Below are positions 1-64,000 of a DNA stretch of 64,000 bases, in pieces. The notes beneath the pieces were generated by a model. The model did no database searches. It was not told the DNA's origin and worked only from the letters and a program-made list of their open reading frames with translations. Position 1 is the stretch's first letter; every line of letters begins with the position of its first letter. The stretch lies in NCBI RefSeq assembly GCF_009765705.1, contig NZ_LMUX01000009.1:241269-305268 (forward strand), written 5' to 3'. This stretch comes from Burkholderia sp. L27(2015). GTDB taxonomy: Bacteria > Pseudomonadota > Gammaproteobacteria > Burkholderiales > Burkholderiaceae. Both the position numbers and the translations under genes were made by a program.

Positions 1-192
1 CTCGGTCTCGGCGTGCAGCCGCCCAGCGCCGAATGGGGTGCGATGCTGGCCTCGGCGCGCGACTACATCGACAACGCGTGGTGGATCGTGACCATGCCGG
101 GCGTTGCGATCTTGGTGACCGTGTTGGCGATCAACCTGCTGGGGGACGGCTTGCGCGATGCGCTCGATCCCAAACTCAAACGGATGACGTAA
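1..192 (+). CDS. dppC: Peptide ABC transporter permease, C-terminal end (DppC/OppC type)
   Basis: Open from the window edge to TAA at 190-192; 63 residues are visible. The frame shows a predicted periplasmic loop ([11 protein letters not shown]), a hydrophobic membrane segment ([20 protein letters not shown]) and a short basic tail ending LKRMT. The [12 protein letters not shown] ending is the standard C-terminus of DppC/OppC inner-membrane permeases of peptide and nickel importers. The next gene, an ATPase of the same transporter type, starts at the base after this stop, which supports one operon. The N-terminal part lies outside the window. Confidence 0.85.
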
Positions 193-1185
193 ATGAGCGC
201 ACTGTTAAGCATCAGCAATCTATCCGTCGAATTCGACGGCATGCCGGCCGTGAGCGGCGTCGACCTCGAGGTGGGGCAGGGCGAAATCGTCGGCGTGGTG
301 GGGGAGTCCGGTTCCGGCAAAAGCGTCACGATGCTCGCACTGATGGGCCTGATCGATGCGCCCGGTGTGGTGCGCGCCGACCATGTCGACTTCAATGGTG
401 TCGACATCCTGCGTGCCTCGCCGCGCGAGCGTCGCCGCATCATAGGCAAGGACATCGCGATGGTGTTTCAGGATGCGCTCAGCAGCCTGAACCCCAGCTA
501 TACGGTGGGCTACCAGATCGAGGAAGTGCTGCGCGAACACGAAAAGCTGCGCGGCGCGGTCTTGCATCGCCGCGCAATCGAGCTGCTCGAACAAGTGGGC
601 ATCCCGGACGCCGCGACGCGCAGCAAAGCCTATCCGCATCAGCTTTCGGGCGGCATGAACCAGCGCGTGATGATCGCGATGGCCGTGGCCTGCAACCCCA
701 AGCTGCTGATCGCCGACGAGCCGACTACCGCGCTCGACGTCACCATCCAGGCGCAGATCATGACGCTGCTGGTGTCGCTGCAATGCGAGCGCGGCATGGG
801 GCTGGTGCTGATCTCACACGACCTCGCGGTGGTTTCCGAGGTGGCTCAGCGCGTGTCGGTCATGTATGCCGGAGAGGTGATCGAAACCAACACCGTGCCC
901 GAGATCTTCACCGAGCCTCGCCACCCTTACACCGAAGCGCTGCTCGCAGCCATTCCCGAACATAACCGGGGCGCGGCCCGGCTTAGCGCGCTGCGCGGCA
1001 TGGTGCCCGGGCGCGACGACCGACCGCCAGGCTGCCTGTTTGCGCCGCGCTGTCGTTATGTCGAGGACGCGTGCAACGCGCAGCATCCGCTGCTCAGGAC
1101 CTTGAATTCCGGCGTCGACGTCCGCTGCATCAAGCCGCGCGGTGGCGAACCCGTACGCGGTGCCAGCTCGGGAGGGAAGCCATGA
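193..1185 (+). CDS. dppD: Peptide ABC transporter ATPase, DppD/OppD type
   Basis: Cytoplasmic ATPase that powers uptake of di- or oligopeptides through DppBC-type permeases. The 330 residues show Walker A GESGSGKS (37-44), Q-loop VFQD (91-94), signature LSGGMNQR (151-158), Walker B LLIADEP (171-177), a switch histidine in LISHD, and the oligopeptide-transporter C-terminal domain with GCLFAPRC and a further cysteine. Length is normal for DppD. The ATG directly follows the stop of the permease gene, and the stop overlaps the next ATPase start (ATGA), so the genes are translationally coupled. The solute specificity (dipeptide, oligopeptide, glutathione) cannot be read from the ATPase. Confidence 0.9.
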
Positions 1186-2297
1186 CTACGCTGCAGGCTC
1201 ATGCCGACGGCACGCCTATCGCGACGACCGCCGATGTGGCGGCTGGCGCAACGGGTGATAGTGCCGCTCATGTCGGCGCAGACACCCAGGGCGGAACCGC
1301 CCACGGTGTTACGAGCACGCACGAAATCGTGCTGGTGGCCGATCGACTGACCAAGCACTATCCGGTCAGCCGTGGCTGGTTCCGTCACGGGTTGGTCAAA
1401 GCGCTCAACGGCGTGTCATTTACGCTTGCGCGCGGGCGCACGCTGGCCGTGGTGGGCGAGTCGGGTTGCGGAAAATCGACGCTTGCGCGCCAGTTGACGA
1501 TGATAGAAGCGCCCACCTCCGGCACGCTCTCGATCGATGGCCGCGATGTCGCGCTCGACGATCGCGCGCAGGCCGCCGCGTTGCGCAGGCAGGTGCAAAT
1601 GGTGTTCCAGAATCCGTTCGCGTCGCTCAACCCGCGCAAGACTGTGGAACAGACGCTGGCCGAGCCGCTGGTGATCAACACCACGCTGGACGCGGCTGCG
1701 CGCAGCGCACGGGTGGCCGACATGCTACGCACGGTGGGCTTGCGGCCCGAGCATATCAAACGCTATCCGCACATGTTCTCGGGCGGCCAGCGGCAACGCG
1801 TCGCGATTGCGCGCGCGATGATCCTGGAGCCGCGCATCGTGGTCGCGGACGAGCCGGTCTCGGCGCTGGACGTGTCGATCCAGGCGCAGATCCTGAACCT
1901 GTTCATGGATTTGCAGGAACAGTTCGGGACCAGCTATGTGTTCATTTCGCATAACTTGTCGGTGGTCGAACACGTCGCACATGACGTTATGGTGATGTAC
2001 CTGGGCGGCGTGGTCGAATTGGGCCCGAAACGCACGATTTTTGATAAACCGTTGCATCCGTACACACGTTCGTTGATGTCGGCAACGCCATCACTTGACG
2101 CAACGCGCCGACAAGTCAAAGTCCAGTTGCAGGGCGAATTGCCCTCGCCGCTGAATCTGCCTTCGGGCTGCACCTTTCATCAACGCTGCCCTTACGCGAA
2201 AGCGCTATGCAGCGAGAGCGTGCCTCAGTTGAGATCGCTGGACGGACGTCTGGTGGCCTGTCACCGGATAGAGGAAATCGATTCGCTTTTGGTCTGA
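1182..2297 (+). CDS. dppF: Peptide ABC transporter ATPase, DppF/OppF type
   Basis: Second ATPase of the transporter. Start chosen at the ATG that overlaps the dppD stop and follows a GGGAGGGAAG ribosome site, giving 371 residues. An Ala/Thr-rich extension of about 45 residues precedes the ABC domain ([13 protein letters not shown]). Walker A GESGCGKS, signature FSGGQRQR, Walker B VVADEP and the C-terminal motif [15 protein letters not shown] are intact. Oddity: the last ~280 bases occur again, with a stop codon inside, at 7033-7327, and the downstream traB-like gene abuts that second copy. The C-terminus seen here (EEIDSLLV) is therefore probably not the ancestral one; the second copy would end EEIDA. 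Confidence 0.9.
2003..2282 (+). repeat. Direct repeat copy A: dppF 3' end (partner at 7033-7321)
   Basis: About 280 bases covering the last ~93 codons of dppF are matched, at clearly more than 80 percent identity by eye, by 7033-7321. The match runs from the GGCGGCGTGGTCGAATTGGG region to GAGGAAATCGAT and then stops abruptly. The two copies bracket the peptide-synthetase islet. Confidence 0.85.
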
Positions 2298-2675
2298 TAA
2301 TCGTATCACTTCTGTGTGATCTCTCGATCACCTATCACTCTTCAATGCGGCACTGCCCAAGCGACGGCTAGGCAGTGCTTAGTCGCTACGCTCCCTGGCA
2401 CCGATCGCTAATCGTTTTGCTTTTCCCTATCCCCTGTCTGTTGTCGTCGTCCCATGCGTCGTTGTCTCATGCGTCGTTTCGCATGCAAGGCTTGTTGCGC
2501 GCAATTGGGCCGGCTCCTCTCGTGTGCCAGGCGAAGAACTCCGCTGGCGATCGATAGGTACGGCGGGTCCGGCGTGACGGTCGGTGGCATCGAGGTACGC
2601 GATATTTCTTGGATGGTGCCGCAGCTTGGCTGTTCCTCTGCCGATGCTGTGGCACACCTGCAAATAGGAGCGAAG
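2298..2675. other. Intergenic region before the peptide-synthetase gene
   Basis: 378 bases without a convincing gene. A perfect 6-bp inverted repeat (GTGATC, 4-base loop, GATCAC) lies at 2316-2331, just after the dppF stop. Two direct copies of CATGCGTCGTT lie at 2453-2463 and 2468-2478. The synthetase frame stays open back to 2454, but that upstream stretch is Arg/Cys-rich and unlike an adenylation domain, so it is probably leader DNA that also holds the promoter. Confidence 0.5.
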
Positions 2676-5354
2676 ATGCGAAAACAGTCAAGCGAGCGAC
2701 AACCGTGCAATCTAGGGCCAAGCCAATCTGCCGAACGACGTACCCACCGGGCCAACTCCATTGACCTAGCACGTGACCCCGATAGCACGCTGATCGATTG
2801 GATCGACGAGCAAGGTAGGCGTCAACCGGAGGAGGCGGCGCTGATCGGCGCAGGGGACTCGTTGAGCTATGCAGCGCTGGCAGCGCGCACGACGCAACTG
2901 GCGGCGACACTACTGGCCGCCGGTGTCGCTCGGCAAGACCGTGTCGGCGTGCTGCTCGAGCCCGGCGCAGATTTGGTGGCGAGTCTGCTCGCCATCATGC
3001 GCATCGGTGCGATCTATGTGCCCCTGCATCTGGAATGGCCGCGCAGCCGGCTATCTGACATCGCCGCGCAGGTCGGCTTCAAGACGGTACTTACGAGCAC
3101 TGAGCTGGCCGCCCCCGCTGCTGCGTTGTGCCCGCAGTTCCTGGTGCTTGAGCACATCGGCGGGGTTTCGCCTCCTGTGCATGACGCGATCGACAGCCGC
3201 GCGCGCCCGGATGACATCGCCTACATCTTGTTCACGTCGGGCACAACGGGCCAGCCCAAGGGCATACCGATCCAGCATCGCGGCCTGCTCAATTTGATCG
3301 CTTCGACACAAGAGCGCTATCGCTTGTCGGCACAGGACCGGGTCCTGTTCTGGACCGCCAGCTCGTTCGATGTATCGCTGCTCGATATATGTTGGCCGCT
3401 GGCCTGCGGCGCGCACGTTGTGTTGTGGCCGCCTGCCGCGGCAAAACAGCCCGATACGGCGATCGACGTGATCGACGCCTACGGCGTGACCGTTTTTCAG
3501 ACCGTCCCGGTCATGCTCGACGCGATGTGCGACGCGCGCCGGCGCAAGCCCCTGGACCGGAGCCTGCTCAGGTTGATCATTTGCGGCGCGGCTGTGTTGC
3601 GCCGCGCCGTGCGGGACCGTGCGCTCGCCGCCTTCGGATGCCGGCTGGCCAACCACTACGGCCCCACCGAAGTGGCAGTCGATGCGCTGTGGTTCGACTG
3701 TGCTGAGTCGTTTGAGGGCGAAATGGTGCCGATCGGCAAGCCCTTATCCAACGTCCATGTATTTGTGCTCGACCCGGATGACGAGCCCCTGCCGATCGGC
3801 GTAACCGGCAGTATCTGCATCGCCTCACCCGGTCTCAGTCCGGGTTATTGGGGTGCGCCCGAGCTCACCGAGGCAGCCTTCTTCCGCAAGGTTTTTGCAC
3901 CGGACTGCGCGCCGCTGCGCTTATACCGCACGGGCGACTTCGGTAAGCTCGACGCGGATGGCGTAATGCATTTTGCGGGCCGTGAGGACAATCAGGTGAA
4001 GTTGCACGGCAATCGCATCGAGCTGGGCGATATCGAAAGTGCGCTATTGCGGCACCCGGCCGTGGCGCAAGCCGCGGTGCTGCTGCAGCCGCAAGCGGGC
4101 GGCGAAGGCAGCCTCAAAGCGGTGGTCGAATTGCGCGATCGCGCGGTCAATCGCTTCGAGGTGCGCGACAAGGTCTATCGACAGTGGACTTTGGCGCAGC
4201 AGCCCTGGCTGCGCCAGCACATGAACTTGATTCACCACGACACGTGGCCCAGCTGTTTCGAGGGTGGTGTCGCCGCAGCCCGATACTGGGAAAAAGTGTA
4301 TGCGCAATTTCCTGCCTATCAGTATTGCCTGCTCGACTCGACGGACAACGTTGCGTGCGTGGGCAATGGCGTGCCCTTGTTCTGGGACGGCCGAAGCGCG
4401 ACCGTGCCCGCGGGCTGGGATGCGGGTGTCGAGCTGGCGTTCCGCCAGCTCGCTGCCGGGATCGCACCGAATACCGTTTTGGCTCTCGCGGGGATCGTCG
4501 CCGGCCCTTACCAGGGGAGTGGGCTGAGCAACACGCTCGTCGAAAGTTTCAGGGCGCTGGCCAAGATGCATGGATTCGATCAGTTCCTCGGGCCGGTACG
4601 GCCCGTGGGCATGTCCGAACAATCCGACATGGACGTGCATGCTTGGGCCCAGGCACGCGATGAGCGTGGCGAACCGCTGGATTTCTGGCTGCGCGTGAAT
4701 CAACGGCTAGGCGCCAGGATCCTCGGCGTGGCGGACCACTCGCAATTGGTGCAAGGAACGCTGAAGCAATGGCGGCGCTGGACCGGTGTCAGCTTTGCTG
4801 CATCGGGATCGTATGCGCTGCCCGGCATGCTGCAACCGGTCGAGGTCGACCTGGCGGGTGATTGCGCGCGCTATTACGATCCGTCGATCTGGGTTGGTCA
4901 CTACGGATTGCTCGACGCGAGCTGCGGCATCGACCGCCACTACGGAGTCGACGATCTGCGCGAACATTTGAGCGCTTGCTTGCCGGCCTATATGTTGCCG
5001 GACGAATTGGCTATCGTTTCAGCGCTACCGCTCAACGAAAACGGCAAGGTCGACTTTGCGCAACTCGGGCGCCGCGCACTCGCTGACGTGGCGTGCGGTG
5101 CGAAGGCATGCGATCCGGCACAAATGCAATTGGTCGATATCTGGGAGAAGACCTTGCAGCAGAGCGGGATCGGCATAGACGACGATTTTTTCCTGCTCGG
5201 CGGACACTCGTTGAAAGTGATCGAAATGCTGGCGCGAGTCGAGCAGTGCTTTGGCCGTAAGGTGCGGTTAAGGGATTTCTATCGTCAGCCCACGATTTAT
5301 CACCTTGAACGGCTGATTGCCGCCTGCGAGCCGCAGGCGACACCACTTGTTTGA
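2676..5354 (+). CDS. Single-module NRPS-like protein: adenylation domain interrupted by a GNAT-like domain, plus carrier domain
   Basis: Start chosen at ATG 2676 after AGGAG (2666-2670), giving 892 residues. Adenylation cores are visible: A3 LFTSGTTGQPKG (~185), A5 NHYGPTE (~325), A7 YRTGD (~416), A8 GREDNQVKLHGNRIELGDIE (~434-453), A9 LPAYMLP (~768) and A10 NENGKVDF (~787). A carrier domain follows, FFLLGGHSLK, with the phosphopantetheine serine near residue 845. A8 and A9 are normally ~65 residues apart; here ~315 separate them. The extra ~250 residues (about 510-745; WEKVYAQFPAYQYCLLD, GPYQGSGLSNTLVESF, VRPVGMSEQ) look like a family of stand-alone actinobacterial GNAT acetyltransferases. 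There is no condensation or thioesterase domain. It probably activates one amino or hydroxy acid, loads it on its own carrier, and may acylate it. The substrate is not predicted. Confidence 0.8.
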   Translation: MRKQSSERQPCNLGPSQSAERRTHRANSIDLARDPDSTLIDWIDEQGRRQPEEAALIGAGDSLSYAALAARTTQLAATLLAAGVARQDRVGVLLEPGADLVASLLAIMRIGAIYVPLHLEWPRSRLSDIAAQVGFKTVLTSTELAAPAAALCPQFLVLEHIGGVSPPVHDAIDSRARPDDIAYILFTSGTTGQPKGIPIQHRGLLNLIASTQERYRLSAQDRVLFWTASSFDVSLLDICWPLACGAHVVLWPPAAAKQPDTAIDVIDAYGVTVFQTVPVMLDAMCDARRRKPLDRSLLRLIICGAAVLRRAVRDRALAAFGCRLANHYGPTEVAVDALWFDCAESFEGEMVPIGKPLSNVHVFVLDPDDEPLPIGVTGSICIASPGLSPGYWGAPELTEAAFFRKVFAPDCAPLRLYRTGDFGKLDADGVMHFAGREDNQVKLHGNRIELGDIESALLRHPAVAQAAVLLQPQAGGEGSLKAVVELRDRAVNRFEVRDKVYRQWTLAQQPWLRQHMNLIHHDTWPSCFEGGVAAARYWEKVYAQFPAYQYCLLDSTDNVACVGNGVPLFWDGRSATVPAGWDAGVELAFRQLAAGIAPNTVLALAGIVAGPYQGSGLSNTLVESFRALAKMHGFDQFLGPVRPVGMSEQSDMDVHAWAQARDERGEPLDFWLRVNQRLGARILGVADHSQLVQGTLKQWRRWTGVSFAASGSYALPGMLQPVEVDLAGDCARYYDPSIWVGHYGLLDASCGIDRHYGVDDLREHLSACLPAYMLPDELAIVSALPLNENGKVDFAQLGRRALADVACGAKACDPAQMQLVDIWEKTLQQSGIGIDDDFFLLGGHSLKVIEMLARVEQCFGRKVRLRDFYRQPTIYHLERLIAACEPQATPLV

Positions 5355-5448
5355 ACCCGCCGAGCGTGTCGACCACACGCTGCAGACACAAATCGGTTAT
5401 ACGCGGCTGCGAGCAGACGCACTCAATAGACTGAATAGGAACGGCCTT

Positions 5449-6216
5449 ATGAACTCAACCCCGTGGTTGGTACGCAGCGATTGCCCGGCGCCTCGCCTGC
5501 GGCTGTATTGCTTTTCTTACGCCGGCGGTAGTGCCGCCGATTTCATGCCATGGCAGTCGGCGTTGGCCCCCGACATTGAAGTCTGCGCGATTCAGTTGCC
5601 TGGACGAGGTGCGCGTCTGGACGAGCCAACGGTCGCATCGATGGCGCAACTGCTCGAGACCCTGGCGCCTGTGATTGCGCGCGATGGCGAGCAGCCGTTC
5701 GCGTTCTTCGGTCACAGCCTGGGTGCACTGGTCGCGTTCGAGGTGGCACGCTATGCCATGCATCGTTCGCTGCCGCAGCCTTCGCGCTTGCTTGTGTCGG
5801 GATGCGCGGCGCCGCAGCGTTACCACTCGCTCGAGCAATTGCATCGCCTCAGCGACGATGGGCTAGTCGATGCGCTGAGGCGTCTTAACGGCACGCCGGC
5901 TGAATTGCTAGAACACCGCGAACTAATGGAGCTGATACTACCGGCGCTGCGTGCCGACCTTACCTTGGCGGAAACCTATGCGTATCGTCCCGGCCCCAGT
6001 TTGCCGGTGCCGATCACCGTGCTGTCAGGCACACTCGATCTGCATACTCAGCTGGAACCTGTGGACGCATGGCATGAGCAAACATGTGTCGAGTGCCGTA
6101 CTTACGCGTTCGAAGGCGATCATTTTTTTATCAAGGCGCATTTTCACGCGGTGATCGCATGTATCCACGCGGAGCTGACTGGCGCCCTCGCTGCGTCAAG
6201 CGCGGTTAAGCGCTAG
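5449..6216 (+). CDS. Type II thioesterase (alpha/beta hydrolase)
   Basis: 255 residues from ATG 5449, preceded by AATAGGA. The N-terminus LYCFSYAGGSAADF carries the oxyanion-hole motif, FFGHSLGALVAFEVAR holds the nucleophile serine, and GDHFFIKAHF near the C-terminus supplies the catalytic histidine. Type II thioesterases are free-standing proteins that hydrolyse mis-primed or stalled acyl groups from carrier domains; they can also release products. It lies 94 bases downstream of the adenylation/carrier gene and 4 bases upstream of the PPTase. Because the synthetase has no thioesterase domain, this enzyme may be the release step for the whole islet. Confidence 0.85.
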   Translation: MNSTPWLVRSDCPAPRLRLYCFSYAGGSAADFMPWQSALAPDIEVCAIQLPGRGARLDEPTVASMAQLLETLAPVIARDGEQPFAFFGHSLGALVAFEVARYAMHRSLPQPSRLLVSGCAAPQRYHSLEQLHRLSDDGLVDALRRLNGTPAELLEHRELMELILPALRADLTLAETYAYRPGPSLPVPITVLSGTLDLHTQLEPVDAWHEQTCVECRTYAFEGDHFFIKAHFHAVIACIHAELTGALAASSAVKR

Positions 6217-6220
6217 CGCG

Positions 6221-7018
6221 TTGCCGGTCCGATCGAGCCGCATCGTGGCGAACCCTGATCAGCGCTTGGTGCTGTCGAGCGAGCGTATCGATATCTGGCT
6301 GCTCGAGGTTGACGACGTGCACGACACATCGTCATTGGACTCCTATCGGGCGCTGCTGGCGCCGCAGGAGCTTGCGCTGATGGGGCGCTTCAAGCTTGTC
6401 CAAGCGGGTCACCGCTATTTGCTTGCGCGTGCTTTGGTGCGCGTCGTGCTGTCACGCTACGCGCCGATACGCCCGCAGGACTGGCGGTTCGAGCACAATC
6501 GCTACGGACGTCCATTGATCGTGAACACGCACGACATCGCACGGCGCATTTCATTTAACGTGTCCCACACGGACGGGGTGATTATGTTGGGTGTGGTTGG
6601 CGACCGCGCCCTAGGCGTCGATGTGGAATACATGAAATGCCCGGCGCCCATAGAAATCGCAGAGCATTGTTTTTCATCGAAGGAAATTACGGCCTTGCAT
6701 CGCTTGTCGCCCGCGCAGCAGCCCCGGCGGTCTTTTGAGTTATGGACTTTGAAGGAAAGTTATATCAAGGCCCGGGGGATGGGGCTGTCGATTGCGCCGG
6801 ACCAGTTCAGCTTTGAATGGGACGCCGCGCAGGGCGTGACACTCGATGTTGGTATTGATGTCGACGCAACCGGGTTGCGGTGGGTATTCTGGCGCTTGCA
6901 GCCGTCCCCCGGTCACTTTGCAGCGGTCTGCACGGCCGTGGCGGCCGACACCGACACGGTGCCGACACTATGCGCACGCAGGATGGTCGGGCTAGCGCAT
7001 GAATGCTTGAGGTATTGA
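6221..7018 (+). CDS. 4'-phosphopantetheinyl transferase, Sfp type
   Basis: Converts apo carrier proteins to the holo form by moving phosphopantetheine from CoA to serine. Conserved blocks are present: RFEHNRYGRPLI, FNVSHTDGVIMLGV, the magnesium-binding GVDVEY, and FELWTLKESYIKARGMGL (W..KE..K.). Length (~265) fits Sfp/Gsp enzymes. The start is uncertain: TTG at 6221 lies 4 bases after the thioesterase stop, and GTG at 6245 is an in-frame alternative; neither has a strong ribosome site. As last gene of the islet it makes the synthetase self-sufficient for activation, which is typical of transferable NRPS cassettes. Confidence 0.85.
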   Translation: MPVRSSRIVANPDQRLVLSSERIDIWLLEVDDVHDTSSLDSYRALLAPQELALMGRFKLVQAGHRYLLARALVRVVLSRYAPIRPQDWRFEHNRYGRPLIVNTHDIARRISFNVSHTDGVIMLGVVGDRALGVDVEYMKCPAPIEIAEHCFSSKEITALHRLSPAQQPRRSFELWTLKESYIKARGMGLSIAPDQFSFEWDAAQGVTLDVGIDVDATGLRWVFWRLQPSPGHFAAVCTAVAADTDTVPTLCARRMVGLAHECLRY

Positions 7019-7032
7019 GAGGCCATCTACCC

Positions 7033-7327
7033 GGGCAGCGTGGAAAAATTGGGCACTGAACGCAGAATTTGCACGATTTTTGAGAAACCGTTGCATCCTT
7101 ACACACGTTCGTTGACGTTGGCAGCGCCGTCACTTGACGTGCCGCGCCGACAAGTCAAAATCCAGTTGCAGGGCGAATTGCCCTCGCCGCTGAATTTGCC
7201 TTCGGGCTGCACCTTTCATGAACGCTGCCCTTACGCGAAAGCGCTGTGTAGCGAAAGCGTGCCTTAGCTGAGATCGCTGGACGGACGTCTGGTGGCCTGT
7301 CACCGGATAGAGGAAATCGATGCCTAA
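7033..7327 (+). pseudogene. Remnant of the dppF 3' end (direct repeat copy B)
   Basis: Matches dppF codons for [46 protein letters not shown] and ESVP. A CAG-to-TAG change at 7265-7267 stops the frame where intact dppF reads VPQLRSLDG; homology continues past the stop to GAGGAAATCGAT. In this copy dppF would have ended ATC GAT GCC TAA, overlapping the ATG of the traB-like gene at 7320. This looks like the ancestral dppF/traB junction, cut off from the rest of dppF when the peptide-synthetase islet arrived. Confidence 0.85.
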
Positions 7328-8327
7328 ACTTCAACGCGCGCTTGCCTGCCAAGGGTTGGCGGCCGGCCGCGTTGCGCGAGAGCACGGGCGACGTGCGCCG
7401 CGTGCGTCCGCGCGGATCAGGCGCTGGTGCGCGCCGCTTTGGTTGGCGCTTTGCCTCTCGATTCAGGGCGCGTATGCCGCGGCTCCGGCGCATCCGCCGT
7501 TGCCTCATCTGCCGTTTTATGTCGCTACGCGCGGCACGCAAACCATTTATTTGCTCGGTACCTTGCATGTTGGGGATCCTGCTGATTACCCGCCGTACCA
7601 GCCGTTTCGCACGCCTATCCTCGATGCTTTGACGGCGTCGTCGATACTTGCGCTCGAACTTTCGCCGGACGATATCGTGGCTTCCCAGGGGCGTGTTAAT
7701 CAATACGGGGTGTGCCGTAGCGATTGCCTGCCCAAGATGTTGCCGCCGGCGCTTTGGGACAAGCTGGCGTATCGCTTGCGCGGCAATCCGGTTGCGTTGG
7801 ATGAGATCAAGAAGATGCGGCCTTGGTTGGCGGCGTTGTTGATTGAAACTTTCAGTTCGCTTTCGGCTGGCCTGCAGACAGAGTACGGCACCGAGGCGCA
7901 ACTGGAAAATATCTATCTGCGGGCGCCGTTGGTGGGTTTGGAGACGCTCGATCAGGAGATGCGCGCGTTCACCACGCTGACGCGCGCCGAGCAATGGGAG
8001 ATGCTGGCGCAGGATCTGCGCCAGACGCCTGAGCAGGATGTGGCTGATGTGCGCACGCTGCATGCGCTTTGGCTGGCGGGTGACGCGGACAAGATCGCGG
8101 AGTGGCAGGCGAACAAGGAAGCGCAGTTGGCGTTTTCCCAGCCGCTATCCGATGCGATCGATAAGAAAATTCTGTATCGGCGTAACCGGCACTTCGTGGC
8201 GCGAATGATCGCGATTACGCCGGCGCAGCATCCGATATTTGTTGCGATCGGTGCGTTGCATTTGGGTGGGCCGCATGGGGTGTTGGCGATTTTGCGGCAG
8301 GATGGGTTTGCGGTGCGGCCTGGCTGA
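7320..8327 (+). CDS. TraB/GumN (TIKI-like) family protein
   Basis: 335 residues. A basic N-terminus precedes a hydrophobic segment (APLWLALCLSIQGAYA) that looks like a signal peptide or anchor, so the body is probably periplasmic. Family motifs are GTLHVG near residue 80, LALELSPDD near 112 and GALHLGGPHGV near the end; the paired GTxH and GxxH histidines plus a conserved glutamate match the proposed metal-dependent TIKI/TraB hydrolase fold. The physiological substrate in proteobacteria is unknown. The ATG overlaps the decayed dppF copy, suggesting the gene was once translationally coupled to the peptide transporter. Third-position T/G use is higher than in its neighbours. Confidence 0.8.
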   Translation: MPKLQRALACQGLAAGRVAREHGRRAPRASARIRRWCAPLWLALCLSIQGAYAAAPAHPPLPHLPFYVATRGTQTIYLLGTLHVGDPADYPPYQPFRTPILDALTASSILALELSPDDIVASQGRVNQYGVCRSDCLPKMLPPALWDKLAYRLRGNPVALDEIKKMRPWLAALLIETFSSLSAGLQTEYGTEAQLENIYLRAPLVGLETLDQEMRAFTTLTRAEQWEMLAQDLRQTPEQDVADVRTLHALWLAGDADKIAEWQANKEAQLAFSQPLSDAIDKKILYRRNRHFVARMIAITPAQHPIFVAIGALHLGGPHGVLAILRQDGFAVRPG

Positions 8328-8393
8328 ACGGTTTGCTCGGCAACTCCGTCATTGCTCAGTGAAATCCAGTTCGTCCGCAACAAAACCAGCCCG

Positions 8394-9008
8394 CTAACGT
8401 GAGCGGCGAAGCACAAGAGCGCCGCCATAGCCGATCAATGCAGTCCCACTCAGACGGTTGAACACCTTTCTTGCTCTCGCTTGCTTGAGCAACTGCCCCA
8501 TACGTGCTGCGATAGAACCATAGATGTTTAAAGAAACAAACGATATCGACATAAATGTGAAAACGAGCACGGATATATCGGCCAAAGAAGGATCCATTTT
8601 TGGAACAAACAGCGGGAGTACTGTTCCGAAGAACAAAAGCGGTTTGGGATTTGTTATCGCGTTGGTGAATGCAAGACGAAATGCGTGAGTGGGAACAATC
8701 TCGCGGTAACCCTTCTCCTCGCTTTTGTCATCAACCCAAAGTTTTATACCCAGCCATATCAAGTAGCCGCCGCCGACCAAACGCAAAACCTGCATGGCCA
8801 TCGCGGATTTGACGATGAATTGGCTGAGCCCGGCGGTTACAAGTAACCCGATGATACCCAGCGCCAGGACGTTACCGACAGCAAACGAAACGATCGGACC
8901 CCGCCCCAACCGAGCACCGGTATTCATAATGAGTAGGTTTGTTGGCCCGGGCGTTACGATATTCAACGCCGCGACGGCGGAAAATGCGGTCCAATGTTCA
9001 AAGGTCAC
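8394..9008 (-). CDS. LysE/RhtB family amino-acid exporter
   Basis: 204 residues. The start is a GTG preceded by CAGGAG at a normal distance; a longer frame back to 9044 has no such site. The N-terminus FSAVAALNIVTPGPTNLLIM carries the LysE/RhtB hallmark PGP motif after the first membrane segment; about six hydrophobic segments follow, including ALGIIGLLVTAGLSQF, LRLVGGGYLIWLGIKLW and ISVLVFTFMSISFVSLNIYG. Such proteins export amino acids or related metabolites across the inner membrane. It is first from the left of a minus-strand block with two EamA transporters and a PAS-LuxR regulator. Base composition is AT-richer than the flanking core genes. Confidence 0.85.
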   Translation of the reverse strand: MTFEHWTAFSAVAALNIVTPGPTNLLIMNTGARLGRGPIVSFAVGNVLALGIIGLLVTAGLSQFIVKSAMAMQVLRLVGGGYLIWLGIKLWVDDKSEEKGYREIVPTHAFRLAFTNAITNPKPLLFFGTVLPLFVPKMDPSLADISVLVFTFMSISFVSLNIYGSIAARMGQLLKQARARKVFNRLSGTALIGYGGALVLRRSR

Positions 9009-9048
9009 CCTTTTCTCCTGAGGTTGGAAGCCGTGGGGCACCAACGTA

Positions 9049-10011
9049 TTACGCGCAAACGCGAACGCTAATTGACTTGAATACAGTACCGTAGATCGTG
9101 AATAGAACGACTACAAGGCAGCCAAGCGCTGAAGGAACGGACCATGCGATGCGATCATCGAAACCTTGAACAAGGTAGGTAAGCACCGGTCCTAACGAAA
9201 GAAGCACTGAGACGGCAAAGGGAGTAGAAAGCAAAATTCCGCGCTGCAGAAGCCAGAGAGGCAGCGCGACACCAAAGATCATGGCAATGGCCATGTGATT
9301 CGCTTGGTCAAGCGACGCCAAAGACAGACCAGGCCCGCTCATCGCGAGAATCGCTGCGATCGGTATCAGAAGGTGAAAGCGATGCGACATGATGCGTGTC
9401 GCGTTCCAGCCTTTGTCTCCAAGCTGCTTAGTCGCAATGACGGTCATGGCTTGAGAGATGCCGCCAACTATTGCTGCGATCAGTCCGACAAGGGACTCGT
9501 ACGGGTTCGTCGTCTTGATGCCCGATAAACCGGCCATTGATGCCCAGACCAACACGGCGGTACCGAGAAGAGTTCCCGCGGCTGCTACGTAGGCATGGCT
9601 GGGCAACTTTTGTTGTCGGACCACGCGCTCCAATACGATGACGCTTAGCGGTCCGAAGCCGCACACAATTGCCGTGACAATCGCGGGTTCAATGTATCGC
9701 AGGGCAATGAAATAGCCGATCCAGCTCAATGCGGTCATCGCGTTCATTGTAAAGAGCGCACCAGCATCGGCACGCTTGATGGTCAAAGCGCCAGTACCCA
9801 TCGTGAAAATCAGGCGAGCCATGAACACAATACTGGTCGCGAGGAAACCCCAGAAAAGAAAGGTGTATGGGTGCAGACTTTGCAACAATCTGCCGGAGAA
9901 CACTGCGTTCGCATTCGCCATGAGAATAAAGGCGACGACGTACGCAGTTCCTGAACTGGGCGATGGGCCGACGAGCGTCCGATTGGTTGAACTACTTTCA
10001 AATACACTCAT
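9049..10011 (-). CDS. EamA/DMT family transporter
   Basis: 320 residues with about ten hydrophobic segments in two halves, the drug/metabolite transporter layout. Recognisable pieces are the helix after GRLLQSLHPYTFLFWGF, ALSWIGYFIALRYIEPAIV and SVLLSLGPVLTYLVQGF. The start overlaps the stop of the upstream EamA gene by four bases, so the two are coupled and may form a heterodimeric or paired exporter. The substrate is unknown; with a LysE-type gene downstream, amino acids or small metabolites are plausible. AT-richer than the chromosome core. Confidence 0.8.
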   Translation of the reverse strand: MSVFESSSTNRTLVGPSPSSGTAYVVAFILMANANAVFSGRLLQSLHPYTFLFWGFLATSIVFMARLIFTMGTGALTIKRADAGALFTMNAMTALSWIGYFIALRYIEPAIVTAIVCGFGPLSVIVLERVVRQQKLPSHAYVAAAGTLLGTAVLVWASMAGLSGIKTTNPYESLVGLIAAIVGGISQAMTVIATKQLGDKGWNATRIMSHRFHLLIPIAAILAMSGPGLSLASLDQANHMAIAMIFGVALPLWLLQRGILLSTPFAVSVLLSLGPVLTYLVQGFDDRIAWSVPSALGCLVVVLFTIYGTVFKSISVRVCA

Positions 10012-10946
10012 TTTGAGCCCGCAGGAAGATTAGCGATAGGATCGGACGAGCTTAGCCGGCTTGTATTATCGTGACCCGGTCGAAACGCATTAAAGATGTT
10101 GCGTCCACAGGCATTGACGAGAACGCCCAATATGATGAAAATTGCGGCAAAAATTTTTAGTAATCCTACTGGTTCGTTAAATATTAAATGTGAAAATAGA
10201 ATGCTGAAAACTGGAACCAAAAGATAAGTCGGCGCAGATACGGAGAGGGCATACTTGCTTAGAAGCATGGTCCAAATGCCATACGCAAAGAGCGTCGCGA
10301 CGTAGGCTATAAATAGCAGCGTGGCGATGGACAACGGATGCAGATTTTCAGCGATTCCTTCGAGGGGACTCTTGTCAAAAATAACGAAGCGAATCGCGAA
10401 CATGGTCAATGCCGAGGCGGGGGCAGACCAGATAATGAACAAGAAAGGCTGATCGGTTCCCGACTTTTTGATCGCAGTGTTAGCAACCACCCAAAGCGCG
10501 GTGCCTAACAGCGCGAAAGCCATCCCGCGCGGCGTGACACTTCCATCCGTGACAGCAGCGATCAGTCCTAATCCGACCAGCGCCAGCAAAAAACCTGATG
10601 CGTTGAATATGGTGATCCTTTCTTTGAACAGAAAAAGCCCGACAATAACAGTCATAAATGCGCCCAACTGCAAAACAAGCGCAGAAACGCCCGCCGACAG
10701 ACCTGCGTGCATTCCAAGTAAAACAGACCACAAACCCAGGCTCATGGAAACGCCATAGAGCGCAACGTATTTGAACGAGCAAACGGGCTTCTTCGCAAAA
10801 AAAATCGCGGGAAAAGCGCAGAGGGAAAATCGTAATCCCGCCAAAAGGAGAGGGTCAAAAGAGCTCAGGCCCATCTTGATCGCGGAGTAATTAAGGCCAA
10901 ATATGCCGGTAATTAAGAGTGCAACTAGTACGTGACTAATTCTCAT
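10008..10946 (-). CDS. EamA/DMT family transporter
   Basis: 312 residues, ten predicted membrane segments in two EamA repeats: IFGLNYSAIKMGLSSFDPLL with the EamA-type NYSAIK start, LGLWSVLLGMHAGLSAG, then AYVATLFAYGIWTMLLSKY and VPVFSILFSHLIFNEPVG in the second half. The NEPVG-type motif before the last helix is common in RhaT/EamA exporters. It ends in a four-base overlap with the next EamA gene. The PAS-LuxR regulator ends 10 bases upstream, so all four minus-strand genes may be one transcript. Confidence 0.8.
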   Translation of the reverse strand: MRISHVLVALLITGIFGLNYSAIKMGLSSFDPLLLAGLRFSLCAFPAIFFAKKPVCSFKYVALYGVSMSLGLWSVLLGMHAGLSAGVSALVLQLGAFMTVIVGLFLFKERITIFNASGFLLALVGLGLIAAVTDGSVTPRGMAFALLGTALWVVANTAIKKSGTDQPFLFIIWSAPASALTMFAIRFVIFDKSPLEGIAENLHPLSIATLLFIAYVATLFAYGIWTMLLSKYALSVSAPTYLLVPVFSILFSHLIFNEPVGLLKIFAAIFIILGVLVNACGRNIFNAFRPGHDNTSRLSSSDPIANLPAGSK

Positions 10947-10956
10947 GCAGTCCTAA

Positions 10957-11685
10957 CTATTCAACGTTCAACGAAGCTACCAACTTTGGATCAAATATGC
11001 CTTGCGGGAGCACGTGGATCAATCCCATCTCGGTTGCTTTATCCCTCAGCTCAGCGGTTGTGCTGACCTCAAATTTCTCACGTAGGGCTGTCATATGTTT
11101 GAACACGGTACGAGGAGTGATATCAAGCAGGTTTGCGATAATCTTCGTTCGTTTGACTCTCAACGAATAAAACAATACTTCATGCTCACGCTTACTAATA
11201 TCAACTCCAATGTGGTCCGTTCCTATGAGGTAGGTACCATTATCGAGCAGTAGTTTACCGTTCGTGGCAATAGGGATCTTTTGTAGAAAACTTCCCAATT
11301 TGAAAGTGGCCTCGGAAGTCACGTCCTCGCCAGTAACGAGTATTCCGTCAATATCGCCACGCTGATTCTGAAGAGGAGTTTTGCGAAACTTATAGGCTTT
11401 AAATTTCCCCTGTGCATCGGGATGGATTCCAAGCAGACTAAGGGGTTTTCTGGATTTTATGACCTTGTTATCTTGCTCATGAACCAGGGCCGCGCATTCG
11501 GAGGATCGCGCCGGCATGTCATAAGCGGTTCGACCTATGACATCAAACGGATGTTTCAATTCAACTATTTTTGCGTACTCGGCATTCGCGTAGGTAAATA
11601 TCGAATTAACGTCTTTATATGCAGAAGAGCAAGGTAAATTATCAATCAAATTTTTGAGTATCAACGCATCTATCATTTTTTCCAC
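10957..11685 (-). CDS. PAS domain plus LuxR-type helix-turn-helix regulator
   Basis: 242 residues. The N-terminal half looks like a PAS sensor (SAYKDVNSIFTYANAEYAKI, a GRTAYDM motif, then YKFRKTPLQNQRGDIDGIL and GEDVT). The C-terminal ~65 residues are a GerE/LuxR helix-turn-helix (LSKRE-like SKREHEVLFYS, AANLL-like IANLLDITPRTVFKHM, LREKF). There is no receiver domain, so the signal is probably a small ligand or redox state sensed directly by PAS. It lies just upstream of the EamA pair and LysE gene and is the likely controller of that export block. Low GC relative to neighbours. Confidence 0.75.
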   Translation of the reverse strand: MEKMIDALILKNLIDNLPCSSAYKDVNSIFTYANAEYAKIVELKHPFDVIGRTAYDMPARSSECAALVHEQDNKVIKSRKPLSLLGIHPDAQGKFKAYKFRKTPLQNQRGDIDGILVTGEDVTSEATFKLGSFLQKIPIATNGKLLLDNGTYLIGTDHIGVDISKREHEVLFYSLRVKRTKIIANLLDITPRTVFKHMTALREKFEVSTTAELRDKATEMGLIHVLPQGIFDPKLVASLNVE

Positions 11686-11842
11686 CGATTATTGAACTGA
11701 TGAAATTGAGAATTCAATCTCCTTTATGCAAATGATCTCGGCAAGAACGAAGTTCTCAACGGGTTTTAGCGCGGCCGGGAGATCGCGAGATCTTGACACA
11801 GAGATGCCGCATATATTGAGACAGGTCGCATCTCCGGTATAG

Positions 11843-11870
11843 GTGTCGAAAATCATGCCAAAAACGACAC
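11843..11870. promoter_or_regulatory. Inverted repeat in the promoter region of the PAS-LuxR/export block
   Basis: GTGTCG and CGACAC form a perfect 6-bp inverted repeat separated by 16 bases. It lies ~158 bases upstream of the PAS-LuxR start, in the gap to the divergent gene at 11978. The dyad and location suggest an operator, perhaps autoregulatory, but no second copy was found. Confidence 0.35.
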
Positions 11871-11977
11871 TTATAGGCGCGTTGCGCAATTAATAAACTG
11901 GACCAAGAAGTCGCTGCTGACGTCTCGGTGGACGCGACCGCTATCAACCAACCATGCAGGAACAGCAGAGGGGAGAG

Positions 11978-12538
11978 ATGATGAACGACGAAGGGAATAA
12001 GCCGGTTCATGAACGCCTTACGGAAGAACTCATTGAGCGTTTGCGCCAAGGCGTCACCCCTTGGCGGAGGACGCGGCAATCGAGCGATCTTGGCGCGTTC
12101 ATTTCGATGGATTCCGCCGCGGACAAACGATTTGGGAGCGCTGCCGAAGGGCAGCGCTCGGCAGAGGAACAGATACACGAGCAGCGCGTGCACGGCTGGA
12201 CCGGCTTGATGAAAATCAAGGGCGCCGTCAAACGCGACGGGGTAGTCCGATGGGCAGAGGATATGGGCGTCGAGCCAGACTTTTATCGCATGTACGCACA
12301 GACAAAGGACAACACCTTTGAGTGGCTCTGCGACTACCCAACCGAGCAACTGGCCAAGAACATGGCCGCCCGTCTGGCCGGGATCTTTTCGATGATGAAC
12401 AGCGAGGATACTCGCCGGTTGTTTACGAGCGGGGCTCGCAAAGGAACCCCGATGAGCTCAGATACGTCAGCTAATAGTGCCGCCCGTTTCCTTCACGTCA
12501 TGTTCGACCGCCAGCGCCGTCTGCACCGCGATCCGTAA
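11978..12538 (+). CDS. ArdC N-terminal-like fragment, function unknown
   Basis: 186 residues from ATG 11978 (GAGGGGAG ribosome site). The segment [20 protein letters not shown] resembles the N-terminal ssDNA-binding domain of ArdC antirestriction and plasmid replication-primase proteins. The normal continuation after TPW is missing and no metalloprotease HExxH follows. The middle ([34 protein letters not shown]) is not recognised. The last ~24 codons lie antisense to the 3' end of pcp, so the original C-terminus was probably lost at a recombination junction near 12455. Best read as a leftover of a mobile element next to the acquired export block. Confidence 0.45.
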
Positions 12539-13162
12539 CCCTTGAATCACGCTAGCCAGTGCAAGGCTCGGTTGCCCCGGGTGCGCCGCAGCCTGTTCCG
12601 GCAAATAAGGAATATGAATAAAGCCGCCCCGCACTCGCGGCGCATGCGAAGCCAGATAATGCTGCAAGCCATAGAACACATGATTGCAAACAAAGGTGCC
12701 AGCCGTTTGCGACACCGATGCCGGTACGCCCGCCGCGCGCAACGCCTGCACGATGGACTTGATCGGCAACGTCGAAAAGTACGCCGCTGGTCCCGCGTCG
12801 ACAACCGGCGCATCGATAGGCTGACGCTGCGCGTTATCAGGAATACGTGCATCGTCGACATTGATCGCGATCCGCTCGATCGATAAATCGGCCCGACCAC
12901 CCGCTTGCCCAACAGCGATCACCAACTGCGGTTTAAGACTGCCCACCAGCTCACCCAGTACCTCGTTAGCCGCCCCAAACACACAGGGCAACTGCCGGGC
13001 CAGCAATCGCGCCGGCCCGTTAGGTGTATCAAGTTCCACCCCATCGAGCGCACGCACCGCCTCCCACGAAGGATTGACCGCTTCCTTGTCGAACGGCTCG
13101 AAGCCGGTCAACAAAACCGTGGTCATGCGATTCGAGGCGTGGGCGGGCGATACGTTCGACAT
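12467..13162 (-). CDS. pcp: Pyrrolidone-carboxylate peptidase
   Basis: Cytoplasmic cysteine peptidase (family C15) that removes N-terminal pyroglutamate from peptides. The 231 residues contain [17 protein letters not shown] near the N-terminus, the glutamate in LSIERIAIN, the nucleophile cysteine in [12 protein letters not shown], and the histidine in [12 protein letters not shown], so the triad is complete. The start follows AAGGAACG, which overlaps the stop of the DUF979 gene. It is the last gene of the 5-oxoproline operon and feeds pyroglutamate to PxpABC. Its 3' end overlaps, in antisense, the ArdC-like fragment. Confidence 0.92.
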
Positions 13163-13173
13163 GGTGTCGTTCC

Positions 13174-14124
13174 TTACATGAATGCGTACAACAAAACGAT
13201 ATTGGCAACCAAGATACCCAACGCGGTAGGCACCTGCACCTTGATCACCGCGTTCTTATCCGGCAGTTCAAGCAGCGCCGCCGGAATGATATTGAAGTTG
13301 GCCGCCATCGGCGTGAGCAGCGTGCCGCAATAACCGGAGAACATGCCGATCGCCACCATGATGGCCGGGTTGGCATGATGCACACCCACCAAGATAGGTA
13401 CGCCGACACCGCCCGTCATCACCGGGAACGCGGCAAAGCCGTTGCCCATGATCACGGTGAAGAGCGCCATACCCACGCAATACACGATCACGGCTACCAA
13501 ACGCGTGTCCATGTTGATCGTCGTCGTCACGATTTGCGCCACAGCCTTGCCCACACCCGCATCGGAAAACACCAGGCCGAGCATCCCCAGCATTTGCGGC
13601 AATACCACGGCCCAGCCGAGCGCTTCGATCAGGCGGCGCGATTCCTTCGTCGCTTGAACGGGCGAGTCGCGCGTGATCAAGCAAGCCAGTACCACCGCCA
13701 CCACGCAGCCAACACCGAACGCAACCAAGGTCACGTTTTTCGGATCGAGCAGCGGCGTACCACCGATGATCAGGTGACTGGCCAACAAGGTGCCGATCAC
13801 GGTCACAACCGGAATCGTCAGCGCTGGAACAAACAAGCGATTGCCCAGCCGAGCGGCACTGGCCTTGCGGGTTTCATCGGAAAGCGTCTTGGCCTTGGCC
13901 GCCAACACCCCACCGAAACCGGCGATCACCGCCATCACGATCACGAGCGCACCGACCAACGCCGGCGGCAGGATATCCCCGATCAAAAAGATGATCGCGT
14001 AAATAAACCAGAAGCCGCCGGATAACAAACGTTTCGGATGACTCGAATCCGTCAGGATCATGCCCGACGTAATCAGCAGGATGATGCCGACCAGCCAGTA
14101 AAGATAAGTGATGGACAAGATCAT
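13174..14124 (-). CDS. DUF979 family membrane protein (probable transporter subunit)
   Basis: 316 residues, about nine hydrophobic segments ([51 protein letters not shown] then [19 protein letters not shown]). DUF979 and DUF969 proteins usually occur as a pair and resemble the two halves of an ion-coupled permease. The start overlaps the DUF969 stop by four bases (ATGA). Located between pxpABC and pcp, the pair is a strong candidate for the uptake system for 5-oxoproline or pyroglutamyl peptides; that role is inferred from context. Confidence 0.8.
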
Positions 14125-14867
14125 GCCTGCTCTCCGGTGGTCGTAGCGCTTTCAGCACTTGCAGCGTTGGTCTTCACGGGATGACCGAGTTCGCGGTCGA
14201 GCTTTTTGTCGAGCAGGTACAGGCGCACCGAGTGGATCACGAACGCGCAGATCGCTGTCGGGATGCCCCAGACCGCCACGTGCAGCGGTGCCACATCGAT
14301 GCCGGCTTCGTGCAGGAAGGTCGTCATCAGCACAATGGCGCCGAAGGCGACGAAAATATCTTCGCCGAAGAACAGCCCAACGTTATCGGTAGCGGCCGAA
14401 AAAGCGCGCAGCTTGTAGCGGACTGCGTCGCTGATCTTGCCGTAGCGTTTCTCAGCGGCACCCTCGGCCATCGGTGCCAACAGCGGACGCACCATTTGCG
14501 GATGACCGCCCAGCCCGGTCAGTCCGACCGCCGCCGTGAGCTCGCGCAGCAACAGATAGACAATCAGCAAACGCCCGACCGTCGCGGACTGGATCTTGCT
14601 GATCCACGCCTGGGCATGCTCGCGCAAACCGTGCCGTTCGAGTAAGCCGATCACCGCCAGCGGCAGCAGCAGAATCAACGGCAGGTTACGGGTTTTGACA
14701 AAGCCCGTGCCGATCGAAGCCAGTACTTTTTCGATCGGGAAATGGGCCGCGTAGCTGGTCACGACCGCGGCTGCCGCCACCACCAGCATGGGATTGAAGC
14801 GCAACAAAAAGCCCGCAATGATGACGGCTACGCCAATCAGCGGCCATAGACTTACCGTGGTTTGCAT
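14121..14867 (-). CDS. DUF969 family membrane protein (probable transporter subunit)
   Basis: 248 residues from ATG 14867, chosen because GGAGGTAATCC precedes it; an upstream extension to 14957 is basic and unlike the family. Hydrophobic segments include SLWPLIGVAVIIAGFLLRF, LPLILLLPLAVIGLLERHG and LHVAVWGIPTAICAFVIHSV. GLGGHPQMVRPLLAPM is a conserved loop. It pairs with the overlapping DUF979 gene and is presumed to form a two-component permease of the inner membrane; substrate probably 5-oxoproline, from operon context. Confidence 0.8.
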   Translation of the reverse strand: MQTTVSLWPLIGVAVIIAGFLLRFNPMLVVAAAAVVTSYAAHFPIEKVLASIGTGFVKTRNLPLILLLPLAVIGLLERHGLREHAQAWISKIQSATVGRLLIVYLLLRELTAAVGLTGLGGHPQMVRPLLAPMAEGAAEKRYGKISDAVRYKLRAFSAATDNVGLFFGEDIFVAFGAIVLMTTFLHEAGIDVAPLHVAVWGIPTAICAFVIHSVRLYLLDKKLDRELGHPVKTNAASAESATTTGEQA

Positions 14868-15025
14868 CGGGATTACCTCCAACTTCTCTGGTCGTTGTGT
14901 TTTAGATATATCTGCGAGGTGAGTCTTCCTTCGGGCACTGCTTGCAAAACGTGGCACTCGATGCCAACCACGCTTTGCAAATTCAACGAATCCAGCCGAC
15001 TGCGGGCCAGGCTCTGAATCGGGGG

Positions 15026-15814
15026 TTAATGCATTTGCGCGGCTCGGGCTGCGCTAGCTGCCGTGGCGGCAGCTGCCGCGGTTGGGCGCACAGCGATCGA
15101 TTCGGCGGCAAGCCGCTCGCGGATCTTGCGCGCAAACGCGAGCGCGTGGGCGCCGTCGCCATGCAGGCAGATGGTTTGCGCATTCAGCGGCACGATGCTG
15201 CCGTCGATCGCCTGCACGCGCTTCTCGCGGATCATGCCCAAGGTGCGCGTCATCACGGCGTCTTCATCGTCGAGCAACGCGCCGGGCTGGCTACGCGGCA
15301 CCAGTGCGCCATCGGGCATATAGCCGCGATCGGCAAACACTTCCTCGGCGTACGGCACGCCCGCGCGGCGCGCCGCTTCGACGAGCTGGCTGTTGGCCAG
15401 CGCGAAAATCACCACACTGGGATCGAACGCGTGGACGGCGGCGACGATCGCCTCGGCCAGCGGCAAGTCGCGCGCTGCCTGGTTATAGAGCGCGCCGTGC
15501 GGCTTGACGTGCACGATGCGCCCGCCCTCGGCACGCGCGATCGCGTCGAGCGCGCCGAGTTGATACAACACGCCCGCGTAGACTTCGGCGAACGGCAACG
15601 TCATCTCCGAACGGCCGAAGTTGGCGCGGTCGTTAAAGCTCGGATGTGCGCCGATCGCCACGCCTTTTTGCAGCGCCCAACGTACGCAATCGCGCATCTG
15701 CGTCGGTCCACCCGCGTGCCAGCCGCAGGCGATATTGGCGGAACTGACCAAATCAAGCAGCGCTTCGTCGTTGCCACAGTCTTCGCCGAGATCGGCATTC
15801 AGATCTATTTGCAT
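15026..15814 (-). CDS. pxpA: 5-oxoprolinase subunit A (LamB/YcsF family)
   Basis: 262 residues. Start at the ATG after AAAGGAT. The N-terminus [20 protein letters not shown] and the blocks [39 protein letters not shown] and [11 protein letters not shown] define the YcsF family. PxpA with PxpBC catalyses ATP-dependent ring opening of 5-oxoproline to glutamate in the cytoplasm. It follows pxpC after ~115 bases and precedes the DUF969/DUF979 pair. The last ~15 residues are Ala-rich ([16 protein letters not shown]), an unusual low-complexity tail. Confidence 0.93.
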
Positions 15815-15928
15815 TGCAATATCCTTTATCAACAGGGTTACCCGTAGCCGGCGTCAGCCCTCGCGCTCGGTCTACGTAATTCTTTTACGTAATGCTCTTA
15901 TGCAATTCTTTTGCGTGCCTCGCGGGCT

Positions 15929-16954
15929 CTATGTTCTGGCTAAACGTTCCCGGCGCATTTGCAGCGCCAACTCGATCTGTTTGAAGTAATGCCCGATGTC
16001 GCGCAAGGCCTGGTCGGCGTGCTCCTGCGTGCTCGGGATGAAACGCATCGTCGAATTCAAGCGTGCTTGCGCGAGCCGCCACAAGTCGGCGCTGAACACC
16101 GAGCCGATCTTCGGATAGCCGCCGGAGGTCTGCGCATCGCCCATCAACACGATGGGCTGGCCGTTCGGCGGGACCTGGATGGTGCCGGGCAATACCGCGT
16201 GCGACAGCAGGCCGGCGTCGGTCGTACGCGCCAACGCCGGGCCTGACAAGCGGTAACCCATGCGGTTGCTGTTCGGCGTGATCGACCAGTGCATGCCCCA
16301 GAACGCCTTTTGCGATTCGGTCTTGAAGGTGTGGTATTCGGGGCCGGCCAACACGCGCACGAGCGTATCGGGTGTGCCCTGCGCAAGGGTGTCTTTGCCG
16401 GCGTCGAGCTGCGCGAAATCGCACCAGCTTGGTGGCTTGACGCCGAAGGCTGCGCTTTGGGTCCCAAGCGTCGCGCTGTCGCAATGTTTGATGGTGCCGA
16501 CCGGCAAGCGATCGCCGTCGCGCAGCGACCGGCCACCAAGCCCGCCGAAGCCGGCCTTCAGATCGGTGCTGCGCGAACCGAGCGTGGGCAGTACATCGAT
16601 GCCACCGGCGATGGCGAGGTAGGCGCGCATGCCACGGCGCGGCGCGCGCAGCGTGAGCACCTGCCCGGCCTGCACAGGCACGCTCCACCAGGCATGCACG
16701 GGGGCGTCGTCGAGCGTCGCCGCGAAATCGGCACCGGTCAGCGCGATGCGGGTGTCACGGGTAAAACGCAATACGGTCGGACCGATGGTGATCTCGATGC
16801 CGGCCGCCTCGCGCGGGTTACCGGCCAGCCGGTTCGCCACACCCATGGCCAAGGTGTCGAGCGCGCCGCTTTGGCACACGCCGAGATGACGAAAACCGCG
16901 ACGCCCCAGATCCTGCACCGAGGTGAGCGTGCCTGCCCGCAGAACTTCGATCAT
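15929..16954 (-). CDS. pxpC: 5-oxoprolinase subunit C (biotin-dependent carboxyltransferase-like, KipA)
   Basis: 341 residues. The N-terminus IEVLRAGTLTSVQDLGRRGF is the family signature; further matches are GALDTLAMGVANRLAGN, ALTGADFAA, RAYLAIAGGIDV, RVLAGPEYHTF, SNRMGYRL and PNGQPIVLMGDAQTSGGYPKIG. Together with PxpB it supplies the activating half of the PxpABC 5-oxoprolinase. Its start overlaps the pxpB stop by four bases. Family length and gene order (B-C-A) are normal. Confidence 0.93.
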   Translation of the reverse strand: MIEVLRAGTLTSVQDLGRRGFRHLGVCQSGALDTLAMGVANRLAGNPREAAGIEITIGPTVLRFTRDTRIALTGADFAATLDDAPVHAWWSVPVQAGQVLTLRAPRRGMRAYLAIAGGIDVLPTLGSRSTDLKAGFGGLGGRSLRDGDRLPVGTIKHCDSATLGTQSAAFGVKPPSWCDFAQLDAGKDTLAQGTPDTLVRVLAGPEYHTFKTESQKAFWGMHWSITPNSNRMGYRLSGPALARTTDAGLLSHAVLPGTIQVPPNGQPIVLMGDAQTSGGYPKIGSVFSADLWRLAQARLNSTMRFIPSTQEHADQALRDIGHYFKQIELALQMRRERLART

Positions 16955-17703
16955 GCGAGTACCCCGGCAACGGTGAATTTCACGCGGTCGCCCGGTGCGA
17001 ACAAGGTCGGCGGATTGCGCGTGGAGTCGAAGAGCGCCAAATCCGTGCGCCCGATCAATTGCCAGCCTCCCGGCGATACGGCCGGGTAAATGCCAGTCTG
17101 TTCGCCGCCGATGCCCACCGAGCCAGCCGGTACCGCCAAGCGGGGTTCGGCGCGGCGCGGCATTTCCAGCGCCGGATCGAGGCCGCCCAGGTAGGCAAAA
17201 CCGGGTTGGAACCCAAGGAAGAACACCACGTATTGCGCCGCCGTATGGCGCTCTATCACTTCGTGCGCGGGCAGGCCGGCATGACGGGCCAGCGCCTCCA
17301 GGTCGGGGCCCGCCTCACCGCCGTAATGCACGGGAATTTCCACCAGGCGCCCTTGTTCCTGCTCCACACCAGGCGCGAGCCAAGCCGCTTCGAGTTGGTT
17401 GCACAGCGCGTCGCGGTCGGCCGACAAGGGGTCGAACACCAGCGTCAAATTGTTCATGCCAGGGACGACTTCGATGATCTCGGGCCCCCAGGAGCGGGCG
17501 AGCCGAGCGACCTCCCACACGCGACGCTGGGTTGCCAGCGTCGCCGGCGGCGCGAATTCGCACAGCAACGCGCTATCTCCGAGCGGGACGATAGTGGGCT
17601 GGCAATGAATGTCGTTGAGCGTATTAATGGGGGCCGCCTGCGAGCAAAGAAGAAGAAAACGCCGCTGTACATTTTGGACTGAAGCACGTCGGCAATAATA
17701 CAT
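16951..17703 (-). CDS. pxpB: 5-oxoprolinase subunit B (KipI family)
   Basis: About 250 residues. The conserved core starts at IVPLGDSALLCEFAPPA and includes PGMNNLTLVFDPL, VEIPVHYGGEAGPDLE, YVVFFLGFQPGFAYLGGLD and GSVGIGGEQTGIYPAVSPGGW. The start is a problem: the only ATG of the frame (17703) has no ribosome site, directly touches the operator repeats, and adds ~35 Arg/Cys-rich residues not typical of the family; no ATG or GTG lies nearer the core. An ATT start near 17650 or a sequence error is possible. First gene of the pxpBCA-DUF969-DUF979-pcp operon. Confidence 0.85.
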   Translation of the reverse strand: MYYCRRASVQNVQRRFLLLCSQAAPINTLNDIHCQPTIVPLGDSALLCEFAPPATLATQRRVWEVARLARSWGPEIIEVVPGMNNLTLVFDPLSADRDALCNQLEAAWLAPGVEQEQGRLVEIPVHYGGEAGPDLEALARHAGLPAHEVIERHTAAQYVVFFLGFQPGFAYLGGLDPALEMPRRAEPRLAVPAGSVGIGGEQTGIYPAVSPGGWQLIGRTDLALFDSTRNPPTLFAPGDRVKFTVAGVLA

Positions 17704-17734
17704 TATCAATAAAATATCGATAATTTATCAATAA
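17704..17734. promoter_or_regulatory. Three phased direct repeats, probable operator of the 5-oxoproline operon
   Basis: TATCAATAA (17704-17712), TATCGATAA (17715-17723) and TATCAATAA (17726-17734) are spaced exactly 11 bases apart, about one helical turn, in a very AT-rich patch between pxpB and the divergent winged-helix gene. The phasing suggests cooperative binding of the neighbouring regulator on one face of the DNA. The patch probably also holds promoter elements for the leftward operon. Confidence 0.6.
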
Positions 17735-17866
17735 TAGTTTTCCCCAGTAGGTCGAAATCGCTACGGAAGTGTCGCCACGTGTATATTGGCTTATCGCGAT
17801 CATTCGGCGCATTTGGGCGCTACTAGGCGCCCGGCCACCCCATTTAGCAACAGGCATGACTGGAAA

Positions 17867-18391
17867 ATGACGACATCTGTCTCTAAAAGCCCTAGGAAAA
17901 TCGTTTCGTCCGATCACCTTGTGTCGGAAAAAAGTGCGGAGCTGTCCGAGTTCGAATACGCGCTGATCATGGCCGGCAATGCATTCAATCGCTGGATGAT
18001 GCGTTGCATGTCGGCGGCCGGGGCCAAGGACATGACCGCTGTCGAGGTCTCGCTGCTGCACCACATCAACCATCGCGACCGCAAGAAGAAGCTGGCTGAT
18101 ATCTGCTTTGTCCTCAATATCGAAGATACGCATGTGGCCACCTATGCCTTGAAGAAGCTGGTTGCGCGCGGCTATGTCGAAAGCGAAAAAATCGGCAAGG
18201 AAGTATTCTTTGTCGCAAGCCCTGCGGGCCGCGAGCTGTGCATGAAATATCGCGAAGTGCGGGAAAGCTGCCTGATCGAGGCGCTGGCCGACGCCGGCAT
18301 GAGCAACGAGTCGATCGGCGAGGCGGCGCAACTGATGCGCAGTGCCTCCGGCTTATACGATACCGCGGCGCGGGCCGCCGCGTCGCTATAA
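17867..18391 (+). CDS. Winged-helix (MarR-like) regulator, probable controller of the 5-oxoproline operon
   Basis: 174 residues from ATG 17867. Residues ~25-140 form a MarR-like winged helix: EYALIMAGNAFNRWMMRCM, MTAVEVSLLHHINHRDRKKK, LADICFVLNIEDTHVATYAL for the recognition region, and LVARGYVESEKIGKEVFFVA for the wing. It is divergent from pxpB with 163 bases between, which contain the three TATCRATAA repeats. It probably represses or activates the operon in response to 5-oxoproline or a related amino acid; this is inferred from position. Confidence 0.75.
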   Translation: MTTSVSKSPRKIVSSDHLVSEKSAELSEFEYALIMAGNAFNRWMMRCMSAAGAKDMTAVEVSLLHHINHRDRKKKLADICFVLNIEDTHVATYALKKLVARGYVESEKIGKEVFFVASPAGRELCMKYREVRESCLIEALADAGMSNESIGEAAQLMRSASGLYDTAARAAASL

Positions 18392-18463
18392 AGATTAACC
18401 GCGTCGCGGTGGCCGCCAGTCGGTATCTATCTTAATAATACCTATACTAATACCGGCTCGCTG

Positions 18464-19051
18464 CTAATACCGGCCCACTTCGCTCACGATGGTGTCCAGC
18501 GGCACGTCGTGGGCTTCGAGCGGCAGCGCGGCCACCCGGCTCGCTTCGAAAGCGACGCCTGCGGTGTAGGGGCGTGGCGCAAGCGTTGCCAGCGTGCGGT
18601 CGTAAAAGCCGCCGCCGTAACCCAACCGGCGGCGGGTCGCGTCAAATCCCAGGCAAGGAATCAGTAACAGATCAGGCTGCACGGCGAGCGCCCGGGAGGG
18701 TATCGGGATTTGATACCGTCCTGCTTGCATGGGCGCGTCGGGCTGCCACGCATGAAATGCCAGCGGCGCGTTCGGCGCGCTGACCACGGGCAACGCGGCG
18801 GTACGACCGCCGGCGGCCTCGAGCCAGCGTGCCACGACGTCACGTAAATCGAATTCGCCCGCCATGGGCCAATAGAACGCCACACATTGCGGTGAACGTT
18901 CGCTCAGCAAAAGGGCCACGCGCTGCGCCAGCGCGAGATCGCGCGACGCGTTTGGCACTAGCGCGTTGCGAATCTCGAGCAGCTGTTTGCGCATTACGCT
19001 CTTGGCGGCTTTTAGCACGGCGCCGGCGTCCTCGGGTCCTTCCTGAGTCAC
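18464..19051 (-). CDS. fau: 5-formyltetrahydrofolate cyclo-ligase
   Basis: 195 residues. Converts 5-formyl-THF to 5,10-methenyl-THF with ATP, returning the stored folate form to one-carbon metabolism. The N-terminus KSVMRKQLLEIRNAL, the central FYWPMAGEFDLRDVV and the signature LIPCLGFDATRRRLGYGGGF followed by YDRTL match the family; length is normal. Transcribed towards the winged-helix gene, and back-to-back with the lytic transglycosylase gene (gap ~125 bases). Confidence 0.92.
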   Translation of the reverse strand: MTQEGPEDAGAVLKAAKSVMRKQLLEIRNALVPNASRDLALAQRVALLLSERSPQCVAFYWPMAGEFDLRDVVARWLEAAGGRTAALPVVSAPNAPLAFHAWQPDAPMQAGRYQIPIPSRALAVQPDLLLIPCLGFDATRRRLGYGGGFYDRTLATLAPRPYTAGVAFEASRVAALPLEAHDVPLDTIVSEVGRY

Positions 19052-19177
19052 TGTTTTTCACCTCTGTCAAAGACACCGCAAAAAGACATCACGACACCCG
19101 TGAGATCGCGCAGTTTCGGCCTCTTTCGGCCAATGTTGCATGCTATCCTTCACGCCATCGCAGCCTGATTTTCAACG

Positions 19178-21262
19178 ATGCCCAAATTGCCCAAACGCCC
19201 TGAACACCGCTCCTCATTTCGCCTTCCACATCGCTTCGAACAACGTGCGGATCAAGTATATCGTGCGCTTGGTTTGACACTGGCACGCGCCGTGCCTCGC
19301 GCGCTCTCGAGCGTTGTGCCCCGTATGGCCAGCCTGGTGCTGGCGGGCAGCCTCGTGCTTAGCGCCTGCGCGGCGGGAGCTCAGCCGCCCATGGGACGCA
19401 CGTCGTTTCAAAGCGCCGATCAGATCTTTCTTGCGCTGCGCGACGCTTCCCGCAATAACGATGCGGCGAACGCGGCCATTCTCGGTGCGCAACTCACCGA
19501 CTATCCGGTGCCTTCGTACGTCGATTACTTCATGCTCAAGCCGCAGTTGTTCGACGGTTCCAATCACGCGCTCGCGGATGCGCCCGATGGCCCGGTGCTG
19601 GCATTCCTGCAGCGCTACGATGGCCTGGCGATTGCGGATCGTATGCGCAACGACTACCTGCTGGTGCTCGGCGCGCGTCACGACTGGAGCAATTTCGATG
19701 CGCAATATAGCCGCTTTGCGCTCAACGATGACACTCAGGTCAAATGCTACGCGCTGGAATCGCGCGCGGCCCGTGGCGAGAATGTTGGCGATGCGGCGCG
19801 CGCCTTGCTTGTCGACCCCAAAAACTATGGCGACGGTTGTGTCGACCTGATCAATTTCCTGGCGCAAAAGCAGCAACTGAGCAGCGACGACGTTTGGCAG
19901 CAGATCCGCATCGCTTACGAGCAAAACAACGTCAACACCGGCAACCGGATTGCCGATGCGTTGGGCGCGGATCGGCCCGATCCCACCGTTTTCGACCAAG
20001 TGGCGTCGGCGCCGCCGATCTACCTCGCGCGAGGGCCCGGGTCCGGCAAATGGGTGCAGCAATTGGGTGTGCTGGCGGTGATCCGTATGGCACGCAACGA
20101 TCCGGCGCTGGCCGCGGCCACGTTTGCCCGCGTCTCGCCCTCGCTGAGCAATGAACATCGCGAGGAAGCATGGGGTTCCATCGCGTATCTGGCGGCGCTC
20201 AAGCGCATGCCCGATGCGCTCGACTGGTACCGCAACGCCAAGCACGCCAAGCTATCCACGCCCGCCTACGAATGGCGGGTGCGCACAGCATTGCTGGCCG
20301 GCGACTGGAAAATGGTGAAGAGCGCCGTGGACGATATGCCGACGGCACTGCGCAGCTTACCCGCCTGGACTTACTGGCATGCGCGCGCACTGCGCGAAAC
20401 CGGACACGAGCAGGAAGCGCAGCAGGAATTCGCTCAGATCTCGTCGCAGTTCAATTTCTACGGCCAACTGGCGCTGGAGGAGCAGGGCCAGAAAATTTCC
20501 GTGCCGCCGAAGACCGTCGTGACTGACGCGGAAGTGGACGCCGTTTCCACGTTGCCGGGTTTTCAGTTGTCGCAGCGCTTCTACGCGATGAACCTGCGCT
20601 TCGAGGGCAATCGCGAATGGAACTGGACGCTGCGCAACATGACCGACCGCCAATTGCTGGCCAGCGCAGAATATGCACGCCGCATCCAGCTCTATGACCG
20701 CACCGTCAATACGGCCGACCGCACGCAGACCGAGCATGATTTTTCCTTGCGCTATCTCGCGCCGTTCCGCGATATCGTGCAGCGCGATGCCGCCAACACC
20801 GGGCTCGATGTCGAGTGGGCGTATGGGTTGATACGTCAGGAGTCGCGCTTTATCATCAATGCGCAGTCCGGCGTGGGTGCGACCGGCTTGATGCAGTTGA
20901 TGCCGGGCACGGCCAAACTGGTGGCGAAGAAGATCGGGCTGGGCGCGCTCACGCCCGACCAGATGGCCAACCTCGATACCAACATCCTGCTGGGTACCAA
21001 CTACCTGTCGGACATTTATTCACAGCTCGACGATTCGCCGGTGCTGGCCTCGGCCGGCTACAACGCGGGCCCGGGCCGCGCGCGGCAATGGCGCGATACC
21101 TTGACGCATCCGGTGGAAGGCGCGATATACGCTGAAACAATCCCGTTCAACGAGACGCGCGACTACGTGAAGAACGTCTTGTCTAACACCACGTACTACG
21201 CGGCTTTGTTCGAGGGCCGTCCGCAATCGCTCAAGGCCCGGCTGGGAATCATCACGCCCTGA
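19178..21262 (+). CDS. slt: Soluble-type lytic murein transglycosylase (Slt family), probable lipoprotein
   Basis: Cleaves peptidoglycan glycan strands to 1,6-anhydro products in the periplasm. The long central part is helical-repeat rich, as in the Slt70 U-ring. The C-terminal catalytic domain shows the glutamate in GLIRQESRF, SGVGATGLMQLMPGTAK, NLDTNILLGTNYL and ASAGYNAGPGRARQW. Start uncertain: from ATG 19178 the protein has 694 residues with a basic leader. An inner ATG at 19325 would begin MASLVLAGSLVLSAC, which fits a lipoprotein signal with lipobox LSAC and would anchor the enzyme to the outer membrane. Confidence 0.88.
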   Translation: MPKLPKRPEHRSSFRLPHRFEQRADQVYRALGLTLARAVPRALSSVVPRMASLVLAGSLVLSACAAGAQPPMGRTSFQSADQIFLALRDASRNNDAANAAILGAQLTDYPVPSYVDYFMLKPQLFDGSNHALADAPDGPVLAFLQRYDGLAIADRMRNDYLLVLGARHDWSNFDAQYSRFALNDDTQVKCYALESRAARGENVGDAARALLVDPKNYGDGCVDLINFLAQKQQLSSDDVWQQIRIAYEQNNVNTGNRIADALGADRPDPTVFDQVASAPPIYLARGPGSGKWVQQLGVLAVIRMARNDPALAAATFARVSPSLSNEHREEAWGSIAYLAALKRMPDALDWYRNAKHAKLSTPAYEWRVRTALLAGDWKMVKSAVDDMPTALRSLPAWTYWHARALRETGHEQEAQQEFAQISSQFNFYGQLALEEQGQKISVPPKTVVTDAEVDAVSTLPGFQLSQRFYAMNLRFEGNREWNWTLRNMTDRQLLASAEYARRIQLYDRTVNTADRTQTEHDFSLRYLAPFRDIVQRDAANTGLDVEWAYGLIRQESRFIINAQSGVGATGLMQLMPGTAKLVAKKIGLGALTPDQMANLDTNILLGTNYLSDIYSQLDDSPVLASAGYNAGPGRARQWRDTLTHPVEGAIYAETIPFNETRDYVKNVLSNTTYYAALFEGRPQSLKARLGIITP

Positions 21263-21307
21263 GGCGTTATGCTTCCCGGTGAAGGCGGAACCTGTAACGG
21301 AGTGAAC

Positions 21308-22264
21308 ATGCGACATCAGACGATTGCAGTAATTGGTGGTTCCGGTTTTATCGGCAGCGAGCTGATCAACCGGCTCGTAGCCGACGGGCGGAACGTGCGG
21401 GTGGCGACACGTCGCCGGGAAAGCGCGAAGCGCCTGACGATTTATCCGGTCGATGTGCTTGAAGTGAATCTGTTCGATCCGGCCCAGCTCGATGTATTCC
21501 TGCGTGGCGCGGATGCCGTCATCAACCTCGTCGGCATTTTGCACAGCCGGCGTGGTGAGCCGTACGGGACGGATTTCGCGCGCATGCATGTGGAATTGCC
21601 CAAGAAAATCGCTTCCGCATGCGCGGCCGAGAATATACGCCGCGTGATCCATATCAGCGCGCTGGGCGCCGATCCGCAGGGCTCCAGCATGTATCTGCGC
21701 TCCAAAGGCGATGGCGAGCGCGCGCTACAGGCGGCGCGCGGTCTGGACACGACGATCTTCCGGCCATCGGTGGTATTTGGGCCAGGCGACGCGTTTCTCA
21801 ACACGTTCGCGTCTTTGCAGCGCGCGTTTCCGGTCATTCCGTTGGCTTGTGCCAAAGCGCGCTTCCAGCCCGTGTATGTCGGCGATGTCGTCCAGGCGAT
21901 TGTCAATGCGCTCGACAACGCTGAAACCTATGGCAAGACTTACGCGCTGGCCGGGCCGCGCGTCTACACGCTCTCGGAACTGGTGCGTTTTGCCGGGCAA
22001 GCGGTGGGGCGAGATCGCAGGATCTATGCGTTGCCTGGGTTCGTGGGACGCTTGCAGGCGCGGCTGTTTGAAATGCTGCCTGGGCCGCCAATGCTCACGC
22101 GCGACAATCTCGATTCGATGAAAACCGATAACGTCATGAGCGGGCCCATTGCGCCTGAACTGGGCATTACGCCGACCAGTCTCGAAGCCGTTGCGCCTGA
22201 ATATCTATCAGGCCTGACGCTGCGAGAACGCATGAACATCTATCGATCCAACGCACACCGCTGA
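21308..22264 (+). CDS. NDUFA9-like NAD(P)-binding epimerase-fold protein
   Basis: 318 residues from ATG 21308 (CGGAGTG ahead of it). Rossmann motif VIGGSGFIGSEL at residues ~8-19, then DAVINLVGIL, VIHISALGADPQGSSMYLRSKG with the SDR-type serine, tyrosine and lysine region, and IFRPSVVFGPGDAFL. This layout is typical of atypical extended SDRs called complex I NDUFA9-like proteins in proteobacteria. The exact reaction is unknown; such proteins bind NAD(P)H and are often placed in quinone or membrane-lipid metabolism. A GST gene follows after 5 bases. Confidence 0.8.
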   Translation: MRHQTIAVIGGSGFIGSELINRLVADGRNVRVATRRRESAKRLTIYPVDVLEVNLFDPAQLDVFLRGADAVINLVGILHSRRGEPYGTDFARMHVELPKKIASACAAENIRRVIHISALGADPQGSSMYLRSKGDGERALQAARGLDTTIFRPSVVFGPGDAFLNTFASLQRAFPVIPLACAKARFQPVYVGDVVQAIVNALDNAETYGKTYALAGPRVYTLSELVRFAGQAVGRDRRIYALPGFVGRLQARLFEMLPGPPMLTRDNLDSMKTDNVMSGPIAPELGITPTSLEAVAPEYLSGLTLRERMNIYRSNAHR

Positions 22265-22269
22265 TCATC

Positions 22270-22926
22270 ATGAAACTTGTCATCGCAGATAAAAACTACT
22301 CGTCCTGGTCGATGCGTCCGTGGGTGCTGATGAAGCACTTCGGTATCGAATTCGAAGAGATCCTGGTCCGGCTGGCCGAGACCGACACAGACGCGAAGAT
22401 ACGCCAATTTTCGCCCTCCGGCAGGGTGCCGGCACTGCTGGACGAGCAGGGTCGGGCGGTGTGGGATTCGCTCGCGATTGCCGAGACGCTGGCCGAACGC
22501 CATCCCCAATTCGCTTTATGGCCGCGCGATGCGGCGGCGCGCGGCCATGCGCGCAGCGTTAGCGCTGAGATGCATTCGGGGTTTGGCGCGGTGCGCAACC
22601 ATATGCCGATGAAGATACGCGCCCATTTGCCGGGCCAAGGCGCGGTGCCCGAAGCGCTCGCCGAGGTGGCACGCATCGACGCGCTGTGGAGCGAGTGCCT
22701 CGCGCAATACGGCGGACCTTTCCTGTTCGGCGAATTCACGATTGCCGATGCGATGTTTGCGCCGGTGGTGATGCGTTTCAATACCTACCAGCCTGCTGTG
22801 TCGGATGTTGCGCGCGGTTATATGGGGCGCGTGACGGCGTTGCCGGCGGTCGCGCGGTGGATCGCCGACGCGCATGCGGACCCGCGCATGATCGCCCGTT
22901 ACGAAGGGCTGGCTGCTACGCCATGA
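22270..22926 (+). CDS. Glutathione S-transferase family protein
   Basis: 218 residues. A thioredoxin-fold N-terminus (KLVIADKNYSSWSMRPWVLM) with the catalytic-type serine in YSSWS, a glutathione-binding FSPSGRVPALLD, WDSLAIAETLAE, and an all-alpha C-terminal half with FTIADAMFAPVVMRF. This resembles the YfcF/zeta-like subgroup of bacterial GSTs. Cytoplasmic; substrate unknown. Lies 5 bases after the NDUFA9-like gene and 10 before cca, so the three genes are probably co-transcribed. Confidence 0.85.
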   Translation: MKLVIADKNYSSWSMRPWVLMKHFGIEFEEILVRLAETDTDAKIRQFSPSGRVPALLDEQGRAVWDSLAIAETLAERHPQFALWPRDAAARGHARSVSAEMHSGFGAVRNHMPMKIRAHLPGQGAVPEALAEVARIDALWSECLAQYGGPFLFGEFTIADAMFAPVVMRFNTYQPAVSDVARGYMGRVTALPAVARWIADAHADPRMIARYEGLAATP

Positions 22927-22936
22927 AGTGCTGCGC

Positions 22937-24175
22937 ATGAAAATCTACACCGTCGGCGGCGCGATTCGCGATGCTCTGTTGGGCTTGCCTGTGCAGGATC
23001 GCGACTATGTGGTGGTCGGCGCCACGCCTGAGCAGATGGTCGCGCAAGGCTTTCGGCCGGTCGGCAAAGACTTCCCGGTATTTCTTCATCCGAAGACGCA
23101 AGAGGAATACGCGCTGGCGCGCACCGAGCGTAAGACCGCGGCCGGTTATCACGGCTTCAAGTTTTACTATGCGCCCGATGTCACGCTCGAAGAAGATCTG
23201 GCGCGTCGCGACCTGAGCGTTAATGCGATGGCGCGAGAAGTTGCGCCGGACGGCGAGCTAGTGGGACCGATCATCGATCCGTACGGTGGCCGGGATGACT
23301 TGGCCGCGCGGGTGTTTCGCCATGTCGGCGAGGCTTTCGTCGAAGATCCGGTGCGGATTTTGCGGCTGGCGCGGTTTGCGGCGCGGTTCGATGATTTTAC
23401 GGTTGCGCCGGAGACGAGCGCCTTGCTCGCGCGCATGGTTGCGGCGGGCGAAGCCGATGCGCTGGTGCCCGAGCGCGTTTGGCAGGAGCTCGCGCGTGGC
23501 TTGATGGAGCACAAGCCGTCACGCATGTTCGCGGTGTTGCGTGAATGTGGCGCGTTGGCGCGGATTCTTCCTGAGCTTGATTTGCTGTGGGGTGTGCCGC
23601 AGCGGGCTGAATACCATCCGGAAATCGATACGGGCGTGCACGTGATGATGGTGCTCGACTACGCGGCGATGCGCGGTTATGCGTTGCCGGTGCGGTTTGC
23701 GGCGCTCACGCATGATCTTGGCAAGGGGACTACCCCTGCGGAGATTTTGCCGCGTCATATCGGACATGAAGGCCGCAGTGTGGAGTTGCTCAAGCCTTTG
23801 TGCGAGCGTTTGCGTGTGCCTAACGATTGCCGCGACCTGGCGATCCTGGTGGCGCGTGAACATGGCAATTTACATCGGGTTATGGAGTTCGGGGCGGCGG
23901 CGCTGGTGAAGTTATTCGAGCGATGCGATGCGATGCGCAAGCCGGCACGGTTTGCCGAAGCGTTGCAGGCGTGTGAAAGCGATGCGCGCGGGCGTTTGGG
24001 GTTGGAGAAGCAGCCGTATCCGCAGGCGGAGCGTTTGCGGATAGCGTTGGTGGCTGCGCGTGCAGTTGATGCGGGGGCGGTTGCGGGGCAGGCGCCTTCT
24101 CCAGGGCAGATCAAGGAATTAGTGCATCGTGCTCGGGTCGAGGCGGTGGAGCGAGCGCTTAAAGACAAGGTGTGA
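22937..24175 (+). CDS. cca: CCA-adding tRNA nucleotidyltransferase (multifunctional, with HD domain)
   Basis: 412 residues from ATG 22937. Adds or repairs the 3'-CCA of tRNAs. The N-terminal nucleotidyltransferase shows YTVGGAIRDALLGLPVQDRD (class II GGxxRD), RRDLSVNAMA and EDPVRILRLARFAARF. A C-terminal HD phosphohydrolase region (RFAALTHDLGKG, HIGHEGRSVELL, LAILVAREHGNLH) marks the multifunctional gamma/beta-proteobacterial type. Terminator at 24229-24272. Confidence 0.95.
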   Translation: MKIYTVGGAIRDALLGLPVQDRDYVVVGATPEQMVAQGFRPVGKDFPVFLHPKTQEEYALARTERKTAAGYHGFKFYYAPDVTLEEDLARRDLSVNAMAREVAPDGELVGPIIDPYGGRDDLAARVFRHVGEAFVEDPVRILRLARFAARFDDFTVAPETSALLARMVAAGEADALVPERVWQELARGLMEHKPSRMFAVLRECGALARILPELDLLWGVPQRAEYHPEIDTGVHVMMVLDYAAMRGYALPVRFAALTHDLGKGTTPAEILPRHIGHEGRSVELLKPLCERLRVPNDCRDLAILVAREHGNLHRVMEFGAAALVKLFERCDAMRKPARFAEALQACESDARGRLGLEKQPYPQAERLRIALVAARAVDAGAVAGQAPSPGQIKELVHRARVEAVERALKDKV

Positions 24176-24228
24176 CTTAGGCGTCTTGCTGCGGATAAGC
24201 TTTTGAGCACCCCCATCAGCAGTGGTAC

Positions 24229-24272
24229 AAAATCCCTGTAAGTTTTAATGGCTTACGGGGATTTTGTTTTTT
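24229..24272 (+). terminator. Rho-independent terminator after cca
   Basis: A 14-base arm (24229-24242, AAAATCCCTGTAAG) pairs with 24252-24265 (CTTACGGGGATTTT) around a 9-base loop with one mismatch, followed by GTTTTTT. It closes the NDUFA9-like/GST/cca transcript and marks the left border of the toxin/immunity-like islet. Confidence 0.8.
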
Positions 24273-24372
24273 CAGTCAACAAATTTTCGTCCCGAAAAAG
24301 CGGCCAATTCCCAAAAACATAGGCTCTCGGCAATCTGCTAAATTACGCCGTCACAAGAAACAGGACTTGGCG

Positions 24373-25173
24373 ATGAGCAGCGCTGAACTGAAAACAGATT
24401 CGTTGCAACGGTGGATGATGTACAGTAAGGATACCTATGAAAATGGGCGAATATTTCTTACCACCGAACAGAAAAAGGCGGTTGCAGAAGGCAAGAAATT
24501 CTCGCAAGGTGCATACGCAGATATATGGGCGAAGGATGCCGCGCTAGTGCGGCGCGTCCGTTCGTTCCTCGGGACGAATTTTTATTGGCATCAGCGGCTG
24601 GCAAAGAGCGGCGCTGATCTTGAGGTCATACAGACGTTGCAGGCCATGATTCGCGGTGAGAGTGTCGTACTCATCGCTGAGCAATCGCGGACAGGCGGCG
24701 TGTCGAACGATCCAGCGCCTAAACTCAAAAAACTTCCCAGCTTCCGTGAGGAGTTGATGACGAACTTGGGCATGTCGTACGACGCTGCGACGGCCTACAT
24801 GATCCGCTATAACGAGATAGTGGAGAAGATCCACGAGATGGAGGCCCGCAGCGCGAACAGGGCCGCTTCGTCATCGGGCGACGCTGCAAGTGATCGCTCG
24901 CAAACCGCTACGTCGCTAGGCGATGCCCAGCCGTTTGAGTACACACCAGACGAGGTGAGCGGCGATACAGAAGAGCTAGCGGCCAGCACGACAAATCCGG
25001 GTTACGCAGCAAAAATGCTGGGCTACGATTCCAAAACGTTCAGGGGCATGATTCATAGGTTCAAGGATCGCAATGGTCTAGGACCTGCGGATAACAGCAT
25101 TTTTCACGACAGTGGCGCGGTTGAATTTAACGGAACAATATTCGAGGATAACATTCACGACTATGCACCATAA
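24373..25173 (+). CDS. Polymorphic-toxin C-terminal-like protein, probable toxin
   Basis: 266 residues from ATG 24373. The N-terminal ~155 residues are unrecognised and mostly helical (LRGxxx-free; VRRVRSFLGTNFYWHQRL, ELMTNLGMSYDAATAYMI). A Ser/Ala-rich linker (~160-215) leads to a compact C-terminal ~55 residues: GYAAKMLGYDSKTF, IHRFKDRNGLGPADNSIF and FNGTIFEDNIHDYAP. Endings of this kind occur in variable C-terminal domains of contact-dependent and Rhs-type toxins. There is no signal peptide, repeat region or export domain, so it would be an orphan or independently delivered toxin. It overlaps by 11 bases the DUF4279 gene, the usual toxin-then-immunity order. Function is inferred. Confidence 0.5.
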   Translation: MSSAELKTDSLQRWMMYSKDTYENGRIFLTTEQKKAVAEGKKFSQGAYADIWAKDAALVRRVRSFLGTNFYWHQRLAKSGADLEVIQTLQAMIRGESVVLIAEQSRTGGVSNDPAPKLKKLPSFREELMTNLGMSYDAATAYMIRYNEIVEKIHEMEARSANRAASSSGDAASDRSQTATSLGDAQPFEYTPDEVSGDTEELAASTTNPGYAAKMLGYDSKTFRGMIHRFKDRNGLGPADNSIFHDSGAVEFNGTIFEDNIHDYAP

Positions 25174-25612
25174 CCAGCCTTCAACAACAGATGCGAACGC
25201 GGATGCAGGAGCCTATGCGTCGTTCCTGATAACAGGAGATGCGGTACCTCCGGAATTCTGGACTGAATATTTTCAGGTGTCGCCAGACATAACGATTATT
25301 AAAGGGCGGCCGTTTATCTTGCCGTCTGGCAAGACCAGTAAGGGCATGGGGAAACAAGGTCTCTGGGGTGTAAGTAGCGAACTTGCGGTGCAAAGTGATT
25401 TTTTGCTCGATCCGCATTTCCGCTACCTTATAAATCGCTTGGGTCTGCCCCGTGACAATCTTCGGCAGACCCTTCAAGAGGCAGGCGCGAAAATGCGATT
25501 CTCGTGTTTCTGGTTTAACCCTTCTGGTAAACGAATTCCGGACGTGGCGAGGGACATCAAAGAAATGACAGAGGCGATCGGCGGCACTATCGACATCGAT
25601 GAGTATCTGTAG
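25163..25612 (+). CDS. DUF4279 family protein, probable immunity protein (copy 1)
   Basis: 149 residues from ATG 25163, which overlaps the end of the preceding gene. The DUF4279 pattern is clear: ASFLITGDAVPPEFWTEYF, then RPFILPSGKTSKGMGKQGLW, GVSSELAVQSD, RYLINRLGLP, MRFSCFWFNPSG and TIDIDEYL. The biochemical role of DUF4279 is not established. Overlap with a toxin-like gene, small cytoplasmic size and tandem duplication (second copy at 25961) suggest an immunity protein, an inference from gene order. Confidence 0.75.
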   Translation: MHHNQPSTTDANADAGAYASFLITGDAVPPEFWTEYFQVSPDITIIKGRPFILPSGKTSKGMGKQGLWGVSSELAVQSDFLLDPHFRYLINRLGLPRDNLRQTLQEAGAKMRFSCFWFNPSGKRIPDVARDIKEMTEAIGGTIDIDEYL

Positions 25613-25686
25613 CTAAACGTAGGGCGTGCGCAAAGAAAAGGCCGTGCGGCGTACGCACAATGTCCAAGTGCACTGCACGAGAATTT

Positions 25687-25959
25687 ATGAATAGACGCCC
25701 TCCCCGATGCGTGCTGATCTCGTATGACGAAGATGAGCAAGCGATCCAGACTTGTGCGATAGACCGCTCATTGGTAGACAAGCTAATACAAGCTGCGCTG
25801 ACTGTACCTTGGCCGTTGGAGAGCCAAAACTTTATTCTTGGTGATGAGTTCGCCCGCCAAATCGGCGGAGTCGCCCTGCTATTGCTGGCGCAAACGCAGC
25901 CAAAACTAGCCCCATACATCAACGTAACGCGAAATTCTGAACCACCACCGAAAGACTGA
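25687..25959 (+). CDS. Hypothetical small protein between two DUF4279 genes
   Basis: 90 residues from ATG 25687 (an ATG at 25660 is in frame but has no better ribosome site). Visible features are RCVLISYDEDEQAIQTC at the N-terminus and a hydrophobic GGVALLLLAQTQPKLA helix in the second half. No family is recognised. It ends one base before the next ORF start, so it is probably co-transcribed with the second DUF4279 gene and may be another accessory or immunity protein. Confidence 0.5.
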   Translation: MNRRPPRCVLISYDEDEQAIQTCAIDRSLVDKLIQAALTVPWPLESQNFILGDEFARQIGGVALLLLAQTQPKLAPYINVTRNSEPPPKD

Positions 25960-25960
25960 T

Positions 25961-26440
25961 ATGCAACGCGCACACACCGGAAATATTATCGGCAACATCC
26001 ACGATTACAAAAGAGAAGTCGATTCGAACCCAAATCGACTTGCCCATGCGTCGCTCTCAATTGGGGGAGATGAGGTAATACCTGAATTCTGGACTCGTTA
26101 TTTCGGCGTCAAGCCGGATACGGCGGTTATCAAGGGCGTGTCGTTCATGACCCCATCTGGCAGAAAGAGCTACAAGCCTGGACGGACCGGCGTATGGGGC
26201 GTGAGCAGCAAGTTCGGGGTCCAAAGCGACCACCTTGAGCCTCATTTGCGGTATCTCATCGAATATCTTCGGTTGCCTCGCCCCGACCTCCGCGATCTAG
26301 TCAATAAGCAGGGTGGGGGGATGCGCTTCTTTTGCTACTGGGCCAATTACACGGGCGACCGAGTGCCCGACGTCCCAGACGATATCCGCGCAATGATGGA
26401 ATCCATGGGCGGGATCATCGACATTGACGAATATCGGTAG
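25961..26440 (+). CDS. DUF4279 family protein, probable immunity protein (copy 2)
   Basis: 159 residues. The body is a clear paralogue of the gene at 25163: ASLSIGGDEVIPEFWTRYF, SFMTPSGRKS, GVWGVSSKFGVQSDH, LRYLIEYLRLPRPDLRDL, MRFFCYWANYTGDRVPDV, IIDIDEYR. The first ~17 residues (HTGNIIGNIHDYKREV) are not DUF4279-like but echo the last residues of the toxin-like protein (GTIFEDNIHDYAP). This could be the scar of a lost toxin tail that once preceded this immunity gene. Confidence 0.75.
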   Translation: MQRAHTGNIIGNIHDYKREVDSNPNRLAHASLSIGGDEVIPEFWTRYFGVKPDTAVIKGVSFMTPSGRKSYKPGRTGVWGVSSKFGVQSDHLEPHLRYLIEYLRLPRPDLRDLVNKQGGGMRFFCYWANYTGDRVPDVPDDIRAMMESMGGIIDIDEYR

Positions 26441-26486
26441 GCACAGCAACTGCCGCAGCCGCCGCAAATTGCGAAACCGCTATCCC

Positions 26487-27722
26487 CTAAAGCGTATGCG
26501 ACCTGTCGCCACGCTCGAAACCGGCTAGCGTGCCGTCGATGCCGCGCGAAAACCCGATCACCTTGAACAGCTCGCCCATCTCCGCTTCACTCAACAGCTT
26601 CTGAACCGCGTTGGCCGCCGGCATGAAGGTCCTGATCTGTGTCGGATCTAGCACGCTCAATGCTTCGGTGATGCCGGAATTGATCAGAAACCGCGCCTGC
26701 GACGTATAGCCCAGCAACTCCGCACCACCCTGCAAACCGGCCTCGGCGATAGCGGTGAAATCAACGTGCGCCGTAATATCCTGCAAACCCGGATAAAGAA
26801 ACGGGTCGCCATGCGCGCGATGCCGGTAATGGCACATCAGCGTGCCGCCGGTACGCTGCGGATGCAGATATTCGTGCCGCGGAAAGCCGTAATCAATCAG
26901 GAGCAACGCGCCGCGCCCCAACATCCGGGCGAGGGTGGCGGTAAACGCCGCCGCCGCCGGGCTGGTCTCGGTCAGGTATTCCTCGTCGCCTTCGACCAGC
27001 GCGAGCAGGTCGGCCAGCGTCGCATCAGCGTCAGGACCGGATGTTTCGAGCAATCGGTCAGCCCAAGCGAGGCGGGCGCCACCGTCAGGGTCGCTGTCCG
27101 TATCAAGCGCCACGCCGCGTTCATGCCAAACCCCACCGCTGCGGCGGTACAGCTTCACCGGCATCGCGTCGAGCACCTCATTGCCCAGCATCACGCCGTC
27201 AAACTGCTCCGGCAACGCATCCAACCACTCCACCCGCGCAAGCAGCGACCCATCACCTGCGCCCGCAGCCGCCAACGTAGCGCGCTGGCGTTCGCGTAAT
27301 TCGCCGGACAGCTCGACGATGGTATAACGTTCGCAGGGAATACCCAGCGCGTCGAGTCCGGTCAGAATGCCGGCGGCGAGCTTGCCGGTGCCGGCGCCGA
27401 ATTCCATCACCTGACGGGTCTGGCTCGCTTGCAGCGCCTCGCCCACCACTCGCGCGAGCGTCTGAGCGAACAAGGGCGTCAACTCCGGCGCAGTAATGAA
27501 ATCGCTACCGTCGTCGGCGCGCCAGCCGAATTTGGCCGCGCCGCCGCTGTAATAACCGAGGCCGGGCGTGTAAAGTGCCCGTTCCATATAGGTATCGAAC
27601 GGCAACCAGCCCCCATTAGCGCGGATTTCCGTGCAGACTTGGGCGAGCAAGGTTTCGGAATGCGCCAACGCGGCGGCATCGGGAACAGGTAAACTGTCGG
27701 GCTTGTGTAAATTCACGATCAT
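26487..27722 (-). CDS. SAM-dependent methyltransferase, MidA/DUF185 family
   Basis: 411 residues from ATG 27722; upstream frame to 27821 is Arg-rich and not conserved. Family blocks are WLPFDTYMERALYTPGLGYY, DFITAPELTPLFAQTLARVV, the SAM-binding EFGAGTGKLAAGIL, VMLGNEVLDAMPV and LLIDYGFPRHEYLHPQRTGG. The human homologue NDUFAF7 methylates an arginine of complex I; the role in bacteria is unsettled. Divergent from folM with only 13 bases between starts, so the promoters must overlap the coding ends. Confidence 0.85.
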   Translation of the reverse strand: MIVNLHKPDSLPVPDAAALAHSETLLAQVCTEIRANGGWLPFDTYMERALYTPGLGYYSGGAAKFGWRADDGSDFITAPELTPLFAQTLARVVGEALQASQTRQVMEFGAGTGKLAAGILTGLDALGIPCERYTIVELSGELRERQRATLAAAGAGDGSLLARVEWLDALPEQFDGVMLGNEVLDAMPVKLYRRSGGVWHERGVALDTDSDPDGGARLAWADRLLETSGPDADATLADLLALVEGDEEYLTETSPAAAAFTATLARMLGRGALLLIDYGFPRHEYLHPQRTGGTLMCHYRHRAHGDPFLYPGLQDITAHVDFTAIAEAGLQGGAELLGYTSQARFLINSGITEALSVLDPTQIRTFMPAANAVQKLLSEAEMGELFKVIGFSRGIDGTLAGFERGDRSHTL

Positions 27723-27735
27723 CTTGGTATTGTAA

Positions 27736-28554
27736 ATGTTCCCATCATCGATACGTCTTCCGGATGCCGCGCCGCGCGTGGCGCTCGTCACCGGCGCAGG
27801 CCAGCGCATCGGTCGCGTCATCGCGCTGGCGCTGGCTGCGCGCGGCTGGGATGTTGCCGTCCATTATGGCAATTCAGGCGACGCCGCGGCGACGGTCGCC
27901 GCTGAAATCGATGCCATGGGCCGCCGCGCCGTCGCGCTCAAAGCCGATCTGGCCGACGAAGCGCAGGTGGCGACCTTGCTGCCGCAGATTGCCGAACTGC
28001 TCGGTCCCGTGACTTGCATCGTCAACAATGCGTCGCTGTTCGAAGAAGACAGCGCCACGGACTTCAATTACCAGACCTTACAGCGTTTGACCGCGGTGAA
28101 CGTCGCGGCGCCCCTGGCGCTAGCCCGCGCACTGTATCAGAGCTTGCCGCCGGAAGCCGACGAAGACGAGAGCCTGCGCGGCGTGGTGATCAACCTGCTA
28201 GACCAGAAGCTGTTCAACCAGAACCCCGATTTTCTGTCCTATACGCTGACCAAGGCGGCGCTGCATACGGCCACCACCACGCTGGCGCAGGCGCTCGCGC
28301 CGCGTGTGCGCGTAGTCGGCGTCGCGCCCGGGCTGACCATGCCGTCGGGCGACCAGACGCCGGCGGACTTTGCCCGGGCGCATCAGCGCACGCCGCTGCG
28401 GCGCGCCTCGCACCCGCAAGACGTCGCGGCGGCCGTCTGTTATCTGGCCGAAGCCCCCGCTGTGACCGGCGCCACGCTGGTGGTCGACGGTGGCCAGCAT
28501 CTACTTCCTTTGCCGCGTGACGTGATGTTCATGACCGGTACGTCATCCACCTGA
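27736..28554 (+). CDS. folM: Dihydromonapterin/dihydrofolate reductase-type SDR (FolM-like)
   Basis: 272 residues. The nucleotide-binding motif reads VTGAGQRIGRVIA; the arginine of TGxxxRxG, instead of glycine, is the mark of pteridine reductases (PTR1, FolM). IVNNASLFEEDS, the catalytic SYTLTKAALH (Y-x3-K) and VRVVGVAPGLTMP follow. It sits directly upstream of folB, another pterin enzyme, which supports a pterin reductase role in the cytoplasm. Confidence 0.82.
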   Translation: MFPSSIRLPDAAPRVALVTGAGQRIGRVIALALAARGWDVAVHYGNSGDAAATVAAEIDAMGRRAVALKADLADEAQVATLLPQIAELLGPVTCIVNNASLFEEDSATDFNYQTLQRLTAVNVAAPLALARALYQSLPPEADEDESLRGVVINLLDQKLFNQNPDFLSYTLTKAALHTATTTLAQALAPRVRVVGVAPGLTMPSGDQTPADFARAHQRTPLRRASHPQDVAAAVCYLAEAPAVTGATLVVDGGQHLLPLPRDVMFMTGTSST

Positions 28555-28591
28555 AGGGCGCTTGCCGCCTCAATTACACTGGACTTTCATC

Positions 28592-28987
28592 ATGCTGAGC
28601 GCCCTGTCCTACCCGCAACTGGCCAATTGTCGCCGCCTGTTTTTGCGTAATTACGAAATCAATATCAACATCGGCGTGCACGAATTCGAAAAGCGCGGCG
28701 AGCAGCGCGTGGTGGTCAACGTCGATCTGTTTATTCCGCTCGCGCTCTCGACTCCGGTCGAGGACAAGCTGGCCGAAGTGGTCGATTACGATTTCATCCG
28801 CGAAACCATCGCGCAACGCGTCGCGCAAGGCCACGTGCATCTGCAGGAAACGCTGTGCGACGACGTGGCGCGCATCATGCTGGCTCACCCGCAGGTGCGC
28901 GGCGTGCGGGTGTCGACCGAGAAACCCGACGTGTACACGGATTGCGAAGCCGTGGGCGTCGAAGTGTTCCGGATCAAGGAGGAATGA
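28592..28987 (+). CDS. folB: Dihydroneopterin aldolase
   Basis: 131 residues from ATG 28592. Splits dihydroneopterin to 6-hydroxymethyl-dihydropterin and glycolaldehyde in folate synthesis. Family features are [57 protein letters not shown] and [19 protein letters not shown]. The stop overlaps the ttcA start (GAATGA), so translation is coupled. Confidence 0.93.
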
Positions 28988-30048
28988 AAATGCTTCCGGA
29001 AGAGATACACGCGCAGGCCCCCGCGGCTACGCCCACGCGTCACCAGCAAAAAGCCGACTACGAAAACAACAAGCTGCACAAGCGGCTTGCGCGCCTGGTC
29101 GGCCAGGCGATCGGCGATTTCAACATGATCGAAGAGGGCGACCGGGTCATGGTGTGCGTGTCGGGCGGCAAGGATAGCTACGCCTTGCTGGAAATTCTGA
29201 TGCGCCTGCGCGAACGTGCGCCGATTAATTTCGACATCATCGCCGTCAACCTCGACCAGAAGCAGCCCGGATTCCCCGAGCATGTGCTGCCGCAGTACTT
29301 GAGCGGGCTGGGCATTCCGTATCACATCGAAAACCAGGATACCTATAGCATCGTCAAGCGCCTGGTCCCGGAAGGCAAAACCACGTGTTCCCTGTGTTCG
29401 CGGCTGCGGCGCGGCATTCTGTACCGGGTCGCCGACGAGCTGGGGGCGACCAAGATTGCACTGGGGCATCACCGTGACGACATACTCGAGACCTTGTTCC
29501 TGAACCTGTTCTACGCGGCGAAGATGAAAGGCATGCCGGCCAAGTTGCAGTCCGACGACGGCCGCCACATCGTGATACGCCCGCTGGCGTATGTGAAAGA
29601 GGTCGATCTGGAGAGGTATGCGGAACTGCGCGAATACCCGATCATTCCCTGCACTTTGTGCGGCAGCCAGCCCAACTTGAAGCGCGCCGAGATGAAAGCG
29701 ATGATTCGGGATTGGGAAAAGCGCTACCCGGGCCGCATCGAAAGCCTTTTCAATGCGATGTCCCATGTGGTGCCCTCGCATTTGATGGACCGCTCGCTGC
29801 ATCCTTTCACCGAATTGCGGGCAACGGGCGTGACCGACGCGAACGGCGATCTGGCGTTCGACGAAGCCAGCGACGACAGCGCATGCGCCAGCACGGAAAT
29901 GGGCGCGTCGGCGGCCGCGGCATGGGACGACTCATCGGCAGCGGTATCGGCCGCGTCGGGGCCCGGCTCAGCGGCCCGGTCGACAGCCGCCTCGGCGGGT
30001 GAATCCGTGATTCGCTTCGATCGGAGTTTTAATCGGTTCAACGACTGA
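28984..30048 (+). CDS. ttcA: tRNA 2-thiocytidine biosynthesis protein TtcA
   Basis: 354 residues from ATG 28984, overlapping the folB stop. Thiolates cytidine 32 of certain tRNAs using ATP and an Fe-S cluster. The PP-loop [13 protein letters not shown], the paired cysteines of [14 protein letters not shown] and [12 protein letters not shown], and [16 protein letters not shown] are all present. The last ~55 residues after LRATGVTD are Ser/Ala-rich ([11 protein letters not shown]-type) and longer than in many TtcA proteins, probably a disordered tail ending [12 protein letters not shown]. Confidence 0.93.
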
Positions 30049-30157
30049 AATTCGACTAAAAGGCCCGGCGTAGCAGGGTTTATCGCAGTGCACAGTGCGG
30101 TGGGCGACAGCGCGGCCCCATGCTAGAATTGCCCGTCCAATTCCCTCGAGCGACCCC

Positions 30158-31522
30158 GTGAACATTGTGATTCTGGCCGCGGGCGCAGGCAAACGCATGC
30201 GCTCCGCCTTGCCCAAAGTGCTTCACCCGGTGGCCGGTTTGCCGCTGCTTTCGCATGTGATCGAAACGGCGCGCAGCCTGAAACCGGCGCGCATCGTCGT
30301 TGTGATCGGGCACGGCGCGCAAGCAGTACGCGAGCGGGTCGCGGCGCACGACATCCAATTCGCGACGCAGGACCGGCAACTGGGAACGGGCCATGCGGTG
30401 CAGCAGGCGCTGCCTTTGCTGGACCCGAAGGTTCCGACCATGGTGCTCTACGGCGATGTACCGCTGACGCGCGCCAGCACCTTGCAGCGCCTGGCGGAAG
30501 CTGCCGGCGGTTCCCGTTACGCAATCCTTACCGTCGCACTCGGCGACCCAACCGGCTATGGCCGGATCGTGCGTGACACCAATGGACATGTGACACGCAT
30601 CGTCGAGCAAAAAGATGCCAGCCCGAGCGAACTCGAGATCGACGAGGTCAACACGGGCATCATCGTGACGCCGACCGGCAAGTTGACCGGCTGGCTGGCT
30701 TCGCTTAAAAACGACAATGCCCAGGGCGAGTTTTACCTGACCGACGTGGTCGAACGCGCGCTGGCCGACGGCGTAGAAATCGTCACGAGCGCGCCCGATG
30801 CGGTTTGGGAAACGCTGGGCGTGAACAGCAAGAGCCAGTTGGCCGAGCTGGAACGCATCCATCAGGGCAATATCGCGCAGGAACTGCTGGTTGCAGGCGT
30901 GACGCTTGCCGACCCGGCACGTATCGACGTGCGCGGCACGCTGGAATGCGGGCGCGACGTCACGATCGACGTCAACTGTGTGTTCGAGGGGCGAGTGGTG
31001 CTCGGCGACGAGGTTACGGTTGGACCGAACTGCGTGCTGCGGGATGTGACCGTGGGCGCGGGCACCCGCATCGACGCGTTTTCTCATCTGGAACAGGCCA
31101 GCATCGGCGCGTCCGCTGTGATCGGGCCCTATGCGCGGTTGCGCCCGGGCGCGAAATTGAGCGACGGCGTGCATATCGGCAATTTCGTCGAGGTCAAGAA
31201 TGCCACGTTGGGCGCGGGCTCCAAGGCCAACCATCTGGCCTATGTCGGGGATTCGGATGTGGGTGCGCGCGTGAATATTGGCGCTGGCACCATCACCTGT
31301 AATTACGACGGTGCGAACAAGCACCGTACGATCATCGAAGACGACGTGTTCATCGGCTCCGACACGCAATTGGTCGCGCCGGTACGCGTCGGCCGCGGCG
31401 TGACGATCGCTGCAGGCACAACGGTGTGGAAGGATGTACCGGCCGACACGCTGGTGTTGAACGAAAAAACGCAGATCGCCAAGTCTGGTTACGTCCGACC
31501 GGTGAAGAAGAAAGCAGGTTAA
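30158..31522 (+). CDS. glmU: Bifunctional UDP-GlcNAc pyrophosphorylase / glucosamine-1-phosphate N-acetyltransferase
   Basis: 454 residues from GTG 30158, which places the conserved [13 protein letters not shown] at the N-terminus; E. coli GlmU is 456. The N-terminal uridyltransferase shows [25 protein letters not shown] and LYGDVPL. The C-terminal left-handed beta-helix carries hexapeptide repeats and [35 protein letters not shown] for acetyl transfer. Makes UDP-GlcNAc for peptidoglycan and LPS; glmS follows 86 bases downstream and supplies its glucosamine phosphate. Confidence 0.95.
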
Positions 31523-31608
31523 AGAAGCAAGCCGAGTATCGAGTTCCCGCAATACACCCCGCGCGTGGACACGCGCCTGGCAAGCAGTCAATTTAGAGGA
31601 ATCAAACC

Positions 31609-33426
31609 ATGTGTGGCATTGTTGGCGCAGTAGCGCAACGCAATATCGTTCCGATCCTCGTTGAAGGTCTGCGTCGCCTCGAATATCGCGGCTACGACTC
31701 ATGCGGCGTGGCCGTGCTGGCTAACGGCGAGTTGCAGCGTGCACGCAGCGTTGCGCGCGTCGCCGACCTGGACGCCCAGGTGCGCGAGACGGGGCTCGAA
31801 GGTACGACCGGCATCGCCCACACGCGCTGGGCGACGCACGGCGCGCCGGTTACGCACAATGCGCATCCGATCTTCTCGCGTGACTCGATCGGGCTGGTGC
31901 ATAACGGCATCATCGAGAATTACGAGAGCCTGCGCGAAGTGCTGCGTGGCAAGGGATATGAGTTCGTCAGCCAGACCGATACGGAAGTTATCGCTCACTT
32001 GGTTCACAGTGTGTACCGCGGCAATCTGTTCGATGCTGTGCGCGAGACGGTCAAGCAACTACATGGGGCTTATGCGATTGCGGTTTACTGCAAAGACGAG
32101 CCGCAGCGTGTGGTCGGTGCTCGCCAGGGTTCGCCGTTGGTGGTTGGCGTGGGCGAGGGCGAAAACTTCCTGGCCTCCGATGCGTTGGCGCTGGCCGGCA
32201 CCACGGACCGTTTCATCTTCCTCGAAGAGGGCGACGTGGTGGAGTTGTCGTTGGAACAGGTTCGGGTTGTCGATCGCGAGGGCAACGTGGCGCACCGCGA
32301 AATTCGTCAGGTGGCTTCTTATGGCGGCGCGGTGGAGCTAGGCCCGTATCGTCACTTCATGCAGAAGGAAATCTTCGAGCAGCCGCGTGCGATTACCGAC
32401 ACGATTCCGGCTGTTGATTCGCTCACGCCTAGCTTGTTTGGTGAGAAGGCTGATGAGATTTTCCCGAAGATCGATAGTCTGCTGATACTTGCCTGCGGAA
32501 CCAGTTATTACTCGGGTATGACGGCCAAGTACTGGCTTGAGTCGATCGCGGGTATTCCGACGCAGGTCGAAATTGCCAGTGAATATCGGTATCGCGATTC
32601 GGTGCCTAACCCGAAAGCGTTAGTGGTTGTAATCTCGCAATCGGGTGAGACCGCCGATACCATGGCTGCGCTCAAGCATGCGCAAAGCTTGGGGCATCAA
32701 CATACGCTTGCGATTTGCAATGTGGCTACGAGCGCTATGGTTCGGCTCACCGCGCTGACGTTCCTGACGCATGCCGGTACGGAAATTGGTGTGGCGTCGA
32801 CGAAAGCATTTACGACGCAGTTGACCGCGTTGTTTATCCTCGCGGTGACTTTGGGCAAGTTGCGCGGGCGTGTGACTGATTCGGCTGAGGCTAATTACCT
32901 CAAGCAATTGCGGCATTTGCCGGCGGCGCTCAATAGCGTGCTGGCGCTGGAGCCGCAGATCATCGCTTGGGCGGAGGATTTCTCGAAGAAGGAAAATGCG
33001 TTGTTCTTGGGCCGCGGGTTGCATTACCCGATCGCGCTTGAGGGTGCGCTCAAGCTTAAGGAAATTTCGTATATTCACGCTGAGGCTTACCCTGCCGGGG
33101 AGCTTAAGCATGGGCCGCTGGCGTTGGTGACTGAGGCGATGCCGGTGGTGACGGTGGCGCCGAACGATACGCTGTTGGAGAAGCTCAAGTCGAATATGCA
33201 GGAAGTGCGGGCACGTGGTGGTGAGTTGTATGTGTTTGCGGATTCGGATACGCGTATCGTTAATGAAGAGGGTATCCATGTGATTCGGATGCCGGAGCAT
33301 TACGGTATGTTGTCGCCGATTCTGCATACTGTGCCGCTGCAGATGCTGGCGTATCACACGGCAGTGGCGCGTGGGACGGATGTGGATAAGCCGCGGAATT
33401 TGGCTAAGTCGGTTACGGTGGAGTGA
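31609..33426 (+). CDS. glmS: Glucosamine-fructose-6-phosphate aminotransferase (isomerizing)
   Basis: 605 residues, ATG after TAGAGGAATC. Makes glucosamine-6-phosphate from fructose-6-phosphate and glutamine. Catalytic Cys1 follows the initiator ([12 protein letters not shown]), with [20 protein letters not shown] and HNGIIENYE in the glutaminase domain, then two SIS domains ([45 protein letters not shown]) and the conserved end [12 protein letters not shown]. That end is the recognition site for Tn7 TnsD in many bacteria; here 31 bases of it recur at 33769-33799. The DNA downstream is accessory. Confidence 0.97.
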
Positions 33427-33563
33427 GGGGGCGGAGGGCGTACGGCCAAGTGGTGGAGAGCCCTATTAGTATCGGTTACTGATTTCGGAGTTATCCGTTA
33501 ACGGCATGGGCCGATTGTTCCCAAGACGTTTGCTGACCAAGGTGTTAACGGAAAGTTGGTGCA

Positions 33564-33650
33564 TTTGCTTTGGGGTGCATCGTCCCGCCGAAGTACCCTC
33601 AAATTCCGGGTATTTTCGACGGGCTAGTTGTTTGTCTCTCCGCTAGCCTG
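33564..33650 (+). repeat. Diverged direct repeat, copy 1
   Basis: Runs from TTTGCTTTGGGG to CGCTAGCCTG and aligns over its whole length to 33932-34017 with small gaps. Common blocks include CCGAAG or TCGAAG followed by CTCAAATT, and CGCTAGCC. Confidence 0.7.
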
Positions 33651-33768
33651 CCAGGCGGCAGCCCGAAGACCTATGCCGCAGTCTGTATGTATAGCGAGAG
33701 TGCTGTAGGCTACCCGTCGACCACGGCTTTATAGATACTCGACTGCCGATTGCGAAGTGGTTGTTGCA

Positions 33769-33799
33769 CGGAATCTGGCGAAGTCTGTGACGGTGGAGT
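33769..33799 (+). repeat. Duplicate of the glmS 3' end (attTn7-type sequence)
   Basis: 31 bases matching glmS 33394-33424 at 27 positions, in the same frame sense ([10 protein letters not shown]). It lies 375 bases downstream of the original. It corresponds to the part of glmS recognised by TnsD in Tn7 target selection. Confidence 0.8.
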
Positions 33800-33830
33800 C
33801 GGCGGGTGCCTTCTTCCGCTCTTTAACGGC

Positions 33831-33910
33831 GCACAAAAAAGTTTGTACCCGTACAAAAAAGCCTGTACCTGCACAAAAAAGTCTGTACCTACACAAAAAA
33901 CTTTATACCA
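33831..33910 (+). repeat. Four tandem 20-bp repeats, possible transposon-end binding sites
   Basis: Units start at 33831, 33851, 33871 and 33891 and follow the pattern RYACAAAAAAGYYTGTACCY, the last being the most diverged. Tandem sites, glmS to the left, and partial likeness to the ACAATAAAGTCTTAAACT boxes of the Tn7 right end (14 of 18 bases against the third unit, from memory) suggest a TnsB-binding array. No transposase gene is visible in the window. Confidence 0.55.
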
Positions 33911-33931
33911 ACGGCTACACTTGGACTCGAG

Positions 33932-34017
33932 TTTGCTTTGGGTGGACCGTTCCGTCGAAGTGTCTCAAATTTCGGTGGCCCGTGGAGGGGCTCGTCGTCC
34001 GCCCCGCCGCTAGCCCG
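33932..34017 (+). repeat. Diverged direct repeat, copy 2
   Basis: Partner of 33564-33650; starts TTTGCTTTGGG and ends CGCTAGCCCG. It directly follows the 20-bp array and precedes the DUF2971 gene. Confidence 0.7.
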
Positions 34018-34056
34018 TTTGTCGGCCAGCCTTAAGGAACGGCGTAACGGCAGCCT

Positions 34057-34986
34057 TTACTCCAATTGACGCCCCGAGATCTTTCCTATTGCCATCAGCG
34101 GGTCGAACTGGAAATCGTCCATCGAGAAATGCGACGACTCACGAAGACCAAACGCCGAAATTTCAGAAGAGTCGATTTGGTATCGAACCAATTTGAAACC
34201 ATCGTCGCGTGAACCAATTTGATAAAACTTGGGCCCTTCCGCCAAATCGGCCAATAACTTCACAATCGTCGTGATGATCGAAACGTCGCACCGCAGGCCG
34301 AAATGCACGGAGTCGATTCGAAAGGGTCTGTCCTGCGGGCCGTTTGTCTTAGACACCACGCGCCACTCCTTTTCGTACTTCCACTGTGGCGCCTTTGCAA
34401 AAAAATATTGATCGAAAATCTTCGCCTTGATAGAGGACGAGCGCCGAAGCAGCCATTCAATCAAGTCGCTTACTTTTAAGTATCGGCTCGATTGGTAGTT
34501 CACCGGGCCGAGCATGTCGCATCTATGATCCTCAGTCCTGTACTCGATGCAGATCCCTCTGTGTTCGTTCGCATAATGGCTCCACATCAGGGGATTGTCC
34601 CAATGCGACGCCAGAGACAAGACACCGTGCTCCTTAAATCTTGTCTTAACGAAAGCCTCTATGTCACGAACCAGAAATCTCGTGTAAATCTGTGATCCAT
34701 TCCCTCCGTCGTCATGCGTACCGCCATCCTCGGTCGCGCCGTATCGATAGTGGTTTATCGCATCGATGGCTTTTTCCTTTCCCATTTGCTTGAGAGCAAT
34801 GCTCTTCCAAAGGCGTTCGACATCTTTCCACTCAACGTCGACAAACACGGTCGGGTTGCAGTCGAAGGGGTCGTTGAACGTTGACGGCTTTGCGAAAAAG
34901 ACTTCGGCTTCACTGACCATTCGTAGCGTATAGGTTCCAAATGATCGATATTTGAAGAGGCTGCGAGGCAGGCGTTTCGGGTTCAT
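34057..34986 (-). CDS. DUF2971 family protein, defence-island associated
   Basis: 309 residues from ATG 34986. Typical DUF2971 features: LFKYRSFGTYTLRMV near the N-terminus, FFAKPSTFNDPFDCNP, the core SHWDNPLMWSHYANEHRGIC, IEYR, and YEKEWRVV. The family is widespread near phage-defence genes and mobile elements but its activity is not firmly known. Here it lies 250 bases downstream of the NACHT ATPase gene on the same strand, so it may be an accessory gene of that system or independent. GC is a little lower than in glmS. Confidence 0.75.
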   Translation of the reverse strand: MNPKRLPRSLFKYRSFGTYTLRMVSEAEVFFAKPSTFNDPFDCNPTVFVDVEWKDVERLWKSIALKQMGKEKAIDAINHYRYGATEDGGTHDDGGNGSQIYTRFLVRDIEAFVKTRFKEHGVLSLASHWDNPLMWSHYANEHRGICIEYRTEDHRCDMLGPVNYQSSRYLKVSDLIEWLLRRSSSIKAKIFDQYFFAKAPQWKYEKEWRVVSKTNGPQDRPFRIDSVHFGLRCDVSIITTIVKLLADLAEGPKFYQIGSRDDGFKLVRYQIDSSEISAFGLRESSHFSMDDFQFDPLMAIGKISGRQLE

Positions 34987-35236
34987 TTGACTAGGTTGAG
35001 TAATTAGTAAATATGCGGACGGCCGCCAGAGGTGGCAATGCCAGCCACTTTTTGTAGATCGTGGCGAAACGATACGAACGCGGATCGTGACCAGCAACTT
35101 GCCATCCGCGCAGTGGGATCAAACATTCGGATGTGAGACCGGCGACGTGATGCGAATGTCTGGCATGTACGTCGTCGCCGTCCTAGGAGCCCGAGATTAC
35201 GCATATCAACACGAACGTGAATCCTGCCGCGGCCGA

Positions 35237-38200
35237 CTAATATGTACAGTCAATGATGACCGGGCTCAGCAGTGTTGTTTTAGACGACGCCTGCTCGCAA
35301 GCACTAGCAACAAGTTCGTAGCACTCGTCAAGCGTTCCGCCAGGTACCAACCTTCGCGTCTTTTGTTTCCGCCCATCCTTATCCGCCCACCTATCGCACA
35401 GGAACCACATGACGACATATACGCCTTCGTTCGATCCGAGCGCACGCATATAGTTGTCTCGCAACTGCGTGGTCGGGGACGAATAAAGATCATCGTTCCA
35501 GCATCCCTTGACTTCAATCACCAGTCGCACGGTCTGCCTGGACTCACTTACTGTACTGACTGACACCTCGACAAGAATGTCAGTTCTCTCCCCAACGCCA
35601 GTCGGATTGTGCGCTCTAACCTGAACTTCGCGATTGACAATCGCGCCTCGAGGCGAGAGGCGATCATTTAACTGGGTCGCTAGCCAGTCACATAGCCTCG
35701 GTTCGTGCTTCGGGCAATTTGGCTTCTCGTCCCATAAAAAGTAGACATCTGGATGCGACGATTTCGCTGAAATCTTTTTGGCGATATGACCTAGCTCGTC
35801 AAGCACGGCAACACGCAGCTCCGCCTCACTTCGAACTATCCTTCCGCCGCCAATTCCTAGGGCCGAGATGGTCTCGGCTTCGTCATACGGGATCCAGGAA
35901 TCGCGGGCGGCTTTCATGTGTGCGTCATGCATCAGAGATCCTATCCAGCGCTTCTCTGGATGCCGCTCTGCAATGCGTTCGAGGGCCAAAATGCTCTCTG
36001 GCGTCGCTTCTTCTCGCAAGGCATAGAGGCACGCGTTTCTGAAGTCTTGTACGTAGTGCCGCCAGTTGAGAATGCCGGCGAGCGGAACATCTTGCCCAGA
36101 CGGATAGGCGGTCTCCAAAGTTTCAAAAATTTCCTCCGTGATTCTTTCATTCACGAGCAATAAAGGCACGGATTGGCCAGAAAACGAAACTTGCATCTGA
36201 GCAGCCAGTGCTGCCAATGAAGCTGGATCTGCTTGCAGGCGCGGCCAAACAGCGTCGAGAAATTTACGCGGCTCTTGCTGTGCTAGTAGGGCCGTGCATT
36301 TAACGGCAAACTGAGTCGCAAGGTTTGGCAGTGACTGGATGCGGTCGAGCACGAAACGTACTGCTGACTGACTGCCCAGGGTCAACAAAAAATCCGCTAG
36401 TGCCGAGAACGCAGTCTCGCCGCCCACTGTGGGAAGAAGGGCTTCCAGCCTCGCCCGTAGAGCGTCCGGCATCACAGTTTTGGTAAAGTCGGGGAGATGC
36501 GGCAGCTCGTGCTCGATGTAACGTTGGCAGACCTCGATCAGCACCGTTAGAACATTGTTCTGGTCAAGAACAAGAGCGATGGCCAACATCTCGTCGAGGA
36601 CTGCGCGCGGTTGTTCGTCGGGCGCGTACCGCGCGACCGCGCGGGTCCACTTAAGCAGCAGCGCCTGAAATTCTGGGGACGCGCGCAAACTGGACTCGTG
36701 AAGCAGTACCAGCGCTGCGACGCCGGCATCCTCAACGCTATTCGATTGATTGGGTGCGAGATCGTGCCGCGCCGGTTTATTCTCGCGAAGATATGAGGTG
36801 GCAAGATAGATCAGTCGATTACGAGTTGTTTCGTCGAGTTTTGCCCAAAGCGCCGCTCGGGTCACTTGGCCGGAAATTGGATAGTACCCGTGGAAGTCGC
36901 CGTCGTGACGAAGATAGGACAGTATGTTGAGCCATTCCCATGTGTTGCCCGCTTCCGCGTTTGTCAACGCTGTGAGCATTAAGTCCAGCGATTGTTGGCG
37001 TGCCGAAGTTTCCGGTAGCGGCCTTTCCGATTTACGCTGAAGCGCGAACATCTCTCGCTGACTGCTGGCGTAATCCGAGTCGAGCACAACCGGCTCGACG
37101 TAACGGGCGGCTAGCTCTACAAGTAGTTCATCTCGTGCGGCCACGTCGACGCCGGCTGATTCAAGCACCCACTCTCGAGCAATCGGGTTGCTAGGGAGAT
37201 ACCACACGATCATATTGGCGAGGATTTTTTGTACGAGCGGTGACCGGTCTTCCCGGCTGTACGACTCAATTAAATGCGTTACGTCCGATTCAATGAGAAA
37301 ACCCGTTCCGTACAGCAACGTTCCAGCAACGACATGAGGCTCTCCATCCGCAGCACGTACGATTGAATCAAACAGGCGTAATCGACGCTCTGGAGCATTA
37401 AGAAGTTGTAGCCCCTCGTCAAATCCTCGGTTGCTGCGCGAGGTGGACAATCGATGGTGATTCGATAGCGCCCGCCAAGCAACTTTACCGAGCTCATCCC
37501 AGTGCTCGTCGGTCGACATGACTGCAAGTGCGGTCTTGCTGAACATGTGGAAAACGAAATCGTCCCACGTATGCTCAAGATGCTCGGTGCGAAGCTGTAA
37601 GTCGAGCCATGCCAGAAGCCCCACTATGTCGCTTGGCGCTAACTCTCTATTCTCTAGCGTGCGGAGGGCGAGCGCGTATGAGCCGGTCAGATTCCATTTC
37701 TTCCTCGGGCGAACCGATGCCATCAAGTTGCCGGTTGCGATTCCCAGGTCGATGGCACATTGGAGAGCGATCCCTTTCAGTTCGTCATCAACGTCTTCAG
37801 GCTGATCGTTAAAGAATAGCGGAACGAGAGCCTGTTTTTGGGACTCTGATCCAGCTTCTTGAATAGCATGCCCGGCGCGCTGTCGCACGATGCAGTCATC
37901 AGTGACGTCGAGAGCAATGGCAGTTAGTGCATGAAGTTGATGCACTAGTTTGCAGGCAGACGCCGCGTCAGCGGCAAATTCCCTCACTGCATTGTCACGG
38001 CTTACGCCGCTTAGAACCTTTTCGAGTTGCCCGAGTAGCTCGGGGTGGGCCAGCTTTCCGTATGAGCGAACAAGCTTGTAGTCGTGAATCGGATACCGAC
38101 GTTGCTCAATTAACTGCTCCAACGAGTTATAGATCCTCCCGACCTGCGAAGAGTCCGATAGAGACACGCTGCTATCAAACACCAGCAATGGCTCTTTTGC

Positions 38201-39436
38201 GAGAACCGTCTCCAGAACCTGCTGGCTTTTTTGCCCCAGCCAGGCGGCCAATTCCCGGAGTTGAGGCACAAGTCGCTGGGATCCGTCCGGTAAGGACAAT
38301 AGATCCATGACCTTTGCGACAGGGAGCGTGAGAGATGCGATGAAGTGGGCCGCGAGAAATTCGGCGTACGTCCGGTGTGCGAATGTGTACAGATCATCGC
38401 CTCGTGGTACGAAAAGCCCGGTCTGCAAAACCTCACGGAATTGCTCTCTGCTTGGTTGCCATTTTCTCGCGCCCAAAACGAGTGGAATACTTGTCAGTTG
38501 GTCAGTACCTAACAATAAATTGCTTGCTACAGACGCCGCAGTTCCATCCCAATTTATGTCGGCCTTATTGGTCAAAAGCGAAAAAGCAGCGATTAGCCCC
38601 GCGAGCTGCAGACGAGACCGGGGGTCTGGTATGGCAAGATTGTTATCTTGTCGTCGTCGCTCGCTTTCCGTTAGTGCCGCTAGGCAGCCATTCTCGTAGA
38701 GCGCCCATCGACTGGTGGAGAAAGTCGCTCCTTGCGTGAACTGTGACATTAGGAAGCCAAGTCCCAACGGTTGTAGCGACAGGTAATGAGCCCCTGCATG
38801 GTCCAAGCCATCGAAGAAAGCGGCCTCGTCGATCCCCTGTTCTTGTAACCGCACCTTAATCTGTTCACGCGAATAGGGAGCGATTTCGAAGACCGCGACT
38901 GCTTGGTCACCAAAGGCTTTCCAGTGATTGCCCAGCGTGTCCTGAAGAGAAAGTGGCCACGCGGGCGTTCGGCAAGCTATGACTACGCGCAGTGCGTTAG
39001 GTGAGACTTCGCAGATGACGTCTTCTATAACGGTTTCGGCCCGTTTCATATTCACCCGGCACTCGTCGAGAGCATCGAGAAAGATGATTGTGGGCGTACC
39101 CTGAGTGAGGCAATCATGCAGTAGAAGGCGCAGCGCGCCAGCAAGATACGAGGCGTCGGCGTGTCTCCCGAGGTCGATGTAACGCACTACGCGCTCATCG
39201 GCGGCTTCTGCCGCCTTCCTGAGAGTATCGAGTTCGAACGACTTACCTGAGCCGGGCTCGCCGAGCAAGACGATAACTTCACCACACTCGGAGAGTTCGG
39301 CGGTCGTTTTCAGGCCTGGGTTGTAATCTGCGCGCCATTTCTTAGTTGCGAGGGCGGTATAGCCATACTCGTCGACCTGCACCCCTTTGCCGCGAGGCAT
39401 CCAATACCGACCCGATTCGATGGAGTTATCGTTCAT
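35237..39436 (-). CDS. NACHT/STAND-type ATPase with helical repeats and C-terminal nuclease-like domain
   Basis: 1399 residues. Residues ~40-370 are a NACHT-like module: P-loop GEPGSGKS (59-66), Walker B IIFLDALDE (117-125), sensor region VIACRTPAW, and FAHRTYAEFLAAHF near 350-360, which matches the winged-helix end of NACHT proteins. About 370-1180 is long alpha-helical repeat sequence, probably the ligand sensor. At ~1284-1308 TDILVEVS and VIEVKGCWN form a D...ExK pattern like PD-(D/E)xK nucleases. This layout suggests an anti-phage sensor that oligomerises on ligand binding and activates a nuclease. The start overlaps the 119-residue gene by 11 bases. Not a named Avs type that I can recognise; the effector is C-terminal. 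Confidence 0.75.
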   Translation of the reverse strand: MNDNSIESGRYWMPRGKGVQVDEYGYTALATKKWRADYNPGLKTTAELSECGEVIVLLGEPGSGKSFELDTLRKAAEAADERVVRYIDLGRHADASYLAGALRLLLHDCLTQGTPTIIFLDALDECRVNMKRAETVIEDVICEVSPNALRVVIACRTPAWPLSLQDTLGNHWKAFGDQAVAVFEIAPYSREQIKVRLQEQGIDEAAFFDGLDHAGAHYLSLQPLGLGFLMSQFTQGATFSTSRWALYENGCLAALTESERRRQDNNLAIPDPRSRLQLAGLIAAFSLLTNKADINWDGTAASVASNLLLGTDQLTSIPLVLGARKWQPSREQFREVLQTGLFVPRGDDLYTFAHRTYAEFLAAHFIASLTLPVAKVMDLLSLPDGSQRLVPQLRELAAWLGQKSQQVLETVLAKEPLLVFDSSVSLSDSSQVGRIYNSLEQLIEQRRYPIHDYKLVRSYGKLAHPELLGQLEKVLSGVSRDNAVREFAADAASACKLVHQLHALTAIALDVTDDCIVRQRAGHAIQEAGSESQKQALVPLFFNDQPEDVDDELKGIALQCAIDLGIATGNLMASVRPRKKWNLTGSYALALRTLENRELAPSDIVGLLAWLDLQLRTEHLEHTWDDFVFHMFSKTALAVMSTDEHWDELGKVAWRALSNHHRLSTSRSNRGFDEGLQLLNAPERRLRLFDSIVRAADGEPHVVAGTLLYGTGFLIESDVTHLIESYSREDRSPLVQKILANMIVWYLPSNPIAREWVLESAGVDVAARDELLVELAARYVEPVVLDSDYASSQREMFALQRKSERPLPETSARQQSLDLMLTALTNAEAGNTWEWLNILSYLRHDGDFHGYYPISGQVTRAALWAKLDETTRNRLIYLATSYLRENKPARHDLAPNQSNSVEDAGVAALVLLHESSLRASPEFQALLLKWTRAVARYAPDEQPRAVLDEMLAIALVLDQNNVLTVLIEVCQRYIEHELPHLPDFTKTVMPDALRARLEALLPTVGGETAFSALADFLLTLGSQSAVRFVLDRIQSLPNLATQFAVKCTALLAQQEPRKFLDAVWPRLQADPASLAALAAQMQVSFSGQSVPLLLVNERITEEIFETLETAYPSGQDVPLAGILNWRHYVQDFRNACLYALREEATPESILALERIAERHPEKRWIGSLMHDAHMKAARDSWIPYDEAETISALGIGGGRIVRSEAELRVAVLDELGHIAKKISAKSSHPDVYFLWDEKPNCPKHEPRLCDWLATQLNDRLSPRGAIVNREVQVRAHNPTGVGERTDILVEVSVSTVSESRQTVRLVIEVKGCWNDDLYSSPTTQLRDNYMRALGSNEGVYVVMWFLCDRWADKDGRKQKTRRLVPGGTLDECYELVASACEQASSKTTLLSPVIIDCTY

Positions 39437-39785
39437 CTTTTTGTATATGGCCTAGAACCCGGAGGGCGCCGTTGTTGAACAGCTGCGCGACGATCTTTTT
39501 ACTGAAGCGTGATGCGAGCAATTGTCGGGCTAAGTCTAATGCCCGTACGAAATACGCACAATTCCCTGCTAGGCTCTCTTCACTTTTGCTGCCGACGGTC
39601 TTCGATGTCGAAAATTCTCGAGCGTTGTCGCGTTGATCTACGTGAAGACTAGGCCGATATTTGCATTTTGCGACGCCCCGGCCTCTCGACGTAGAATCGT
39701 TAAAAGGACTGAGCCGACGAAGTGCCTCACTCTCGTACGTTAGTTGCCGGGACCTCTGTCCATGACGGCTCTGAGATCTGCTCAA
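39426..39785 (-). CDS. Hypothetical small protein coupled to the NACHT gene
   Basis: 119 residues, start TTG at 39785 overlapping the stop of the AbiGi-like gene (TTGA). The end overlaps the NACHT start by 11 bases (ATGAACGATAA). The N-terminal half is polar and Arg/Ser-rich; the C-terminal ~45 residues are predicted helical (FVRALDLARQLLASRF, KKIVAQLFNNGALRVLG). No family is recognised. The double overlap argues it is a real, translationally coupled gene, although a TTG start and composition leave doubt. It could be a regulator or partner of the ATPase. Confidence 0.45.
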   Translation of the reverse strand: MSRSQSRHGQRSRQLTYESEALRRLSPFNDSTSRGRGVAKCKYRPSLHVDQRDNAREFSTSKTVGSKSEESLAGNCAYFVRALDLARQLLASRFSKKIVAQLFNNGALRVLGHIQKDER

Positions 39786-40783
39786 TCGTGCTCCGTCACC
39801 TCAATTTTGTCTCCGACAATCGCGCAAACCTCCGCAATGCGCCCTTTAGGGCCGAATATCTTTTCCACTAGGTCGAAGAAGTTCCAGCCCGGAAGCGGGT
39901 CATAAACAAGCGCTAGCGCCGACCGCTGTTGTAGTACACCTTTAATCATGAGTTTCTGACTCCAAAAACGAGAGTCGATTTGATTCAGTCGTGTTACCTC
40001 GTTACTCGACAGTGCCCGTCCCATAGGTCGACCACTGAAGTTGACATCGCCAGCGATCAGACGCCACTCCCGTTGCCGATAGTAGCCAAGTACATCCCCT
40101 GAATGTGCATTATCCGTCGGATAAAACATGTTTTGAAACGCGTTCAGGATGCCGATACTTTGGTTGAATGGGATACTTTCAAAGCCGACGTACTGAAGGA
40201 CATTATGGACGTCAGTCGCAGAAACGCTATACTCTGCAACGACCTCGCCGCTTGCCCTTTGATTTCTCAAAGCTAGTTTCAGATCCGGAGCCACGATAGC
40301 CCCAGACAGCGCAGCGAATTCGGCGAGCTTAGCTGGGTCGCTCGTCTCCTTCAAATTCTCCAAAGTGCGAAGTACCTCCTTTGTATGATGGACCCCACGC
40401 ATGCAAAACGTGCTCAATTGACTAAGCGCGCTCCCGTCTGTCCCCTGCGGCACATAGATGACCGGCATCGCCCCAGCTCCTCGAAGCCCCGAAAGGGAGA
40501 GTGACAGCGCGATGGGACCGAAGATGGAACTGTGCATGCCCAACTCCGATGCGTCCAACTCCGTGAAGCATGCTCGTCGCTGAAGAACGCGATGTTGCTC
40601 GGGACGGCCACTAACCGCGCTCACGTCCCACTCAACTATTTCGGGTGCGAGCACAAGTCCGACATCCATCATAAAGGCAAGAATCTTGAGACCACGTTCG
40701 AAAGTTTCATTTTCCGACTCATCCGCACGTGGCCGCGGCAAGCTGTGAAAGAAACGCCGCTGTTGGACGACACTTGAGTTCAT
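39782..40783 (-). CDS. AbiGi-like abortive-infection family protein (tentative)
   Basis: 333 residues, ATG at 40783. The pattern RACFTELDASELGMHSSIFG, then GAGAMPVIYVPQGTDG and YYRQREWRLIAGD resembles the AbiGi family (CFTEL...HS..YG...PV.Y...EREWR) described as the antitoxin side of the lactococcal AbiG system. The rest is unrecognised. It is the first gene of a three-gene overlapping unit with the 119-residue protein and the NACHT-nuclease gene. In such a unit it might restrain or license the effector; that is inference from position and family name. Confidence 0.5.
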   Translation of the reverse strand: MNSSVVQQRRFFHSLPRPRADESENETFERGLKILAFMMDVGLVLAPEIVEWDVSAVSGRPEQHRVLQRRACFTELDASELGMHSSIFGPIALSLSLSGLRGAGAMPVIYVPQGTDGSALSQLSTFCMRGVHHTKEVLRTLENLKETSDPAKLAEFAALSGAIVAPDLKLALRNQRASGEVVAEYSVSATDVHNVLQYVGFESIPFNQSIGILNAFQNMFYPTDNAHSGDVLGYYRQREWRLIAGDVNFSGRPMGRALSSNEVTRLNQIDSRFWSQKLMIKGVLQQRSALALVYDPLPGWNFFDLVEKIFGPKGRIAEVCAIVGDKIEVTEHD

Positions 40784-41042
40784 GACGGTTCCTCTAAGGT
40801 CTGTTCTCGATGAAAATCTAGTTTTGTGATTGGTCTGCGGATGCGGTTGAGCCGTGCGGCGCTTACGTAGGCAATGGCCACTTCAGTCCGTGTCGGTGAA
40901 GCAGTCAGCGGTGCCGAAGGGCAGTTCATGGCCGGCTACTGCCCGTCGCGACCAGCACAAATCGCACTGCAAGCGCTAAAGAGAATCGTCGATGCCCCGA
41001 GGCCAGCCTTGAGACGAACCTACCTTTCTTCTCTTCTCACGG

Positions 41043-42464
41043 TCATCGAGCCGGCGTGAGCACGGGCGTTACCGAACAGACGACGACCCGCTGGGCCCCG
41101 CGCGTGAGTGCCACATAGAGATTGGGGGCCGTCATAAGCTCCGGGTGCAGAATGACTGCAACGTCCGCTTCAAGCCCCTTGAGCAGCAGCGTGCTTCCGA
41201 CGGAACGACGTGCGAGGGGACGGCTCATGTGCCGGTTCCGCTCGCGGGTCTGAATCGCGGCGGCGTGCAGGGTGCAGGCACCTCCGGCAGCGGTTCGTAC
41301 CGCCGACACGCAGCATCGCAGTAGTTCTGGTCGGTATACGCGTATCCCATCTTGCTCTTCCAAGCTGTTTAGAACGTGCAAAGCTGCCGAGAGGCTGGGC
41401 ACGTCGGTGAAGGCCACAGCGGCTTCCTCTGCTGGCGTCGGAGCATTGCGAGCCCGACCCTGGCGAATGGTCTGAACGCGCCTAAGCAGGTTCGTCGCTC
41501 CGACACCTGTCATCACGCTTGCGGCAAAGTTGACCAATTGTTCGAGGGCGTTGCCTGCTGCCACGTCAAAACGGCGACCAAAGTTTGTCAGATCGTCGAG
41601 GTCCACTCGCTCGACTGCCGTTGCGCCTGGAGTCTGGCTTGCCACCTGAAACCGGCCTTGTGCGTTTCGAGCGTCACCGATGATCAGGACATTTCCATGC
41701 CGATCCGGGGCATTTGCACGAGCGGCGCCGAGCCGTTGTTGGATGGCGGTGGCCGGGTTCAGTTGCACCCACTGGACTTCAACGGGCGCGCCTCGAAGGT
41801 CTATCGACTGACCTGCCTGGAGATGCCCCCTTGCTGCTAGCAGCCAGTTGCCCAAGTTTTCTGTTCCTGCCCTGCGCCAGCGCCACGGGGTCTGCAACTG
41901 GCCAATTGCGGGGAACTGTGTTTGCACGTTCGCCTGCCAATCTACGAGCCGGTTTCCGGCGAACCCAAAGATGGCCTGCATTGGGTCGCCGAGCACGCAC
42001 GTCGGTAGCACAACAGCCGCCCAGTCGACGATGACGTGTTGGCTGAGGTTACAGTCCTGGTACTCGTCGACAAACAAGCGGGAATAGGTAGCACGCAGCG
42101 CATCATTCACGTGGCCAGCCTGGAGCAGTTGCCAGGCCGCGTTTCGGATCGCCGGGTAGTCCTGAGCGGGGTTGTCGAGGTCCAGGATGCGCGGGTCATG
42201 GCCGCTTCGACGCGGGAACTTACTAATGAGACGGATTGCAAATCCGTCAATGGTCGACAGCCTGTAGGCAGAATTTGGCACTCGCGCTCTTTGAAGGCGA
42301 GCACGCAGCGCACTAACGCCGGCATTCGTGTGCGTAAGGACGAGGACAGGCTTGGGACCTCCGTGGAGGCTGAGCGTGTCTGCGATAAGCTGTGTTTTCC
42401 CACAGCCGGCAGGGGCCGTTACCGAGCCTCGGTTGACCGCGAGCAGATCAATCTCAGGCGGCAT
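41043..42464 (-). CDS. gajB: Gabija protein GajB, UvrD/Rep-like helicase
   Basis: 473 residues. Superfamily 1 helicase motifs: P-loop TAPAGCGKTQ (17-24), motif Ia VLVLTHTNAGVSALRAR, motif II LFVDEYQDC (~134), motif III LGDPMQAIFGFAG (~159), motif V TLLLKGLEADVAVI and motif VI YVALTRGAQRVVV. It lacks the large insertions of full-size UvrD, which fits GajB (~490 residues). The start overlaps the end of the GajA gene by 11 bases. In Gabija, GajB senses or unwinds DNA and works in complex with the GajA nuclease during phage infection. Confidence 0.85.
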   Translation of the reverse strand: MPPEIDLLAVNRGSVTAPAGCGKTQLIADTLSLHGGPKPVLVLTHTNAGVSALRARLQRARVPNSAYRLSTIDGFAIRLISKFPRRSGHDPRILDLDNPAQDYPAIRNAAWQLLQAGHVNDALRATYSRLFVDEYQDCNLSQHVIVDWAAVVLPTCVLGDPMQAIFGFAGNRLVDWQANVQTQFPAIGQLQTPWRWRRAGTENLGNWLLAARGHLQAGQSIDLRGAPVEVQWVQLNPATAIQQRLGAARANAPDRHGNVLIIGDARNAQGRFQVASQTPGATAVERVDLDDLTNFGRRFDVAAGNALEQLVNFAASVMTGVGATNLLRRVQTIRQGRARNAPTPAEEAAVAFTDVPSLSAALHVLNSLEEQDGIRVYRPELLRCCVSAVRTAAGGACTLHAAAIQTRERNRHMSRPLARRSVGSTLLLKGLEADVAVILHPELMTAPNLYVALTRGAQRVVVCSVTPVLTPAR

Positions 42465-44181
42465 GAGTCCACCTGCGAAGTTGCTCGACGACTGATCGAA
42501 AGCCCGCCTCAGCGGTCGCGAGGTTCGGTCCGACGATGTCTTTCGCCACTCCCTCGAATTTGGTCACGGACTTGAACCAACTGTTCTTCCCCTTTCGGGA
42601 GGCCAGGCCAAGAAGTGTCCGTGTTGCAGCCGAATGGCCGTCGAGGAGGCCCTCGGTCCAAACCGCATCGAGCGTCATATGTCCCTGCGACTGGGACTGG
42701 ATATGCGCGTTCACCAACGACTCTTCGACAAGGTCGACCGCGCGCTGCAGCAGCCCGCGGATGGCACCGTCGTCTAGGCTCAAAAACAGCTCGTCCTCCA
42801 GTGCCCGGCCTGGTCGCCATGTAAGGGCCATCCCGCCGGCGGCAACGAAGGCAGCAACTGATTCCTGCGCGGGCGCCCTGTCGGCATCGACTAGGACGAG
42901 CACCCGATAACCAAGCCCAAGGAGAGCCGCTCCTCGCGAGTAGCACTTGTCTGGGTCGCCGCCGCCGACGTTGACGTATGAGCCGCCATTGGCGAGGAAC
43001 GAGGGGAACCCTTGACTAATCCAATACTGGTCAAGCCCACGCGCAAATCCGACTTCACTCGCCCCTTCACAGACAATGACGGCCTTCGCCAGAAAGGCTT
43101 CTGGATCGGCCCGAATGGTACTCTGGACATCGTCGGCAACGCCTACCTGGTGCACTTGATGCTGGGTGCCCTGCGTTCTAACAACGAAGACTTGATTGCC
43201 TGAAAGCTCGCGAATCGCGACCGGCGAATGGGTGGTCATGAACACCTGCAGCGGCAACGCAGGGTCTTTCGCGCCTAAGGAATCAAGAAGACGAGCCAAG
43301 CGGTGTGGCTCAAGGCCGTGCTCCACTTCGTCGATCAAGGCGATGGTCGCCGCTTCCGCCGCGGCACGTTGAAGCCCTGCGATGAGCAGGCGGGCCGAGC
43401 CTGTGCCTAGCGACCGAAGAGGCACTCCGGCCTCGTTATGCAGGGCAATTGCCCCATCCCCGATGGAGACCGAGTGGGCATCCAGTAAGGCTTGAGCTGA
43501 CGCCCCTACAGGGACTCCGAGAGAGGTCGCAGTCGCGTTGACAACTCGCAGTGACTCTGCGAACTGAGCTCCCGCTTGGTTGCCGAAGTTGGCTCTGGCC
43601 TCGCGCGCTGCCCGCGCAAGCTCAATGCCCAAATTGGCTCGCTCGTCGGTAAGCCTGTTCAAGACTGAGCCACGCGTCCATGAGAGGTTCGTGTTTGCAA
43701 AGCTTCCAATCCGAGCAGGCGCGAGCGCGGTTCGATCTTTCCACGCAAGGCCTCGCTCTAGGCCTTGCTGCTCGGCACGCTCTGAGAACAGCGTCCAAGA
43801 CGGCTCAAGGTCGCTCGCGACCGTCAGTCGCAGCGTCAACACGGTCTCGATACCTGCGCCTGGTTCGTCCTCGACCATCCTCGTAGCAGCGTCGAACCCG
43901 CGCAAGAACTCGCCGTATGTGTCCAGATTCTTTAGCTCGTCAGGTAATGCACCAAGCGTCAGAGAGATTGCGATGGGCTGGCTGACATCCAGGCTAGAGA
44001 AGTCGGCGTCTCCGAAGGGGGCACTTCTGCGTGCTCCAAGGCAGAGGTCAATCGCATCCAGGATGCTGGACTTACCACCGTCTCCCGGACCGATGAGGCA
44101 GTTGATGCCAGCTGAAGGCGTCCAGTCCAGCGATTGGACGGAGCGGAAGTTCCTAATCTCGACTCTGCGAATACGTGTCAC
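42454..44181 (-). CDS. gajA: Gabija protein GajA, OLD-like ATPase/TOPRIM endonuclease
   Basis: 575 residues, GTG start at 44181 behind a G-rich ribosome site; known GajA is ~578. The N-terminus RIRRVEIRNFRSVQSLDW and P-loop GPGDGGKS (31-38) belong to the AAA15/OLD ATPases; LRSLGTGSARLLIAGLQ is the signature, IALIDEVEHGLEP (~279) Walker B and TTHSPVAIREL the H-loop. The C-terminal TOPRIM domain has the glutamate in VIVCEGASEVGF (~371) and the aspartates in LVLVDAD (~430). GajA cuts DNA when nucleotide levels fall during phage replication. Its overlap with a UvrD-like gene in this order identifies the Gabija system. Confidence 0.87.
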   Translation of the reverse strand: MTRIRRVEIRNFRSVQSLDWTPSAGINCLIGPGDGGKSSILDAIDLCLGARRSAPFGDADFSSLDVSQPIAISLTLGALPDELKNLDTYGEFLRGFDAATRMVEDEPGAGIETVLTLRLTVASDLEPSWTLFSERAEQQGLERGLAWKDRTALAPARIGSFANTNLSWTRGSVLNRLTDERANLGIELARAAREARANFGNQAGAQFAESLRVVNATATSLGVPVGASAQALLDAHSVSIGDGAIALHNEAGVPLRSLGTGSARLLIAGLQRAAAEAATIALIDEVEHGLEPHRLARLLDSLGAKDPALPLQVFMTTHSPVAIRELSGNQVFVVRTQGTQHQVHQVGVADDVQSTIRADPEAFLAKAVIVCEGASEVGFARGLDQYWISQGFPSFLANGGSYVNVGGGDPDKCYSRGAALLGLGYRVLVLVDADRAPAQESVAAFVAAGGMALTWRPGRALEDELFLSLDDGAIRGLLQRAVDLVEESLVNAHIQSQSQGHMTLDAVWTEGLLDGHSAATRTLLGLASRKGKNSWFKSVTKFEGVAKDIVGPNLATAEAGFRSVVEQLRRWTHAA

Positions 44182-44322
44182 GACCCCCCCTGTGCGCTAG
44201 TCAACACTTCCGAATGGCTAAGCTTTTTATTTGTTGAAAATGCAAGCATACTTATTTTGCCATTCCATGAGGTGTTCCCCTGTTGTTGGGGCGTCTGCGC
44301 GACCCATGGTCAGGGTTATTTA

Positions 44323-45120
44323 TCACGGCGTTGCCAGCGCGACACTCTTCTTCAGCACTTGGCCATCTCGCAACACTTGGATTTCAACGGTGGCGCCAAG
44401 ATATTTTTTTATAGCCTGCTGCACATCGTCGGCGGTATCGACGCGGATGTCTCCAATGGACATCAAGATGTCACCCTTGAAGATGTCGGCCCTATAGGCG
44501 GGCGAGCCTATGACGACAACATTGATCAACAAACCAGAATTGGTCCCGATGCGTCGGTGCTCTTCGGGGGAGAGCGGCATTACATGGATTCCAACTGCAG
44601 GTGGTTTCGCCTTAACCCAGTATCCAGCGTAGTAGTCCGCGCGGTGGACCGTGATCGGCACATAGGTAGTCGTGGTGCCGTAGGATGTGGTCGTCGCTGA
44701 GCCGTTCACATTCGTTGTTCCGTACGCCGGATTGAACGCTGTCCCGTTGAAATTGGAGGTCGCTGTCGCTGTAGTCGGCGTGACCAGTGGCATAACTGCC
44801 GTCCTGGTCCCGGCATCGCGTGACGAGAGAACTATCATCTCGGCCCCGATGGCCTTTGCTTGTGCGACGGCGTTCGCCTCCGCACGGCTGGTTGCGTTGC
44901 TTTGGAACGATGACTCGCCTACCCGCGCATAGTTGTTTTGCGCGAGACGCTCGTTCTGAGCATCAATGTTATCGGTAACGATCACCCTAGGCTCAACGTC
45001 CGCGCGCGGGCCGGTGTGAGAGACGACCTCGTCCTTTGTCATCCCGTTGTAGAACTTCGAAAAATCGTTTGCACATCCTGCCAGTAACAAGATGGTCACG
45101 AAAGCCAGCGCTATTCTCAT
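44323..45120 (-). CDS. Lipoprotein with SmpA-like start and C-terminal PDZ domain
   Basis: 265 residues. A lipoprotein signal (LAFVTILLLAGC, lipobox LAGC) anchors it outside the inner membrane. FSKFYNGMTKDEVVSHTGPR resembles the SmpA/OmlA (BamE) fold start. A Thr/Asn/Tyr-rich low-complexity middle (~115-165) separates it from a PDZ-like domain: GLLINVVVIGSPAYRADI, FKGDILMSIGDIRV, VEIQVLRDGQ. PDZ in this position usually binds peptides or partner tails. No protease domain is present. It stands alone between Gabija and a beta-propeller gene; function unknown. Confidence 0.65.
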   Translation of the reverse strand: MRIALAFVTILLLAGCANDFSKFYNGMTKDEVVSHTGPRADVEPRVIVTDNIDAQNERLAQNNYARVGESSFQSNATSRAEANAVAQAKAIGAEMIVLSSRDAGTRTAVMPLVTPTTATATSNFNGTAFNPAYGTTNVNGSATTTSYGTTTTYVPITVHRADYYAGYWVKAKPPAVGIHVMPLSPEEHRRIGTNSGLLINVVVIGSPAYRADIFKGDILMSIGDIRVDTADDVQQAIKKYLGATVEIQVLRDGQVLKKSVALATP

Positions 45121-45555
45121 TTTTATGTCCTTATTTGCCTACGCCGCAGAAAACCGGCCGGACGGCGCTGGCAGAAAAGGCATGCTGGATTGCGCCCCAA
45201 TTGTTTGTTCTTGGATCCTAGCACGTAGGGTCGGCCATGTCGGTCAATTCGTTCAACAATCTCATGGTTTACGTGAGAAGTATCGTGGCTCGGTCAAAAC
45301 AGCAGACGATGGCTGGGACTGGCTAGCGGATGAGCAGTGGCTCAGCGGATAGTCTTGTCTTTATAAGCCGACGATAGCGGGTGCGCATCAGCGCCCGATA
45401 ACCGGTGAGCGAGTACGCTGGCGCTGAGCATACGCGGCGTGTTGCGCTTCAGGGACAATGCGCAATCAGCGCAACGCGCGGAACCGCCAAATTGCCTCGC
45501 GCTGCGGTATGCTTTTACGGACCGCGTTCCGTTCAATAACTTCAAATCCGGACCA
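45121..45555. other. Intergenic region between divergent lipoprotein and beta-propeller genes
   Basis: 435 bases. Short open frames exist in several phases but none has a ribosome site or recognisable protein. It presumably holds the promoters of the two divergent exported-protein genes. No repeats or terminator were seen. Confidence 0.5.
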
Positions 45556-46215
45556 ATGAAGACACGGCTTACCTACCTCGTTTCGTTTTGCTGCGTCGCG
45601 TTCGCCTGCAGAGCGTCACTTGCTGCTAGTCCGCTCGGGGCTGTGTCCGTTCAAGAAGGGAACATTGTTTATACTGATCCGTCGGGAGCGACTGAGGTAC
45701 TGACGGAAACTGGCGCAGACGGCGCGCCGAGGCTTTCCCCGGACGGCACTCTGGTGGCGTTCACTCGGCTAACGCGGGACGCAGACGAGGCAAACTTCAA
45801 TCCTGCCATTCGCGACCTCTGGGTGATTCGATTGAAGGATCATAAAGCGCGTCGCCTTGTCACGGGAGCGCCGGAAGGGAAAGAACAGCCGGAACAGGTG
45901 CTTGCTGCCATTGACCACCCCGTCTTTTCACCGGGCGACGATACGGTGTACTTCATGACAGCTGCGTGGGCGACCTCGTCTGCAATTCACGCAGTATCCG
46001 CAACGGGGGGCGCTCAACGGTTCGTGACGAGCGGCAATTCGCTTGCGGTTGTGTCTGTGGGCAAATACAAGGGCGCGCTACTGGTAGAGCAGCACCGCTA
46101 TATGGACGGACACGGGTCGTGGAATCCAGCGGTCCTTGTGTCATCGTCCGGAAAAAAAATCAAAGTCGTTGGTGAAGGTCGGCACGCTCTACAAAGCGTC
46201 GAGGCTGAGCAATAG
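45556..46215 (+). CDS. Exported WD40/PD40-like (TolB-type) beta-propeller fragment protein
   Basis: 219 residues from ATG 45556. Signal peptide TYLVSFCCVAFACRASLAA. Propeller-type repeats are visible as PRLSPDGTLVAFTRL, IRDLWVIRL, HPVFSPGDDTVYFMT and SAIHAVSATGGAQR. Only about four blades are present, fewer than a full propeller, so it may oligomerise or be a short member. Periplasmic; probably a binding protein, partner unknown. A perfect 13-bp hairpin lies 28 bases after the stop. Confidence 0.6.
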   Translation: MKTRLTYLVSFCCVAFACRASLAASPLGAVSVQEGNIVYTDPSGATEVLTETGADGAPRLSPDGTLVAFTRLTRDADEANFNPAIRDLWVIRLKDHKARRLVTGAPEGKEQPEQVLAAIDHPVFSPGDDTVYFMTAAWATSSAIHAVSATGGAQRFVTSGNSLAVVSVGKYKGALLVEQHRYMDGHGSWNPAVLVSSSGKKIKVVGEGRHALQSVEAEQ

Positions 46216-46242
46216 CATCTGCAGTTGCGCGCCAAGGCGGGC

Positions 46243-46272
46243 GCGTCAATGGCGCAATAGCGCCATTGACGC
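46243..46272. repeat. Perfect 13-bp inverted repeat
   Basis: GCGTCAATGGCGC (46243-46255), loop AATA, GCGCCATTGACGC (46260-46272). It lies after the beta-propeller gene and could act as a transcription terminator or attenuator, but there is no T-tract on either strand. Confidence 0.6.
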
Positions 46273-46316
46273 ACACCTGGCCCGTGCATGTAATCGCATG
46301 TTTCCCGGGAATCTGA

Positions 46317-46940
46317 GTGAAACGAGATGTGCTCGTGAGAGAATGCAACCATTGCATTTTCGGGATGCGGATCGTGGACCTATCCGATCAAGCGATGTTG
46401 GAAATTCAGCCGCTCGTAGCGGTACTGCTTGCCAATAAGAGAAGTGATTTGCGCAAACTGTGCAAAGGCACGATCATCACAGAGGACGCATTTGGCGCAC
46501 TGATCTCGGCATGCGACGCCGGTCAGCTGCCGTGGCGTCATCAAATTTCTCACCGCGATTTTCTTCCACAGCACCTCAAATACACTGACGAAGACAGTCA
46601 GGCGCTTGGGCACTCAATTGTTGGGCCACTTACACAATTAGCAACGAAGGCATGGCGAAAGTGGAACCAATTTTTAAAAGATCGACGCTATCTCGTAGGC
46701 CATATGTTTTATACGGTGGACCATTCGAACTGGCATTTCTTCTATTTTGACAACCGAGACCTCACGCCTTATGAAAATCATTTCAAGGCCGGGGGCCCCC
46801 ATATTCACCTAATAAATTTTCTCTGGCCGGCCCATAGGTGCGAGTCGTTATGGAATTTTTTTAAGAATGGCAATCCGAAGATGAGTGGCGCTGAGCATAT
46901 CCGCTTTCATAGGGAACATCCGGGACCGCCGGACGTATAG
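46317..46940 (+). CDS. Hypothetical protein, family not recognised
   Basis: 207 residues from GTG 46317 (ATG at 46365 is an alternative that drops RECNHCIFG). The sequence is rich in aromatic residues and histidine: LKDRRYLVGHMFYTVDHSNW, HFFYFDNRDLTPYENHF, HIHLINFLWPAHRC, LWNFFKNGNPKMSGAEHIRF. No signal peptide or membrane segment. The low GC compared with the chromosome core suggests transfer. I see no clear family; the pattern of a His/aromatic-rich C-terminal half ending HREHPGPPDV is known from small proteins of unknown function near defence genes. Confidence 0.55.
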   Translation: MKRDVLVRECNHCIFGMRIVDLSDQAMLEIQPLVAVLLANKRSDLRKLCKGTIITEDAFGALISACDAGQLPWRHQISHRDFLPQHLKYTDEDSQALGHSIVGPLTQLATKAWRKWNQFLKDRRYLVGHMFYTVDHSNWHFFYFDNRDLTPYENHFKAGGPHIHLINFLWPAHRCESLWNFFKNGNPKMSGAEHIRFHREHPGPPDV

Positions 46941-47273
46941 GCCCAAATAAAAGCGTCTTCGGACGCCGTTTGTCGTTGTCGAGCATGCTCAGGACGTGGG
47001 CGTCGATAAAAACGCGGACGCGCGGTTGGCCATATCTCAGACCGCTCGCATGACGGCCGGCCTTGCTCGGTAACCGTCACGTTTTCGCGCAGCCTCGACA
47101 CCCCCGCGAGTGGACTCCGGGGATTCAGTTTTCTGGCAGCAACTGTTGACAACGCCATTTTTCCTGTCGTCTCTGACCGGTCGTTCTTGGGCGGTCCGAC
47201 GTAAGTGCCACTGCTCAGCGGACAGTCAGCGTGCGATACTGACAGCCGCTTATTCCTCGATAGCGGGGCACAC
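46941..47273. other. Intergenic region
   Basis: 333 bases with no convincing gene. A long minus-strand open frame runs across it and on into 47500, but its codons merely mirror the plus-strand gene and it has no family resemblance. No repeat or terminator seen. Confidence 0.4.
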
Positions 47274-47654
47274 ATGCCAGTCGAAATCGCAGCTACTACG
47301 TACCAGTTGCCCGATGGCTCGCAGGAAGTGGAGCTGACGCACAACGGCCAGACGACGCGCTTCACCGCAGAGGGTTTGTCCGAATACATTGAGGCGCTGG
47401 CTGCAGTACGAGCCAATCTACTGCCGCCAGTGTGCCTTGATGTTCCGGGCGGAAGGTCGGTCCCAACGCAACTCGATCCGAATTTTTCCACCGCGGCCAA
47501 CGAGATGGTTAACGGCTCTTCGCTCTATTTTCGGCACTCTGGATTTGGGTGGCTCGGCGTCATCATTCCGTTCGACAAGCTGGTGGCGCTTAATCAAGCG
47601 CTCGGCACGCAGATCGAGCAAGCCAAAATCTCTCGGGCTCGGCCATTAAACTAA
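47274..47654 (+). CDS. Hypothetical small protein
   Basis: 126 residues from ATG 47274. The N-terminus VEIAATTYQLPDGSQEVELT, HNGQTTRFTAEGLSEYIEAL looks like a small beta/alpha domain; LYFRHSGFGWLGVIIPFDKLVALNQAL is the best-conserved-looking block. No signal peptide, no membrane segment, no known family. Upstream codons in frame (to 47205) have no ribosome site. It stands alone between an orphan gene and the converging histidine kinase gene. Confidence 0.5.
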   Translation: MPVEIAATTYQLPDGSQEVELTHNGQTTRFTAEGLSEYIEALAAVRANLLPPVCLDVPGGRSVPTQLDPNFSTAANEMVNGSSLYFRHSGFGWLGVIIPFDKLVALNQALGTQIEQAKISRARPLN

Positions 47655-47782
47655 CTTCGTCTGTCGCAGTTGTGTCGGTTTAATTCAGCCGGCGGCGGCC
47701 GCCACAAGCTGTCGGTCTTTCCCGCCGATAACCGCATCAAAAACCCGACTTTCCGCACCGTGGGAGCATGCGCGATGCTTGT

Positions 47783-50152
47783 TTATTCCCCTGAGCAGAG
47801 CTTGGATAAAATTGCCTGGATCTGTTCACCCGTGTAGGGCTTCCTTAGCGCGAGCCACTCGAACGGGAAATTTGCATCGTGGGGCAAGTCGCGGCCCGAG
47901 GCAAACACGCACCTGAGCGCAGGCGTAACGTCGGTCGCTTTGTGAGCCAACTCTATGCCCGACATGCCTGGCAGTGAAATATCGGTCAACAGAACCTCAA
48001 AAGTCTGAGCACCTAAATTCGCCAGCGCCTCCTCGCCCGAGCCCACGCCATGGGGTCGATGGCCAAGCATCGTAAGTACCTCGCAAATCGCTTCACGCGA
48101 ATCGTCATGGTCCTCTACCACCAAAATGCGTAGGCTGGTCGCGCTCGACACCGTCGTCGGCTGCGCTTCTGCGACCTTATCCTGGCGACGGACGTTCGCT
48201 GGGCTAGTTGCGCCCCTCAGCATCTGGCGAACTTTGTATGCGAGCTGTTCACGACTATAAGGTTTGCTCAACAGCTCCACACCAGGATCGAGCCGACCGC
48301 CGTGCACAATCGCATTTTGCGTATATCCCGAAGTGAACAGCACCCGAAGGTGCGGCAGCAGTGCTAGGGCCTGCTTGGCCATTTCCGGGCTGCGCACCGG
48401 GCCGGGCATCACCACGTCAGTGAACAACAAGTCGATATGGACGCCGCTGCGAATTATCGTCAGCGCGCCCTGGGCATCGTCAGCCTTGAGCACCGCATAG
48501 CCAAGCTGGGACAACGTATCCACGACCGTCGACTGGACCTTGGGGTCGTCCTCCACGACCAGAATCGCCTCGCTGCCGCCGACCAAAACGGCACCCTGCC
48601 GCGCTGCCGGTTCCACGGCGGCCTCCATCGAGCGGGGCAGATAGATCTTGACGGTCGTACCATGTCCGATCTCACTGTACAGTTTGATGTGGCCGCCGCT
48701 TTGCTTGATAAAACCGTAGGCCATGCTCAGGCCCAGGCCGGTACCTTCGCCCTCGGGCTTCGTTGTGAAAAACGGTTCAAAGGCCTGTGCTGCAACATTG
48801 GCCGGCATTCCAGTGCCCGTGTCTGTGACGGCCAGCATCACGTACTGGCCCGACGGGACATCGGTCTGGGTCGCTACGTATTGATCGTCGAGCATCGCGT
48901 TGGCCAGCTCCAGCGTCAGCTGGCCGCCGTTTTTCATGGCATCACGCGCGTTGATCGCGAGATTGAGAACGACGTTCTCCAGTTGATGCGGGTCCACCTG
49001 TGTATTCCAGAGGCCACCGCTCACCACGGTTTCGACCGCAATGGTTTCGCCCAGCGCACGGCGCAGTAAATCGTCCATGCTCCGAAGCAGGCCCGCCAAA
49101 TTGACCACCAGCGGCTGTAATGCCTGTCGCCTTCCAAAAGCCAACAACTGCGCCGACAGCGTGGCGCCACGCTCGACCGCCTCGATGGCTTTGTCGAGCC
49201 GCTCCCGGCTCCACTCGTCGCGCGCGTGCCGCGATTCTAATAGTTCGAGATTGCCGCGTAGAACTTGGAGCACGTTGTTGAAGTCGTGCGCAACGCCGCC
49301 GGTGAGCTTACCGATAGCTTCCATTTTCTGCGACTGAAACAACGCGCTCTCGGCCTTCTTCAGCCGCTCGTTGGCAAGCCGCTGCTCGGACATATCGCGA
49401 GTGATCTTGGCAAAACCGACCAGCGAGCCATCGTCGTCGTAAATGGCGTCGATCACGACATGGGCGAAAAATTGGGTCCCGTCGCCACGCACGCGCCATC
49501 CTTCAGTCTCGTGCTTACCTTCGCGTTTGGCGATGGCAAGGCCACGCATCGGCAGGCCCGCATCAGCATCTTCTTGCGTATAGAATCGCGAAAAATGGGT
49601 GCCGATCACCTCCTCGGCGTTATACCCTTTGATCCGCGCCGCGCCTACGTTCCAATTCGTGACGTAACCTTCCGGCGACAGCATATAGATCGCGTAATCA
49701 ATTACGCCTTGAACTAGCAAGCGAAATCGGCGTTCGCTCTCTTTCACGGCCTCATGCGCGGCCCTCTTATCGCTGATGTCGCGCACGATCTTGCCAAAGC
49801 CGGCAAGCTTGCCCTGCGCGTCGTAGATCGCGGTGATCACCACGCTGGCCCAGAACAGCGTGCCGTCTTTGCGGACTCGCCAGCCCTCCGTATCGTGTCG
49901 CCCGTTTTGCAGCGCAGCTTTCAGTACCTGTCCCGGTAGACCCTGGCGTTGGTCATCCTCGACGTAAAACACCGAAAAGTGCCTGCCGATGATTTCATCG
50001 GCGCGATAACCTTTGATCCGCTCGGCGCCGCTATTCCAACTCTCAATCATGCCGTCCGGTGTAAGCACTATGATCGCGTAATCAGTCACATGCTCAAGCC
50101 ATCGATAATGCCTGTAGCCGGAGAGGTCCTGCGGCAATGTTCTCTCTGTCAT
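47783..50152 (-). CDS. Hybrid sensor histidine kinase: PAS-PAS-HK-REC-REC
   Basis: 789 residues, soluble (no membrane segment). Two very similar PAS/PAC units (~15-130 and ~140-255; both contain WNxGAxRIKGY, EGWRVRxDGT and AxxxAIYD), then the phosphoacceptor histidine in LTGGVAHDFNNVLQVLRGN (~292), a HATPase domain with NLAINARDAM, DTGTGMP and GEGTGLGLSMAYG, and two receiver domains starting at ~532 (ILVVEDDPKV) and ~672 (LRILVVEDHDD). It resembles bacteriophytochrome-like or PAS-sensing soluble kinases of soil beta-proteobacteria that respond to redox, oxygen or light via PAS. A lone receiver gene lies upstream at 50503. The signal is not deducible. Confidence 0.88.
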   Translation of the reverse strand: MTERTLPQDLSGYRHYRWLEHVTDYAIIVLTPDGMIESWNSGAERIKGYRADEIIGRHFSVFYVEDDQRQGLPGQVLKAALQNGRHDTEGWRVRKDGTLFWASVVITAIYDAQGKLAGFGKIVRDISDKRAAHEAVKESERRFRLLVQGVIDYAIYMLSPEGYVTNWNVGAARIKGYNAEEVIGTHFSRFYTQEDADAGLPMRGLAIAKREGKHETEGWRVRGDGTQFFAHVVIDAIYDDDGSLVGFAKITRDMSEQRLANERLKKAESALFQSQKMEAIGKLTGGVAHDFNNVLQVLRGNLELLESRHARDEWSRERLDKAIEAVERGATLSAQLLAFGRRQALQPLVVNLAGLLRSMDDLLRRALGETIAVETVVSGGLWNTQVDPHQLENVVLNLAINARDAMKNGGQLTLELANAMLDDQYVATQTDVPSGQYVMLAVTDTGTGMPANVAAQAFEPFFTTKPEGEGTGLGLSMAYGFIKQSGGHIKLYSEIGHGTTVKIYLPRSMEAAVEPAARQGAVLVGGSEAILVVEDDPKVQSTVVDTLSQLGYAVLKADDAQGALTIIRSGVHIDLLFTDVVMPGPVRSPEMAKQALALLPHLRVLFTSGYTQNAIVHGGRLDPGVELLSKPYSREQLAYKVRQMLRGATSPANVRRQDKVAEAQPTTVSSATSLRILVVEDHDDSREAICEVLTMLGHRPHGVGSGEEALANLGAQTFEVLLTDISLPGMSGIELAHKATDVTPALRCVFASGRDLPHDANFPFEWLALRKPYTGEQIQAILSKLCSGE

Positions 50153-50502
50153 GGTACTAACCCTTATCGTGCCGCAATCTATCGACGATCTCCATCGGAG
50201 AGGGAGAGATTTACCTGGATTTTAGCGCGTCAGAAAGAGAGTCAACTGCCCGGCCAAGTCGCCTAGGCCAGATAGCGATAACCTTTCGGGTGACCGCAGC
50301 GACTTTCCAATCCCGAGGAACAATAGGCTTCGTGAACCAAACATCGCTTCGGGAAAATACTTTTACCGAATTGCGTTACCGAACGCAAGCGCACAAGAAT
50401 GCGGAAGCAGCACGCGAATTGCGCGTCGCGCTGGTGCTCCGCGGTTTTCCTGCGGTACTCGGTTTCTATAGCGGTGGAAGGACCCTACGCGCGGGGATCA
50501 AG
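50153..50502. other. Intergenic region upstream of the hybrid kinase
   Basis: 350 bases lacking a supported gene. Located between the kinase start and the 3' end of the lone receiver gene, it probably holds the kinase promoter. No repeat or terminator recognised. Confidence 0.4.
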
Positions 50503-50895
50503 TTATAGCGTCGCTCGACCGCGAAGAAGCGCTTCGCTGATGACATCGGCGATTAGCGGCTTTTCCAACACGATCTCAAAACCGCTTTGCAGCGCCGCTT
50601 CGTGGACTGATGCCCGCGTTGCCATGCCGATAAGGCGCGGATGCTTGCCGATACACCCAGCGCGGATGACTTGCGCTAGCCTGTAGTCATTCGCATCAAG
50701 ATCGAAAAAAATAACGTCGGGATTCAGCGTCAGCGTAGCCCGAAGCGCCTCTCCTTTTCCGGTAGCGCTCTTCGCTTCGTGGCCCAGCAGTTCCAGCATG
50801 ATCGCCAGCGCTTCGGCCGCTTCCGTGTGTCCATCGACCACTAAGATTTTCAAAGACACTTCAGTCGGTGGCTCTGACTCGGTAACGCTAGACAC
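50503..50895 (-). CDS. Stand-alone receiver domain, atypical acidic pocket
   Basis: 130 residues, GTG start at 50895. A CheY-like fold: LKILVVDGHTEAAEALAIML, the phosphoacceptor in DVIFFDLDAND, and the lysine in VLEKPLIADVI. The acidic pair before the phosphoacceptor is reduced: normal VVDDN-type reads VVDGH, so only one of the two metal-binding aspartates remains. It may bind magnesium poorly and act as a phosphorylation-independent or weak receiver. Neighbouring hybrid kinase (47783-50152) is the likely partner. Confidence 0.75.
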   Translation of the reverse strand: MSSVTESEPPTEVSLKILVVDGHTEAAEALAIMLELLGHEAKSATGKGEALRATLTLNPDVIFFDLDANDYRLAQVIRAGCIGKHPRLIGMATRASVHEAALQSGFEIVLEKPLIADVISEALLRGRATL

Positions 50896-51363
50896 GGCGA
50901 CTCTCGAAGAAGATGGGTTAGTCCGTAGGATACTCGATTATCAAAAAGCAAAAAAAGCGATCCCATATCCGTGAAAGGATCGTAATTACCGGTGACCCGA
51001 GCGGCGCTTGAATCACTCGAATCAAGGGCGGCGCAATGCTCGTACGTTCGATGGCATGTTTGCCCGCCTCGACCTGCCGCCGGTTGCGTAACTCGGGGCG
51101 CCGCCCGGACGGATTGTGGCGGCTCGTCTGCCTTGCTGCGGAATACCCAAGCATGCACACAAAAGAGAGCTTTTTACATTTACGTGCTCGCTGCGCCGGC
51201 GACCGGCCGGTCAAACCCGCTGCGTAAGATACGTCCGCCATAGAAGCACCGACCGCGCGACGGCAGAAACGGTGTTCCCCTGCAAGCGGGAACACAGTTT
51301 GCTGGTTCGTCTAAGACGACTCGTGCCGTAGGTGCTTTGTCATTCAAAAAAATGGAGCTAGAT
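50896..51363. other. Intergenic region upstream of the TPP enzyme
   Basis: 468 bases without a supported gene. An 8-bp perfect inverted repeat (GTGTTCCC, 8-base loop, GGGAACAC) at 51272-51295 lies ~70 bases before the start of the TPP enzyme gene. It could be an operator or attenuator. A palindromic GACCGGCCGGTC lies further upstream near 51200. Confidence 0.5.
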
Positions 51364-53160
51364 ATGAGTCAGACCGTTGCCGATTTCTTGGTGGAACGTT
51401 TGCATGCCTGGGGCGTGCGCCGCATCTACGGTTATCCGGGCGATGGCATCAACGGCATGTTCGGCGCCTTGCAGCGGGCCCATGGCTCTATCGAATTCGT
51501 CCAGGTTCGCCATGAAGAAATGGCGGCCTTCATGGCCTGCGCTCATGCAAAATTTACGGGCGAGCTGGGTGTGTGCATCGCCACCTCAGGCCCCGGAGCG
51601 TCACACCTCGTGACCGGTCTCTATGACGCGCGCATGGATCACATGCCGGTACTCGCGATTACCGGTCAGCAAGCCCGCGCTTCGCTCGGCGGCCACTACC
51701 AGCAGGAACTCGATCTGGTTTCGATGTTGAAAGATGTTGCCGGTGCGTTTGTGCAGCAAGCGAGCGTGCCGGAGCAGGCTCGCCATCTGATGGATCGGGC
51801 GATCCGCACTGCCATCGCTGACCGTCAGGTCACCGCCATCGTTTTACCCAACGACCTGCAAGATCTCCCTTACGCAGCGCCCGGCCGCAAACACGGCACG
51901 CTGCATTCCGGCGTCGGCTATACCGAGCCGAAGATCGTTCCCTATCTATCCGATCTCCAGCGTGCTGCGGAGGTGCTGAATGCGGGAAAGAAGGTCGCCA
52001 TACTGGTCGGCGCCGGCGCTCTCGGCGCGACTGACGAAGTGATCGCCATTGCCGACAAGCTCGGCGCAGGCGTCGCAAAAGCGTTACTGGGTAAAGCGGC
52101 GTTACCTGATGACCTTCCCTGGGTGACCGGCTCGATTGGCTTACTGGGAACCAAGCCCAGCTACGACATGATGATGGAATGCGACACGCTCTTGATGATC
52201 GGCTCGGGATTTCCGTACGCGGAGTTCCTTCCCAAGGAAGGCGCCGCTCGGGGCGTGCAGATCGACATCAAGGCGGACATGCTGAGCTTGCGCTATCCGA
52301 TGGAGGTCAACCTCGTCGGCGACAGCACCGAAACGCTGCGAGCGCTGCTACCGTTGCTGACCGCAAAAACAGACGATAGCTGGCGCAAGACCATCGAAGG
52401 GTGGACCGAAAAATGGTGGAAGACCCTCGAAAAGCGCGCGCTTGAACCTGCCGAGGGCGGCGTCAATCCGCAACGTACCGTCTGGGAACTGTCATCGCGT
52501 ATCCCCGCCGATGCCATCGTCACGAGTGACTCCGGTTCATGTGCCAACTGGTATGCGCGCGACCTCAAAGTCAAACGCGGCATGATGTGTTCGCTCTCGG
52601 GCGGATTGGCTTCGATGGGCGCGGCGGTGCCTTATGCGATTGCCGCAAAGTTCGCATTCCCCGCGCGACCCGTGATCGCGATTGTCGGCGACGGCGCCAT
52701 GCAGATGAACAACATGGCGGAACTGATTACGGTGGCGAAGTATTGGGAGCAATGGGCCGATCCACGCTGGATCTGCATGGTGCTCAACAACGGCGACCTG
52801 AGTCAGGTGACCTGGGAACAACGGGTGATGGAGGGCGATCCCAAGTTCGAGGCCTCGCAGACGATACCGTCGGTTCCGTATCATAAATTCGCAGAATTGA
52901 TCGGGCTAAAAGGGATCTACGTGGATAGCGCCGAGGCCATGGGCGCCGCATGGGAGGAGGCCTTGTCGTCGAACCGGCCGGTGGTTTTGGAAGTTAAAAC
53001 TGATCCCAACGTTGCACCTTTGCCACCTCACATCACGCTGGCTCAAGCAAAGGCATTCGCCTCGACGCTGATGAAGGGAGATCCCGACCAGGGCAATGTG
53101 CTGATCGACACGGCCAAGCAAGTACTCTCCGCGGTGTTGCCCGGGCACAAGGACCGTTAA
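51364..53160 (+). CDS. Thiamine-pyrophosphate enzyme, pyruvate oxidase/acetolactate synthase-like
   Basis: 598 residues from ATG 51364 (GGAG upstream; an ATG at 51337 is in frame but less likely). The N-terminal PYR domain has GYPGDGINGMFGAL and the catalytic-type glutamate in VRHEEMAAFMA. The central domain and C-terminal PP domain carry the TPP motif GDGAMQMNNMAELITVAKYW ending about 30 residues on in LNNGD. Closest in layout to PoxB-type pyruvate dehydrogenases (quinone) and acetolactate synthases; no C-terminal membrane-binding peptide is obvious. Reaction likely decarboxylation of a 2-keto acid; the exact substrate is unknown. Common in stress-related gene groups of Burkholderia. Confidence 0.85.
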   Translation: MSQTVADFLVERLHAWGVRRIYGYPGDGINGMFGALQRAHGSIEFVQVRHEEMAAFMACAHAKFTGELGVCIATSGPGASHLVTGLYDARMDHMPVLAITGQQARASLGGHYQQELDLVSMLKDVAGAFVQQASVPEQARHLMDRAIRTAIADRQVTAIVLPNDLQDLPYAAPGRKHGTLHSGVGYTEPKIVPYLSDLQRAAEVLNAGKKVAILVGAGALGATDEVIAIADKLGAGVAKALLGKAALPDDLPWVTGSIGLLGTKPSYDMMMECDTLLMIGSGFPYAEFLPKEGAARGVQIDIKADMLSLRYPMEVNLVGDSTETLRALLPLLTAKTDDSWRKTIEGWTEKWWKTLEKRALEPAEGGVNPQRTVWELSSRIPADAIVTSDSGSCANWYARDLKVKRGMMCSLSGGLASMGAAVPYAIAAKFAFPARPVIAIVGDGAMQMNNMAELITVAKYWEQWADPRWICMVLNNGDLSQVTWEQRVMEGDPKFEASQTIPSVPYHKFAELIGLKGIYVDSAEAMGAAWEEALSSNRPVVLEVKTDPNVAPLPPHITLAQAKAFASTLMKGDPDQGNVLIDTAKQVLSAVLPGHKDR

Positions 53161-53299
53161 GGGAACAAGCATGCAGTGCTAGGGCGCGGCAGCTGACGCT
53201 CGGCATGGAGATGCCGCGAACCTTACGACGCAGTGGGAGCACGGTGATCCATGCCCGTTCCAATTCGCATCAAACTCTTTATCCACACAGGAGACGATT

Positions 53300-53671
53300 A
53301 TGGGTAATAGCACATTGGACCCCGACAACACCCCATCAGAGCAACCCGTGCCCGGACACGACACACGTGCGCTGGGCCCGAGCGATTCGTCCGACAGCGG
53401 CAGCGACACCGTGCATGCGCGGCAGCAGGCGCTGGGCCCGCTCGACGACGTGGATCGCCACGCACTCGAACAGGGTGCAGACGAACTCGACAGTGACACT
53501 GACCGCCACGGCACCGGCGAGCGCGCCAGCGCTGATGGTGACTCGAACCTACGTCCTGACAGCGATGTGCTGCCGGACACTATGGACGGTGAAGTGGGCG
53601 TGCGTGAATTGGACTTTGAGTCGGACGAGACCAGTGAATCCGATGACGGCGACGCTACAGGTGACATCTAG
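53300..53671 (+). CDS. Acidic Asp/Ser-rich small protein
   Basis: 123 residues, ATG after AGGAGACG. Extremely acidic and low-complexity: Asp, Ser, Glu and Gly dominate (PSDSSDSGSDTV, ELDSDTDRHGTGER, ELDFESDETSESDD). ALGPSD and ALGPLD are an internal repeat. Probably intrinsically disordered and cytoplasmic. Such proteins recur next to the TPP enzyme and SDR genes in Burkholderia and look like hydrophilin-like stress proteins, but no function is known. Confidence 0.7.
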   Translation: MGNSTLDPDNTPSEQPVPGHDTRALGPSDSSDSGSDTVHARQQALGPLDDVDRHALEQGADELDSDTDRHGTGERASADGDSNLRPDSDVLPDTMDGEVGVRELDFESDETSESDDGDATGDI

Positions 53672-53944
53672 CCCTCGATGATCCCCATAGCTGCGCTGCG
53701 AAGATTGCAGCTTTCACATAGGTTACATGCGATTGGTCTCTGCAGCGTACACGCGTCGTGGACGGTCCGCTGATGCACCGTCCCGCCTATGCGTGGGTCA
53801 GCCGGGCGCGTACCGCCGCGCGTCGTATCCGCGCAATCAGCTATATAGCTGACCGCCGTGACGCGCACAACCTGACCGCCTGTTTCTTGGAGGGCGCAGG
53901 CCGTAGCGCGACGCGCTATCGGCACTTACTAGACAGATGCGCGA

Positions 53945-54811
53945 TCAAATAATCGGTGTGCCACCGGTGATCGCAATAGTGGCACCCGATACGTAGCTCG
54001 CTTCGTCCGACGCGAGCAACACATAGACGGGCGCCAATTCCGCAGGTTGACCGGGGCGTTTCATCGGCACCTGGCTGCCAAAGTTCTTCACCGCGTCGGC
54101 GGGCATGGTGGCCGGAATCAGTGGCGTCCAAATCGGACCGGGCGCCACGCAGTTGGCACGTATGCCTTTTTCTGCCAGTAACTGGGCAAGGCCACCGGTG
54201 AAGTTCTGGATCGCCGCTTTCGTTGCAGCGTACGCCAACAAGGTCGGATTCGGCTTGTCAGCGTTTACGGAGGTGGTGTTGACAATCGCGCTGCCCCTAG
54301 GCATATGCGCCACTGCTGCCTTGGACAAACGAAACATCGCGCCGATGTTGGTATCGAACGTCCGATCCCAGTCCTCATCGCTGATTTCATCGAGTGCCTT
54401 GTAGGTCATCTGGAAGGCAGCGTTGTTGACGAGAATGTCGATCTTGCCGAACGCGTCGACGGCCAAGCGAACAACCTCACGACAGTGCGCCGGATCGGCA
54501 ATGTCGCCCGGGATCAGTAGCGCTCCGCAGCCGGCTTTCCTGATCCATGCTTCGGTCTCGCGCGCCTCATCGTGCTCGTTCAGATAGGAGATCACCACAT
54601 CCGCGCCCTCGCGCGCGTACGCGATTGCGACAGCGCGCCCGATGCCGCTGTCGCCACCGGTAATCAGCGCAGTTTTTCCACTCAGACGACCCGAGCCTCG
54701 GTAGCTATTTTCTCCATGATCCGGCGGAGGATTCATCGGTGCCAAGCGCCCTGGTACTTGGTCCTGCTGTTGAGCTGGAAACGGCGGGCTGGGATAGATC
54801 TTCTCGCTCAT
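53945..54811 (-). CDS. Short-chain dehydrogenase/reductase (YghA/YhdF-like)
   Basis: 288 residues from ATG 54811 (AAGGAGCC upstream). A proline-rich N-terminal lead (PSPPFPAQQQDQVPGRLAPM) precedes the Rossmann motif ALITGGDSGIGRAVAIAYAR, then ILVNNAAFQ, the catalytic YAATKAAIQNF (Y-x3-K) and VAPGPIWTPLIP. This ~285-residue type with a long N-terminal lead is the YghA/general stress 39 subgroup, NADPH-linked, substrate unknown. Together with the acidic protein and DUF72 gene nearby it belongs to a stress-type gene set. Confidence 0.88.
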   Translation of the reverse strand: MSEKIYPSPPFPAQQQDQVPGRLAPMNPPPDHGENSYRGSGRLSGKTALITGGDSGIGRAVAIAYAREGADVVISYLNEHDEARETEAWIRKAGCGALLIPGDIADPAHCREVVRLAVDAFGKIDILVNNAAFQMTYKALDEISDEDWDRTFDTNIGAMFRLSKAAVAHMPRGSAIVNTTSVNADKPNPTLLAYAATKAAIQNFTGGLAQLLAEKGIRANCVAPGPIWTPLIPATMPADAVKNFGSQVPMKRPGQPAELAPVYVLLASDEASYVSGATIAITGGTPII

Positions 54812-55070
54812 GAACGGCTCCTTGATGTCAGGGTGTGAACCGGATTTCAAACTACGTAAAAATCACCGGTACACTGATTCGTCCGCGCGTCGTGCATGGA
54901 CAAGTACCTGCATCGTTAGCAAACTGTATTCCTGGCTCGCGCCGATGTGAGGTCTTTACCACGCGTGGGAACACCGATTGCTGCGTCTCAAACGTCTCAA
55001 TCATTACCTCCCCCCAAAAACGGCCAGGGTGAGGGGATAAAGTGGCGGGGAACGCGCCAAGGAAGCTCCC

Positions 55071-55982
55071 ATGACGATCAAAGTTGGGACCGCTAGTTGG
55101 ACCGATCCCACCCTCATCAAATCCAAGCGATTCTACCCGCCGGGTTGCTCCTCGGCCGAGGGACGCTTACGCTTTTACGCCACGCAATTCCCACTCGTCG
55201 AAGTCGACAGCAGCTATTACGCAATGCCCAGCGCGACCAATTCGGTGTTATGGGCCGAGCGCACGCCAGGCGACTTCACGTTCAACATTAAGGCGTTTCG
55301 GTTATTCACCGGTCACCAAACCGACCGCGCGATGTTTCCGAAGGACATGCAGGCAGCACTGCCGCAGAACGGGAAGAAGAATTTGTACTACCGCCAGGTG
55401 CCCGGCGACGTCCTTCAGGAATTGTGGCGTCGATACCTGGAAGCCATCGAGCCGCTGCGTGAGGCAGGCAAGCTCGGCGCAGTCCATTTCCAGTTCGCGC
55501 CGTGGATGCTCAACAATATAGAAGGCAGGAAGCACGTTGAGCATTGCGCCGATGTGATGGCCGGCTACACCATGGCGGTCGAATTTCGACATGAGTCGTG
55601 GTTCGCCGATGCCGAGCGCACGGCCCGCACGCTGGCGTTTGAGCGAGAGCGAGGATTGGTGAATGTCATCGTCGACGAGCCGCAGGGGCCGGCCAACAGC
55701 ATTCCAGCAGTATGGGAAGTGACGAACGATGATTTAGCGCTGTTGCGGCTCCACGGACGCAATCATGCGACGTGGAATATTCAAGGTGCCACGGCGTCTT
55801 CTGCTCGGTTCAATTACGACTACGACGATGACGAGTTGGATGGTCTCGCGACTCAGATTTACGAGATATCGCGGGCCGTCGCACAGACGCATGTCGTCTT
55901 CAATAATAACTTCGAGGATCAAGGACAACGTAACGCGCAGACTCTAATGAGCATCCTCGGGGCGGGCACGATCTCGTCATGA
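55071..55982 (+). CDS. DUF72 family protein (YecE-like)
   Basis: 303 residues, ATG after CAAGGAAGC. Family hallmarks: KVGTASWTDPTLIKSKRFYP at the start, FPLVEVDSSYYAMPS, the aromatic WAERTPGDFTFNIKAFRLFT, LGAVHFQFAPWML, AVEFRHESWF, and VFNNNFEDQGQRNAQTL near the end. DUF72 proteins adopt a TIM-barrel fold with a conserved acidic/histidine cluster and are thought to be nucleases or hydrolases, but no activity is generally accepted. Often next to SDR genes as here. Confidence 0.9.
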   Translation: MTIKVGTASWTDPTLIKSKRFYPPGCSSAEGRLRFYATQFPLVEVDSSYYAMPSATNSVLWAERTPGDFTFNIKAFRLFTGHQTDRAMFPKDMQAALPQNGKKNLYYRQVPGDVLQELWRRYLEAIEPLREAGKLGAVHFQFAPWMLNNIEGRKHVEHCADVMAGYTMAVEFRHESWFADAERTARTLAFERERGLVNVIVDEPQGPANSIPAVWEVTNDDLALLRLHGRNHATWNIQGATASSARFNYDYDDDELDGLATQIYEISRAVAQTHVVFNNNFEDQGQRNAQTLMSILGAGTISS

Positions 55983-56105
55983 TCCGTTTCGATGGCGGTG
56001 GGCAAAGGCCGCATCCTGGCGCCCGCATCGGGCGGCCGTTGACCCGTCGTCGCCGTTAGTGGTGCTGAAATGGAATGCAGGAGAAGCAGTTGATCCGTTC
56101 GGCCA

Positions 56106-57878
56106 CTACTGCGTCTTATTCACAGGGAAAAGATGTCTGTCGACTATCTTCATGAAGCTGAATGCTCGCTTTTCGCTGGGGTAGCTGAGATTGGTTGCCA
56201 GCGGTATAGCCGATTGGATCCAGTTGCGCTTGTCTGACGTGTACTCAAGCCCAACGTCCGACAGCATTGACTCCAACTCGCCATAGCGATTGATGAACAG
56301 CCCTGCATTGGCGCAGATCTCGAAGATCGTCTCGAACGCCGCCTTCCCGTCGTCGTTGAACGCTTCAACGCCACGTGCTTTGGCATCGGCCCAAGGCTTG
56401 CCGTCGTCGATAGCTTTGCGAATCGTTCCATCAACCCGTTTCAGCGCCTTGTCCGTCGCACTGTCGTCACCGTTCGTGCTCACCCTGGCGAGATCGCTAG
56501 CGGCTGCCTCAATTGCCTTCAATAGCGCGTCAGCTCTCTCGTTAACGGTCTTCCCAGTGACTGACTTTGCAAGCGTGCTTTGCGCTTGGGTGAGTTGTGC
56601 GGTTTGGGCTTCGTCGATATTCAGTGCACCAATCTGCTTGGAGAATTCATCTGCGTTGTTGAGGACATCAATGTCGACGATTCCTGCGGTGCGTACACCA
56701 AGGTCCCGATAAAGCGAGGCTATTCGCGGCACGGTTTGCTTATTGTCCGCGCTGACGAAGTGAATGTCCGCATTCGGGTGTATCTTGCTAAAAATCGTCT
56801 CGTAGAACCGAGCGTCGGAATCCGCCTCTACTACAATAGCCGCAGAGGAGAATAGCCCGTCGATGACGCGATGTGACGCCAAGAGGGGATCCTTTGTGAT
56901 CTCTGATAGGCGACTCGGTGCGAGCTGTCGGAAGGCATTCGCATCTCCAATGCGGTCGATCCTAACTACGGATATATCGTTCTTCACCGATAGCACGCCT
57001 CTGAGTACGTCTGCACTATGCGTAGCGATCACTAGCTGCTTGCTCGGGCCGCTGCGGCTCGCGATAAGCCTTCCCAACGCGTGTGCCTGCGGAGGATGCA
57101 GAAAGGCTTCGGGTTCGTCAATCAGGCAAACTGGCCGGTCCATGACCAGCAGGGCCGCCACTATCCCAACGAAGCTTCGCAATCCGTCGCCTTGATTATC
57201 GAGCTTTTCTAACTCTTTGAGGACCGAGTGAGCGTCGCGCGGATCCGGGGGGATAGGGCCGAGCGTATCTTTCACTCTCAGGCAGAGCTCAGTCGGAAGC
57301 GTGAAGTCAAGAGCGAGTTCAACGCCAAACGTCGCTTTAACGATCTGGCGCAGTTCAAGTTCTTTCTGCGTGCCTTTGAGATACAACTGCTGGAGCAGCG
57401 TCGCTGGATTGTCATTTGAGACGTTGGGGCCGGTAACGAGAAGGTGTAGCCGATTTTCGGTTAGCAGATGCGTTGTCAGCCTCGATCCAATCACCTGAGC
57501 AATGGTTGCTTTGTCCCGCTGTGCAATCCCTTGACGCCAACTTTCTAGGACTACCTTAGGTGGCCCCCCCCAATTCATACTCGCCGTACCTTGTAGCGAC
57601 GGGTTGAGGGAATTGACACTGATTCCGGCCGCACTATCGGTGCCTCGAAGCGCCGCATACGCTTCAAAAGCGGCGTTGAGATCGGTCGGAACCGAAGTGG
57701 TGGCGTTCTTGATGACCTTAGCATTCAGGCCATACGATGGCGTAGTAGTGATCTCGGATAGGTCTTTCAATGCGCGACTCTTCCCGGCGTTGTTGGGGCC
57801 GATGATCACCGTCAGATCTCCAAGGTTGACCTTGGTCCCATCGTTGCTTTCAAACTCTTCCAAACGGTATACGTACAC
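56106..57878 (-). CDS. OLD-family ATPase with TOPRIM domain, probable anti-phage nuclease
   Basis: 590 residues from GTG 57878 (GGGAGC upstream). ATPase head: YRLEEFESNDGTKVNLGDL, P-loop GPNNAGKS (27-34), GDGLRSFVGIVAALLVMD as signature region, Walker B VCLIDEPEAFLHPP (~253) and ATHSADVLRG. C-terminal TOPRIM-like part: the glutamate in IVVEADSDARFYETIF (~350) and DIDVL (~401). There is no UvrD-like or reverse-transcriptase gene beside it, so it is a class 1-like stand-alone OLD protein. Such proteins are DNA/RNA nucleases in phage exclusion. The ~90-residue helical insert after DIDVL is Ala/Asp-rich. Low GC at both ends fits acquisition. Confidence 0.78.
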   Translation of the reverse strand: MYVYRLEEFESNDGTKVNLGDLTVIIGPNNAGKSRALKDLSEITTTPSYGLNAKVIKNATTSVPTDLNAAFEAYAALRGTDSAAGISVNSLNPSLQGTASMNWGGPPKVVLESWRQGIAQRDKATIAQVIGSRLTTHLLTENRLHLLVTGPNVSNDNPATLLQQLYLKGTQKELELRQIVKATFGVELALDFTLPTELCLRVKDTLGPIPPDPRDAHSVLKELEKLDNQGDGLRSFVGIVAALLVMDRPVCLIDEPEAFLHPPQAHALGRLIASRSGPSKQLVIATHSADVLRGVLSVKNDISVVRIDRIGDANAFRQLAPSRLSEITKDPLLASHRVIDGLFSSAAIVVEADSDARFYETIFSKIHPNADIHFVSADNKQTVPRIASLYRDLGVRTAGIVDIDVLNNADEFSKQIGALNIDEAQTAQLTQAQSTLAKSVTGKTVNERADALLKAIEAAASDLARVSTNGDDSATDKALKRVDGTIRKAIDDGKPWADAKARGVEAFNDDGKAAFETIFEICANAGLFINRYGELESMLSDVGLEYTSDKRNWIQSAIPLATNLSYPSEKRAFSFMKIVDRHLFPVNKTQ

Positions 57879-58130
57879 GAGTTTGCTCCCTTCGCATTTT
57901 GAGCTGTGGTGTCGCGTCCATTCTACAGCCGCGACTTCTGTTGCATTTTCTGTCTCAAATCAAATGGCGTATTTGTCGATTCTCTTATCTATCCCGTCGC
58001 ATCAAGTCTGCCCACGTGTTTGCGTAGGCTCGGGTCAGAGGTGGTACTTGCGTGCGGCTTCAGGGGGATAGTCAGTATCGCTGAACACGCTTTAGGTCGA
58101 GTACACTAGCTCTCATTGTAGGGAGCCAAT

Positions 58131-58373
58131 ATGCACATGTCGGATGTCTGTAACGGCTGGGGAATTACCGCGACGGCAGAGCATGTCACAGGCGGACTTA
58201 CGCGGGGCTTCGTCTCGGTAGGTGCGGCAGTCCGTGTCAATGGCGGTGAGCCGGTGGCTCATAAGTTTGATGACATTGGCGGCCCGTTCGATACCGAACA
58301 CGAAGCAATAGAGAATGCTCTTGAGTGGCTACGTGCATGGGCAGAATTGGAATGTGACGCCGGACAGCGATAA
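58131..58373 (+). CDS. Hypothetical small protein
   Basis: 80 residues, ATG after AGGGAGCC. The sequence (ITATAEHVTGGLTRGFVSV, GEPVAHKFDDIGGPFDTEHEA, ALEWLRAWAELE) looks like a compact alpha/beta domain. Such ~80-residue proteins are common in Burkholderia but have no known role. It is convergent with the DUF4148 gene on the other strand; the bidirectional hairpin at 58371-58393 lies between them. Confidence 0.6.
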   Translation: MHMSDVCNGWGITATAEHVTGGLTRGFVSVGAAVRVNGGEPVAHKFDDIGGPFDTEHEAIENALEWLRAWAELECDAGQR

Positions 58374-58393
58374 AAAGCCCGCATTGAGCGGGC
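58371..58393 (-). terminator. Rho-independent terminator of the DUF4148 gene
   Basis: Read on the minus strand, GCCCGC and GCGGGC pair around a 5-base loop and are followed by TTTTT (plus-strand A-run at 58372-58376). It lies 64 bases beyond the stop of the minus-strand gene at 58457. Confidence 0.75.
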
Positions 58394-58456
58394 CTGTGAG
58401 ATGTTGCTGGTTATACGGGCGTACTCAGGGCCTCCCATCCCCTTGCTGCATCGCGA

Positions 58457-58762
58457 TTAGTGCGTGCCGGTCCCGGGTTGGGCCTGTGGTCCCGTGCCGT
58501 TCGGACTTACTCCGGCTCCCGTACCACCGGCCTGTCCCTGAGAACGCTTTTCGGCGGCCTGGATGTCGTTCGGGTATTGTGGGTCGTCTCCCGCTCCGGG
58601 CCGATAGCCGTTTTGTTCCAGCGTTTTGAGTTGCTGCTTTTGCTGGGTGCGCGTGGTCGTGCTGCCCTGCGACGGCGTGGTGGTCTGCGCGTTTGCTACA
58701 TTCACGGCCAGCGCAACGCTAAGCACACTTGTGGCACCGAGTGCCTTGATGAAGTTCGACAT
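58457..58762 (-). CDS. DUF4148-like small secreted protein
   Basis: 101 residues from ATG 58762 after AAAGGAGAG. A signal peptide (LGATSVLSVALAVNVANA) is followed by a Gln/Thr-rich segment, then TLEQNGYRPGAGDDPQYPND and a Gly/Pro-rich tail. The block ExxGYxPxxxDPxYPxDxQAAEKR is the pattern of DUF4148 proteins, which are small exported proteins frequent and multicopy in Burkholderia. Probably periplasmic; no activity is known. Confidence 0.72.
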   Translation of the reverse strand: MSNFIKALGATSVLSVALAVNVANAQTTTPSQGSTTTRTQQKQQLKTLEQNGYRPGAGDDPQYPNDIQAAEKRSQGQAGGTGAGVSPNGTGPQAQPGTGTH

Positions 58763-59089
58763 GGATACTCTCCTTTTCCGGTAGATAACTGAGGAGCAGA
58801 ACAGCATCCATCGTGCCCAGTGGGCTGTCGGAAGTGACGGCGTACCACCTGACGCCGCCGCGCAGCGTTGCGACTAACGCGGCCAGATAAACTCGCTTCT
58901 GTGTAAAACCTACACAAAACTGTGATTTTTGGGCATTTTCGTGCGGTTTTGCCACTATCTCAAAATTGGCTAGTGTTCTTCGCGCCGCAATTGATTGCGG
59001 ACGGACGTAAAAAAGCCCACTCAGTGGTGGGCAGTAGCAGGTCGAAAACAGGCGACGCGATTTCTCGAAGCAGTATGCGCGCGCGAGGC
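58763..59089. other. Intergenic region upstream of the DUF4148 gene
   Basis: 327 bases. Contains the terminator at 59009-59032 and the promoter region of the DUF4148 gene. The TGTGTAAAACCTACACAA stretch near 58900 is a short imperfect inverted repeat (TGTGTA...TACACA) and could be an operator. Confidence 0.45.
59009..59032 (-). terminator. Rho-independent terminator of the gene at 59090
   Basis: On the minus strand GCCCAC and GTGGGC pair around a 6-base loop, followed by TTTTTT (plus-strand A-run at 59009-59014). It lies 58 bases beyond the stop of the minus-strand gene. Confidence 0.78.
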
Positions 59090-59545
59090 TCAGCTTCGCT
59101 TCTTTCTGCGGAACCCTCGCCGCACCCATCCGACTGCAATGAATAGCGCGCCGACCGTCCCGCTTATCCAGCCCACCGTCGAAATTGCGCTATCAGCGGC
59201 TTCGGTATTTGCCGCCGTGATTGCGGCGTCGCGCTTCTGAGCTTGCAGCTTGGCATACTGGTCGCGGGGCTGCTCTGTGCCGTCACATGCTTGAGACCGC
59301 GCACTCAGCAGCGTCGAAAACAGGTCGGATTTCGGCCCGGTATCGCCAGACAGCGGCTGGCTAGACGACACACCCGTCTGTGGTTGTGGTGTCGCTTGAT
59401 GACAAGAATCGTAGTTGTCGAGTGCATTCTTGTAGGCGTCGTCGGCTTGCTGCTGTGCATAGTGCGCGTTTTCCACATAAGTCCATCCGGACGACGCGCC
59501 AACTACTACGGTCAAGACCACCCAAATACGAGTCCATCCGTTCAT
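59090..59545 (-). CDS. Hypothetical membrane protein
   Basis: 151 residues. A hydrophobic N-terminal segment (IWVVLTVVVGASSGWTYV), a polar Gln/Ser/Asp-rich middle of ~85 residues with two cysteines, and a second membrane segment (AISTVGWISGTVGALFIAVGWV) followed by a strongly basic tail (RRGFRRKKRS). The topology puts the middle outside or in the periplasm with both ends cytoplasmic. No family is recognised. A terminator follows it at 59009-59032. Confidence 0.6.
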   Translation of the reverse strand: MNGWTRIWVVLTVVVGASSGWTYVENAHYAQQQADDAYKNALDNYDSCHQATPQPQTGVSSSQPLSGDTGPKSDLFSTLLSARSQACDGTEQPRDQYAKLQAQKRDAAITAANTEAADSAISTVGWISGTVGALFIAVGWVRRGFRRKKRS

Positions 59546-59657
59546 TTCGCCCCCTTCGATTTAGGCTTATTGCTGGTCAATCTCGATTTTTTGGTCGGGG
59601 TCGTCGTTGAACGTCGGGCCTTTGCAACGGCAATCCAATCAGCGCCTAAGCGAAAGG

Positions 59658-60569
59658 TTATAACTTGATGCCATAGTGAGCGGCGAGTGCCTCAGTAAGT
59701 AACTTGCCGCCAGTCGAGAGTCCGATGGCCCAGACGCCGTCGACGGCTTTCCCTGCCATCTTTGCCATCCACGACCGGACCTTTGGTCCGAAGCGCTTTT
59801 CGGCAACCACCGTAGCGGCGTCGTCCTCGCCCACGGCTGTCTCAAGCTCCGCGATATCCGTATCGTGTACACCGGCTGTTTTCAATGTCGAGGCGAGCGA
59901 TTTGAAGTTGCCTTTCGTCACGGTATTGACTATGGTCGCCGTATTGCTGTCGCCCACGATAATTGTTGTGTTGTCACCAAACATTGATGATGCGAACAGG
60001 TGCGGCATGTCTATGCCCTTTGCGGCTTCCTTCATATCGTCTTCCTTTGCGTCGCCAAGCTCATTTTGAAGACTGAGCACGAAATCCAACAGCCGGGTGC
60101 GAACTTCGATGGTCGCGCCCATGATTTGCGTTGGTTCCATCTGTACCCACGCGTATTCAACATGGGCATTGCTCCAGCCTTTGCTTAGCTCTGGATACAG
60201 CGATGGCGTAATGGGATGGACTATGTGAGCGTCACGCTTCGAAATCCATTCTTCGAGTACGTGAACCGACTCACGCAATTCACTCGTCGAGAGCGCCTTG
60301 CGGGTCGTTTCTGCGAGGTGTCCAATTGGCAATATCTGAGCCGCGTGAGACCAAGAACTGTTTCGAAGATTGCCGACAACACGCACAGGAACCACGCGAT
60401 AGGATGGTAGGTCGGTCCCGGCGTCGTAGCCTTTCATTTCGTTATTTAGCCAATCGCCAAGCTCTTTATGGCCCATCTTGTTCATGACCACTTTCGTTTT
60501 CAGCATCGCATCAGTGAGCGAGCCGTTCTCGCTACTGAGTAGCTCCACAATGGCGTCGAGTAATTTCAT
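59658..60569 (-). CDS. AbiTii-domain protein, probable abortive-infection gene
   Basis: 303 residues. The N-terminal ~180 residues match the AbiTii domain pattern: MKLLDAIVELLSSENGSLTD, KTKVVMNKMGHKELGDWLNN, LPSYRVVPVRVVGNLRNSSW, LPIGHL and ELRESVHVLEEW. The C-terminal part (SMFGDNTTIIVGDSNTATIV, NTVTKGNFKSLASTL, TDIAELETAVGEDDA) resembles a beta/helix module often fused to this domain. AbiT is a lactococcal abortive-infection system that blocks late phage development. No TA-type partner is adjacent. Low GC and lone position suggest transfer as a single-gene defence element. Confidence 0.72.
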   Translation of the reverse strand: MKLLDAIVELLSSENGSLTDAMLKTKVVMNKMGHKELGDWLNNEMKGYDAGTDLPSYRVVPVRVVGNLRNSSWSHAAQILPIGHLAETTRKALSTSELRESVHVLEEWISKRDAHIVHPITPSLYPELSKGWSNAHVEYAWVQMEPTQIMGATIEVRTRLLDFVLSLQNELGDAKEDDMKEAAKGIDMPHLFASSMFGDNTTIIVGDSNTATIVNTVTKGNFKSLASTLKTAGVHDTDIAELETAVGEDDAATVVAEKRFGPKVRSWMAKMAGKAVDGVWAIGLSTGGKLLTEALAAHYGIKL

Positions 60570-60759
60570 TTTTCACTGCCTTGAGGACTTCGGTCGCCAC
60601 GAAACGGGCGTTATTGGTGACATATCGTACTCGATGCCGCGTTAGGCGCGATAGTAAGTTGCGTGCATTGGCAGCGGCGGGAGTGAAATCAATTGCAACG
60701 CTCAGCCCATTTGCGGGTCAGACATTGACAGGGTGCATAGAGCGTCCAATGGGTGACGC

Positions 60760-61134
60760 ATGACCGATAACGAGATTGTCACGAATAAGACTTTGAACGG
60801 CTCTTTCGGCATCCTGCGTCAACGAGCGCTGGCCGCGATGTTTAACCGGGCTGGGCACATGGTGGGGCCTATTGAAGTATGGGCAACGCTGGTAACGATA
60901 AGCGGGTCTTGGGACCGCGCATGGTCGGCATATAAGAGCATTGATGTCCTTCTAGTACAGGTGAGGGCGCAAATCCCGGTAGACCGTCAATCGGTCCGTG
61001 CGCTGACTGTCGATAGGGATCAACTCCGGCGCGAGTTGGCGGGCTATGAGGGCGATTTCGAAAGCGAGTTACTTTTAGTATTGGGCCGCCCGTCATGGCC
61101 GGATGTCAAAATTCTTGAGGCGGCTCTGCTATGA
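60760..61134 (+). CDS. Hypothetical protein
   Basis: 124 residues. MTDNEIVTNKTLNGSFGIL, RQRALAAMFNRAGHMVGPIE, VWATLVTISGSWDRAWSAYK are visible; the second half is charged and probably helical (LTVDRDQLRRELAGYEGDF). No family recognised. A terminator directly follows (61139-61175), which supports a genuine gene. Confidence 0.5.
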   Translation: MTDNEIVTNKTLNGSFGILRQRALAAMFNRAGHMVGPIEVWATLVTISGSWDRAWSAYKSIDVLLVQVRAQIPVDRQSVRALTVDRDQLRRELAGYEGDFESELLLVLGRPSWPDVKILEAALL

Positions 61135-61138
61135 CAAA

Positions 61139-61175
61139 GCCCGCAATCAATTGCGGATGCTCTGGCCCTTTTTTG
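61139..61175 (+). terminator. Rho-independent terminator after the gene at 60760
   Basis: CCGCAA, loop TCAA, TTGCGG (61141-61156) is a perfect 6-bp hairpin; a T-run (61169-61174) follows after 12 bases, and the whole can extend to a longer stem with GGGCC elements. It begins 6 bases after the stop codon. Confidence 0.6.
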
Positions 61176-61305
61176 TTTATACAAAATCGTGGTAACTAAT
61201 GAGATGATTTTGTTATAACTCAAGCGGGTAGGGCGTTACGGCGGTTATTATGAATCCCGGCCCCGCCGCAAAGGGCTTCGTGCTTTTCTGACAAGGCTCC
61301 CAGAT

Positions 61306-61683
61306 TTACCGGGACGGTAGGTCGACGGCACGGGAGTCGGCCTCCGACATGATTTGCCGGGTTCGCGACATGAGCCACGCGATTTCCGCGGATGAGAAAT
61401 CCCACGCGCCGGCGCGGACTTTGTTTTCGACACCCATCTCGACCCGATGCAGGGCTTCATCAAAGCCCCATCCTTTGGTGTCGATTTTCCGCTGTGTGTA
61501 GACCGCAAGCTGTTGCGCCACGTCTTCGCACGCGTCATACCTCTCGTACAGCTCATCAGGCGTCAAACCAGAAAAGTATCGGTCGCCGACCTTGCGCAGC
61601 AAGAGCTTCGGGTTCGAACCTGCGAGTGAGCCCGCCAGCATTTCCCGAGGAAAATCTTCCGGCACAACATGTTCGTCTGTCAT
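61306..61683 (-). CDS. Hypothetical protein, Burkholderia-type orphan
   Basis: 125 residues from ATG 61683, chosen because CAGGAGAACTGCC precedes it. The segments EDFPREMLAGSLAGSNPKLL, GDRYFSGLTPDELYERYDAC and QLAVYTQRKIDTKGWGFDEA suggest a compact alpha-helical protein. No family is recognised. No membrane segment. It lies in a run of small minus-strand orphan genes. Confidence 0.55.
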   Translation of the reverse strand: MTDEHVVPEDFPREMLAGSLAGSNPKLLLRKVGDRYFSGLTPDELYERYDACEDVAQQLAVYTQRKIDTKGWGFDEALHRVEMGVENKVRAGAWDFSSAEIAWLMSRTRQIMSEADSRAVDLPSR

Positions 61684-61926
61684 GGCAGTTCTCCTGCTGA
61701 ACAGTGAAATTACGCGGCCGGGACAAATAGGTCGTGCCCGGCCCACGCCCCGAGTATCGCCAGCGGGCCGAGGTCTGAGAGCCATTTCTTCAGAGCGTGG
61801 CCATAAATGATGACGCTCTGATGGATGATTTTTCCGAGGAGCGTGCGCGTCGCATCAAGGCCGTATTGACGGCTATGATGGGAATCACGGTGATGTGAGA
61901 GGAGGCTTCCGCATCACCAACCTCGA

Positions 61927-62301
61927 TCAGGTCTCGTCACCACCGGCGTCCCGCGACCCGATGTTGTGCTGCTCGCTCAGCGGCAGGTCTCGCCGGCAGT
62001 CGGGAACGAGTGCCGTGGTGATATCTGTCCACTGCTCAATTTTCCAAGCCTTCGCGGCATAGAACCAAACGTATTCAGCGTCTTTGTCCTGACCCGCTGG
62101 TCCGACCAGGCGATACGTGCTGCCGCTGGTCGTCACGCCGGTGCGCGTGACCGGATCAAACGATTGAATTGGTGTGCTCACGCGGCCATCGCCGTCGACC
62201 AGATTGAAACCGAGGAAGTGGCGTGCTCCCGAGCTAGTCTCCCGAATAGACCAGCGCCCGAGTACGACGTCGCTACCGCCTATTGCTGCGTAAAGTGACA
62301 T
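61927..62301 (-). CDS. Hypothetical protein
   Basis: 124 residues from ATG 62301 (GAGAGGTGC upstream). SLYAAIGGSDVVLGRWSIRE, ARHFLGFNLVDGDGRVSTPI, YRLVGPAGQDKDAEYVWFYA read like a small beta-sheet domain. Unrecognised. Start supported by the ribosome site. Confidence 0.55.
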   Translation of the reverse strand: MSLYAAIGGSDVVLGRWSIRETSSGARHFLGFNLVDGDGRVSTPIQSFDPVTRTGVTTSGSTYRLVGPAGQDKDAEYVWFYAAKAWKIEQWTDITTALVPDCRRDLPLSEQHNIGSRDAGGDET

Positions 62302-62460
62302 ATCTGCACCTCTCAAATCAAATGCGTCTACAAATCAATCGTCAAGGCTACTCAGGTGCAACCGACGGTCGACGCATTCTTGGTTAGCGGTAGCGTCATT
62401 TCAATGCGGTGATGAAGATGACGACCGGCTATCAAACGAGACATGGACTAGGCCAGGGCA

Positions 62461-62910
62461 CTATCTGGTTCCAGCCAAAAAATCGAGCCAATCCCACGCG
62501 TAGGCACAATCCATGGGCTCCGCGTCTTCTTCAATTACTGGTTGCGTCGAATATGCGAGTCGTTTTCTGAACAGGCTATGCGCGGGCTCAGGTATTTCCC
62601 GGAGGCGCACGTACGCGAGATTACCGGCGTTGCGGATGGGAACGTCGAGTGGTTGCGGGCGCGGAGGCAGTCCCTCTTTCCCGGTCAGCCCGATGGCAAT
62701 CGCTCGGGCAACCAAATCCCAAATGGTCGTTGCGAAGCGTGGGTACCCGTGGAGGGTTGCTGCACCGAGGTCGCCCAGCACGTCTTCGTGTAGTTCGACC
62801 TTATAGTCCGCGAGTGCGCCGTTCTTCACTCGACCAATCTTTGCTGTTGCCAGCACTCGGCGACCGTTGTCACGCCCACCAGGCCAAAATTCAACGATTA
62901 CCTTGAGCAT
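62461..62910 (-). CDS. Hypothetical protein
   Basis: 149 residues. MLKVIVEFWPGGRDNGRRVL, ATAKIGRVKNGALADYKVEL, HEDVLGDLGAATLHGYPRF look like a beta-rich start, followed by a helix (TIWDLVARAIAIGLTG). The first ~75 residues resemble a phage- or plasmid-borne small protein type I cannot name. No membrane segment. Confidence 0.5.
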   Translation of the reverse strand: MLKVIVEFWPGGRDNGRRVLATAKIGRVKNGALADYKVELHEDVLGDLGAATLHGYPRFATTIWDLVARAIAIGLTGKEGLPPRPQPLDVPIRNAGNLAYVRLREIPEPAHSLFRKRLAYSTQPVIEEDAEPMDCAYAWDWLDFLAGTR

Positions 62911-62995
62911 ATGGTGCGCCTCGTCACTGATGATGATCGAGCAATTAGCGAGCCTTCAATATCAGACTTTGGAGGTTCGGAATCTTCCATCGCGC

Positions 62996-63199
62996 TCAGC
63001 GCTGCTTCGGAGTAGCCCAAATGCCCGGCAGCGCGCACGCGGACACGGCCAGATCTGCGTCCAGCGGATAGTGTCTGAGAAGGCCGGCCGCTACTGTTTG
63101 AACGAGACCTGGGATAGTGATCTCCTCAGCAGTCGCGAGTATGCGCAGGAGATTGCGAGTCTCTACGACTGCCTTCGTACGCTGATCGGGCATTGTCAT
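62996..63199 (-). CDS. BPSL0761-family small protein
   Basis: 67 residues. The start MTMPDQRTKAVVETRNLLRI and LLRHYPLDADL match the short Burkholderia protein family named after BPSL0761, whose members begin TMPDxRTxAVxxTRxFL and contain RHYP. Cytoplasmic; function unknown. Often encoded on islands and prophage-like regions in Burkholderia. Confidence 0.65.
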   Translation of the reverse strand: MTMPDQRTKAVVETRNLLRILATAEEITIPGLVQTVAAGLLRHYPLDADLAVSACALPGIWATPKQR

Positions 63200-63246
63200 T
63201 TCTGTGCTCCCATGTTCTCAACATGTGCTGCACCCCATCCGACACG

Positions 63247-63840
63247 TCAGGCATGACTGGGGCTGCCGTCCTCGCGTACATCGAACAACCACTGCCGAAT
63301 GCGCTGCTGGACGTCTGCATCGCTGATGCCGCGCGCCGAGTCGAGGAGAATGAAGTTTTGCGCCAGCTCGCCGGGCTCGCGGCCGAAATGGTAGGCACCA
63401 TATGCGGAGTCGTCGATTGCGAGCCATTTCTTCAGGCGGTGCCCATAGGCATAGCTGGCGATGACATACGTTCGCTCGGAGCCATTTAGCACATAGCTCA
63501 AGCGCGGCTTGATATCTTGCGTCGTGCCGACGACTCGCCGAGCCAGGCCTGCGGGTAGATACGAAATGACCTTCTCCGTAGGCAGTTTTTGCAGCCATGA
63601 GGTCGTGAGGATGATTTCCACGGACGGGTACGGCTCGAGCAGTGCGATAAGCAGCGGCGCGTATTCGAATAGCGGCCTGCCAGTATCGAGACTCACGTGA
63701 CCATCCGTGTCGATAACAGCGCGGCCATCGTGCAGCGTCCCATCGAAATCGATGAAAAGTGTCGGGGCATCCCGGTGCGGTGCGAGCGTTTGAAGTTCCA
63801 TTGGTCCATCCCAGCTTTTCGGAACGGTGTTGTCCTGCAT
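63247..63840 (-). CDS. HAD-family phosphatase-like protein
   Basis: 197 residues from ATG 63840; an in-frame GTG further upstream is possible. HAD motif I is TLFIDFDGTLHDGRAV with the nucleophile aspartate and DxDGT/V-like DFDGT; IILTTSWLQKLPTEKV holds the motif II threonine/serine, and KWLAIDDSAYG motif IV. Length and lack of a cap domain suggest a small HAD hydrolase; substrate unknown. Last recognisable gene of the window. Confidence 0.75.
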   Translation of the reverse strand: MQDNTVPKSWDGPMELQTLAPHRDAPTLFIDFDGTLHDGRAVIDTDGHVSLDTGRPLFEYAPLLIALLEPYPSVEIILTTSWLQKLPTEKVISYLPAGLARRVVGTTQDIKPRLSYVLNGSERTYVIASYAYGHRLKKWLAIDDSAYGAYHFGREPGELAQNFILLDSARGISDADVQQRIRQWLFDVREDGSPSHA

Positions 63841-64000
63841 CTCGGTGAGCTTCGACAGGAAACTCCTCGCATGGAGCGCCGCCGATACGCGGTTGTTGAG
63901 TGCCGTGGCGGTGCCCACCACACATACCAGACGTTCTCTCGGAACCCGACGAGAGCATCACATGCGATTAAAAATCGGCAATAAAAATTGCTCAATTAGA

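Follow-up and report, generated by a model that had tools for sequence, protein, structure and literature searches.

A predicted GNAT-fold domain inserted between motifs A8 and A9 of an adenylation domain in Burkholderia sp. L27(2015) and in a rare bacterial family of such fusions

The window analyzed here, a stretch of 64,000 nucleotides from Burkholderia sp. L27(2015), carries a gene for an NRPS-like protein, designated A[GNAT]-T, which is preceded by peptide ABC transporter genes and accompanied by genes for a type II thioesterase-like protein and a 4'-phosphopantetheinyl transferase (PPTase; Table 1). The ATG listed is likely the true start of the A[GNAT]-T gene. The thioesterase is 48% identical to those encoded in the clusters of Burkholderia glumae and the Burkholderiaceae genome G1097 described below. 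Shortly downstream of these three genes, at 8394-11685 on the reverse strand, are genes for a LysE-type exporter, two EamA transporters and a PAS-LuxR regulator, which could, as a matter of speculation, export or regulate an amino-acid-like product.

Table 1. Features of the A[GNAT]-T locus, in window coordinates.
Feature	Position	Strand	Basis
NRPS-like protein A[GNAT]-T, 892 aa	2676..5354	+	ORF open from 2454; ATG 2676 with GGAG upstream
Adenylation core, A3-A8 included	2778..4136	+	PF00501 2.4e-83, TIGR01733 1.3e-111
Inserted domain, predicted GNAT fold, 263 aa	4137..4925	+	AF2, Foldseek, profile match to CurA
GNAT motif A / CoA pyrophosphate loop QGSGLS	4512..4529 (±1-2 codons)	+	Aligned to CurA and other GNATs
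Family-invariant PVRP, Val at CurA Thr355 position	4593..4604	+	Family and CurA alignment
DFWLRVNQRLG, Arg at CurA Arg387 and Asn at CurA His389 position	4680..4712	+
Remainder of A C-terminal subdomain: A9 (LPAYMLPDE), A10 (NENGKVD)	4941..5070	+
Thiolation (T) domain, LGGHSL	5130..5318	+	PF00550 2.5e-12
Type II thioesterase-like protein, ATG 5449	5449..6216	+	PF00975 2.2e-48
4'-Phosphopantetheinyl transferase	6221..7018	+	PF01648 8.4e-18

The A[GNAT]-T gene encodes an adenylation (A) domain that is interrupted between A8 and A9 and followed by a carrier domain. The A motifs are complete on both sides of the interruption, with A3-A8 before it and A9-A10 after it. Numbered along the long ORF, the A domain spans residues ∼108-560, with A8 (GREDNQVKLHGNRIELGDIE) at ∼509-528 and A9 at ∼843; counted from the ATG, A8 falls at ∼435-454 and A9 at ∼769, so that the positions given in the initial annotation (∼434-453 and ∼768) are correct in that numbering. 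Matches to PF00501 and PF00550 are normal, and that to PF13193 (AMP-binding_C) is split in two, the better stretch (527-574) corresponding to profile positions 2-50 of 76. Between 'LKAVVELR' and 'VDDLREHLSACLPAYM' (VDDLREHL...LPAYM) lie ∼265 extra residues, close to the ∼250 first estimated; the insert had been located at 4180-4900, which is the right place although its extent is slightly wider (∼4137-4925). Chance is excluded as an explanation, since homologous inserts occupy the same A8-A9 point at six other loci (∼36-63% identity).

Structure prediction and profile comparison together indicate that the insert is a GNAT-fold domain, with the PKS GNAT-like decarboxylases as the closest branch of known structure. 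An AF2 model of the isolated insert (four sequences) reached a pLDDT of 87.2 and a pTM of 0.83, and all 50 PDB matches listed by Foldseek were GNAT-fold proteins (E-values from 3.5e-9 to ∼3e-4), the best among those listed being the SxtA decarboxylase (3.5e-9), CurA GNAT_L (5.8e-9) and the GphF GNAT-like decarboxylase (2.2e-6), with many N-acetyltransferases from ∼1e-5 on. A profile of the 13-member insert family matched CurA at 3.4e-7, and the alignment continued through the helix DPWLRxHxRLGA, the CurA counterpart of which is DPLLRFHQIHGA. Profile searches with individual sequences gave a mixed outcome: the window insert itself matched no Pfam model, although Acetyltransf_1 was matched by 6 of the 13 family members (best 3.1e-5), and NCBIfam returned a weak match (0.08) to a Pat-type acetyltransferase. 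The GNAT likeness read from the letters in the initial annotation, and the resemblance to a stand-alone GNAT family that it proposed, were thus borne out by the model and by the stand-alone homologs described below; the latter and the pTM of the isolated insert indicate an independent domain. The possibility that the extra residues are an enlarged A subdomain or a linker can be discarded, being ruled out by the AF2 GNAT model and the Foldseek matches as well as by the stand-alone homologs. The full-length A-GNAT-T model was poor (pTM 0.43), such that interfaces cannot be judged from it. A match of the four-sequence profile to 5ig9, an ATP-grasp ligase (3.2e-4), gained no support from the fold and was taken as chance.

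Residues of the insert were assigned to CurA positions from one profile alignment at low identity, in which the chain index plus 215 reproduces Arg387, His389 and Thr355. The candidate CoA pyrophosphate loop conforms to motif A, (Q/R)xxGx(G/A), with a terminal Ser rather than Gly or Ala, and most family members have Ser or Ala there. In CurA, Arg387 holds the 3'-phosphate of CoA, His389 and Thr355 form the proposed decarboxylation dyad, and His389 is equivalent to the general-acid Tyr of canonical GNATs; decarboxylation is drastically reduced in the H389A, H389N and T355V variants (PMC3701320). The Arg at the Arg387 position is invariant across the family, as is a Val at the Thr355 position. 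The α4 position of the general-acid Tyr is occupied by His in every relative and by Asn in the window insert (codon AAT at 4698-4700); among 34 conserved columns examined this is the single one at which the window differs from its family, the other 33 being kept. The dyad of CurA/MCD-type decarboxylases is therefore absent, with Val in place of Thr/Ser throughout the family and Asn in place of His in the window.

Mapping on GrsA showed Asp235 to be kept in all seven fused A domains (7/7), which indicates that an α-amino acid is loaded. Across the seven A domains the pocket follows the pattern D-[AV]-L-Q-I-[CGS]-H-V-D, and that of the window reads D-V-L-(Q/T)-I-C-H-V-D, its fourth position being alignment-dependent (T in the pairwise alignment). 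The substrate side chain is probably small and polar, judging from these residues, although the substrate itself is not reliably predictable as two pocket columns vary with the alignment.

The arrangement occurs in at least six further bacterial genomes from two phyla, Pseudomonadota and Bacillota. In addition to the window copy, fused inserts were found in Pseudomonas fontis (L001), a Tatlockia MAG (L002), Fictibacillus (L003), Pseudomonas G631, the B. glumae plasmid p81s2p and Burkholderiaceae G1097, making seven copies. Stand-alone homologs are present in a gammaproteobacterium, Bacillota, Streptomyces, rhizobial plasmids and two Burkholderiaceae. Those from Streptomyces, rhizobia, Burkholderiaceae and Bacillota are full-length counterparts with 26-34% identity to the window insert and share the PVRP and WLRxHxxxG motifs, but they are unfused, branch separately in the tree and are annotated as 'N-acetyltransferase' or 'hypothetical protein'. 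The fusion is rare: at the family level 4 of 399 genomes gave a match, two fused (the window's genome and G1097) and two stand-alone; at the class level there were two in 369, the window's genome with the fused form and the other with the stand-alone form; and in Pseudomonas two of 300, both fused. No relatives were found in the viral contigs searched, and no characterized member of the fused or stand-alone GNAT family was found.

In the tree, the fused inserts, seven in all, group together as one clade (support 100/99) apart from the stand-alone homologs, and the simplest reading of this topology is a single insertion of a stand-alone GNAT from which all seven would derive. Identity to the window copy is 36-63% for the insert and 40-57% for the A core, and against most relatives the insert value equals or exceeds that of the core. 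Conservation to the same degree as the A core indicates selection on the insert, which is probably functional in the family.

Going beyond the initial annotation, the relatives reveal a conserved clade with multi-gene clusters, and a C domain that is missing from the window copy. The fusion constitutes a terminal C-A[GNAT]-T module in P. fontis, B. glumae, G631 and G1097, and the relatives' terminal modules stop after the T domain, without a cis thioesterase. Three of these loci (P. fontis, G1097 and B. glumae) also have an adjoining C-A-T module and homologs of SbnA and SbnB (L-2,3-diaminopropionate synthesis); the latter carry these names in the B. glumae record, and for P. fontis and G1097 the assignment is by similarity. 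In G631 the corresponding neighbors are proposed from ORFs of matching size in the same order. In Tatlockia and Fictibacillus a similar C-A-T/C-A[GNAT]-T pair lies downstream of PKS parts. Further members of the B. glumae cluster are an SRPBCC protein, a 512-aa protein of no known family, a MATE exporter, an O-methyltransferase, a ParB_N protein (presumably SbnI-like) and a thioesterase. The whole forms a PKS-NRPS cluster with diaminopropionate genes (p81s2p locus L014, 7143-25606), and its 512-aa protein and a 227-aa protein, neither with a Pfam match, recur in P. fontis and G1097.

The setting in the window is much reduced. No relic of a C domain was detected by tblastn upstream of position 2676, unlike in the relatives, and a C-domain search of the window's genome yielded one weak match only. 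Searches of the same genome for SbnA returned distant PLP homologs only (33-35%), the 512-aa cluster marker was absent, and no second NRPS was found with the B. glumae module as query.

Taken over the family, the most likely activity of the insert, put forward tentatively, is CoA-dependent acylation of a side chain on the carrier. The A domain would activate an α-amino acid and load it onto the adjacent carrier, and the insert would bind an acyl-CoA and acylate the residue on the carrier at its side chain; the side chain is the expected acceptor because in the relatives the upstream C domain uses the α-amine. Consistent with such an activity are the GNAT fold, the CoA pyrophosphate loop, the invariant Arg at the Arg387 position, Asp235, the replacement of Thr355 by Val, the equal identity of insert and A core, the single fused clade and a stand-alone homolog found beside an NRPS in genome G1318. 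Against it, the closest solved structures are decarboxylases rather than N-acyltransferases, and the window copy has Asn at the His position. The initial proposal of a module that activates a building block and acylates it in one chain therefore stands as regards the A domain and the GNAT fold, but on these same two counts acyltransferase identity is not established. Acylation by the window copy is doubtful, given the Asn at the putative general-acid position.

The window insert may indeed be altered or inactive, and the possibility that it has become a catalytically inactive or structural remnant, within a gene set decaying from a larger cluster, deserves consideration even if it is somewhat unlikely; this possibility concerns the window copy only and so overlaps with those for the family. 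It would account for the change at the one otherwise invariant His and for the missing upstream C domain, SbnA and partner NRPS in a genome with a single weak C-domain-like match. It is less easily reconciled with the retention of the 33 other conserved positions, with the intact A, T, thioesterase and PPTase genes, and with an insert that is at least as similar to most relatives as the A core is.

That the insert is a GNAT-like decarboxylase of the CurA/SxtA/GphF/MCD type acting on a carrier-bound substrate is unlikely, even though the best fold and profile matches are to these enzymes, the likeness extends through DPWLRxHxRLGA, and the family, the window excepted, has His at the His389 position. 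The invariant Val stands where the dyad requires Thr/Ser, making classical CurA-type decarboxylation unlikely for the family as a whole, and both this substitution and the Asn of the window correspond to changes reported to cripple CurA (T355V and H389N; PMC3701320). Selection of an α-amino acid, as indicated by Asp235, rather than a malonyl-type substrate likewise makes malonyl-type decarboxylation unlikely.

Less probable still is a release or transfer catalyst that would hand over the (peptidyl) chain on the carrier to an amine or other acceptor, in the manner of the LuxI-type GNAT-fold synthases that use acyl-ACP. The terminal position of the relatives' modules, with no cis thioesterase after the T domain, would suit such a role, and phosphopantetheine can occupy the thioester tunnel of GNATs. 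However, a free thioesterase is encoded in several of the clusters as well as beside the window gene, the conserved Arg suits free CoA and not a carrier arm, and the stand-alone relative in G1318 comes after an NRPS with its own cis thioesterase. This stand-alone gene (L032, 7946-8692) lies between genes for an A-T-TE NRPS and a 523-aa protein on one side and an ABC transporter on the other, with a PPTase-like ORF nearby, an arrangement resembling an in-trans version of the fused form.

Returning to side-chain acylation, the fuller scenario is advanced with slightly more reserve: a stand-alone GNAT enzyme, captured once as an inserted domain, would acylate, or otherwise transform through CoA chemistry, a carrier-bound amino acid; the module would have passed between Pseudomonadota and Bacillota, forming the last unit of an uncharacterized PKS-NRPS pathway; and in the window's genome it would survive in a minimal, shortened form, as A[GNAT]-T plus a thioesterase and PPTase of its own, without C domain or partner modules and without peptide formation.

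The A8-A9 region is the site of most other A-domain inserts, for which reviews name methyltransferases, ketoreductases/reductases, oxidases and monooxygenases (PMC8949500, PMC8097286, PMC11355689). The coincidence with methyltransferase inserts pointed out at the outset is thus correct and extends to the other types. A GNAT insert is unnamed in these three reviews, with the census of Lundy 2020 (RSC Chem Biol) lying outside the comparison, and a full-text literature search for the two together brought up a single paper, in which GNAT and the interrupted A domain are separate subjects. Relative to the reviews compared, the GNAT insert is therefore a new variant among interrupted A domains, as had been supposed.

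Methyltransferase-interrupted A domains (TioS, KtzH, ColG) likewise have an A8-A9 insert, with the tailoring domain in the C-terminal subdomain and a carrier-bound amino acid as target, but their insert is a SAM methyltransferase whereas that of the window has a predicted GNAT fold. KR-, Ox- and FMO-interrupted A domains, including SolF of solanimycin, use the same insertion region for redox enzymes of unrelated fold, and those interrupted by a KR usually select keto acids. Solanimycin SolG, an NCBIfam match, was set aside as a relative, since the similarity is generic to A domains and the interrupted domain in that system is the FMO in SolF. CurA (2REE), SxtA (7UCI) and GphF (6MFC) share with the insert family the GNAT fold, carrier-adjacent action and the Arg and His positions; they sit in PKS loading modules rather than inside an A domain, and CurA has a Thr-His dyad where the family has Val and the window also Asn.

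The A8-A9 loop is a natural plug-in place for NRPS tailoring enzymes and has also been tried by engineers; if acylating, the GNAT insert would extend the list of inserts by acyl-CoA chemistry and offer a ready-made acylating module. The family points to an uncharacterized pathway, tied in several genomes to diaminopropionate genes, that occurs in Pseudomonas, Legionellales, Bacillota and Burkholderia, the last represented among others by the rice pathogen B. glumae.

Elsewhere in the window, PADLOC detected a Gabija defense pair on the reverse strand (41043-44181; GajA 42454-44181, 1.5e-238, and GajB 41043-42464, 1.1e-197). Near it on the same strand is a 1399-aa ORF with no Pfam or PADLOC match (35237-39436), adjoined by a gene for a PDC-S31 candidate defense protein (34057-35097, reverse strand; 2.2e-51), and an OLD-like ATPase/TOPRIM gene is located at 56106-57878.
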